From: Geoalkalibacter sp.
GTDB lineage: Bacteria; Desulfobacterota; Desulfuromonadia; Desulfuromonadales; Geoalkalibacteraceae
Length of the DNA stretch: 37,779 bases
Assembly: GCF_030605225.1 (NCBI RefSeq)
Contig: NZ_JAUWAV010000040.1
Span: forward strand, 1-37,779
Direction: 5' to 3'
Position 1 is the first letter of the stretch. The number at the start of each line of letters is the position of its first letter. Below, in pieces: positions 1 through 37,779 of this stretch. Under the pieces are notes generated by a model. The model was not told the DNA's origin, did no database searches, and saw nothing but the letters and a program-made list of their open reading frames with translations. The position numbers and the translations under genes were made by a program.

Positions 1-510
1 CATGACGCAGTAGCCGCAGCCGATGCACCAGGAATTGTCCACCAGCACCACGCCGTCGTCGGTCTTGTAGGTGGCGCCCACCGGGCACACCTGGGTGCAG
101 GGCGGGGTCAGGCAGTGGTTGCACAGCTTGGGCACGAAAAAGGCCTTGCCCACGTTGTCGGGATCAATCTCCTTGAAGCCCGCCGCCGCCTGATCGATGC
201 GCGGGTCGGTGAAGCCGTGGAGGGCGCCCTTGGGGCTGTCGATGTAGCGCCGGTCGTCCTTGGTGAACACGTAGCGCTCGACCCAGGTGCGGGTGACGTT
301 GGCTTCCAGGGGAATGTCGTTCTCGGTCTTGCAGGCCTTGACGCAGAAGCCGCAGCCCACGCACTTGTGGGTGTCCATGAGAAACGCCCAGTGGATGTCG
401 GGATTGGCGGCGAGCACCTGTCTGGCGTCGATGAACTCCAGGGCCGAGAGGGGAACCGAGGCGCCGGCGATGATCAGGATGCTGTTCTTCAGAAAATCGC
501 GCCTGTGCAT
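1..510 (-). CDS. Tat-exported 4Fe-4S ferredoxin-like electron-transfer subunit (C-terminus beyond left edge)
   Basis: Partial gene; 170 residues are visible and the C-terminus lies outside the window. The N-terminus carries a twin-arginine motif (HRRDFLK, residues 2-8) followed by a hydrophobic stretch, so the protein is probably exported folded. Cysteine groups typical of the DmsB/NrfC/PsrB family are visible: CxxCxxCxxxC at 50-60, CxxC...CxxxCP at 130-142 and the start of a third at 162-168. Such proteins carry electrons between a quinone-reactive membrane subunit and haem or catalytic partners. The ATG directly abuts the stop codon of the tetraheme cytochrome gene upstream, so the two are co-transcribed. 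Family assignment is firm. The exact complex is inferred from neighbours and is most like a Geobacter Cbc-type menaquinol oxidoreductase. No molybdoenzyme subunit is visible. Confidence 0.85.
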   Translation of the reverse strand, partial: MHRRDFLKNSILIIAGASVPLSALEFIDARQVLAANPDIHWAFLMDTHKCVGCGFCVKACKTENDIPLEANVTRTWVERYVFTKDDRRYIDSPKGALHGFTDPRIDQAAAGFKEIDPDNVGKAFFVPKLCNHCLTPPCTQVCPVGATYKTDDGVVLVDNSWCIGCGYCVM

Positions 511-999
511 TTACATGTCCTCCAGTCTCGGGTTGTGCGGGTTGTGGCATTCCACGCAGGACTGTCCCGGGTTGTGCTGCTCGGGATCGATGCCGGGAAT
601 GCGTTTGCGGTCGCTGGTGGGGTAGATGAGATTGGTGTGGCAGCGCAGGCAGACGTCGCGCCCGCGGTCGATCTGGAGTTTTTCCGGTGCCTCGGGGTGC
701 TGGAGCGCCGGACCATGGCAGTTTTCGCAGGAGATGGTGCCGTGCATGTCCTCGGTGCGGATCGAGACGATGTCGCCGTGGCACTCCATGCAGAACTCTT
801 GCAGATGATGCGCGCCGGTGTCGCGGTACTTGGGCTCCTTGGCTTTCCACTCCTCCTGATTGGAGAGGCGGTGGAAGCTGTACATGAAGCCGTAGGCGCC
901 CGAGGCGAAATCCTTGGGGACGTAAAAGAACCGGAAGATCAGAATCCCCAGCACCAGCGCAATGACCACGAACAGTGGCCGCCAAACATGATTGTTCAC
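511..999 (-). CDS. Membrane-anchored tetraheme cytochrome c
   Basis: A 162-residue protein with one N-terminal membrane anchor (about residues 6-25) and no obvious cleavage site, then a periplasmic domain with four CXXCH haem motifs: CMECH 70-74, CENCH 91-95, CLRCH 117-121 and CVECH 148-152. I chose the GTG at 999 because AAAAGGGGC lies just upstream; a TTG at 1062 in the same frame would add 21 residues with no membrane or export character. Size and anchor recall NrfH/NapC, but the spacing and flanking residues do not match that family closely, so I call it only a cytochrome c3-like tetraheme protein. It lies between the NrfD-like gene and the second Fe-S gene and probably passes electrons within that complex. 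Confidence 0.85.
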   Translation of the reverse strand: MNNHVWRPLFVVIALVLGILIFRFFYVPKDFASGAYGFMYSFHRLSNQEEWKAKEPKYRDTGAHHLQEFCMECHGDIVSIRTEDMHGTISCENCHGPALQHPEAPEKLQIDRGRDVCLRCHTNLIYPTSDRKRIPGIDPEQHNPGQSCVECHNPHNPRLEDM

Positions 1000-1141
1000 G
1001 ATATTGCCCCTTTTGCCCTGTGATGGTGTTGCTTGGAAGGTTGGAGCAAGGCGTTGCTGCAAGGCAACCCAGCTCGATATCGTCCGCGCGAAATCGGTCG
1101 AACGCGGAAAGTTCCCATAAGTATTGAGGTTATTTTTTTTC

Positions 1142-1165
1142 TGTCAAGGACGCGCGTTAAGGATC
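1142..1165 (-). promoter_or_regulatory. Possible internal -35 element between nrfD-like and cytochrome genes
   Basis: A consensus TTGACA (minus strand, 1147-1142) lies just after the stop codon of the NrfD-like gene and is followed by an A-rich stretch. The -10 candidates 17-18 nt further on (ATACTT, TACTTA, around 1119-1124) are weak. It could give the downstream cytochrome/Fe-S pair its own start. Low confidence. Confidence 0.2.
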
Positions 1166-2476
1166 GCTGCGCGCGCTGGCCTCGGGGCCGTGCCCGGCGT
1201 CCTCCTCGGGATCGGCGGCTCTGGCTTGGACCAGGAACAGGTGATCGCCGATATGGGAGCCGCGCCCGTCCGCGGCGATGTGAAAATCGCCGTTGAGAAT
1301 GGGAATGGCGATGCGCAGCAGCAGTGTGAAGATGAACAATCCCGCCGCCCAGATTCCCAGGCTGACCATGACTTCGATACCGGTGGGCTTATATTCGTAG
1401 ATTTCATGGAGCACGTCGGGCACGAAGCCGGGAATCACCAGCCCCATGCCCTTTTCGATGTAGACGCCGATGAAGATCAGCACGCAGCCGACGACCAGCA
1501 TGAAATGATTCTTGCGCACGCTGGGAGCGAGAAAAATGAAGAAGGCGGTGAGATTGAAGAGCATTGCCGTCCAGATCCAGGGCACCAGGGCGGTGTGGCC
1601 GTCGATGCCGAAGAACAGGTATTTCATCGGCACCAGGTGCGCGCTGGCGGTGTAGAACTCCTTGAAGACCTCGGCGCCGAGGAGGAACAGGTTGATGAAC
1701 ATGGCGTAGGCGATGAGCTCGGCGATTTTGTGGATGGCCGCGTCCTTGATCTGGAATTTGGTGTAGCGGCGCACCAGCAGAAACACCAGGATCATGAAGG
1801 CCGGCCCCGAGCAGAAGGCCGAGGCGAGAAAGCGCGGGGCGAGAATCGAGGCGTTCCAGAAGATGCGCGCCCCCATGCCGCTGTAGAGAAAGGCGGTGAC
1901 GGTGTGAATGGAGATGGCCGCCGGGATGGAGAACAGTAGCAGCGGGGTAATGAAGGATTTCTTCGGCTCGCGCTTGTGATAGAGGCTGTAGAGCATGTAG
2001 CTCGCGATGACCAGGTTGAGGGTGAGATAGAGGTTGAGCACGAACACATCCCAGGCCAGCAGGCTCTGGGGAAAGTTGAGCAGCCCGATCACCGGGATCA
2101 GATGCCAGAAGCGATCCGGGCGGCCCAGATCGGCGGTGACGAAGAGCAGACACATGAGGATCGCGGAAACCGCCAGCAGCTCGCCGAGGATGGCGATTTC
2201 CTTGATGGGTTTCCAGTGGTAGACGTAGGCGGGAATGACGAGCAGCACCGCCGCGGCCGCCACGCCGACGAGGAAGGTGAAATTGGAGATATAGAAGCCC
2301 CAGGATACCTGGTCGCGCATGGCCGTGACGATCAGCCCGTTACGCATCTGATAGAGGTAGGCGAGAACCCCCATGCTGATCAGGGCGAGCAGGCTGAACA
2401 CCCAGATGTAATACGCCTTGCTGCCCTTGCCGACCAGCACCAGGCTGCCCTTGGCGAAGGAAAACACATTTCTCAT
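1157..2476 (-). CDS. NrfD/PsrC-family quinone-interacting membrane subunit
   Basis: A 439-residue polytopic protein with about ten hydrophobic segments spread from residue 20 to 395 and a short charged C-terminal tail. The pattern, including the segment ADLGRPDRFWHL and the intramembrane acidic and aromatic residues, matches the long NrfD/HmeC/DsrP group. These subunits bind menaquinol in the membrane and exchange electrons with a periplasmic four-cluster Fe-S partner, which here is encoded directly upstream with a 17-nt gap. GGGGGAA precedes the ATG at 2476. Together with the tetraheme cytochromes on each side it suggests a menaquinol:cytochrome c oxidoreductase. Direction of electron flow cannot be read from sequence. 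The family is secure; the specific complex name is not. Confidence 0.85.
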   Translation of the reverse strand: MRNVFSFAKGSLVLVGKGSKAYYIWVFSLLALISMGVLAYLYQMRNGLIVTAMRDQVSWGFYISNFTFLVGVAAAAVLLVIPAYVYHWKPIKEIAILGELLAVSAILMCLLFVTADLGRPDRFWHLIPVIGLLNFPQSLLAWDVFVLNLYLTLNLVIASYMLYSLYHKREPKKSFITPLLLFSIPAAISIHTVTAFLYSGMGARIFWNASILAPRFLASAFCSGPAFMILVFLLVRRYTKFQIKDAAIHKIAELIAYAMFINLFLLGAEVFKEFYTASAHLVPMKYLFFGIDGHTALVPWIWTAMLFNLTAFFIFLAPSVRKNHFMLVVGCVLIFIGVYIEKGMGLVIPGFVPDVLHEIYEYKPTGIEVMVSLGIWAAGLFIFTLLLRIAIPILNGDFHIAADGRGSHIGDHLFLVQARAADPEEDAGHGPEASARSDP

Positions 2477-2493
2477 GACCCGTTCCCCCGGAG

Positions 2494-3414
2494 CTAAAAG
2501 AAGTAGAAGAATTTGGGCTGGGTGTTCAACTCTTCCTTCAGGATGTAGACCCTCTTGTTTTCAATGAGTTTGCGGATTTCGCTCTCGGGGTCGAGGAGGT
2601 TGCCGAACTTGCGCGCTCCCACCGGACAGGCCTCCAGGCAGGCCGGATAGCGACCGGGTTGCTGGCGGGTGCGCTGGATGCAGTAGGTGCACTTTTCCAC
2701 GACGCCCACCGGGCGCGGCCGGTTGCCCAGGTAATGGGTCTGGGGATTGAGGGAGTCGTTGGGGATCCGCGGTTTGGCCCAGTTGAAATGCCGGGCGCCG
2801 TAGGGGCAGGCGGCCATGCAGTAGCGACAGCCGATGCACCAATTGTAATCGACGACGACGATGCCGTCCTTTTCCGTCCAGGTCGCCTGCACCGGGCAGA
2901 CCTTGGTGCAGGGCGGCTTCTCGCATTGCTGGCACTGGATGGGCATATAAAAGTGGCCGGGCTCGGGCACCTGACTGGGATTGTAGTAATGCTCGGCGTA
3001 ATGCAGGTCGGTGCCCTTTTCCTTTTTCAGGCGCACCACCCGGATCCAGTGGATCTGCGGGTCGCGCGACTGGTTGTTCTCCTCGACGCAGCCGTAGACG
3101 CAGCGCCGACAGCCGATGCAGCGCGACAGATCCAGCCCGTAGCCGTATTTCACCCCTTCGATGGGCGGGGTGACGCCGACCTTGACTTCCTGGGCGTATT
3201 CCTGGCTGTATTCGCGCTCCAGGCGGGCGAGAACCTTCTCCAGGTCGCTCCGGGTCATGCGCCGGAAATGCTTTTGGAAAAAGGCGTCCCACACCGAGGC
3301 CGCGGCATCGCGCGAGGGCAGCGCCAGCACCGCGGCGCCGGCCGCCAGGCTCTTGAGCGCCTTGCGCCGGGTCAGTTGAAAAACCTTTTTGTCGCGTTTT
3401 TTCCCATCATTCAT
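2494..3414 (-). CDS. Tat-exported four-cluster Fe-S protein (DsrO/HybA/PsrB-like)
   Basis: A 306-residue protein. A Tat-type signal (TRRKALK, residues 15-21, then an Ala-rich hydrophobic stretch ending near AAA at 37-39) indicates periplasmic location. Four cysteine groups are visible, at 99-109, 161-173, 193-203 and 242-263, as in the four [4Fe-4S] electron wires of DmsB/PsrB/HybA/DsrO proteins. I chose the ATG at 3414 because a GGGAGG ribosome site precedes it and the Tat motif then falls at the N-terminus; a longer in-frame reading to 3633 overlaps the cytochrome gene upstream. Its natural partner is the NrfD-like subunit immediately downstream. It probably carries electrons from quinol oxidation towards the tetraheme cytochrome encoded just upstream. 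Confidence 0.88.
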   Translation of the reverse strand: MNDGKKRDKKVFQLTRRKALKSLAAGAAVLALPSRDAAASVWDAFFQKHFRRMTRSDLEKVLARLEREYSQEYAQEVKVGVTPPIEGVKYGYGLDLSRCIGCRRCVYGCVEENNQSRDPQIHWIRVVRLKKEKGTDLHYAEHYYNPSQVPEPGHFYMPIQCQQCEKPPCTKVCPVQATWTEKDGIVVVDYNWCIGCRYCMAACPYGARHFNWAKPRIPNDSLNPQTHYLGNRPRPVGVVEKCTYCIQRTRQQPGRYPACLEACPVGARKFGNLLDPESEIRKLIENKRVYILKEELNTQPKFFYFF

Positions 3415-3446
3415 GGGGCTGCCTCCCTGCGGCCTGGATGAACCGC

Positions 3447-4064
3447 TTAGAGCTTGATTTCCTCGGGCCGCAGGGGCGGCGGCAAGGGCGTCAGCGGCTT
3501 GAAGCGCGGATCGTGGGGATTGTGACAGTGGGCGCAGAGCAGATACTGCTTGTCCCCGTTCCAGTAGCCGGTGCGCTTGCCGTGCAGGCCCTGGCGCCAG
3601 TCGCGGTACTTGTCGCCATGGCACTGCCCGCACAGGCGATAGGACTCGTTAAAGCCGATGACTTCCCCGGACACCAGTCGCAGGGTGTCGCGATCCTCGG
3701 GGTTGTGGCAGTCCAGGCACCAGCGCTGTCCTTCGGCGTGATTCAAGACGATGTCGGTGTGTTCGTCGGTCAGTTGCCGCCGCGCGAGGTTGGGTGTCAT
3801 CCCGGCATGACAGTCGGAGCAGGGGAAAATGCCCTCGGAAAAAGGCGGGGGAGGCACGGGAAAGGTTTCCCCCCGGGGCAGGTTCTTGACCTCGTAGGCC
3901 CGTAGCAACTCGGCGGCGGGCGTTTCAACGACCACCAGGGTGCCCGAGCGATCGAAATACTTTTCCTTGGCGGCCTGGGCGGCGGCTGCGCCGGTCAGGA
4001 GAACGGCCAGCAGAATCAGGGCGCCGGGGCGGATTACGCGCGACAGATTTGTCCAGGGGCTCAT
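3447..4064 (-). CDS. Periplasmic tetraheme cytochrome c
   Basis: First gene of the minus-strand respiratory operon. The 205-residue protein has a Sec signal peptide (basic start, hydrophobic core about 14-28, likely cleavage near AQA-A at 29-32). Four CXXCH motifs follow: CSDCH 82-86, CLDCH 116-120, CGQCH 145-149 and CAHCH 177-181, ending in a Pro-rich tail. The ATG at 4064 is preceded by AAGGATAAGG and sits about 80 nt below the expected start site of a perfect sigma-70 promoter. An upstream in-frame extension lacks signal-peptide character. It likely accepts electrons from the Fe-S protein encoded next and delivers them to the periplasmic cytochrome pool. I recognise no named cytochrome family beyond cytochrome c3-like. 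Confidence 0.87.
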   Translation of the reverse strand: MSPWTNLSRVIRPGALILLAVLLTGAAAAQAAKEKYFDRSGTLVVVETPAAELLRAYEVKNLPRGETFPVPPPPFSEGIFPCSDCHAGMTPNLARRQLTDEHTDIVLNHAEGQRWCLDCHNPEDRDTLRLVSGEVIGFNESYRLCGQCHGDKYRDWRQGLHGKRTGYWNGDKQYLLCAHCHNPHDPRFKPLTPLPPPLRPEEIKL

Positions 4065-4151
4065 GTCGACCTTATCCTTATGTCCAGGTTGCGCCAGGCT
4101 GCCGCCTCGGCTTGAACCGGCGAGCACGGAAAGTGTAAAACAGTGTTTCGG

Positions 4152-4181
4152 ATTATAGGGTTCGATTTTTTAATCTGTCAA
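4152..4181 (-). promoter_or_regulatory. Consensus sigma-70 promoter of the cytochrome/Fe-S/NrfD operon
   Basis: Reading the minus strand, TTGACA (4181-4176) is followed after 18 nt by TATAAT (4157-4152). Both hexamers are perfect. The predicted start near 4145 leaves a leader of about 80 nt to the ATG at 4064. The spacer is A/T-rich. No convincing operator overlaps it. Confidence 0.8.
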
Positions 4182-4607
4182 TAGCTTAACCCACCGCATT
4201 GCTTCAGATTGTTCCGCCAACGCGAAAAACCATCGAAAAAACGTTGCCGAAAAAGTATTTAGGCTTTATCCCGACTGTGCAAAACCTCAGGGTGTATTGA
4301 CCATTCCCGCAGAAATCCATGCCCCCGATAGACGTCAGGATCCAGCAAGGCTACGCAAGAACTCAGGTTTTCTCGCCTTGTCCTAGCTGGCCCGACTTGT
4401 TCGTAGCGACTTCCATTTTCGTCGTCTATGAAAATAAATAAAAAAGTGTTATAAAGAAAAGCAGTACAAAAACGACTGGTTGAAAAATTAAAATAAAAAG
4501 ACAAGCAATTTCGACAAACGACATTTGTCAAAAATGGGTCGCTTTGGCGCCTTGGGCTCAAGGGTGCCGAATCAGGGGTCGACCCGCGGACGAGGAGGAG
4601 ATCGGGG
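4182..4607. other. A/T-rich divergent intergenic region
   Basis: About 430 bases without a convincing gene, between divergent transcription units. The 4425-4510 part is strikingly A/T-rich compared with the GC-rich surroundings. It contains a TATAAA-like element near 4450 and an inverted repeat at 4513-4529. A minus-strand reading frame (4259-4639) crosses the region but has no recognisable domain. I compared it by eye with common riboswitch motifs, including c-di-GMP types, and found no match. Confidence 0.5.
4513..4529. repeat. Inverted repeat, possible operator
   Basis: GACAAA (4513-4518), a 5-nt spacer, then TTTGTC (4524-4529), about 80 bp upstream of the membrane-protein start at 4608. 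Arm length and position suit a dimeric regulator, but no factor can be named. Confidence 0.35.
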
Positions 4608-6467
4608 ATGAGGGAAAAGTTTGCGGAAGAGGGCGCCACCCTGGAAGAGCGGGTCGAGTTCCTGGCGGCGCAGGTGCGTCTGCTCAGCGCGCGGGTCGAT
4701 GAGCTCAGTGGCGGTGCGCACCAAGCTCGGGACGAACGGCGCCGGGAACGGGTCGCGGCAAGTCAGGATGCACCGGCGACCGCGGAACACTCCGAGGTGT
4801 TTTTTTCCTGGGTCGGCCGCTCGGCGCTGCTGCAGCGGGTATCGGCGGTTTGTTTCCTGCTGGTGGTCGCGCTGGTGCTGCGCACCCTCACCGACAGCCA
4901 GCTGCTCGATACCCGGATCGGTTCGCTGCTTGGTTTGTTCTACGCCACCCTGCTCATGGGCGCGGGCGGCTATCTCTATTTCCGCGGCAAGCCCCTGGCG
5001 CCCGTGTTTTCCCTGTGCGGCGCCATTCTCATGTTTCTGATCGTCAGCGAGGCCTATACCCGCTTTACCGTCCTGCCCGTGGCCCTGGCCTACCTGCTGG
5101 TGATCGGCACCGGAGCGCTGATGGCGGGAATCAGCTATCTCGGCCGCTCGGCGCTGCCGATTCTGGTCGGCACCTTGGGGATGTGTGTCGCCGGCGTGGC
5201 CATCGATTACCCCAATCCCGCCTACCCCGCCCTGGTCGTACTGCTGTTCAGCGCCAACGCCCTGGGGTTTGTGGCTTCGCGCCTGCAGCGCTGCTCCTGG
5301 TTGCGCTGGACCCTGTTCCTGGTCACCGCCGTCCTGGTGCAGGTCTGGGGCTACAAGCTGGGGCTGACCCTTCAGGGCATCGCCCATCCGGCCGGGGATC
5401 TGGCGCGATTCTGGTATCTGCCGGTCGTGGCGGTGTTTTTCCTGGGTTATTTCGCGACGGCGATGTTCGGCTTGCTGCGGCCGGTGGGGGATCGGGTGAC
5501 CCGATTTGATCAGGCTCTGCCCGCCGTTGCCGGAGCCTGGGCCTTTACCGCGGCGGCGCACGTGGTGGAACCTTGGTGGGGCACCCTGGCCGGCCTGGGC
5601 TCCCTCGGGCTGTTGGCCGCGGCCGCCTATCTGGGGCTGGCCCGGCGGTTTGGGGAGCGCGGCGGTCTGACCGCCGTCGGATCCCTGGGGCTTTTCCTGG
5701 GCGGCGCCCTCCTGTCCTGGCTTTCCCTGGGTGCCTTGAGCGATCTTCCCCTCATCGGACTGGCCGTGTTGGGCGGCCTTGGTCTTTGGGCCGCGCGGCT
5801 CTCCCAGCGCTGGCAGCAAGGCGGGTTACGGTTGCTGTCCTACCTTCTGCAGTTTTTTGTTTGCCTCGAGTTCGGACGCTGGCTGCTCGCCGACGCGGGC
5901 CGGGCCACCCATGGCGGCGGGTTGCTGCTGGCCGTCCTGCTTGGCCTGTTGAGCCTCTGGCATTATCGCTGGTCGTTGCTGCATCCGCCGCCGGCGCACT
6001 CACGCTTCTTTTCCCGGCTTGACGCAGGCAATCGTCTCTGCGTGTTCCTGCTGCTCACCGGCCTGGTGCATGGTTTTTACGCGGCGCGGGGGCTTTATGC
6101 CCTGGTCATGCCCCAGTACGCCGGAACCGACCTGGCCGGCTTCATGGGCATGCAGTCGGTTCTGATCAACGGCGGCGCGGTGCTGGTCATGATTCTCGCC
6201 CTGGTGCGCCGTGACCGCGAGGTGCGCAATCTCGCCGTGCTGATTACGCTCATCGGCGCGCTCAAGGTGTTTCTCTTCGATCTGCTTGGCGCCGCCGGTC
6301 TGGGGATCAGCGGTGTTCCCCTGGTGCTCAGTGTCTTTTCCTTCGGCGCCGCCGTCGCCGTCGAATCCCTACTGCTTGGGCGCTGGCCCAAGGAATCCCG
6401 GCAAGCCGAGAGTCCCGGTCGAGTGACCGCGCCGAATCTGGTGGAGTCGCCTTCCGCCCGGCATTGA
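4608..6467 (+). CDS. DUF2339-like multi-pass membrane protein
   Basis: A 619-residue protein. The N-terminal 60 residues are charged, with a short coiled-coil-like leucine heptad stretch (about 13-34), then roughly fifteen hydrophobic segments to about residue 595 and a short polar tail. A coiled-coil head, many membrane spans and a C-terminal LKVFLFD-type segment followed by two helices resemble DUF2339 predicted membrane proteins, whose function is unknown to me. GAGGAGGAG precedes the ATG at a good distance. It is transcribed alone, divergent from the cytochrome operon and convergent with the CbcL-like gene, with a shared terminator at 6488-6524. A cell-envelope role is only a guess. The reading frame and membrane topology are secure; the family label is moderate. 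Confidence 0.7.
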   Translation: MREKFAEEGATLEERVEFLAAQVRLLSARVDELSGGAHQARDERRRERVAASQDAPATAEHSEVFFSWVGRSALLQRVSAVCFLLVVALVLRTLTDSQLLDTRIGSLLGLFYATLLMGAGGYLYFRGKPLAPVFSLCGAILMFLIVSEAYTRFTVLPVALAYLLVIGTGALMAGISYLGRSALPILVGTLGMCVAGVAIDYPNPAYPALVVLLFSANALGFVASRLQRCSWLRWTLFLVTAVLVQVWGYKLGLTLQGIAHPAGDLARFWYLPVVAVFFLGYFATAMFGLLRPVGDRVTRFDQALPAVAGAWAFTAAAHVVEPWWGTLAGLGSLGLLAAAAYLGLARRFGERGGLTAVGSLGLFLGGALLSWLSLGALSDLPLIGLAVLGGLGLWAARLSQRWQQGGLRLLSYLLQFFVCLEFGRWLLADAGRATHGGGLLLAVLLGLLSLWHYRWSLLHPPPAHSRFFSRLDAGNRLCVFLLLTGLVHGFYAARGLYALVMPQYAGTDLAGFMGMQSVLINGGAVLVMILALVRRDREVRNLAVLITLIGALKVFLFDLLGAAGLGISGVPLVLSVFSFGAAVAVESLLLGRWPKESRQAESPGRVTAPNLVESPSARH

Positions 6468-6487
6468 CCAGCGGCGCAATAGGCAGC

Positions 6488-6524
6488 AAAAAAAAGGCTG
6501 CCCCGTGGGGGGGCAGCCTTTTTT
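6488..6524. terminator. Bidirectional rho-independent terminator
   Basis: A nine-base GC stem, GGCTGCCCC (6496-6504) with GGGGCAGCC (6510-6518), is flanked by an A-run (6488-6495) and a T-run (6519-6524), so it works on both strands. It lies between the convergent DUF2339-like and CbcL-like genes. Confidence 0.9.
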
Positions 6525-6554
6525 AACCATCGGCAAGGATACCGAAGAGAGTGC

Positions 6555-8417
6555 TTAGTGCAGACCGCCGTGCATGAAGGCGTAAATCATCAGCACCACC
6601 AGACCCAGACCGGTGATCACGGCGATAAAGCCGAAGGTCTTGAGGATGAAGTCATAGAGCACGCCCGAGGGCTTGGGCTTGACGAACTGCTCTGTGATGC
6701 CCAGTTCCTCGTAGCGCTTCCATTGATCGCCGCGTTCCTCGATGAATTCCTCCTTGTTCATTTCGCCGTTGAAGATGACGAAATCCATGGGGAACTTCTC
6801 GGGGCGGCCGTGGGTGTTGAAGAAGTGCACGGTGAAGATGAAGCCCGTCGCCAGCAACGCCTCGTCGGAGTGGATGATGGTTGCGACGTTGAAGGCCCAA
6901 CCGGGCAGAAAGCCGCCGAAGAACTCAGGGAACCAAAGCATCAGGCCCGATCCGCCGATGGCGATCATACCCCAGAAGACCGCGAGGAAGTCGAATTTCT
7001 CCCAGTAGGTCCAGCGCTCGAAGGTCGGCTTGGGACCCAGGAACAGGAACCAGCGGAACATCCCGGCGATATCGTTGATGTCGCGCAGGTTGGGGAACAG
7101 GGAATCAGGACCGAACAGGCGCTGAATCGGATTGCCGGGGATATCCTTGCGCACGAAGAGGAAGTTGTAGCTCATGACCACCGCGGCACCGAAGTAAACG
7201 AAGGTGATGACCGCGCAGGCGCGATGGATCAGGCCGGCATTGTGGGCGCCGCCGAAGAAATCCATGAGAATCTTCGCCCAGGGCTGGCTGGCGAACTTGA
7301 GGGGCAGACCCGTCAACGACAGGCCGAGGAAGCTGATGATGACCAGCAGGTGCAGGAAGATGTGCAGCCGGTTGAAGCGGCGATAGATCTTGTAGGCATC
7401 GGGGATGTGATGATGCGCCTCGCCGCGAATCAGGGCGGCGCGCTTCTCACGGTTTTCCACGAAGCCGCGGAACATCCACAGCAGGGTATGCACCCAGAAC
7501 ACCGCGAAGACCGAAACCAGCAGGGTGGTCATGCTGACGAAGGTCCAGTAGAGAATGGGATAATTCTCGCGGTCGCTGTAGTCGCCATGGGCGTAGAACT
7601 TGGTGAACAGGGGCGTGGCGCCGGGATGGCAGGCGCCGCAGGTTTGCACCAGGTTGGCGGGATTGGTGCTGGCGCGCGGATCATTGTGTTGAAACACGGC
7701 ATGGGAGGTGTGGCAATCGGCGCAGCCGGCCACCAGCTCGGGGTAGCCGAGGCGATAGCTCTTGCCGTGATAGCTGTCCATGTAGGTGGAAACGGCCACG
7801 GTGGTCACGTTGTTGCGCGCCATCATCTCCCGGTCGGCATGACAGTCAAGGCAGACGCGGGTATGGAATTCGCGGGTCGCGAAATCCGTGGGATCGCCGA
7901 CTTCCTGAATCTGGTGCAGATTGTGGCAGTCGAAGCAGGCGGCCGAATCCATGTTGCCGGCGGCCACGGCCTGGCCGTGCACCGATTCATGGTAGATTTC
8001 GTAAGCGTCGGCGTGGCACTCGGTGCACTTGGCGACGGCGATGCGCTTGTCGCCCTGCCAGTAGTTGTGGCTGTGGATGTCGTGGTGACAGGCCGCGCAG
8101 GTGATGTCGTTGAGCATGTGCACCGAGGCGTAATGCTCGGCGGTTTCCTTCTTGTGGCAGCGCACGCATTGGGGCGGACCGGGCATCTGCTCGCCGATCA
8201 TGTGCGCGTCGAGGTCGGTGATGTCGGTGTGGCAGCTGGTGCAGGCGTTACGTCCATGCACCGACGCGGCGAAGTCCTCGGCGGAAACAACGTCCGAATG
8301 GCATTCGAGGCAGGTCAGGGGGTCGATGGCCAGGCCGTTTTCCGCCGCCGCGGCGTTCAGGCACAGGGGTAGCAGGAAAAACAGCGCGAGCGTCAACCGG
8401 GATAAAATCTTCGACAT
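6555..8417 (-). CDS. cbcL: Nine-heme cytochrome c / diheme cytochrome b fusion, CbcL-like menaquinol oxidase
   Basis: A 620-residue fusion. A Sec signal (residues 1-25) is followed by a periplasmic domain with nine CXXCH motifs, whose first cysteines are at 36, 59, 84, 107, 131, 161, 189, 232 and 260. The C-terminal half has about six membrane helices with histidines placed as in HydC/FdnI-type diheme cytochrome b (for example RLHIFLH, LIHRAC, IIHSDE, TVHFFNTH). Nine c-hemes plus a diheme b domain is the architecture described for Geobacter sulfurreducens CbcL, an inner-membrane protein needed for respiration with low-potential extracellular acceptors. The inferred role is to oxidise menaquinol and pass electrons to periplasmic cytochromes. 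The ATG at 8417 follows AGGAGG; a longer in-frame extension lacks export features. The symbol rests on architecture, not alignment. Confidence 0.78.
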   Translation of the reverse strand: MSKILSRLTLALFFLLPLCLNAAAAENGLAIDPLTCLECHSDVVSAEDFAASVHGRNACTSCHTDITDLDAHMIGEQMPGPPQCVRCHKKETAEHYASVHMLNDITCAACHHDIHSHNYWQGDKRIAVAKCTECHADAYEIYHESVHGQAVAAGNMDSAACFDCHNLHQIQEVGDPTDFATREFHTRVCLDCHADREMMARNNVTTVAVSTYMDSYHGKSYRLGYPELVAGCADCHTSHAVFQHNDPRASTNPANLVQTCGACHPGATPLFTKFYAHGDYSDRENYPILYWTFVSMTTLLVSVFAVFWVHTLLWMFRGFVENREKRAALIRGEAHHHIPDAYKIYRRFNRLHIFLHLLVIISFLGLSLTGLPLKFASQPWAKILMDFFGGAHNAGLIHRACAVITFVYFGAAVVMSYNFLFVRKDIPGNPIQRLFGPDSLFPNLRDINDIAGMFRWFLFLGPKPTFERWTYWEKFDFLAVFWGMIAIGGSGLMLWFPEFFGGFLPGWAFNVATIIHSDEALLATGFIFTVHFFNTHGRPEKFPMDFVIFNGEMNKEEFIEERGDQWKRYEELGITEQFVKPKPSGVLYDFILKTFGFIAVITGLGLVVLMIYAFMHGGLH

Positions 8418-8460
8418 TGTACTCCTCCTGGCGTGGTTACTCCCAAAAAATCCCATCCAA

Positions 8461-8475
8461 CAACACTGGGTGTTG
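8461..8475. repeat. Inverted repeat upstream of the cbcL-like gene
   Basis: CAACAC, three bases, then GTGTTG, about 45 bp upstream of the start codon at 8417. It may be an operator or a leader hairpin. No clear -35/-10 pair could be assigned in the short gap between the atpE terminator and the gene. Confidence 0.35.
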
Positions 8476-8527
8476 CGTGGCAGTGTACAAAAATAAAAAA
8501 CAGGGTGCGCTGGTGGGGTTTGTCCGC

Positions 8528-8566
8528 AAAAAAAGAGGGTGCGCTTCTGGGGGAAGCGCACCCTCT
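8528..8566 (-). terminator. Rho-independent terminator after atpE
   Basis: Reading the minus strand, a perfect stem of about 14 bp (8566-8553 with 8547-8534), a five-base loop and then seven T residues (8534-8528) follow the atpE stop codon. It ends the Fo operon and separates it from the cbcL-like gene. Confidence 0.92.
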
Positions 8567-8576
8567 CGGGTTCTCC

Positions 8577-8843
8577 TTACCGGGTGGCCAGGTTGATGAC
8601 CTGCTCGGTGAAGGGGTTGGCGAAGAGAATGATCATCGCCACGACGAACACGTAGATGGCAAGGGACTCGATCATGGCCAGACCGATCATCAGGGTGGTC
8701 AGGACCTTGCCGCTGGCGCCGGGATTGCGGGCCACGCCCTCGACGGCGCTGCGGATGGCGTTACCCATACCGAGACCGGTGCCCAGCGAACCCAGAGCCA
8801 TTGCGAAACCTGCCGAAATCATGCACCAAGTGAAAAAATCCAT
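8577..8843 (-). CDS. atpE: ATP synthase Fo subunit c
   Basis: An 88-residue proteolipid hairpin forming the rotor ring of the ATP synthase. Two membrane helices flank the polar loop (RNPGASG, about 39-45). The ion-carrying carboxylate is Glu59 in MIESLAIY. Set against the Na+-binding c subunit of Ilyobacter (from memory), Ser follows the Glu (Ser60), but the Gln of helix 1 is replaced by Met26 and the following Thr by Leu61. This argues for proton rather than sodium coupling. AAGGAG precedes the ATG. Last gene of the atpZ-I-B-E operon; a strong terminator follows. F1 genes are absent from the window. Confidence 0.95.
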
Positions 8844-8874
8844 TTTCCTTTTCTCCTTTTTCCTGAGTGATTTT

Positions 8875-8890
8875 CCTATATGTATATAGG
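8875..8890. repeat. Near-perfect palindrome between atpB and atpE
   Basis: CCTATAT (8875-8881), two bases, then ATATAGG (8884-8890) in the 79-bp atpB-atpE gap. It might be an RNA hairpin that adjusts expression of subunit c relative to subunit a, or part of an internal promoter. Confidence 0.35.
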
Positions 8891-8922
8891 ACCTGTGACA
8901 TAGCCTATGTTGCCTTGTTTGT

Positions 8923-9597
8923 TTAGTGCGCTTCTTCCAGGGAGCCGGCCAGATAGATCATGGCGAGCAGGGTGAAAACAAAGGTCTGGATGAAGCAGAT
9001 CAGAATGCCGAGCAGCATCATCGGCACCGGCAACAGGAAGGGCACCAGGGTCATGAAGATCATGAGCACGACTTCCTTGCCGAACATGTTGCCGAAAAGA
9101 CGCAGGGTGAGCGACACCAGGCGGGCGATGTGGCCGATGAGCTCGATGGGGATCATGATGGGCGCCAGCCACCACACCGGGCCGACGAAATGCTTGAAGT
9201 AGTGCAGGCCGTGCTCCTTGATCCCGATGACGTGGGTCAGCACCACCACGGTCAGCGCCATGGCCACGTTGGTGTTGACGTTGGCGGTGGGGGGGAAGAA
9301 GCTGGGCACCAGGCCGAAGAGGTTGCACACCAGGATGAACAGGGCCAGGGTGCCGATCAGGGGGAAGTAGGGCCGCCCCTTGGGACCCATGATCTGCTCC
9401 ATGAGATCGAGTATCGCGCCGGCGATGACTTCCATGAAGTTCTGCAGGCCCTGGGGCACCATCTTGAGGTTGCGCCCGGCCAGAAAAGCGAGCAGCGCCA
9501 GCACCGCCATGGCCAGCCAGGCATAAAGCACATGGGGTCCGACATGGAGGTTGACCTGCTCGGCCAGCCACTCCAGAAAGAGAAAAGGATGAATCAT
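8923..9597 (-). CDS. atpB: ATP synthase Fo subunit a
   Basis: A 224-residue membrane stator subunit that forms the two ion half-channels next to the c ring. The essential arginine is Arg166 in SLTLRLFGN, and the family helices are in place (GxxPFxF-like region near 95-102, [12 protein letters not shown] at 151-162). I chose the ATG at 9597 (MIHPFLF) with AAGGAG about 11 nt upstream; a longer reading to 9693 overlaps atpI. It is on the short side for the family but complete. It sits between atpI and atpE in the split Fo operon. Confidence 0.95.
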
Positions 9598-9625
9598 GAG
9601 CGATAAATCTCCTTGGAAAATTCTC

Positions 9626-10000
9626 TCACCCGCGCCGGACCAGCCGTGCAAGCGCGGTACAGAAGATGTTGATGACCACCACCGAAAGACCAAGCGTCAG
9701 GCCCACGGGATGCAAGCCGAGGCGGCCGATGAGCACGTACAGAATCAGGCCGAGCCCCGCCAGGCGCAAAAAATAGCGAACCTGAAAACCTCGGGCCGCC
9801 TGGGGAGTCGGCTGCTCAAGAACGCGCCGCAGGGTGCGCTGCTGCCACCAGAAGCCGCCGAGGGCGAGCAGGCCGCCCACCAGGATGCCCAGGCTCAACG
9901 CGGCGGAGCGCCAGGGCAGGCTCAGGACCAGAAGGACGGCAAGAATGACCAGGTTGCGCAGGGCGACCCGATCCAGAAAGGATTGGTCGGCGTCGCTCAC
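9626..10000 (-). CDS. atpI: ATP synthase subunit I (AtpI-like assembly protein)
   Basis: A 124-residue protein with four hydrophobic segments, beginning MSDADQSFLDRV after a GTG start. The GTG overlaps the stop of atpZ as GTGA (10000-9997), a translational-coupling arrangement that fixes the start; a longer in-frame reading would lie on top of atpZ. Position and four-helix topology match the AtpI/subunit I group, which helps assemble the c ring and is not part of the mature enzyme. Sequence conservation in this family is low, so the call rests largely on context. Confidence 0.8.
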   Translation of the reverse strand: MSDADQSFLDRVALRNLVILAVLLVLSLPWRSAALSLGILVGGLLALGGFWWQQRTLRRVLEQPTPQAARGFQVRYFLRLAGLGLILYVLIGRLGLHPVGLTLGLSVVVINIFCTALARLVRRG

Positions 10001-10245
10001 TGTTTGGTTTCGCTGTTTTCCTGCTGTTGGCGCTTCAACTCGCGCTCGGTGAGGATGAAAATGTTGCGGAAGCCGGCCACGATGCCGAACAGCAGAAATA
10101 TGAGGGTCAGCCAGGGCGAGGTGCCCAACCACTTGTCGAGATAGTAACCCATGGCCAGCCCGATCAGGGTCGCCGTCACCATGGAGATGCCGACGCTGGA
10201 CAAAAAGCCCAGGGACTTGATCAGTTGGCGATTGTTTTGGGCCAT
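9997..10245 (-). CDS. atpZ: AtpZ-like small membrane protein of the ATP synthase operon
   Basis: An 82-residue protein with two membrane helices (about 12-33 and 44-62) and a charged C-terminus. The motif GxxLDKWLGTSPWLTLIFLLFG-like, in particular the Gly-Tyr-Tyr-Leu-Asp helix end and GIVAGFRN, is typical of AtpZ/Fo small subunits at the start of bacterial atp operons. The family is linked to ion uptake or complex stability; the precise role here is unknown. The start is uncertain: ATG at 10245 (MAQNN) fits the family, but neither it nor the ATG at 10263 has a clear Shine-Dalgarno site. Confidence 0.8.
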   Translation of the reverse strand: MAQNNRQLIKSLGFLSSVGISMVTATLIGLAMGYYLDKWLGTSPWLTLIFLLFGIVAGFRNIFILTERELKRQQQENSETKQ

Positions 10246-10289
10246 GGTTTTTGTATACAGCATGCAGGCTTCAGAAAAAACCCGTCCTA

Positions 10290-10316
10290 AGTATCATAGG
10301 GGGTGCGTGATGTCAA
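10290..10316 (-). promoter_or_regulatory. Candidate promoter of the Fo operon
   Basis: On the minus strand a consensus TTGACA (10316-10311) is followed after 15 nt by GATACT (10295-10290). The hexamers are good but the spacing is short. It lies in the hemL-atpZ gap, so the Fo operon probably starts here. A GTATAC element at 10253-10258 lies just downstream. Confidence 0.35.
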
Positions 10317-10344
10317 TGGCTTTTTCCGCGCTATTTCGCACCGC

Positions 10345-11628
10345 TCAAAGTCGGGCGAACACCTTGGCCGCGGCCTCGATGGTGCGGTCGAGATCCGCGC
10401 GGCTGTGGGCGATGCTCATGAAGCCGGCTTCGAACTGCGAGGGCGCGATATAGACGCCCTCGTCGAGCAATCCGCGAAAGAAGCGGCCGAAGGTCTGGGT
10501 GTCGCTCTGCGCGGCCTGGGCGAAGTTGTCGACGGGGCCTTCGTGGAAATAGGTGCAGAACATGCCGCCCACCCGCTGCAGGCAGGTTTTCCGGGCGGTG
10601 GCGCTCGCCGCCTGGCGCAGGCCCTGTTCGAGGTAGGCGCTTTGTTCCTCGATCTGCTGGTAGAAGCCTTCCTCCCTGAGCAGCGCCAGGGTCGCAAGGC
10701 CCGCGCTCATGGCCAGGGGATTGCCCGAGAGAGTGCCGGCCTGGTAGACCCCGCCCTGGGGCGAGAGCAGATCCATGATCTCGGCCTTGCCGCCGAAGGC
10801 GCCGACGGGCATGCCGCCGCCGATGATCTTGCCCAGGCACACCAGGTCGCCGTAGATCCCGAAGCGCTCCTGGGCGCCGCCGTAGGCCAGGCGAAAGCCG
10901 GTCATGACCTCGTCGATGATGAGCACGATGCCTTCGGCGCTGCACAGGGCGCGCAACCCTTCGAGAAAACCGGGGCGGGGGATGACGCAGCCCATGTTGC
11001 CGGCCACCGGTTCGAGGATGATGCAGGCGATCTCGCCCTGATTGGCCGCCACCAGCGTCTGGACCTCGGCGAGGTCGTTGTAGGTGGCGGTGAGGGTGTG
11101 CTTGGCGAAATCCGCCGGCACGCCGGGGGAGGTCGGCACGCCGAAGGTGGCCGCGCCGCTGCCGGCCTTGACCAGCAGGCTGTCGGCGTGACCGTGGTAG
11201 CAGCCGTCGAATTTGAGGATCTTGTCGCGCCCGGTGTAGCCGCGCGCCAGGCGGATGGCGCTCATGGTCGCCTCGGTGCCCGAGCTGACCATGCGCACTT
11301 TTTCCATGTTGGGATAGGCTTCGCACACCGCTTCCGCCAGCTGGGTTTCCAGGGGGGTGGGGGCGCCGAAGGAGGTGCCGTCGGCGGCTGTCTTGCGAAT
11401 CGCCTCGATGACCTTGGGATGGGCATGGCCGAGGATCATCGGGCCCCAGGAGCCCACGTAGTCGATGTACTCGTTGCCGTCGACGTCGTAGACGCGGGCG
11501 CCCTGGGCGCGCGCGATGAACACCGGATCGCAGCCCACCGACTTAAAGGCGCGCACCGGGCTGTTGACCCCGCCCGGAATAAAGCGTTTGGCCTGCGCGA
11601 AGAGCTTTGCTGATTCCTTGTGCTCCAT
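10345..11628 (-). CDS. hemL: Glutamate-1-semialdehyde 2,1-aminomutase
   Basis: A 427-residue PLP enzyme converting glutamate-1-semialdehyde to 5-aminolevulinate in C5 haem synthesis. Family landmarks are the N-terminal [14 protein letters not shown] (15-28), [15 protein letters not shown] (115-129), the PLP-aspartate region [10 protein letters not shown] (237-246) and the Schiff-base Lys267 in [13 protein letters not shown]. Length is normal. I start it at the ATG at 11628 (MEHKES); a longer in-frame reading would overlap a candidate promoter. Its place beside multiheme cytochrome and ATP synthase genes fits high haem demand. It is divergent from rnfA. Confidence 0.97.
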
Positions 11629-11711
11629 GGCGTGAATACCCTCGGTTCGGTTGGGGGGCGAAAGCCCGGTTTGGGATAACTCCTGGCCGCGGGCGGCGGC
11701 AAGTGAAGGCT

Positions 11712-11740
11712 TGCTTAGCATGGGTGGCCGATGATGTCAA
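11712..11740 (-). promoter_or_regulatory. Candidate promoter of hemL
   Basis: On the minus strand TTGACA (11740-11735) is followed after 17 nt by TAAGCA (11717-11712), preceded by TG as in an extended -10. The -35 is consensus and the -10 is weak. Predicted leader is about 75 nt. Confidence 0.35.
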
Positions 11741-11771
11741 GCCGCGTCGCCGGGGCGTCTGTCGTTAGCGT

Positions 11772-11800
11772 TTGACAGGGAGGCGGCACTCCTTTACATT
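11772..11800 (+). promoter_or_regulatory. Candidate sigma-70 promoter of the rnf operon
   Basis: TTGACA (11772-11777), a 17-nt spacer and TACATT (11795-11800; 4 of 6 matches). Predicted leader is about 45 nt to the GTG at 11854, which has GGAG at 11844-11847. Confidence 0.55.
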
Positions 11801-11853
11801 GTTCAGCCTGATCCAATTTGCGCTTTTTGGGATAAATCCCGTCGGAGCCTGTT

Positions 11854-12435
11854 GTGACCGAACTGTTCCTCATCTTCATCAGCGCCGCTTTCGTCAACAA
11901 CTTCGTGCTCGCCCGCTTCCTCGGCATCTGCCCCTTCATGGGGGTATCCAAGAAGGTGGAAACGGCCCTGGGCATGGGCATGGCGGTCACCTTCGTCATG
12001 ACGGTGGCCACGGTCACGACCTGGTTCATCCAGTACTTCATTCTGACGCCCTTCAATATTGAATATCTCCAGACCATCGCCTTCATCCTGGTCATCGCCT
12101 CGCTGGTGCAGTTGGTGGAGATGGTCATTCAAAAAACCAGCCCGGTGCTTTATCAGTCCCTGGGGATTTTCCTGCCCCTGATCACCACCAACTGCGCCGT
12201 TCTCGGCTTGGCGGTGCTGAGCATCCAGAAGGGCTATTCCTTTCTCGAAGCCGTGGTTTTCGCCGTCGGCGCGGCGGCCGGTTTTACCCTGGCCCTGGTA
12301 TTGTTCGCCGGCCTGCGCGAGCGCGTCGAGCTCTCCGCCGTGCCGCGCGCTTTTCAGGGGGCCGCCATCGGTTTTGTCACCGCCGGGCTGCTGGCCCTGG
12401 CCTTCATGGGTTTTGCGGGGTTGGTCAAGGGCTAG
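11854..12435 (+). CDS. rnfA: Rnf complex membrane subunit A
   Basis: A 193-residue protein with six membrane helices, one of the paired inverted-topology subunits (with RnfE) of the ion-translocating ferredoxin:NAD+ oxidoreductase. Diagnostic segments are [18 protein letters not shown] (residues 14-31), with the conserved Cys that contributes to the intramembrane Fe-S site shared by RnfA and RnfE, and [10 protein letters not shown] (109-118). The GTG start is set by GGAG six nt upstream and the FLIFIS N-terminus typical of the family. First gene of an intact ABCDGE operon, the proteobacterial order. Confidence 0.96.
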
Positions 12436-12456
12436 GCGCGATGGGTCTGTCGAGGG

Positions 12457-13314
12457 ATGGTTCTCATGATTGAAGCCGTATTGAGCATCGGCGGCATCGG
12501 CCTGACGGCGGCGGTGGCACTCGGGCTGGCGGCGAAGAAGTTTGCCGTGGAGGTCGATCCGCGTGAACTGGCGGTGTTGGAAGCCCTGCCCGGCGCCAAT
12601 TGCGGCGCCTGCGGTTTTCCCGGCTGCGGCGGCTTCGCCAAGGCCCTGGTCGAGGGCAAGGCCAACCCGAATGCCTGTACTCCCGGCGGCCAAGGGACGG
12701 TGGAGAAGATTGCCCATATCCTGGGCATCGCGGCGGTGGCCGCCGATCCCCGGGTGGCGGTGGTGCTGTGCCAGGGCGACAACCGCCAGGCGGCGCTCAA
12801 ATATCGCTATGTGGGGATGGGTGACTGCAATGCCGCGCAGCGCCTCGCCGAGGGTCCCAAGCAGTGCCCCGGAGGCTGTCTGGGCCTGGGCTCCTGCGCG
12901 CGAATCTGTCCCTTCGGCGCCATCGAAATCACTGACGAGGGGCTGGCGGTGATCAGCCGCGAACTCTGCACCGGCTGCACCAAGTGCGTCGCCGCCTGTC
13001 CGCGCAACGTCATCCGCATGACGCCCCTCTCCGCCAGCGTGCATGTGCTCTGCAACAGCCACGACAAGGGGGCGCAGGTGCGCAAATACTGCGCGGTGGG
13101 TTGTATCGCCTGTCATATCTGCGCCAAGACCGTGCCCGGGGCCTATGTGATCGAGGAGTTCCTCGCGCGCGTAATTTACGAGCATCACCAGGAGGCCGGA
13201 GCGGCCGTAGAAAAATGCCCGACCCATTGCATTCGCGATTTTGCTCGGGGGTATCCGCCGGGAAGCCGGTTTGCCGCGCCGACCGTGCCCGTTGGCGGCA
13301 AGAGTGCCGCCTGA
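12457..13314 (+). CDS. rnfB: Rnf complex ferredoxin-like subunit B
   Basis: A 285-residue membrane-anchored Fe-S protein that takes electrons from ferredoxin. After the N-terminal helix (4-26) comes the four-Cys domain NCGACGFPGCGG plus C74 (C49, C52, C57, C74), then CPGGCLGLGSCARICP and CTGCTKCVAACP ferredoxin-type motifs, and a further Cys-rich C-terminal section (KYCAVGCIACHIC, KCPTHCI). It is longer than E. coli RsxB, like the multi-cluster forms of anaerobes. The CIACH string mimics a haem site but lies in a cytoplasmic Fe-S domain. ATG at 12457 or 12466 are both possible starts. Confidence 0.96.
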   Translation: MVLMIEAVLSIGGIGLTAAVALGLAAKKFAVEVDPRELAVLEALPGANCGACGFPGCGGFAKALVEGKANPNACTPGGQGTVEKIAHILGIAAVAADPRVAVVLCQGDNRQAALKYRYVGMGDCNAAQRLAEGPKQCPGGCLGLGSCARICPFGAIEITDEGLAVISRELCTGCTKCVAACPRNVIRMTPLSASVHVLCNSHDKGAQVRKYCAVGCIACHICAKTVPGAYVIEEFLARVIYEHHQEAGAAVEKCPTHCIRDFARGYPPGSRFAAPTVPVGGKSAA

Positions 13315-13341
13315 GGCCGTCTGCCAGGACTCTGTGTTTTT

Positions 13342-14664
13342 ATGATGAGAAAACTCAAGACTTTTCGCGGCGGCCTGCATCCTCCCGAGCACAAGGAGCG
13401 CACCGCCCGGCTGCCCATCGAGGATTGCCCCCTGCCCGAGGAACTGGTGATCCCCCTGTCCCAGCACATCGGCGCACCGGCCGAGGTCTGCGTGGCCAAG
13501 GGCGACAAGGTGAGCCGGGGACAGCTCATCGGGCGGGCGCGCGGCTTTGTTTCGGTGCCGGTGCATGCCTCCACCTCGGGCGAGGTGCTGGCCGTGGAGC
13601 CGCGGCCCCATCCCTCGGGCAAATGGCTGCCCGCCGTGGTGCTGCGCCCCGACGGCGCCGATGCCTGGGGCGAGGCGCCCACCCCCGTGGATCATCGCGA
13701 ACTCGCCCCCGAGCAACTGCGCGAACTTATTCGCTCGGCCGGCGTGGTGGGCCTGGGCGGCGCGGCCTTTCCCACCCACGTCAAGCTCTCGCCGCCGCCG
13801 GAAAAACCCATCCACACCCTGCTCATCAACGGGGTGGAGTGTGAGCCCTATCTGACCGCCGATCATCGTCTGATGCTGGAGGAAAGCGCGCGCATTCTCA
13901 CCGGCATCGACATTTTGCGCCGCGTCCTGGGGGCGCGCCGTGTGTGCATCGGCATTGAGGCCAACAAGCCCGACGCCATCGCTCATTTGGACGAGGTGTG
14001 CCGCGGCACCGAGGTGGAGGTGGCGGCGCTGGCGGTCAAATACCCGCAGGGCGCGGAAAAACAGTTGATCGCCGCCCTCGTCGGGCGCGAGGTGCCCTCC
14101 GGCGGCTTGCCCATGGATCTCGGCGTGGTGGTGCACAACGTCGGCACGGCGGCGGCGGTGGCCGACGCGGTGGCGCAAGGCATGCCCCTGATCGAGCGCG
14201 TCACCACCCTGACCGGTCCCGCCCTCGTCCAGCCCAAGAACCTGCGGGTGCGCATCGGCACGCCCCTGCGTCATCTGGTCGAGGTCTGCGGCGGGCTCAA
14301 GGTGGACCTGGCGAAGATCATCTGCGGCGGACCCATGATGGGCGCGGCGCAACTGAGCCTTGAGGTGCCCGTGGTGCGCGGCACCAGCGGGGTGCTGCTG
14401 CTGGGCGAGGACGATAAAGCCGCGCGCGCCGAGGGCGCGTGCATTCGCTGCGGGCGTTGCGTGCGCGCCTGTCCCAGTTCGATCCTGCCGACCACCATCG
14501 CCGCCTATGCGCGCCTGGATCGTTTCGAGGACGCCGAGCGGTTTCGCGCCATGGATTGCATTGAATGCGGCTGCTGCAGCTATAGCTGTCCGGCCGCCAT
14601 TCCCCTGGTTCAGGCCGTGCGCCATGCCAAGGCGGCGATCCTGGCCCGCAGAAGGAAACTCTGA
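13342..14664 (+). CDS. rnfC: Rnf complex NADH-binding subunit C
   Basis: A 440-residue peripheral subunit that binds NAD(H) and carries FMN and two [4Fe-4S] clusters. Landmarks are FRGGLHPPEHK near the N-terminus, the glycine-rich GVVGLGGAAFPTHVKL (about 134-149), INGVECEPYLTADHRLM (about 163-179) and the cluster motifs CIRCGRCVRACP and CIECGCCSYSCP near 367-418. It lacks the long C-terminal Ala/Lys-rich extension of the E. coli protein and is close to the length of Clostridium and Acetobacterium forms. rnfD begins two bases after its stop, implying translational coupling. Confidence 0.97.
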   Translation: MMRKLKTFRGGLHPPEHKERTARLPIEDCPLPEELVIPLSQHIGAPAEVCVAKGDKVSRGQLIGRARGFVSVPVHASTSGEVLAVEPRPHPSGKWLPAVVLRPDGADAWGEAPTPVDHRELAPEQLRELIRSAGVVGLGGAAFPTHVKLSPPPEKPIHTLLINGVECEPYLTADHRLMLEESARILTGIDILRRVLGARRVCIGIEANKPDAIAHLDEVCRGTEVEVAALAVKYPQGAEKQLIAALVGREVPSGGLPMDLGVVVHNVGTAAAVADAVAQGMPLIERVTTLTGPALVQPKNLRVRIGTPLRHLVEVCGGLKVDLAKIICGGPMMGAAQLSLEVPVVRGTSGVLLLGEDDKAARAEGACIRCGRCVRACPSSILPTTIAAYARLDRFEDAERFRAMDCIECGCCSYSCPAAIPLVQAVRHAKAAILARRRKL

Positions 14665-14665
14665 C

Positions 14666-15664
14666 GTGGAGCGCAAACTCATTCTCTCCTCCTCGCCGCA
14701 TCTGCACGGCGAGCAGAGCACCGAGCAGATCATGCGGGCGGTCATCTATGCCCTGCTGCCGGCCTGCGCGGTGTCCATCTATTTTTTCGGACTGCCGGCG
14801 CTGCGCGTCCTGGTGCTCTGCACCCTGGGCTGCGTGCTGGCCGAGATCGCCTGCCAGAGGCTGATGCGCAGGCCCGCCGCCTGGCGCGACGGCAGCGCGG
14901 CGCTCACCGGCATTCTACTGGCTCTGAATCTGCCGCCGGCCAGTCCCTGGTGGCTGGCGCTGCTCGGTTCGGCCGTCGCCATCGTCGTCGGCAAACAGGT
15001 CTACGGCGGCCTGGGACATAATCCCTTCAATCCCGCGCTGGTGGCGCGGGTCGTGCTGCTGATTTCCTTTCCGGTGCAGATGACGACCTGGAGCGCTCCG
15101 ACGCCGCTGGGTTCGGGGCTGGATCTGGTGACCACCGCCACACCCCTGGGAGAGATGAAGAACGCGGTGATGCTCACCGGACGCCTGCCCGAGGCACTTC
15201 AAGGGAGCAGTTGGGATTACTTTCTCGGCAACATGGGCGGCTGTCTCGGCGAGGTGTCGGCCCTGGCGCTGCTGCTGGGCGCGGCGTATCTGTTCTGGAA
15301 GCGCATCCTCACCTGGCACATTCCCCTGAGCTATCTGGGGAGCGTGGTGGTGATCGCCGGCATCTTCTGGCTGGTGGATCCCAGCCGCTATCCCAGCCCC
15401 CTGTTCCATCTGCTCACCGGCGGGCTGATGCTGGGCGTGTTCTTCATGGCCACCGACATGGTCACCTCGCCCGTCACGCCGCGCGGCATGCTGATTTTCG
15501 GTGTCGGCTGCGGGCTGCTGACCGTGCTCATCCGGCTGTTCGGCGGCTACCCCGAAGGGGTGTCCTTCGCCATCTTGCTGATGAACGCCGCCACCCCGCT
15601 CATCGATCGCTACACCCGGCCGCGCGCCTTCGGCGAGGCGCCGTCGTCGAAGGCCGCGGGCTAG
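14666..15664 (+). CDS. rnfD: Rnf complex membrane flavoprotein subunit D
   Basis: A 332-residue membrane protein related to NqrB. It starts at a GTG one base after the rnfC stop; upstream in-frame sequence is rnfC read out of frame and is excluded. N-terminal LILSSSPHLHGEQST and the later VYGGLGHNPFNPAL are family signatures. TTATPLG gives the expected covalent FMN attachment threonine, probably Thr159 by analogy with the (S/T)GAT site of NqrB/RnfD. The NPFNPA region and FFMATDMVTSPVTPRG near the C-terminus are also conserved. It moves electrons through the membrane during ion pumping. Confidence 0.96.
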   Translation: MERKLILSSSPHLHGEQSTEQIMRAVIYALLPACAVSIYFFGLPALRVLVLCTLGCVLAEIACQRLMRRPAAWRDGSAALTGILLALNLPPASPWWLALLGSAVAIVVGKQVYGGLGHNPFNPALVARVVLLISFPVQMTTWSAPTPLGSGLDLVTTATPLGEMKNAVMLTGRLPEALQGSSWDYFLGNMGGCLGEVSALALLLGAAYLFWKRILTWHIPLSYLGSVVVIAGIFWLVDPSRYPSPLFHLLTGGLMLGVFFMATDMVTSPVTPRGMLIFGVGCGLLTVLIRLFGGYPEGVSFAILLMNAATPLIDRYTRPRAFGEAPSSKAAG

Positions 15665-15676
15665 AGGGAGGCGCGC

Positions 15677-16288
15677 ATGAAAGATCTCAGCCGTCTGGCC
15701 CTGGTCCTGACCCTGATCGCCGCCACCGCCGGGCTGGTGCTCTCTATGGTCGAACAGGTGACCCGCGCCCCCATCGCCGAGCAGCGCCGCCAGGAAACCT
15801 TGCGCGCCCTGAGCGCGGTGCTGCCCGCTTTCGACAACCAGCCCGACGCCGATACCCTGACCCTGGTGGTCGGCACCGACCGCAAGGGCAAGCCCGTCGA
15901 GCGCACCTTCTATCGCGCCCGTCTCGGCGGTGAGCTCAGCGGCGTGGCCTTTGCGGTGACGGCCCCGGACGGCTACAGCGGCGACATCGTGGTGATGGTG
16001 GGAGTCGATGCGCAAGGCACCGTCACCGGCATGGCCATTCTGCGCCATGCCGAGACGCCGGGGCTTGGCGATAAAATCGAGGATGAATGGTTCCGGGCGC
16101 AGTTTCCCGGGAAAAACCTCGACAATGCCGACTGGCGGGTGAAAAAGGACGGCGGCGGTTTTGATGAAATTACCGGCGCCACCATCTCGCCGCGCGCGGT
16201 GGTCGGCGCCATGCGCCAGGGGCTGGAGTTTTTCCGCGCGCAGGCGGCGCAAATTCTCAGCGCTCCCGCCGAAGGAGGCTCGCCATGA
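15677..16288 (+). CDS. rnfG: Rnf complex covalent-FMN subunit G
   Basis: A 203-residue protein with one N-terminal membrane helix (about 7-24) and a periplasmic FMN domain. The covalent FMN site is the ITGATIS motif with Thr169, matching the (S/T)GAT consensus; HAETPGLGDKI (124-134) is the other family signature. It follows rnfD by 12 nt with GGGAGG upstream and overlaps rnfE by four bases (ATGA). All features are intact. Confidence 0.96.
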   Translation: MKDLSRLALVLTLIAATAGLVLSMVEQVTRAPIAEQRRQETLRALSAVLPAFDNQPDADTLTLVVGTDRKGKPVERTFYRARLGGELSGVAFAVTAPDGYSGDIVVMVGVDAQGTVTGMAILRHAETPGLGDKIEDEWFRAQFPGKNLDNADWRVKKDGGGFDEITGATISPRAVVGAMRQGLEFFRAQAAQILSAPAEGGSP

Positions 16289-16878
16289 GGCTCAAGGATG
16301 AATTCACCAAGGGATTGTGGCGCGACAATCCGGTCTTCAAGCTGCTGCTTGGCCTCTGCCCGGTGCTGGCGGTGACGACCAGCGCCGAAAACGGCCTGGG
16401 CATGGGGCTTGCCACGACCTTCGTGCTGCTTTGCTCGAACATCGTCGTATCCTTGCTGCGCAAGGTGATTCCGAGCAAGGTGCGCATCCCCTCCTTCATC
16501 GTCATTATCGCCTCCTTCGTCACCGTGGTGCAATTGACCATGGAGGCCTATCTTTATGATCTGCACAAGGCGCTGGGGATTTTCATTCCCCTGATCGTGG
16601 TCAACTGCCTGATTCTCGGGCGCGCCGAAGCCTTTGCCTCCAAGCAGCCCCTGCGCGGTGCCCTGACCGACGGTCTCGGCATGGGCCTCGGCTTCACCCT
16701 GGCGCTGTTCGTGCTGGGCGCCGTGCGGGAAATTTTCGGCGCCGGCACTCTGCTCGGCTACAGTCTGTTCGGCGGCGCCTATCCGCCTTTTCTGCTCATG
16801 ATCCTGCCGCCCGGCGCCTTCATCACCCTCGGATTTCTCCTCGCGGGCATGAATCGCATCGAGTCCCGCCGGCGCTGA
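16285..16878 (+). CDS. rnfE: Rnf complex membrane subunit E
   Basis: A 197-residue protein with six membrane helices, partner of RnfA in the membrane core. Landmarks are the N-terminal FTKGLWRDNPVFKLLLGLCP (residues 7-26), with the conserved Cys, and PLIVVNCLILGRAEAFA (102-118). The start overlaps the rnfG stop (ATGA), giving coupled translation. Last gene of the rnf operon; an inverted repeat follows at 16886-16915. Confidence 0.96.
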   Translation: MRLKDEFTKGLWRDNPVFKLLLGLCPVLAVTTSAENGLGMGLATTFVLLCSNIVVSLLRKVIPSKVRIPSFIVIIASFVTVVQLTMEAYLYDLHKALGIFIPLIVVNCLILGRAEAFASKQPLRGALTDGLGMGLGFTLALFVLGAVREIFGAGTLLGYSLFGGAYPPFLLMILPPGAFITLGFLLAGMNRIESRRR

Positions 16879-16885
16879 AATGACG

Positions 16886-16915
16886 AGGGGGGCGGCCCAA
16901 GCGGCTCGCCCCCCT
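16886..16915. terminator. Probable terminator between convergent rnfE and moeA
   Basis: AGGGGGGCG (16886-16894) pairs with CGCCCCCCT (16907-16915) across a 12-nt loop. The T-run is poor (TTTT only near 16926), so termination may be imperfect. Position between convergent genes suggests use by both. Confidence 0.6.
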
Positions 16916-16949
16916 TCGAATCCCGTTTTAATCCCTCCCCGTTTGCCGA

Positions 16950-18164
16950 TCATTCCTCGAGCATCTCCACCTGCCGACCAAGCAGATGCAGGTCGACGAC
17001 CGCTCCCGCCGGCAAATCCGCGGCCTCGGGGGGCAGATACACAAGACCGTCGGCCCTCACCAGGGTCCGCAGGATGCCCGTCTGCTGATCGCCGCTGGTG
17101 CTGACCAGGAAACGACCGTCGCGGACCCTGAGGCGAACCCGCAGAAACTGGCCGCGGCCGGGCTTTTTTCGCACCGGCTCTTCAAGAATGCCCTGCACGA
17201 AGGGCTGAATCACCTTGCGATGGCCCATCAGCCTGAGAACCGCCGGCTTGACCAGTTCCTCGAAGGTGATCAGGGTGGCGACGGGATTGCCCGGCAGACA
17301 AAAAATCGGACGAAATCCCGAGCGCAGAAACGCCATGGGGCGCCCGGGCTTGATGTCGATTTTCCAGAAGATCTCCTCGGCGCCGAGTTCCAGCAGGACG
17401 TCCCGAACCAGATCGCGATCGCCGGTGGAAATACCCGCGGAGGTGATCAGGCCATCCACCTCCAAGCCCTGGCGCAGGAGATCGAGATGGCTTTCCCGGG
17501 TGTCGCGGGCGATGCCGAGCAGGATGGGCTCGGCGCCGATCTCCTGTAGGGCGGCGGCCAGGGCGTAGGCGTTGCTGTTGACGATGCGCGCTTCGCTCAG
17601 CGGTTCGCCGGGCTCCACCAACTCATCGCCGGTGGACAGCACGGCGATGCGCGCGCGGCGATACACCGGGACGACAATCTTGCCGAAGGAGGCGAGCATG
17701 CCGATTTCGGCGGGGCGCAGCAGCGAGCCCGCGGGAATGACGAGCTCGCCGGCGCGCACGTCCTCGGCTTGCCGGCGCACGTGCGCGCCGGGCGTGGGCG
17801 GTTTGGCGAAACGGACCCGGCCGGCCTCCTCGTGCGCCTCTTCCATGGGGACCACCGTGTCGGCGCCCTTCGGCAGCGGAGCACCGGTCATGATTTTCAT
17901 CGCGGTGCCGGGCGCAAGGACCGCGCCCGGAAGAGCTCCGGCCGCAAGATAGCCCTCCACGGGAAGGGATGCCGCCGCGCCAGGATCGGCGTGGCGCAGG
18001 GCGAAGCCGTCCATGGCGGAATTGTCCCAGCGGGGCAGATCCCAGGGGGCGTGCATGTCTTCGGCGAGGACTCGATTGCATGCCGTCGACAGGCTGATGC
18101 GCTCGGGCCCCAAGGGCCGGCAGTGGTTGAGAATGAGGCGGCGGGCGTCTTCAAAGCGCAGCAT
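16950..18164 (-). CDS. moeA: Molybdopterin molybdenumtransferase
   Basis: A 404-residue MoeA/gephyrin E-domain protein that inserts molybdate into adenylated molybdopterin. N-terminal FEDARRLILNH, the substrate loop around WDLPRWDNSAMDGFA, VLSTGDELVEPGEPL, and TSAGISTGDRDLV (in place of the usual SGGxSxGxxD) mark the MPT-binding domain; LPGNPVATLITFEE follows. The ATG at 18164 begins MLRFED, typical for the family; a longer in-frame reading adds non-conserved sequence. The Shine-Dalgarno is weak (AGAGAAG). It lies alone, opposite to rnf and nuo. No molybdoenzyme is encoded in view, so its clients (for example formate dehydrogenase or nitrate reductase) are elsewhere. Confidence 0.94.
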   Translation of the reverse strand: MLRFEDARRLILNHCRPLGPERISLSTACNRVLAEDMHAPWDLPRWDNSAMDGFALRHADPGAAASLPVEGYLAAGALPGAVLAPGTAMKIMTGAPLPKGADTVVPMEEAHEEAGRVRFAKPPTPGAHVRRQAEDVRAGELVIPAGSLLRPAEIGMLASFGKIVVPVYRRARIAVLSTGDELVEPGEPLSEARIVNSNAYALAAALQEIGAEPILLGIARDTRESHLDLLRQGLEVDGLITSAGISTGDRDLVRDVLLELGAEEIFWKIDIKPGRPMAFLRSGFRPIFCLPGNPVATLITFEELVKPAVLRLMGHRKVIQPFVQGILEEPVRKKPGRGQFLRVRLRVRDGRFLVSTSGDQQTGILRTLVRADGLVYLPPEAADLPAGAVVDLHLLGRQVEMLEE

Positions 18165-18512
18165 ATGGCTTCTCTTTCGACGGGGTGGGTGAGGCGGAAC
18201 CTGCGCGCCGCAAGGAAGGCGCAACCTTGGTGATTGTGCCAGTGGCGCATGGCAAAGATCAAGAATCTTCACCTGCTCAGGGTCAAGGGGAAGCGTTGCG
18301 GGGTCGGCAGGCGGCCCTAGACTTCGGCGGCGTTTGCGTGATGCAGTTTCAAAGAAATCTTGCCCTGTAAAATTCCAAAAAATTACAGCGTCTTAGGTCT
18401 TTCGGCCGAAAATTCACCGGCGCGCCGGGAGGCTGCCTAAACGACCTTTGCGGCCCGGATAAAAACCAAGATAAACCACTGTTTTGACAGGCATATTCAT
18501 CGCTAAAAGTGC

Positions 18513-18528
18513 ATACAGTATACTGTAT
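18513..18528. promoter_or_regulatory. 16-bp perfect palindrome, likely operator of the nuo operon
   Basis: ATACAGTATACTGTAT is a perfect palindrome 115 bp upstream of nuoA. It contains TATACT (18519-18524), a good -10 match, with TTCATC (18496-18501) 17 nt upstream as a weak -35. A repressor bound here would block the promoter. Geobacter HgtR is known to repress nuo and other energy genes; whether this is its site is a guess. Confidence 0.6.
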
Positions 18529-18535
18529 TTTTTCC

Positions 18536-18564
18536 TTGACAATGAACGGCAATTATCCTAACTT
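18536..18564 (+). promoter_or_regulatory. Alternative nuo promoter
   Basis: TTGACA (18536-18541), a 17-nt spacer and TAACTT (18559-18564; 3 of 6 matches). It lies just downstream of the palindrome, which would then sit directly upstream of the -35. Either this or the TATACT element could be the true promoter. Confidence 0.3.
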
Positions 18565-18643
18565 GCCTTGGCCTGAGACCACCTCGGGCGTCTAGGGGTG
18601 TTAGAAAATAGCAATAAAACATCGTTGGGAGGAGACGCTTTCT

Positions 18644-19000
18644 ATGCTTGACATCTATTTGCCGATTCTCGTCCTTATCGGAATTGCCGTGGCCTTTGCC
18701 ATCGGTTCGGTGGTTTTCTCCGGCCTGATCGGCATGAAAAAGCCGAGCGCCGTCAAGCTCTCTCCCTACGAGTGCGGTCTGTCGCCCGTCGGCAGCGCCC
18801 GCGAGAGGGTATCCGTCAAGTTTTATCTGGTGGCGGTGGCTTTCATCGTGTTCGATATCGAGGTGGTTTTTCTTTATCCCTGGGCGGTCGTCTTCAAGCA
18901 GCTGGGTTGGTATGGCGCCGCGGTCATGGGGGTTTTTCTTTTTGTTCTCATTATCGGCTTCATCTATGACTGGAAAAAAGGAGCACTGGAATGGGAGTAG
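18644..19000 (+). CDS. nuoA: NADH-quinone oxidoreductase subunit A
   Basis: A 118-residue membrane subunit of respiratory complex I with three helices. The conserved loop [24 protein letters not shown] (starting near residue 37) and the acidic second helix [14 protein letters not shown] identify it. GGGAGGAG precedes the ATG. First gene of the nuo operon; its end overlaps nuoB by ten bases. Confidence 0.97.
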
Positions 19001-19500
19001 ATCAGCCTCTGGGAAGCAATTTCGTCACCACCAGCCTGGACAAGCTCGTCAACTGGTCCCGGTCCCGCTCTCTCTGGCCCATGACCTTCGGTCTGGCCTG
19101 CTGCGCCATTGAAATGATGGCCACCGGCGCCGCCCGCTTCGACCTTGACCGTTTCGGTGTTCTGTTTCGCGCCTCGCCCCGTCAGGCCGACCTGATCGTC
19201 ATCGCCGGCACCGTGACCAAGAAGATGCTGCCGGTCATTGAGACGGTTTATGAGCAGATGCCCGAGCCCAAGTATGTCATCGCCATGGGCGCCTGTGCAT
19301 GCTCCGGAGGGATTTTCGATACCTACAGCACGGTGCAGGGAATCGACGAGGCCTTGCCCGTCGATGTCTACATTCCCGGTTGTCCTCCGCGTCCCGAGGG
19401 GCTGCTCTATGGCCTGCTCAAGCTTCAGGAAAAGATCATGAAGGAGCGCAACACCTTTGGTGCCGCCATCGGGCTGGGCGAGGTGGTCAGGGAGGTTTGA
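18991..19500 (+). CDS. nuoB: NADH-quinone oxidoreductase subunit B (cluster N2)
   Basis: A 169-residue subunit holding the terminal cluster N2, which reduces quinone. The ligands are the tandem Cys37-Cys38 in [11 protein letters not shown], Cys102 in [10 protein letters not shown] and Cys131 in PGCPPRPE. All are present. The reading frame begins inside the end of nuoA, suggesting translational coupling. Length is typical of short bacterial NuoB. Confidence 0.98.
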
Positions 19501-19548
19501 GCCCTGGCCGAGCGTTGATTCGAATACCTTGTTGATGAGGATAATGGC

Positions 19549-20040
19549 ATGACCGATCAGGTTGCTGTAGAAAAGCTCAAGGCCAAGTTTCCGGGCTCCG
19601 TGCTCGATGTCAAGGAGTTTCGCGGGGAGCTCACCCTCACGGTGAAGGCCGAGGACATCCTGGCCATCTGCACCTTCTGCAAGAAGGAGCTCGGCTACAC
19701 CATGCTCGCCGACCTGGCGGGCGTCGACCTGTCGGCGATGGGGGTGTCGGGCCCGCGCTTCCAGGTGGTCTACAACATCTACAACATCAAGGCCAAGCAA
19801 CGTCTGCGCCTCAAGGCCCCGGTGGAGGAAAGTCGGCCGCGCATCGACACGGTGAGCGGCGTCTGGGGGTCGGCCAACTGGCTGGAGCGCGAGTGTTGGG
19901 ATCTCATGGGGATTTCCTTCAATAACCATCCCGATCTGCGTCGCATCCTCATGCCCGACGATTGGGTCGGTCACCCGTTGCGCAAGGATTACCCGGTTCA
20001 GGGTCCGGATCGTGAACCCTACCAGGGCCGCCAGATCTGA
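19549..20040 (+). CDS. nuoC: NADH-quinone oxidoreductase subunit C
   Basis: A 163-residue 30-kDa-type subunit of the hydrophilic arm, separate from NuoD rather than fused as in E. coli. The C-terminal half has the family signature: ERECWDLMGISFNNHPDLRRILMPDDWVGHPLRKDYP region (about 117-151), read here in parts as ERECWDLMGI and GHPLRKDYP. GATGAGG precedes the ATG by a suitable distance. Confidence 0.97.
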   Translation: MTDQVAVEKLKAKFPGSVLDVKEFRGELTLTVKAEDILAICTFCKKELGYTMLADLAGVDLSAMGVSGPRFQVVYNIYNIKAKQRLRLKAPVEESRPRIDTVSGVWGSANWLERECWDLMGISFNNHPDLRRILMPDDWVGHPLRKDYPVQGPDREPYQGRQI

Positions 20041-20081
20041 CCGGAATGCATTCGTAAAACTCCAAAGGAACGAGGAACGCC

Positions 20082-21263
20082 ATGGCAGCGATGACCGAAA
20101 CCATGACCATAAATATGGGCCCCCAGCACCCTTCCACGCATGGGGTGTTGCGGCTTGTTCTGGAGCTTGACGGCGAAAACGTCGTCAAGGCGACGCCGCA
20201 TATCGGCTTTCTTCACCGCGGGGTGGAGAAGCTTTCCGAGTACCGCACGTACCATCAGGTCATTCCCCTGACCGACCGCCTCGATTATCTCGCGCCCATG
20301 AGCAACAATCTAGGCTATGTGCTGGCCGTGGAAAAGTTGCTGGGGATCACGGAGCAGATTCCCGAGCGCGCCAAGGTCGTCCGCGTGATGCTTGCCGAGT
20401 TGACCCGCCTCAAGAGTCACCTCGTGTGGCTCGCCTGCCATGCTCTCGATATCGGCGCCATGACCGTGTTCATTTACTGCTTTCGCGAGCGCGAGCACAT
20501 CATGGAAATGTACGAGAAAATTTCCGGCGCGCGCATGACCTCCAACTACTTCCGCGTCGGCGGGCTCTCCGCCGACCTGCCCGACGGCTTCGAGAAGAGC
20601 GTGCGCGAATTCATCGACGCCATGCCCGGCCACATCGATACGTACGAGGGTTTGTTGACCGGCAACAAGATCTGGCAGAAGCGCATCGTCGGCGTCGGCG
20701 TCATCAGCGGCGAGGACGCCCTGGATATCGGCATCACCGGCGGCAGTCTGCGCGGTTCCGGGATCGACTGGGACCTGCGCCGCGACCATCCGTACAGCGG
20801 CTACGAGGAGTACGACTTCAAGGTTCCGGTGCAGGACGGCTGCGATACTTGGGCGCGCTACAAGGTGCGCCTGGATGAGATGCGCGAATCCTGCAAGATC
20901 GTGCGCCAGGCTCTCGACAAGCTCAAGCCCGGCCCGATTCTCGCCGATGTCCCCAAGGTTTGTCTGCCGCCCAAGCAGAATGTGGTCAATACCATCGAGG
21001 GTCTGATCCATCACTTCAAAATCATCACCGAGGGGTTCAAGCCCGAAGCCGGCGAGGTTTATCAGAGCGTCGAGGCGCCCAAGGGCGAACTTGGATTCTA
21101 TCTGATTTCCGATGGTTCGGCACGGCCCTATCGTATGAAGATTCGTCCCCCATCCTTCCTCAATCTGCAGGCGCTGCCGCAAATGGTCGAGGGGCGACTG
21201 ATCGCCGACGTCGTCGCGGTCATCGGAACCCTTGACATCGTCCTTGGCGACATCGACCGTTAA
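20082..21263 (+). CDS. nuoD: NADH-quinone oxidoreductase subunit D
   Basis: A 393-residue 49-kDa-type subunit that forms most of the quinone pocket with NuoB. The N-terminal GPQHPSTHGVLR carries the quinone-site histidine, LDYLAPMSNN carries the conserved Tyr, and the C-terminus ends in the complex I form VLGDIDR rather than the hydrogenase CxxC. The start at 20082 has GAGGAA upstream; an ATG nine bases later is an alternative. Confidence 0.98.
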   Translation: MAAMTETMTINMGPQHPSTHGVLRLVLELDGENVVKATPHIGFLHRGVEKLSEYRTYHQVIPLTDRLDYLAPMSNNLGYVLAVEKLLGITEQIPERAKVVRVMLAELTRLKSHLVWLACHALDIGAMTVFIYCFREREHIMEMYEKISGARMTSNYFRVGGLSADLPDGFEKSVREFIDAMPGHIDTYEGLLTGNKIWQKRIVGVGVISGEDALDIGITGGSLRGSGIDWDLRRDHPYSGYEEYDFKVPVQDGCDTWARYKVRLDEMRESCKIVRQALDKLKPGPILADVPKVCLPPKQNVVNTIEGLIHHFKIITEGFKPEAGEVYQSVEAPKGELGFYLISDGSARPYRMKIRPPSFLNLQALPQMVEGRLIADVVAVIGTLDIVLGDIDR

Positions 21264-21289
21264 CCCAACGCCGTAGAGAGGTGTTCTTC

Positions 21290-21787
21290 ATGAGCAACGC
21301 GGAAGCGCAGGTGGTCCAGGAAGAAATCGACCTTGGCATGGCGAACAAGGTCATCGATAAGTATATCAACATGAAGGGCGCGCTCATGCCCGTCCTGCAG
21401 GAGGTGCAGGATGCTTACGGCTACCTGCCCGAGCCTTGCATTCACCTGATTTCGGAGCGCCTCAACGTCTATCTGAGTCAGATTTATGGGGTTTTGACCT
21501 TCTACGCTCAGTTCCATCTGGAGCCGCGCGGCAAGTACATCGTGCGTGTCTGCATGGGAACGGCCTGTCACGTCAAGGGCGCCGGCCGCATCGGCGATAC
21601 CCTCAGCGAATTGCTCGGCATCGGGCACGCCGAAACCACCGAGGATCTTAAGTTCACCGTCGAGCATGTCGCCTGCATCGGGGCATGTGGGATGGCGCCG
21701 GTCATCATGGTCAACGAGGCGACCTACGGGAGCATGTCCGTGCAGAAGATGAACGAAATTGTCGAAAAATACCGGGCGATGGATTAA
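21290..21787 (+). CDS. nuoE: NADH-quinone oxidoreductase subunit E
   Basis: A 165-residue 24-kDa-type subunit with a thioredoxin-like [2Fe-2S] domain (cluster N1a). The four ligands are Cys88, Cys93 (CMGTAC), Cys129 and Cys133 (CIGAC), all intact. I start it at the ATG at 21290, spaced from GAGAGG; a GTG nine bases upstream overlaps that ribosome site. Together with NuoF and NuoG it forms the NADH dehydrogenase module. Confidence 0.97.
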   Translation: MSNAEAQVVQEEIDLGMANKVIDKYINMKGALMPVLQEVQDAYGYLPEPCIHLISERLNVYLSQIYGVLTFYAQFHLEPRGKYIVRVCMGTACHVKGAGRIGDTLSELLGIGHAETTEDLKFTVEHVACIGACGMAPVIMVNEATYGSMSVQKMNEIVEKYRAMD

Positions 21788-21837
21788 CTGGTATCTCGCT
21801 TGGGGCAAACCTTCTTATAGCGTCGGGGATTTGATAT

Positions 21838-23619
21838 ATGGCCGCGATCGAAGAGCAAATCAGAGTTCTCATCTGCCAGGGGACGGGTGGTCTGGCCTCG
21901 GGGGCCAAGGAGGTCGAACTGGCCTTTCGGGCCGAATTCGAAAAACACGGCGTTGACGCCAAGGTCGGCAAGCGTTGCACGGTGGTTGGAACCGGATGTC
22001 GCGGGCTGTGCGCCAATGACGTGCTGGTCGATATCGTCATTCCGGGCCAGGAGGCGGTCACCTACGATTTTGTCAAGGCCGAACTGGTGCCGCAGCTGGT
22101 CGAGGAGCACATCCTCACCGGGCAGGTCGTCGAAAAGAAAAAAGCCGGTCCCTACTATCAGAAATTTCTCGAAAAGCAGATGCGCGTGGTGTTTTCGCGC
22201 TGCGGCACCATCGATGCCGAGAGTCTCGAGGATTTCCTGGCGCACGACGGCTTTGTCGGTATTCGCAAGGCGGTGACGATGAAGCCGCAAGAAGTCATCG
22301 AGGAAGTCAAGAAGTCCGGTCTGCGCGGCCGTGGGGGCGGTGGGTTCCCCACCGGCGTCAAATGGAGTTTCTGCGCCGCTTCGCCGGGAACGGACAAATA
22401 CCTGATCTGCAATGCCGATGAGGGCGACCCGGGGGCCTTCATGGACCGCTCGATTCTTGAAGGTGATCCCTATGGCCTCATCGAGGGCATGATGATCGCC
22501 TCCTACGCCATCGGCGCCAAGAACGGCTACGTTTATGTGCGTGCCGAATATCCCCTGGCCATCAAGCGCCTGCAAAAGGCCATCGATGTTTGTTACGAAA
22601 AAGGCTTTCTCGGGAAGAACTGCCTGGGGCTCGGGTTTGATTTTGACCTGCGCATCAAGGCCGGCGCCGGCGCTTTTGTCTGCGGCGAGGAGACCGCTCT
22701 CATGGCGTCCATCGAAGGCGAGCGCGGCATGCCCCGTCCCCGACCGCCCTTTCCCGCCGTGCGTGGTCTTTGGACCAAGCCGACCAACATCAACAACGTC
22801 GAAACCTTCGCCAACGTCTCCTACATTTTCTATCGCGGCGCCGAATGGTTTGCTTCCATCGGCACCGAGGGCACCAAGGGCACCAAGATTTTCGCCCTGA
22901 CCGGCAAGATCAAGCACACCGGGCTGGTGGAAGTCCCCGCCGGTATCACCATGCGTGAGGTTATCTACGACGTTTGTGGCGGCATTCTCAACAACCGCAA
23001 ATTCAAGGCGGTCCAGGCCGGGGGCCCCTCGGGCGGCTGCCTGCCCGGCGAGGCGATCGACGCGCAGGTCGATTACGATTCGTTGATCAAGGCCGGGGCG
23101 ATGATGGGCTCGGGCGGTCTGGTCGTCATGGATGAAACCACCTGCATGGTGGACATCGCCCGTTTCTTCCTCAACTTCACCCGCATGGAGTCCTGCGGCA
23201 AATGCGTTCCCTGCCGCATCGGTCTCAAGATCATGCTCGACATCCTGGAGCGGATCACCGAAGGCAAGGGACACCCCGGTGACATCGACCTGCTTCAGGA
23301 TATGTGTTTCGACATCAAGAAGGCCTCGCTCTGCGGCCTCGGTCAGACTGCTCCCAACCCCGTGCTCTCCACCATCCGCTACTTTCGCCATGAGTACGAG
23401 GCGCACATCGAACACCAGCGCTGTCCGTCGAATTCGTGCAAGTCGCTGCTGAAGTTCGAGGTGGTCGAAGCGGCGTGCAAGAAGTGCGGACTCTGTTTCA
23501 AGGTCTGCCCCGTGGACGCGGTCCGGTGGGAAAAAGGCCAGCTTGCCGTCATCGACAAGGATAAGTGCACTCGGTGTACGTCCTGCTATGACGCCTGCCG
23601 CTTCATGGCCATCGAATAG
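21838..23619 (+). CDS. nuoF: NADH-quinone oxidoreductase subunit F, extended form with N- and C-terminal ferredoxin domains
   Basis: A 593-residue protein, much longer than E. coli NuoF (445). The core has the FMN/NADH glycine-rich loop GLRGRGGGGFPTGVKW (161-176), NADEGDPGAFMDR, and the N3 cluster ligands ESCGKCVPC plus a later Cys in SLCGLGQ. The C-terminus adds two [4Fe-4S] motifs (CKKCGLCFKVCP and CTRCTSCYDAC). The N-terminus adds a thioredoxin-like [2Fe-2S] domain, as in HydB/HndC-type subunits of bifurcating hydrogenases and, as far as I recall, Geobacter NuoF. In that domain the second ligand of the usual C-x4-C is Gly18, leaving C13, C54, C58 and an extra C47. The added domains suggest exchange with ferredoxin or another carrier besides NADH. 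Confidence 0.95.
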   Translation: MAAIEEQIRVLICQGTGGLASGAKEVELAFRAEFEKHGVDAKVGKRCTVVGTGCRGLCANDVLVDIVIPGQEAVTYDFVKAELVPQLVEEHILTGQVVEKKKAGPYYQKFLEKQMRVVFSRCGTIDAESLEDFLAHDGFVGIRKAVTMKPQEVIEEVKKSGLRGRGGGGFPTGVKWSFCAASPGTDKYLICNADEGDPGAFMDRSILEGDPYGLIEGMMIASYAIGAKNGYVYVRAEYPLAIKRLQKAIDVCYEKGFLGKNCLGLGFDFDLRIKAGAGAFVCGEETALMASIEGERGMPRPRPPFPAVRGLWTKPTNINNVETFANVSYIFYRGAEWFASIGTEGTKGTKIFALTGKIKHTGLVEVPAGITMREVIYDVCGGILNNRKFKAVQAGGPSGGCLPGEAIDAQVDYDSLIKAGAMMGSGGLVVMDETTCMVDIARFFLNFTRMESCGKCVPCRIGLKIMLDILERITEGKGHPGDIDLLQDMCFDIKKASLCGLGQTAPNPVLSTIRYFRHEYEAHIEHQRCPSNSCKSLLKFEVVEAACKKCGLCFKVCPVDAVRWEKGQLAVIDKDKCTRCTSCYDACRFMAIE

Positions 23620-23653
23620 CCGAACCCCCCAGACGAACAAGGATGAGGTCAAG

Positions 23654-26137
23654 ATGGTAACTCTGACGATAGACGGACAGCAAATCAAAGTGAGCAAGTC
23701 GGCGACCATTCTCGATGCGGCCGCTGAAGCGGGAATCACCATCCCTGTGCTCTGCCACGCCAAGAAGCTTCTTCCCTACGGCGCCTGCCGCGTCTGCCTG
23801 GTCGAAGTCGAGCAGATGAAGGGGCGCTTGATCCCGGCCTGCACCACGCCGGTGACCGAGGGTATGGTGGTGACGACCCTGTCCCCGGAAATCAAGAAGG
23901 TACGCAAGACGGTTCTGGAGTTCCTGCTCGTCAACCATGTGATTGACTGCCCGGTCTGCGACAAGGGCGGCGAATGCGACCTGCAGGATCTGACCTATGA
24001 GTACGAGGTGACGACCAACCGCTTCAAGGATGCCAAATTCAACCTGGAAACCGATGAAAGAAACGCTTTCATCGAGCGCAACATGAACCGTTGCGTTCTT
24101 TGCGGCAAGTGCGTGCGCGTGTGCGACGAAATCGTGGCCTACGGGTCCTACAGCTTCATCAATCGCGGCTTCGATACCAAGGTGGCGACCGCCTATGACC
24201 GAGGCCTCGACTGTGAATTCTGTGGCCAGTGCGTTTCCATGTGCCCCGTGGGCGCACTTCTGCCGCGGCCGTTCAAATTCAAGGCCCGCCCTTGGCAACT
24301 CAAGGAAGTCGATACGGTGTGCGGCTATTGCGGCAACGGCTGCACGGTCACGCTCGGGGTCCTTGACAACAAGGTGGAGACGATCCGCTTCAACGATAAG
24401 ATCGGCGTCAATGACGGCAATCTCTGCGTGCGCGGCCGGTTCGGCTACTCCTTCATCAATGCCGAGGATCGCCTCAAGCGGCCCTTGGTGCGCAAAAACG
24501 GCAGGCTTGAGCCCGCGACCTGGAGCGAGGCCATCGACGCGGTGGCGGCCGGGTTTGAAAAGGCGCGCGCCGAAAAGGGCATCGGCATCCTCAGCGGCGG
24601 TCGCTTGACCAACGAGGAATATTTCTACCTCGGACATCTTGCCGACAAGGTGCTCAAGACCCCGCACCTCGATCACAGCGGCGGAGAATGCTATAAGGGC
24701 ATTACCCAGGGGCTGGCCGAAACTCTCGGGATCCAGGCATCGACTGGTACTTTCCCGCAGGTGGAAGAGTGCGATGCCATTCTGGCCATCCGCTCGGATT
24801 TCTACGAAACCCATCCGGTTTTCGGCATGGTGGTCAACCAGGCGGTGAAACGACACGAGGCCAAGCTGGCAATCATCAGCGACAAAAAGGGCAAACTGAC
24901 CAAACTGCCCGGCGCCAAAACCCTGCTCACCAAACCCGGCACCGAGGTCAGCGTGCTCAACGCCATGGCGCATGTTCTGCTGAGCGAGGGGTTGGCGGTC
25001 ACCGAGGGTGTGACCGGTGTCGAGGCATTGCGTGCTGCCTTGGCGGATTACGCGCCCCAGAACATCGCCGCGAAAACCGGTGTGTCCGCCGAGGGCATCG
25101 AGGCGGCGGCGCGCAATTTCGCCAAAGGAAAGAACAAGGCCATTCTTCTGGCCTACGGCATGCCCTACGGCGCCCAGGCGCGCGAACTCGGCATCGCCGC
25201 CGCCAATTTGGCGATCCTCGCCGGTGTCTGTGAGTGTGAAAAAGGCGGCCTGTATCTCTGCGGGGAAAAGGCCAACAGCCAGGGCGCCATCGACCAGGGC
25301 ATTTTGCCCCGCTCCAAGGGGATGGGAGCGCAGGCCATGCTGCAAGCCGCAGCGGAAGGAAATCTCTCGGCCCTCTATGTGATCGGCGAGGATCCGCTGC
25401 TGAGCTATCCCGACCGCGCCAAGGTCGCGGCGGCGCTCGACAAGGTTCCATTCCTGGTCGTCCAGGATCTTTTCCTGACCGATACGGCCCGCGAGGCCGA
25501 TGTCATTCTTCCCGCTGTATCCTTCGCGGAAAAGGATGGCACCTTCACCAACGCCGAACGTCGGGTTCAGCGGCTGCGCCCGGGCGTGAAAAGCCCCGGC
25601 GAGGCGCGCACCGACCTGGAGATTTTCTCTCTCCTGGCCGCGCGCATGAAAGATTCCCTGGTGTTCACCGGCCCTGCCGCGGTTTTTGCTGAAATCGCTC
25701 AATCCGTGCCCGCTTATCAGGGGTTGTCCTTTGGCGCCATCGGTCCCCAAGGTCAGGTTTGGGGCGGCGAGAGGCTCGCTCCGAAAACTCGTAATCTGGT
25801 GCCGGTTAAGGGTGCGGAACCCCTGGCCGCGCGGTTCCAGATGATTACGGGCAGCGCGCTCTATCACAGCGGAACGCTTTCGGTGAGGGCCAAGGGGCCT
25901 TTGTCCGCACTTCCGGAGCCCTATGCCGAATTCTGTCTGGAGGACGCCGCTGAACTCGGCATTGCCGAGGCGCAGACCGTCTGCATCAAGGGCAACGGTG
26001 AGGAACTTCGGCTCAAGGCCAAACTCGGCAAGCGCTTGCCCCGGGGCGTCGTTTTCGTTCCCTATCATTTCGGCAGCGCCGGCGTCAACCGGGTCTATCG
26101 CGGGGAGTCGGCCATCACCATCGAAGTCAGCAAGTAG
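23654..26137 (+). CDS. nuoG: NADH-quinone oxidoreductase subunit G
   Basis: An 827-residue subunit carrying the Fe-S chain. Visible ligands are [2Fe-2S] C34, C45, C48, C63; the His-ligated cluster H95, C99, C102, C108; two ferredoxin-type clusters C147-C157 and C187-C197; and a further four-Cys site C223, C226, C230, C258 of the N7/formate-dehydrogenase type. The rest is a molybdopterin-oxidoreductase-like fold. The start at 23654 (MVTLTIDG) follows AAGGATGAGG; sequence upstream in frame overlaps nuoF. A small finishing domain near the C-terminus resembles the molybdopterin dinucleotide-binding region, but complex I does not bind that cofactor. Confidence 0.96.
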   Translation: MVTLTIDGQQIKVSKSATILDAAAEAGITIPVLCHAKKLLPYGACRVCLVEVEQMKGRLIPACTTPVTEGMVVTTLSPEIKKVRKTVLEFLLVNHVIDCPVCDKGGECDLQDLTYEYEVTTNRFKDAKFNLETDERNAFIERNMNRCVLCGKCVRVCDEIVAYGSYSFINRGFDTKVATAYDRGLDCEFCGQCVSMCPVGALLPRPFKFKARPWQLKEVDTVCGYCGNGCTVTLGVLDNKVETIRFNDKIGVNDGNLCVRGRFGYSFINAEDRLKRPLVRKNGRLEPATWSEAIDAVAAGFEKARAEKGIGILSGGRLTNEEYFYLGHLADKVLKTPHLDHSGGECYKGITQGLAETLGIQASTGTFPQVEECDAILAIRSDFYETHPVFGMVVNQAVKRHEAKLAIISDKKGKLTKLPGAKTLLTKPGTEVSVLNAMAHVLLSEGLAVTEGVTGVEALRAALADYAPQNIAAKTGVSAEGIEAAARNFAKGKNKAILLAYGMPYGAQARELGIAAANLAILAGVCECEKGGLYLCGEKANSQGAIDQGILPRSKGMGAQAMLQAAAEGNLSALYVIGEDPLLSYPDRAKVAAALDKVPFLVVQDLFLTDTAREADVILPAVSFAEKDGTFTNAERRVQRLRPGVKSPGEARTDLEIFSLLAARMKDSLVFTGPAAVFAEIAQSVPAYQGLSFGAIGPQGQVWGGERLAPKTRNLVPVKGAEPLAARFQMITGSALYHSGTLSVRAKGPLSALPEPYAEFCLEDAAELGIAEAQTVCIKGNGEELRLKAKLGKRLPRGVVFVPYHFGSAGVNRVYRGESAITIEVSK

Positions 26138-26159
26138 GCGAATTCCGAGGAGGGACGCC

Positions 26160-27122
26160 ATGCAGTGTTCAAAATGTAACGCGCCCGTTTCCGCACAGGC
26201 GAAATTCTGCGATCAATGTGGAGCCAACCTTGCCGGGGATGCCGACTTCGTCCACGCCCGCGCCTTGGACCTCTTTCATCGCGGCATGATCGAGGAAGCG
26301 GTTCGCAACTGGGACGCCGTGTTGCAGATGAATCCCGCCTCGGGAACCGCTCACTACTACAAGGGGCTTGCTCTTTACGATCAGGGGGATCTCGAAGGCG
26401 CCGTGCAATGCTTTCAGAAAGCCCTGGCCGGTGAGAAGGATCGGTTTCGCGTCTATTTCAAGCTCGGCATGGCCCAGTACGGGCTCGGGGAGCTGAACGC
26501 AAGCATCGAGAGTTTCGGCAAGGCCGTGGCTCTCAATCCCAAAAGCGCCGAAACCCATTACCGCCTCGGTCTTTCCTATCTGCGCAACGCCGATCTGGGC
26601 AAAGCAGAGGAGGCGCTGCGGGAGGCCGCCCGGATCAATCCCGGTTATACGCGCGTTCTTTACATGCTTGGCATGGTTTATTCGCAAAAGGGCGATTATC
26701 TCTCCGCCATCGAGCAGTTTCGCCGGGTGGTGGAACTAAGTCCCACTTACACCGCAGCGCGTTTTGAGCTCGGCTTGGCCTATTTCAAGGAAGGCATGCT
26801 TGCCGAGGCCGCGGAGCAATTCAGTACGGCGGCCGAAACCAACGCCCGTTTCGCGCCCGCATTCTACATGCTGGCCGAGTCCAAGCGGCGCCTGGGGGAT
26901 TTCTCAGAGGCCATTGGTGTCTACCGAAAGGTTTTGGAGATCAATCCCAAGGATGCCGATGCCTGGGTGCGGATTGCCGAATGCAACATGCAGCTCGATT
27001 TTCTGGACGAAGCGCGCAAGGCCATCCAAAAGGCCCTCGCCATCAATCCCAGCCATCGCGAGGCGCAATATCTCAACAAGCATCTTGGGGAAATGGCCAC
27101 TCCCCACAAGCCTGGATTTTGA
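26160..27122 (+). CDS. Zinc-ribbon/TPR protein inserted in the nuo operon
   Basis: A 320-residue soluble protein. The N-terminus is a zinc-ribbon with CxxC pairs at C3/C6 and C17/C20. From about residue 31 come eight tandem 34-residue tetratricopeptide repeats with the usual Gly-Leu-Ala-Tyr and terminal Asn-Pro pattern. There is no signal peptide or membrane segment, so it is cytoplasmic. A GAGGAGG site sits just before the ATG, 22 nt after nuoG, and nuoH follows 34 nt later, so it is transcribed with complex I. TPR proteins bind other proteins; an assembly or scaffold role for the peripheral arm or its join to the membrane arm is an inference from position. It is not one of the 14 standard Nuo subunits. 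Confidence 0.9.
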   Translation: MQCSKCNAPVSAQAKFCDQCGANLAGDADFVHARALDLFHRGMIEEAVRNWDAVLQMNPASGTAHYYKGLALYDQGDLEGAVQCFQKALAGEKDRFRVYFKLGMAQYGLGELNASIESFGKAVALNPKSAETHYRLGLSYLRNADLGKAEEALREAARINPGYTRVLYMLGMVYSQKGDYLSAIEQFRRVVELSPTYTAARFELGLAYFKEGMLAEAAEQFSTAAETNARFAPAFYMLAESKRRLGDFSEAIGVYRKVLEINPKDADAWVRIAECNMQLDFLDEARKAIQKALAINPSHREAQYLNKHLGEMATPHKPGF

Positions 27123-27156
27123 TGAGATCATTTAAAACTTTGCAGAGAGGATTGCC

Positions 27157-28200
27157 ATGACGCCCGAGTTTGTGAGTCTCTCCAACAACTGGCCTTTGTA
27201 CCTGACCACGATGATCGTAAAGATTCTGGTGGTTTTTGTGGTCGTTATCCTGATCGTCGCCTACGCGACCTGGCTGGAGCGCAAGGTCATCGGCCATATG
27301 CAGACCCGTCTCGGCCCCATGGAGACCGGCTGGCACGGGCTCTTGCAGCCGATCGCCGACGGCCTCAAGCTGTTTTTCAAGGAAGACATCATTCCGGAGA
27401 AAGCAGCCAAGTTCACCTTTCTGCTGGCCCCGATGATGCTGCTGGTTCCCGCGTTCATCACCTTCGCGGTGGTACCATTCGGCCCCGACAAGGTGATCGG
27501 CGGATACCTGGTGCCGATGCAGATCACCGATCTCAACGTCGGCGTGCTCTATGTCTTGGCCATGGCCGGCCTGGGTGCCTACGGCATCGTTCTCGCCGGT
27601 TGGTCGTCCAACTCCAAGTACTCCCTGATGGGCGGTATCCGGTCCACGGCGCAGATGATCTCTTACGAACTCGCCGCCGGACTTTCCATCGTCGCGGTGT
27701 TCATGCTCTCGGAGACCCTGAGCCTGCGGGAGATCGTGGCGTTGCAGATGGAACCCTTGTGGGGCGCCATCAGCTTCTTGCCCAACTGGTACGTCTTCAG
27801 CCAGCCCCTGGCCTTCGGGTTGTTCATCCTGACCTCCCTGGCGGAAATCAACCGTACTCCCTTTGACCTTCCCGAGGCCGAATCGGAGTTGGTGTCCGGC
27901 TTCTGCACGGAATATTCCTCCATGAAGTACGCTTTGTTCTTCATGGCCGAATACGCCAACATGGTGGTCATCGCCGCGATTGCCGCGACTCTCTTCCTCG
28001 GCGGCTGGTCCGGGCCGTTCTTCGGTCCCATCAACCTTCTGCTCAAGATCCTGGCGTTCATGTTCTTCGCCATCTGGCTGCGCGCCACCATGCCGCGCGT
28101 CCGCTATGACCAGCTGATGACCATGGGCTGGAAGGTTCTCATTCCGCTGGCACTCGCCAATGTGATTGTCACCGGCGTGGTCGTCCTCCTGATGCAATAA
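27157..28200 (+). CDS. nuoH: NADH-quinone oxidoreductase subunit H
   Basis: A 347-residue membrane subunit with about eight to nine helices linking the quinone pocket to the proton pumps. Signatures are ERKVIGHMQTRLGPMETGWHGLLQPIADGLKL near the N-terminus (ERKVIGHMQTRLGP given in short), and the glutamate-rich cytoplasmic loop AEINRTPFDLPEAESELVSG (starting near 229). RBS-like AGAGAGG precedes the ATG. First membrane-arm gene after the TPR gene. Confidence 0.97.
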   Translation: MTPEFVSLSNNWPLYLTTMIVKILVVFVVVILIVAYATWLERKVIGHMQTRLGPMETGWHGLLQPIADGLKLFFKEDIIPEKAAKFTFLLAPMMLLVPAFITFAVVPFGPDKVIGGYLVPMQITDLNVGVLYVLAMAGLGAYGIVLAGWSSNSKYSLMGGIRSTAQMISYELAAGLSIVAVFMLSETLSLREIVALQMEPLWGAISFLPNWYVFSQPLAFGLFILTSLAEINRTPFDLPEAESELVSGFCTEYSSMKYALFFMAEYANMVVIAAIAATLFLGGWSGPFFGPINLLLKILAFMFFAIWLRATMPRVRYDQLMTMGWKVLIPLALANVIVTGVVVLLMQ

Positions 28201-28230
28201 AACCTGACTGAGGAGAAGAGGGATATAACC

Positions 28231-28626
28231 ATGTTCAAAGAATTCGCCAAAGGGTTGAGCATCACCTTCAAGCACTTGCTGCCGGGGCACAGCACGACCG
28301 TTCAGTATCCCCATGTCAAACTGACGCCCTCGGATCGCTTCCGCGGCCTGCATCGTCTGGTGCCGACCCAGGACCGGGAAAAATGCGTGGCCTGTTACCT
28401 GTGCCCCACGGTCTGCCCGGCCAAATGCATAACCGTTGAGTCGGCGGAGAACGAAAAGGGCGAAAAATATCCGAGGGTATACCAGATCGATCTGCTGCGC
28501 TGCATTTTCTGCGGCTACTGCGTCGAGGCCTGCCCGGTGGAAGCCATTGAAATGACCGGCGAGTACGAGCTGGCCAACTATCGACGGTCGGATTTCGAAT
28601 TCACCAAACAGCGTCTGCTGCGTTAA
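28231..28626 (+). CDS. nuoI: NADH-quinone oxidoreductase subunit I
   Basis: A 131-residue 2[4Fe-4S] subunit (clusters N6a/N6b) that relays electrons from NuoG to NuoB. Ligands are C52, C55, C58, C62 and C91, C94, C97, C101. The N-terminal amphipathic helix (FKEFAKGLSITFKHL) that packs on the membrane is present. It is shorter than E. coli NuoI (180) but within the range of many bacteria. GAGGAGAAG lies upstream. Confidence 0.97.
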   Translation: MFKEFAKGLSITFKHLLPGHSTTVQYPHVKLTPSDRFRGLHRLVPTQDREKCVACYLCPTVCPAKCITVESAENEKGEKYPRVYQIDLLRCIFCGYCVEACPVEAIEMTGEYELANYRRSDFEFTKQRLLR

Positions 28627-28646
28627 GGGGAAAGGAGCGAACCCTC

Positions 28647-29150
28647 ATGGAATTGCTGTTCTTTTATCTGGTTGCGCTGGTCGCGATCCTTTCCGCCTTT
28701 CTGGTGGTGAAGTGCAAGAACCCGGTCAACAGCGCCATTTCGCTGGTGATGACCTTCTTCTGTCTGGCGATTTTCTACGTCATGCTCTACGCCCCTTTCA
28801 TGGCGGCGGTGCAAGTCCTGGTCTACGCCGGGGCGATCATGGTTCTGATCCTGTTCGTCATCATGCTGCTCAACCTTGGGCCGGAAATGATGGAGCGCTT
28901 TCAGCACGGCGTGATCGGCGGGGCCATCGTCGCGGGCATTGTGATGGTTCAGGCGGTGATGTTCGTCAATCGCGGCAATACGGCTGGAATTTCCGGTGAC
29001 ATCACGCGTGAGAGGGTTTTGGCCGAGGGCCACATGGAACTGATTGGAATGAAGCTGTTCACCGAGTTCATGCTGCCTTTTCAGATCGCCGGGATCTTGT
29101 TACTGATTGCCATCGTGGGCGCCCTTGTGCTGGCCAAAAAAGAAGTCTAA
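28647..29150 (+). CDS. nuoJ: NADH-quinone oxidoreductase subunit J
   Basis: A 167-residue membrane subunit with five helices. The conserved third-helix stretch [22 protein letters not shown] ([17 protein letters not shown] in part, residues 56-72) is the pi-bulge helix of the family. It starts 20 nt after nuoI with AAAGGAG upstream, and nuoK follows closely. Confidence 0.96.
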
Positions 29151-29173
29151 ACGGGAACGGACAGGAGTCGATC

Positions 29174-29476
29174 ATGCTTACCGTTTATCATTATCTGGGA
29201 CTCAGCGCCATTCTCTTTGCCCTGGGCCCCTACGGGGTTCTGACCCGGCGCAATGCGATTGTCATCTTCATGTGCATCGAGCTCATGCTCAATGCAGTGA
29301 ACCTTACCTTCATCTCTCTTTCGAGCTATCTGAACAATCTCGACGGGCAGATCTTCGTCTTCTTCGTCATGTCGGTAGCAGCGGCCGAGGCCGCCGTCGG
29401 ACTCGCGCTGATGATCGCTTTCTTCCGCAACAAGGAGTCCGTGGAAGTCGAAGATTTCAACCTGCTCAAATGGTGA
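29174..29476 (+). CDS. nuoK: NADH-quinone oxidoreductase subunit K
   Basis: A 100-residue three-helix subunit, an MrpC homologue. The membrane glutamates in [13 protein letters not shown] and [12 protein letters not shown], needed for proton transfer in the family, are both present. ACAGGAG precedes the ATG. Length is exactly typical. Confidence 0.97.
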
Positions 29477-29520
29477 CAGATTTCTGATTCGATCCGATCT
29501 AATCGACAGAGGAGATGGAA

Positions 29521-31491
29521 ATGTACGACAAGCTATGGCTCATCCCGTTCTTCCCCCTGCTCGGCAGCATCATCAACGGGCTGCTGGGCAAGAAGATCAA
29601 AAACGAGAAAATCATCGGGGGCATCGGGACCCTGGCGATCTTCGCTTCCTTCATCGTTTCGGTGCTGTGTTTCATGGAGTTGCGCGCCGATTCGGTGAAA
29701 TCGCATCAGCAGGTGATCGCTTCCTGGATGTCCGTTGGCAACCTGCAGATCGAGTGGGGCTTTCTTCTGGATCCGCTCTCGGCGGTGATGCTGCTGGTGG
29801 TGACCGGCGTCGGCTCGCTGATCCATCTTTACTCCATCGGCTACATGCACGGCGAGGAAGGGTTCTACCGCTACTTCTCCTACCTCAACCTGTTCGCCTT
29901 CTCCATGCTCATGCTGGTGCTCGGCAACAATGCCATGGTCATGTTCGTCGGTTGGGAAGGCGTGGGTCTGTGTTCCTACCTGCTGATCGGCTACTACTTT
30001 CACAAACAGAGCGCCGGCGACGCCGCCAAGAAAGCCTTCGTGGTCAACCGCGTCGGCGACTTCGGCTTCCTGCTCGGGATTTTCCTGCTCTTTTGGACCC
30101 TCGGCAGCGAGCACGGCATCTGGACCCTCAATTTTGTCGAAATCGCCCAGCACGGCCATCTGCTCGGCGCGGGTAGCGCGGTGGTGACCACCATTACCCT
30201 GTGCTTCTTTCTTGGCGCCACGGGCAAGTCGGCGCAGATTCCTCTCTACACCTGGCTGCCCGACGCCATGGAAGGCCCCACGCCGGTTTCGGCGCTCATC
30301 CATGCCGCCACCATGGTCACCGCGGGCGTTTACATGATCGGGCGCATGAACGGACTCTTCGCCATGGCGCCCGACACCATGCTCGTCATCGCCATCGTCG
30401 GTGCCGCCACGGCCATCTTCGCCGCTTCCATCGGCCTGGCACAGAATGACATCAAGCGGGTGCTGGCTTATTCGACGGTGTCGCAGCTTGGCTACATGTT
30501 TCTCGCCATGGGCGTCGGCGCCTTCACGGCGGGCATTTTCCACCTCATGACCCACGCCTTCTTCAAGGCTTGTCTGTTCCTTGGTTCGGGATCGGTCATC
30601 CATGCCATGCATCATGCCCTGCACAAGGCTCATGCCCACGACGATCCCCAGGACATGCGCAACATGGGTGGTCTGCGCAAGCATATGCCCATCACCTTCC
30701 TGACCTTTTTGATCTCGACCATCGCCATTGCCGGTCTGCCGGGACTGTCGGGCTTCTTCTCCAAGGATGAAATCCTGCTGTGGTCCCTGGCCGGCAATCG
30801 CGGTCACTGGCTGCTGTGGTTGGTCGCCTCCCTGGCTGCCGGGATGACGGCCTTCTACATGTTCCGTCTGGTGTTCATGACTTTCTTCGGCAAGGAGCGC
30901 ATCGCCGAGAAAGCGAAGAGCTACCTGCACGAATCGCCTCTGGTGATCACCATCCCGCTGATGGTCCTGGCGGTGCTGGCGGTGTTCGGCGGCTATCTGA
31001 ACGTTCCGGCGGTGCTGGGCGGCGCCCATCGACTGGAGACTTTCCTCAGCCCGGTGTTCGGAGCGGCGCAGCAAGCTTACGGCATCGAGCCTCCCCATAT
31101 GAGCCATGCCGCTGAATATGGGCTCATGGGCTTGGCGACGGGCATCGCCCTGGTCGGCATCGGCCTGGCTTACCTCATGTATGTCAAGAACCCCGAGATG
31201 CCTGCCCAACTGGTGGCCAAGGCGCAGGGGCTCTACCGCGCGATCTTCAACAAGTGGTACGTGGATGAAATCTATGACGCCCTGTTCGTCAACCCGACCA
31301 AAAAGGCCGGCACGTTCCTGTGGAAGGGCTTTGACGTAGTGGTGGTCGACGGCATCGTCAATGGAGTGGGCTACATCGTCAAAGGGTTTTCCGGGGTGCT
31401 GCGCCTGACCCAGTCCGGGTTGGTGCATAACTACGCACTGGCCATGGTGGTCGGGGTGATTGTCATGGTGGCCTACTACGTCTTCGGCTGA
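29521..31491 (+). CDS. nuoL: NADH-quinone oxidoreductase subunit L (proton pump)
   Basis: A 656-residue antiporter-like subunit, the distal pump with the long lateral helix. Signatures are FVGWEGVGLCSYLLIGY with the pump Glu, the Lys in TGKSAQIPLYTWLPDAMEGPTPVSAL, and the LIHAATMVTAGVYM stretch. There are about 16 helices; residues after 560 form the lateral arm and the last anchor. I start at the second ATG (29521), six bases after GAGGAG; the first ATG (29515) touches that site. Confidence 0.97.
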   Translation: MYDKLWLIPFFPLLGSIINGLLGKKIKNEKIIGGIGTLAIFASFIVSVLCFMELRADSVKSHQQVIASWMSVGNLQIEWGFLLDPLSAVMLLVVTGVGSLIHLYSIGYMHGEEGFYRYFSYLNLFAFSMLMLVLGNNAMVMFVGWEGVGLCSYLLIGYYFHKQSAGDAAKKAFVVNRVGDFGFLLGIFLLFWTLGSEHGIWTLNFVEIAQHGHLLGAGSAVVTTITLCFFLGATGKSAQIPLYTWLPDAMEGPTPVSALIHAATMVTAGVYMIGRMNGLFAMAPDTMLVIAIVGAATAIFAASIGLAQNDIKRVLAYSTVSQLGYMFLAMGVGAFTAGIFHLMTHAFFKACLFLGSGSVIHAMHHALHKAHAHDDPQDMRNMGGLRKHMPITFLTFLISTIAIAGLPGLSGFFSKDEILLWSLAGNRGHWLLWLVASLAAGMTAFYMFRLVFMTFFGKERIAEKAKSYLHESPLVITIPLMVLAVLAVFGGYLNVPAVLGGAHRLETFLSPVFGAAQQAYGIEPPHMSHAAEYGLMGLATGIALVGIGLAYLMYVKNPEMPAQLVAKAQGLYRAIFNKWYVDEIYDALFVNPTKKAGTFLWKGFDVVVVDGIVNGVGYIVKGFSGVLRLTQSGLVHNYALAMVVGVIVMVAYYVFG

Positions 31492-31533
31492 GAGCGCCCA
31501 ACCCCTGTAAAGTTGAGATAAGGAGTGATTTCC

Positions 31534-33096
31534 ATGACCGACCACCTGTTGAGCCTGATGACATTTTTCCCGATTCTCGGGATGGTATTGCTGTTGTTCA
31601 TCCCCAGGGACAATCATGGGCTGCTCAAGAGCTTCACCCTGGTCGTGACTCTCGTCACCTTTTTCATCAGCCTGCCGCTGGCCTTTGACGATGTATTCAA
31701 AACCTCGGCGGCATTTCACTACACGGAATTCGCCCGCTGGATCAGCGTGGGCGACTATTTCCAGATGAACTACAACATCGGCGTCGACGGGATCAGCCTG
31801 TGGCTGGTGCTGCTCACGACCTTCATCATGCCGGTGACCGTTTTGTCGACCTGGAAAGCCGTGGACAAGAACGTCAAGGGCTTCATGGCGCTGATGCTGC
31901 TGCTCGAAACCGCCATGCTCGGCGCCTTCATCTCCCTCGACCTGTTCCTGTTCTACATCTTCTGGGAGCTGATGCTGATCCCCATGTACTTCATGATCGG
32001 TATCTGGGGCGGCAAGAACCGCATCTACGCCGCAGTCAAGTTCTTCATCTACACCGCCGTCGGCTCGCTGCTCATGCTGGTGGCCATCATCTACGTCTAC
32101 TATCTGTCCCTGCAATCCGGCATCGCCTTCGAGAACGGCTTCAGCATCCTGCATTTCTATCGTCTCGACATTCCCCTGGATCTGCAGATCTGGCTGTTCC
32201 TCGCGTTCGCATTCAGCTTCGCCATCAAGGTGCCTATGTTCCCGGTGCACACCTGGTTGCCGGATGCCCATACCGAAGCGCCGACCGCGGGCTCGGTCAT
32301 TCTGGCGGCCATCCTGCTGAAAATGGGAACCTACGGCTACCTGCGCTTCGCCATGCCGTTGTTCCCCGATGCGACGCTCAAGTTCATCCCCTTCCTCTCG
32401 GTACTGGCGGTGATCGGGATTATTTATGGTGCGCTGGTCGCCATGATGCAGGATGACGTGAAGAAGCTGGTCGCCTACTCCTCGGTGTCTCATTTGGGCT
32501 TTGTCATGCTCGGTCTTTTCGCCCTCAACCTGCAGGGCTTTTCCGGCGGCATGATTCAGATGATCAACCACGGCATTTCCACCGGCGCGCTGTTCCTTAT
32601 CGTCGGCTTCATCTATGAGCGGCGTCACACCCGCCTGATCGCCGACTTCGGGGGGCTGGCCAAGCAGATGCCGGTGTTTGCCACCATTTTCATGATCGTC
32701 ACCTTCTCCTCCATCGGTTTGCCCGGCACCAACGGTTTCGTCGGCGAATTCCTCATTCTCATGGGCGCCTTCGAGAGCGATTTGCGCTGGTTTGCGGTGA
32801 TCGCCACCACCGGCGTCATCTTTGCCGCCGTCTACATGCTGTGGATGTTCCAGCGGGTGATGTTCGGTGAGTTGAAGAACCCCGCCAATCAGAAGCTGCA
32901 GGATCTCAACGCCCGCGAAGTGGCGCTGATGATGCCGCTGCTGCTGTTTGTTTTCTGGATCGGTCTGTATCCCAACACCTTTTTCGAAAAGATGAATCCG
33001 GCTTTAGAGAATATGGTGCAGCAGATCAAGGTCCGGCAGCTGGCCCAGGGCGAGGTGGTCGATACCCTGGCTCATCATGAGGCACTGCTGAAGTAA
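31534..33096 (+). CDS. nuoM: NADH-quinone oxidoreductase subunit M (proton pump)
   Basis: A 520-residue antiporter-like subunit with about 14 helices. The pump glutamate lies in IFWELMLIPMYFMIGIWGG and the channel lysine in AIKVPMFPVHTWLPDAHTEAPT; VGEFLILMGAF near the C-terminal part is also typical. The ATG at 31534 is correctly spaced from AAGGAG; a GTG at 31525 overlaps that site. It follows nuoL by about 40 nt. Confidence 0.97.
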   Translation: MTDHLLSLMTFFPILGMVLLLFIPRDNHGLLKSFTLVVTLVTFFISLPLAFDDVFKTSAAFHYTEFARWISVGDYFQMNYNIGVDGISLWLVLLTTFIMPVTVLSTWKAVDKNVKGFMALMLLLETAMLGAFISLDLFLFYIFWELMLIPMYFMIGIWGGKNRIYAAVKFFIYTAVGSLLMLVAIIYVYYLSLQSGIAFENGFSILHFYRLDIPLDLQIWLFLAFAFSFAIKVPMFPVHTWLPDAHTEAPTAGSVILAAILLKMGTYGYLRFAMPLFPDATLKFIPFLSVLAVIGIIYGALVAMMQDDVKKLVAYSSVSHLGFVMLGLFALNLQGFSGGMIQMINHGISTGALFLIVGFIYERRHTRLIADFGGLAKQMPVFATIFMIVTFSSIGLPGTNGFVGEFLILMGAFESDLRWFAVIATTGVIFAAVYMLWMFQRVMFGELKNPANQKLQDLNAREVALMMPLLLFVFWIGLYPNTFFEKMNPALENMVQQIKVRQLAQGEVVDTLAHHEALLK

Positions 33097-33142
33097 TACT
33101 TTGAAAGATTTGGCATAACACCGCATCCGGAGGAGCGTTTCA

Positions 33143-34603
33143 ATGGAAAACCTGGTGCAAGATGCAATCCAGAATGTCAACTTGGCGGCCGTCATGCCGT
33201 CCCTGGTCCTGTGCTGTTTCGGGCTGGCGATTCTGATGATCAGCGTTTTTTCGCCCAAGGGCAAAACGACGCATGTCGCCTGGCTCAGCTTCGCCGCGTT
33301 GCTGGTCACCGGGGTGGTGTCCCTGATGGGTTGGAACAACCGTCAGGTCGGCTTTTACGGTGCGGTTGAGTTGGACAATTTCGCCACCTTCTTCAACATC
33401 ACGTTTATCGTCGCCGCTGCCTTGACGATCCTCATGTCCGATGATTACCTCAAACGCGAGGGCTATCCCATCGGCGAATACTATCCCCTGATTCTGTTCA
33501 CCACCGCCGGGGCCATGTGGATGGCTTCCGGTACCGACCTCATGACCATTTTCCTCGGCCTTGAAGTTCTTTCCATCAGCCTCTACGTGCTGGCCGGATT
33601 GTTCCGGAATCAGTTGCGGTCCAACGAGTCGGGTCTCAAGTATTTCCTGCTCGGGTCCTTCTCCACGGGCTTTCTCCTCTATGGGGTGGCTCTGATTTAT
33701 GGTGCCACCGGAACAACCAAATTGGCCGGGATCGCCGAAGCACTGCGCGCCGGCGGCGACGTCCTCTCCAATCCCATGCTGGTGGCCGGCATGGTGCTGC
33801 TCAGCACCGGCTTCCTGTTCAAAATCGCCGCCGCGCCCTTCCACATGTGGACTCCGGACGTCTATGAGGGGGCGCCGACACCGGTGACCGCCTTCATGAG
33901 CGCCGGTCCCAAGGCGGCTGCCTTTGCCGCTTTCATGCGGGTTTTCGTGGTTGGCCTCGAAGGCATGTCCGACCAGTGGACCGGGCTGCTTTGGGCGCTT
34001 GCCATTTTGACCATGGTGGTCGGTAACGTCGTCGCCATTTCGCAGACCAACATCAAGCGGATGCTCGCCTATTCCTCCATCGCTCACGCCGGCTACGCCC
34101 TGGTCGGCATGGTGGCGATGAATGAAGTCGGACTGTCCGGCATTCTGTTCTACATGCTCGCCTACACTTTCATGAATCTCGGCGCCTTCGCCGTGCTGGT
34201 GCTGGCGGGCAAGAAGGGCGAGGACAACCTGACCCTGGACGGCTTTGCCGGTTTTGGTTACCGCCGTCCTTTCCTCGGCGTGGCTCTGGCCATCTTCCTC
34301 TTTTCGCTGATGGGTCTTCCGCCGACCGCTGGTTTCGCCGGCAAGTTCTTCATCTTCGCCGGGGCGATCAAGGCCGGCTATATCTGGCTGGCGGTACTCG
34401 GCATTCTTGCCTCCGCGGTTTCGCTGTACTACTATCTGCGCGTCATGGTGGTCATGTACTTCCGCGAACCTACCGAGGATTTCGCCTGGGTGAAAATGCC
34501 CGCTGGTGCCATGCTCTCCATCGTGCTGGCGATCGTCGGTGTTCTGCTGCTCGGGATTGTTCCCGGACCCGTCATGGAGCTGGCGAAGCTGGCGATTTTC
34601 TGA
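33143..34603 (+). CDS. nuoN: NADH-quinone oxidoreductase subunit N (proton pump)
   Basis: A 486-residue antiporter-like subunit with about 14 helices. Typical segments are FLGLEVLSISLYVLAG with the pump Glu, FKIAAAPFHMWTPDVYEGAPTPVTAF with the channel Lys, and AYSSIAHAGYALVG. CCGGAGGAG lies before the ATG. Last gene of the nuo operon; it is followed by a palindrome and a strong terminator. Confidence 0.97.
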   Translation: MENLVQDAIQNVNLAAVMPSLVLCCFGLAILMISVFSPKGKTTHVAWLSFAALLVTGVVSLMGWNNRQVGFYGAVELDNFATFFNITFIVAAALTILMSDDYLKREGYPIGEYYPLILFTTAGAMWMASGTDLMTIFLGLEVLSISLYVLAGLFRNQLRSNESGLKYFLLGSFSTGFLLYGVALIYGATGTTKLAGIAEALRAGGDVLSNPMLVAGMVLLSTGFLFKIAAAPFHMWTPDVYEGAPTPVTAFMSAGPKAAAFAAFMRVFVVGLEGMSDQWTGLLWALAILTMVVGNVVAISQTNIKRMLAYSSIAHAGYALVGMVAMNEVGLSGILFYMLAYTFMNLGAFAVLVLAGKKGEDNLTLDGFAGFGYRRPFLGVALAIFLFSLMGLPPTAGFAGKFFIFAGAIKAGYIWLAVLGILASAVSLYYYLRVMVVMYFREPTEDFAWVKMPAGAMLSIVLAIVGVLLLGIVPGPVMELAKLAIF

Positions 34604-34608
34604 TAAAG

Positions 34609-34622
34609 AAACGGATCCGTTT
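34609..34622. repeat. 14-bp perfect palindrome after nuoN
   Basis: AAACGGATCCGTTT begins five bases after the nuoN stop, upstream of the terminator. GGATCCGT occurs again at 34671 just beyond the terminator, so the terminator is flanked by direct copies. Function unknown; it may help stabilise the 3' end. Confidence 0.4.
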
Positions 34623-34635
34623 CGACCTGGCCTCC

Positions 34636-34666
34636 AAAACCCCTCGCCTCGGCGAGGGGTTTTTTT
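34636..34666 (+). terminator. Rho-independent terminator of the nuo operon
   Basis: CCCCTCGCC (34640-34648) pairs with GGCGAGGGG (34651-34659), giving a tight four-base effective loop, followed by seven T residues (34660-34666). An A-run precedes it, so it could also act on the other strand. Confidence 0.93.
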
Positions 34667-34693
34667 GTGGATCCGTGCACGGCGGGATAAAAT
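34665..34693 (+). promoter_or_regulatory. Candidate promoter giving a leaderless ubiD-like mRNA
   Basis: TTGTGG (34665-34670), a 17-nt spacer and TAAAAT (34688-34693; 5 of 6 matches). The expected start, about seven bases after the -10, falls on the ATG at 34700, and there is no Shine-Dalgarno site. Confidence 0.4.
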
Positions 34694-34699
34694 AGAGTC

Positions 34700-36085
34700 A
34701 TGGCAGAAAAAGAACAGAACCTTTCCTCCATCCCCCGCAGGCTCTCGACTTTGGTGCGCTGGCTCGAAGATCGTGATGAACTGCATCGCGTCGGGGTCAG
34801 CGTCGATCCGGTTCTTGAAATCGCGGCCATCACCGATCGTGTCGCTAAGCGGCCGGGCGGCGGAAAAGCTCTGCTTTTCAGCAACGTGAAGGGCAGTCCT
34901 TTTGCCCTGGCGACCAATCTTTTCGGCTCGCAACAGCGTTCTTCCTGGGCTTGGGGGTGTGACGACACGGCCAAGCTGGGCGCCTGCCTGGAGGCGAAAC
35001 TGGCCAAGGGGGAGGGCGGCACCGCCGCTCTTCGCCTGCAATCTCTCCTCGCGCCATCCCAGAGCTCCTGCCTCCTGAACTCCCTGCGGCTGCCCGAGGT
35101 CGAGGTCGATCTCGGGCGCTTGCCCGCCCTGCAGGCCTGGCCGGGAGATGGCGGGCGCTTTATGACCTTGCCCCTGATCAGCATGCAAGATCCCGAAAGC
35201 GGGTTGTTCAACTGGGGCATCTACCGCATGCAGGTTTTGGGGCAGCGCCGTGCGGCGCTGCATTTTCTCCCGGGATCGCAAGGTGAGCGCTTCCTTCGAG
35301 CCTACGCGCAAAGAGGCCGGGTTTGGCGCTTGGCGGTGACCCTGGGCGGCGATCCGGCCTTGTTGGCCGCAGCCGCCCTGCCTCTGCCGCGGGACATCGA
35401 TGAAGCGGCCTTTGTTGGGTTGGTGACCGGACGCCCCCCGCTCCTGGCGCATGCCCCGCGCTCTGGGCTGCCCGTCGCTGCCGAAGCGGAAATCGTCATG
35501 GAAGGTGAAATCCGCCCCGGCGATTGGGCTCTGGAAGGGCCGTTCGGCAACCATACCGGCTATTATCGTCCCGCCGCGCCGGCGCCGGTTTTTCACGTGA
35601 CGGACATGTATCATGGAGCAAGACCGCTGTTCCCGGCGACGGTCGTGGGGCCGCCACCCATGGAGAATTTCTGGCTGCTGCGGGCCGGCGAGCCTCTGCT
35701 GCTGGCGCTTCTGCGGGCCGATCATCCGCGCATAGCGCATCTGCGCTTTTTCATGGAAGGTGCCTTCCATGGCTGTGCGCTGCTGGGGCTGGAGCCCGCC
35801 GCCGGGCCCTCGCCCTTGGAATTGGCTCGGCTTCTTTGGCGCGAAGGACCGTTGCGCGCGGCGCGGCTGCTGGTGTTCGTCGATGCCAGGACGGCCGGCG
35901 AGGACGGTTCGCGTCTTCTCTGGCGAATTTTCAATCACAGTAGGCCGGAGCAAGACCTTCTGGTTGAGGATGGCCGTCTGGCCGTGGATGCCACCCGCAA
36001 GCAGGATTGGCCCGAGGTGGGTTGGGATGCACGAACCCGTGCACTCATCGAGGGGCGCTGGGCGGAATATGGCTTGGATGAATGA
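34700..36085 (+). CDS. UbiD-family prenyl-FMN-dependent decarboxylase, probably menaquinone biosynthesis
   Basis: A 461-residue member of the UbiD family, which decarboxylates aromatic or unsaturated acids with prenylated FMN. Family landmarks are GIYRMQV with Arg176, the EGEIRPG segment, and EGPFGNHTGYY with Glu279. Aligned by motif to AnFdc1 (Arg173, Glu277, Glu282), the third catalytic residue, usually Asp or Glu, is Asn284 here. Some menaquinone-type UbiD proteins may share that Asn, which would fit a role in the futalosine or a related menaquinone pathway; I cannot confirm this. It lies after nuo, separated by a terminator, with no clear Shine-Dalgarno site. Ubiquinone synthesis is unlikely in this type of organism. 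Substrate is not determined. Confidence 0.8.
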   Translation: MAEKEQNLSSIPRRLSTLVRWLEDRDELHRVGVSVDPVLEIAAITDRVAKRPGGGKALLFSNVKGSPFALATNLFGSQQRSSWAWGCDDTAKLGACLEAKLAKGEGGTAALRLQSLLAPSQSSCLLNSLRLPEVEVDLGRLPALQAWPGDGGRFMTLPLISMQDPESGLFNWGIYRMQVLGQRRAALHFLPGSQGERFLRAYAQRGRVWRLAVTLGGDPALLAAAALPLPRDIDEAAFVGLVTGRPPLLAHAPRSGLPVAAEAEIVMEGEIRPGDWALEGPFGNHTGYYRPAAPAPVFHVTDMYHGARPLFPATVVGPPPMENFWLLRAGEPLLLALLRADHPRIAHLRFFMEGAFHGCALLGLEPAAGPSPLELARLLWREGPLRAARLLVFVDARTAGEDGSRLLWRIFNHSRPEQDLLVEDGRLAVDATRKQDWPEVGWDARTRALIEGRWAEYGLDE

Positions 36086-36163
36086 GCGCCCGCGTTCCTG
36101 TCCGCGCAAGCTCAATCGCTCGGTCGCGCGGCGAGTCGTAAGGGCGATGGCAAGGATGAATCC

Positions 36164-36715
36164 ATGGTGAAAATGGCGAACATCCTGTTCTGGTTCCTGG
36201 CCCTGCTGCTGCTCTGCGGCGCCGCGCGGCCCTTGTCCTTGGAGACCTATCAACGGATCAACCAGGGGTTGCGGCCGGCCCAGGCCATGGACGACCCGGA
36301 TCTGTATCACGGCCTGATGATCCTTGCGGGAGGCCGGGTCGAGTCGCTCGCCGAGGATGCCGAGGGAAGATTGCTCCTGGTTATTTTCCCTTACGCCCTC
36401 GACGCGGGAGATCGGCCGTTCATGCCCGAGGTGGGCCTTGCTCCTTTTTTCCTGCGGGTCGAGGATTCGGCAGATCTGGCGTTGCTCCAGCCCGGTCGCC
36501 TGCTGACCCTGGCCGGCGAGGTTGCCGGCTGGTACGACGCCGGCCGGAAATTCAAAAGGGCGCCGCTGCTCGTCGCGCAAGAGATCCATCCCTGGTTGAC
36601 CCGCGACGAAGAGCGCGCCCTGCGTCCGGCTCCTGAGGTTTACTGGCCGCATTGCTGTTACGACCCCTGGTGCGCCTATCCCCGACGTTTTTATCGCTCA
36701 CCTTGTTGCTGGTGA
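36164..36715 (+). CDS. Slp-like envelope protein with Cys-rich C-terminus
   Basis: A 183-residue protein. The N-terminus has a hydrophobic signal (about 5-20) with a single Cys in LLLLCGAA, an imperfect lipobox because Leu rather than Gly/Ala/Ser precedes the Cys. The middle (about 48-145) follows the Slp outer-membrane lipoprotein pattern: a GLMILAGGRVESL-type beta segment, a FPYALDAGDRPF segment and a TLAGEVAGW segment ending in IHPW. The last 25 residues are rich in Cys, Tyr, Trp, Pro and Arg, with five cysteines including two CC pairs. AAGGATG precedes the ATG at 36164; ATG at 36173 is an alternative. It follows the UbiD-like gene by 78 bp and may be co-transcribed. The family call is moderate; function unknown. 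Confidence 0.65.
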   Translation: MVKMANILFWFLALLLLCGAARPLSLETYQRINQGLRPAQAMDDPDLYHGLMILAGGRVESLAEDAEGRLLLVIFPYALDAGDRPFMPEVGLAPFFLRVEDSADLALLQPGRLLTLAGEVAGWYDAGRKFKRAPLLVAQEIHPWLTRDEERALRPAPEVYWPHCCYDPWCAYPRRFYRSPCCW

Positions 36716-36886
36716 ACCGCGGATGACCGATTCCCGCCCCTGGCGAATTTTCACCGAAAGTAAAAAAGCCGTTCCGTTTCCATGAGAAAGACCGGTTTTA
36801 ATCTTCCGGGCGGCGGCTATTTTCAGCCTGACGAACCTAGGATTCAACAACAATCGGATAGGAGTATTAAACGCCATTCTACCTCG

Positions 36887-36907
36887 GGGCTCCAGGCGGG
36901 GGAGCCC
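36887..36907. repeat. Hairpin-forming inverted repeat
   Basis: GGGCTCC (36887-36893) and GGAGCCC (36901-36907) with a 7-nt loop, without a T-run. It could end transcription of the Slp-like gene weakly or be an activator site upstream of the sigma-54 promoter. Confidence 0.35.
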
Positions 36908-36970
36908 AACATGGCGTAAACACGTGAGTTTGCGATTGAGTCTTGCGGAGAAAAGGGTGAATCCTTGGGG

Positions 36971-36988
36971 TTGGCACTTTGGTTGCTG
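36971..36988 (+). promoter_or_regulatory. Sigma-54 (RpoN) promoter
   Basis: TTGGCACTTTGGTTGCTG matches the sigma-54 consensus (TGGCAC-N5-TTGC), with the GG and GC dinucleotides exactly ten bases apart. The predicted start near 36998 gives a leader of about 62 nt before the transporter ATG at 37060. Confidence 0.8.
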
Positions 36989-37059
36989 AAAATAAAATGC
37001 CATGTCGGGATGGCCGGCAAAGGCGCCCTGGCCAAATTCACTGAAGGAGAGAACCCCCC

Positions 37060-37779
37060 ATGTTGACCGCCATCTGGAATCGTCTCTGGGCGATGCACGA
37101 TGAGACAAAACGGCTTTTTGTCTTCACCCCGGCGGCGGCGAGCCGCGAACTCAAACGCCGGCAGCTGCACTTCAGCCGCAGCCGCCGCGAGCAGGAGATC
37201 GATCTGGCCGACGAGATGGAGGAAGCCCCGGCCGAGCACGTCAAACGCCTGAATTCCAAGCCGAGCGGCGTGGAAGAAGGCGAGCCCCGCGAGTATACCA
37301 GACGCCAACTCATGGGCCTGATCCTCGGCCCGCTGCTGTTCGCACTCATGCTGCTGGTGCCGACGCCTGCTGGCATGGAGCCCGCCGCGCAGAAAATGGC
37401 GGCCGTCGCCCTGCTCATGGCCACCTGGTGGATGTGCGAGTCGATTCCCATTCCCGCAACGAGCCTCTTGCCCATCGCCCTCTTTCCCTGGCTAGGGCTG
37501 ATGCCCACCGCCAAGGCCACCGCGCCCTATGCCAACCATCTGATCTTTCTCTTCATGGGCGGCTTCATCATCGCGCTGTCCATGCAGCGCTGGAACCTGC
37601 ACCGGCGCATCGCCATGAACATCGTCAAGGTGGTGGGTTTTTCGCCCAGCCGCCTGATCTTCGGCTTCATGGTCGCAACGGCGGCGCTCTCGGCCTTTGT
37701 CTCCAACACCGCCACCACGGTGATGATGATGCCGATCGGCCTGGCGATCATCGCCCACGTGGTGACCGAGGGCAAAAAG
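37060..37779 (+). CDS. DASS/SLC13-family carboxylate (anion) symporter, N-terminal part
   Basis: The first 240 residues; the gene runs off the right edge. After an unusually long hydrophilic, highly charged N-terminus (about residues 1-83) come helices at about 84-101, 113-127 and 133-147, then the re-entrant hairpin region with LIFLFMGGFIIALSMQRWNLHRRIA and the SNTATT motif (215-220). The SNT triplet binds sodium and the substrate carboxylate in VcINDY-type transporters. Likely substrates are C4-dicarboxylates such as succinate, fumarate or malate; sulfate-type members also exist. GAAGGAGAG precedes the ATG. A sigma-54 promoter lies 90 bp upstream, so expression probably needs an NtrC/DctD-type activator. 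Confidence 0.85.
   Translation, partial: MLTAIWNRLWAMHDETKRLFVFTPAAASRELKRRQLHFSRSRREQEIDLADEMEEAPAEHVKRLNSKPSGVEEGEPREYTRRQLMGLILGPLLFALMLLVPTPAGMEPAAQKMAAVALLMATWWMCESIPIPATSLLPIALFPWLGLMPTAKATAPYANHLIFLFMGGFIIALSMQRWNLHRRIAMNIVKVVGFSPSRLIFGFMVATAALSAFVSNTATTVMMMPIGLAIIAHVVTEGKK

Follow-up and report, generated by a model that had tools for sequence, protein, structure and literature searches.

A conserved zinc-ribbon/TPR gene at the nuoG/nuoH boundary in one bacterial order, also carried by genomes in which this type of complex I was not found

Why should an operon for complex I carry, exactly between the genes for its peripheral arm (B-G) and those for its membrane arm (H-N), an additional gene for a protein with a zinc ribbon and tetratricopeptide repeats (TPRs), and does the product serve complex I alone? 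We refer to this 320-aa protein, encoded at positions 26160-27122 of the analysed window (the whole 37,779-nucleotide stretch of a Geoalkalibacter sp. contig), and to its gene as T. Judged from sequence comparison, T is a real gene, conserved within one order as an accessory member of the nuo operon, and is not confined to genomes with complex I. No description of the gene was found in the open-access papers covered by our limited search terms. To our knowledge, few dedicated helpers of bacterial complex I have been described; a conserved extra gene whose tail and groove are defined targets for mutation makes it testable what helps to build the complex.

Gene T, its setting and its protein

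All of nuoA-N are present in the window, in order, with T inserted after nuoG. The features are as follows.

18644..34603, plus strand: whole nuo gene run, order nuoA-G, T, nuoH-N (sequence matches)
23651..26137, plus strand: nuoG, the gene preceding T (sequence matches)
26147..26154, plus strand: putative ribosome-binding site of T, GAGGAGGG (read from the sequence)
26160..27122, plus strand: gene T, 320-aa zinc-ribbon/eight-TPR protein (ORF with ATG start; present in 40 of 98 genomes, counting that of the window)
26160..26231, plus strand: predicted N-terminal zinc ribbon, residues 1-24, with C3, C6, C17 and C20 (Pfam Zn_Ribbon_1, 29.9 bits, cut-off 25)
26241..27056, plus strand: eight 34-residue TPRs, residues 28-299 (register; 16 helices in the AlphaFold2 model; Pfam TPR_2)
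27057..27092, plus strand: C-terminal capping helix, residues 300-311 (AlphaFold2 model)
27099..27119, plus strand: C-terminal tail TPHKPGF, residues 314-320 (pLDDT below 50 for residues 316-320; conservation of TPHK)
27157..28200, plus strand: nuoH, the gene after T (sequence matches)
34700..36085, plus strand: UbiD-family gene after nuoN (sequence matches; a relative follows T in family f4, below)

The nuoG stop codon lies 22 nt before the ATG of T, the putative ribosome-binding site GAGGAGGG ends 5 nt upstream of this start codon, and 34 nt separate the T stop codon from nuoH. In a scan of positions 18000-37000, no plus-strand terminator-like site fell in either of the two gaps flanking T, while the region held 40 terminator-like sites (17.7 in shuffled sequence) and one promoter-like match, at 36971 and so downstream of nuo (shuffled mean 6.2). 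A terminator-like stem followed by a run of thymines stands directly after nuoN (34646-34660) and possibly marks the operon end.

The sequence-only reading had described a protein with a CxxC-x10-CxxC ribbon and eight uninterrupted TPRs between nuoG and nuoH, and this description holds in full; the conserved tail TPHKPGF is additional to it. The cysteines at residues 3, 6, 17 and 20 make up the two CxxC knuckles, are invariant in all 38 aligned T sequences and, with residues 1-27 scanned alone, score above the Zn_Ribbon_1 cut-off, so that a zinc ribbon is predicted. Zn_Ribbon_1 is not among the best 25 of the 36 Pfam families matched by the whole protein, all 25 of which are TPR or other helical-repeat models. 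The repeat register is exactly 34 residues throughout residues 28-299, and the score of 175.7 bits for Pfam TPR_2 (cut-off 27) places T in the TPR clan. The AlphaFold2 model, built from the 38-sequence alignment, has a mean pLDDT of 94.8 and shows 16 TPR helices and the capping helix, with the last five residues (316-320) below 50 and disordered in the model. As no obvious signal appears in its sequence, the protein is probably cytosolic.

The best structural matches overall are designed consensus TPR (CTPR) proteins (TM-score 0.80 to 8chy and 0.74 to 9qhb), which indicates that T is an unusually regular TPR array; these matches are designed proteins without natural function. The highest-ranked natural folds in the PDB search are those of the O-GlcNAc transferase/SPINDLY TPR superhelix (1w3b, 6eou, 7y4i), with TM-scores of 0.77 to 6eou and 0.62-0.67, by query length, to 1w3b. 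This superhelix binds partners in its concave groove. Unlike O-GlcNAc transferase, T has no transferase domain among its matches, and we know of no report of anything like its ribbon or tail in O-GlcNAc transferase or SPINDLY. The best NCBIfam match is the magnetosome TPR protein MamA (NF040959, PDB 3vtx), which has a similar tandem TPR array; the 159.7 bits scored by T lie below the family cut-off of 200 and place it outside that family, the best-matching stretch (residues 128-261) comprising TPRs only.

Distribution of T and its place in the nuo operon

At E ≤ 1e-60, T was matched in 40 of 98 genomes, counting that of the window, and a search of 277 genomes of the class at E ≤ 1e-35 returned the identical 40, all within the window's order. 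Among 395 genomes drawn from the phylum (E ≤ 1e-30), 11 were matched, five in the order and six elsewhere; the latter six matches are 27-32% identical and begin at residue 34 or later, hence without the ribbon. By these comparisons T is an orthologous family of one order and not a chance ORF. A scan of named genomes gave 27 loci, comprising four distant TPR matches and 23 T genes from records of Geoalkalibacter, Geothermobacter, Desulfuromonas/Desulfuromonadales and Pelobacter. The nearest relative is in a Geoalkalibacter MAG (88%). The window's genome has one full-length copy, its 16 further matches (E ≤ 0.001) all being partial and 20-35% identical.

Window-type nuoG and nuoH occur on one contig in 55 of the 98 genomes. 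Wherever T and both genes share a contig (27 of 27 testable genomes, the window included), T stands between them, so that its place at the boundary, as first read from the window, is conserved. In these 27 it starts 15-29 nt after the nuoG match, and the distance to the nuoH match is 37-94 nt in all 28 of them, the 28th being genome G056, where T lies at a contig edge 61 nt before nuoH. An in-frame TAA is reported in this G056 copy (L031, G056:C157:121-1077).

In a further 28 genomes T is missing and nuoG and nuoH adjoin on one contig, 49-110 nt apart. Many genomes, then, encode this type of complex I without T, although the gene for a complex I subunit is expected wherever the complex is encoded. 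Relocation was rejected as an explanation: a family-profile search found no T ortholog elsewhere in any of 19 genomes without it (14 among the 28 junction genomes, 5 others); 16 gave nothing at 1e-25, and the other 3 gave four partial TPR matches between them.

These junctions bear on the proposal that T is an added, stable subunit docking the extended NuoEFG module, which was expected to co-occur with the extended NuoF. No specific co-occurrence emerged: NuoF aligns over its full 593 residues in 24/24 operons with T and in 25/25 without, and a link between T and the NuoF extension was rejected on that ground. Nor was a docking site apparent in the Nuo proteins, where one column of 4963 across 14 subunits depended on T and 300 random labellings gave a mean of 1.04, with 169 of the 300 reaching 1; as no Nuo residue tracks T, direct docking receives no support. 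T also evolves at about twice the rate of the concatenated Nuo proteins and persists where no 49-kDa subunit was found (below). The conserved position speaks for a subunit, as does the absence of T from both operons examined that lack the EFG genes. Weighing both sides, T is not a core subunit, an added subunit is unlikely, and docking on NuoEFG in particular is very improbable.

The two operons just mentioned are of the window type and lack nuoE, nuoF and nuoG, with 11 genes (A-D, H-N) at 8815-18980 of L123 (G044) and 6331-16707 of L124 (G067); families f18 and f8 contribute one genome each. The remaining f18 and g43 genomes have no window-type NuoG match either.

On a tree of 12 concatenated Nuo proteins from 49 genomes, the presence of T requires five changes by parsimony, which midpoint rooting allows to be read as five losses, the midpoint being the sole basis of the root. 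Across the 24 shared genomes, T and Nuo distances correlate (r = 0.78), with T about 2.1 times faster (median ratio 2.13). This is the correlation that common descent would give; the trees differ in places, for example at G025.

Outside family f4, T is absent from all eight genomes that lack window-type nuoG and nuoH (79-100% complete), in keeping with a close link between T and nuo. This pattern and the fixed position in 27 of 27 genomes favour a dedicated assembly factor, acting on Nuo proteins only, for example at the joining of the peripheral (B-G) and membrane (H-N) arms. Some other bioenergetic complexes have assembly factors built of TPRs, such as Ycf3, which serves the assembly of photosystem I; T itself scores 53.2 bits against the Ycf3 model NF002725 (cut-off 143) and lies outside that family. 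The 28 operons without T count against such a dedicated factor, as do the genomes considered next.

Retention of T in Pelobacter and relatives

In family f4 (Pelobacter and relatives), T occurs in 12 of 14 genomes at 50-53% identity, the two without it being 67% and 86% complete, and window-type nuoG or nuoH was found in none of the 14. All 12 f4 genes are located outside nuo, and no nuo match was obtained at these loci at 1e-8. The expectation that relatives would keep T inside nuo is thus borne out by the 27 of 27 genomes outside f4 and contradicted by f4. In 10 of the 12 loci pcnB precedes T (contig edges truncate the remaining two), hyuA/hyuB-like genes follow it in 8, and a UbiD-family gene lies downstream in all 12. 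In the window, nuoN is followed by a related UbiD gene, as it is in many genomes of the order whether or not they carry T; hyuA or hyuA/hyuB follow nuoN in L055, L059 and L105; and the order T-ubiD-slp in G066 and G078 mirrors the nuoN-ubiD-slp of the window. Because of these shared UbiD/hyu/slp flanks, nuo was likely lost around T, and the f4 locus is likely a former nuo site. According to published work (PMC2923632), Pelobacter carbinolicus has retained one NADH dehydrogenase I and no longer has any of the fourteen structural genes of another, and the loss proposed here agrees with what that source states for this species.

The UbiD neighbour was considered as a partner of T and rejected, since it also follows nuo in genomes without T and so marks the site, not T. 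Found after nuoN with or without T, the UbiD-family gene at 34700-36085 is a possible quinone-related neighbour of complex I.

Complex I of another type is present in part of this family. A distant NuoD (44-53% identical) was found in 10 of the 14 f4 genomes, and G008 and G028 each carry a second nuo operon. Second, distant complex I operons with NuoD 44-48% identical were recorded at L077 (G008), L079 (G028) and L078 (G000:C19); querying all three with T gave nothing at 1e-8. Three f4 genomes that carry T (G039 and G066, 99-100% complete, and G078, 89%) gave no match for NuoD, the 49-kDa subunit, at 1e-8 and none for PF00346, while G000, G008, G028 and G011 do match PF00346. A factor specific to complex I is expected to be absent where complex I is absent, and T is present in these three. 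These three genomes speak against a strict tie between T and the presence of complex I.

The f4 gene is, by our estimates, under purifying selection: dN/dS is 0.04-0.28 in the 47 pairs listed out of 55, and 0.05-0.12 in 6 of 7 pairs tried for nuo-located copies, the seventh being saturated, these values being rough as many dS exceed 1. Selection on T without this complex I, and its unchanged groove in the three genomes without a detectable 49-kDa subunit, weigh against the dedicated assembly factor, which we regard as quite unlikely notwithstanding the evidence from position. The assembly role put forward in the sequence-only reading thus survives as a possible function, given the eight non-f4 genomes in which T and nuo are absent together, and is unlikely to be the sole one.

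Retention in f4 is also what a passenger would show, that is, a gene of unrelated function placed in nuo merely for co-expression with respiration. The same is suggested by the several losses of T on the Nuo tree, which left no mark on the Nuo subunits, whereas the invariant position in the 27 testable nuo-bearing genomes, across many families, and a tail that goes with nuo (below) argue against it. We consider a passenger somewhat unlikely.

Groove, tail and a possible adaptor role

We take the concave groove to be formed by positions 2, 5, 9, 12 and 13 of each TPR, following the TPR literature. Mean identity at these positions is 0.83 against 0.62 at other non-signature positions (permutation p 5e-5), with 17 of 40 groove positions invariant against 18 of 160 others; within f4 alone the values are 0.84 and 0.71 (p 0.0014). 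The TPR signature positions score 0.81, so that conservation in the groove matches that of the fold. Of 18 residues checked singly, 17 are identical in all 38 sequences (27 nuo-located and 11 f4), the sole exception being Y168, which is F in f4.

The tail behaves differently, in that TPHK is found in 25 of 27 nuo-located copies versus 0 of 11 f4 copies; the full TPHKPG(F/Y) forms the C-terminal end in 23 of the 27. The f4 copies are a single lineage (FastTree support 0.99), so the loss of the tail together with nuo counts as one event and not as a repeated correlation. The association adds to the case for a dedicated assembly factor and, with the tail conserved in 25/27 and missing in 11/11, is the second point against a passenger. 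The only nuo-located copies without TPHK are G029 and G040, of one shared genus (Geothermobacter-type), in which T diverges fastest relative to Nuo (2.94-2.97 against the median of 2.13); a relative, G009, has no T. As G029 and G040 keep nuo and T without the tail, the tail is not strictly required.

Several other explanations of the tail were considered. A DNA or RNA element was rejected, since the synonymous codons of the tail vary among T copies. A motif shared with another protein of the genome was likewise rejected, the degenerate 15-base HKPGF pattern occurring once in G000, inside T (a reversed control pattern also occurred once). Binding of the tail in the protein's own groove is unlikely because the groove is unchanged in the tail-less f4 copies. 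The tail may serve as a docking or recognition motif, its target being something made along with nuo.

Our preferred reading, held tentatively at a probability of about 0.4, is that T is an accessory adaptor encoded with complex I, whose groove binds a partner other than a Nuo protein and whose tail may dock on complex I. The groove, mainly that of TPRs 2-5 (Y66, Y73, D74, R97, Y107, E131, Y134, R142, R165 and Q176), would hold this partner. Those residues stay invariant also in genomes that yielded no complex I, and the partner is therefore probably something other than a subunit of Nuo. The f4 protein may instead have acquired a new partner, against which the conservation of the groove argues. 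Counting against the adaptor reading as a whole are the single lineage behind the f4 pattern, the tail-less Geothermobacter-type copies, the joint absence of T and window-type nuo in the eight genomes outside f4, and the column scan in which no Nuo residue followed T. The tail could, more tentatively, dock on complex I or an assembly intermediate, a role suggested by its absence from f4, the family without this complex I. T would thereby recruit a general factor, such as a chaperone or a maturation factor, to complex I during its assembly, at the point where the peripheral and membrane arms meet. Stated in full, a two-ended adaptor would link complex I biogenesis to a general factor, held by the groove and recruited at the arm junction through TPHKPGF, and the Pelobacter lineage would have lost complex I and the tail while keeping the groove function; we regard this complete scheme as rather doubtful.

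That a helper need not be confined to Nuo has a precedent in the chaperone-like E. coli MoxR ATPase pair RavA-ViaA, which is reported to interact with NADH:ubiquinone oxidoreductase I (PMC3893208) and also with fumarate reductase (PMC10585395). RavA-ViaA consists of a MoxR AAA+ ATPase and a VWA-type partner, whereas no ATPase is among the best 25 of the 36 Pfam families matched by T.

Family f4, with T and without this nuo operon, offers a natural experiment that separates the roles of T with and without complex I. Major defects are reported for Geobacter sulfurreducens with transposon insertions in its Chloroflexi-like complex I operon GSU0338-GSU0351, described as less well characterised (PMC5585712); we infer that this operon is a candidate counterpart of the one in the window.

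Upstream of nuo, an Rnf-type cluster occupies positions 12457-16878, and many relatives likewise have rnf-like genes ahead of nuoA. Between the cluster and nuoA lie two ORFs (16986-17549 and 17572-17952) that gave no Pfam match at E ≤ 1 and were matched in three loci from the same genus, L050, L102 and L103.
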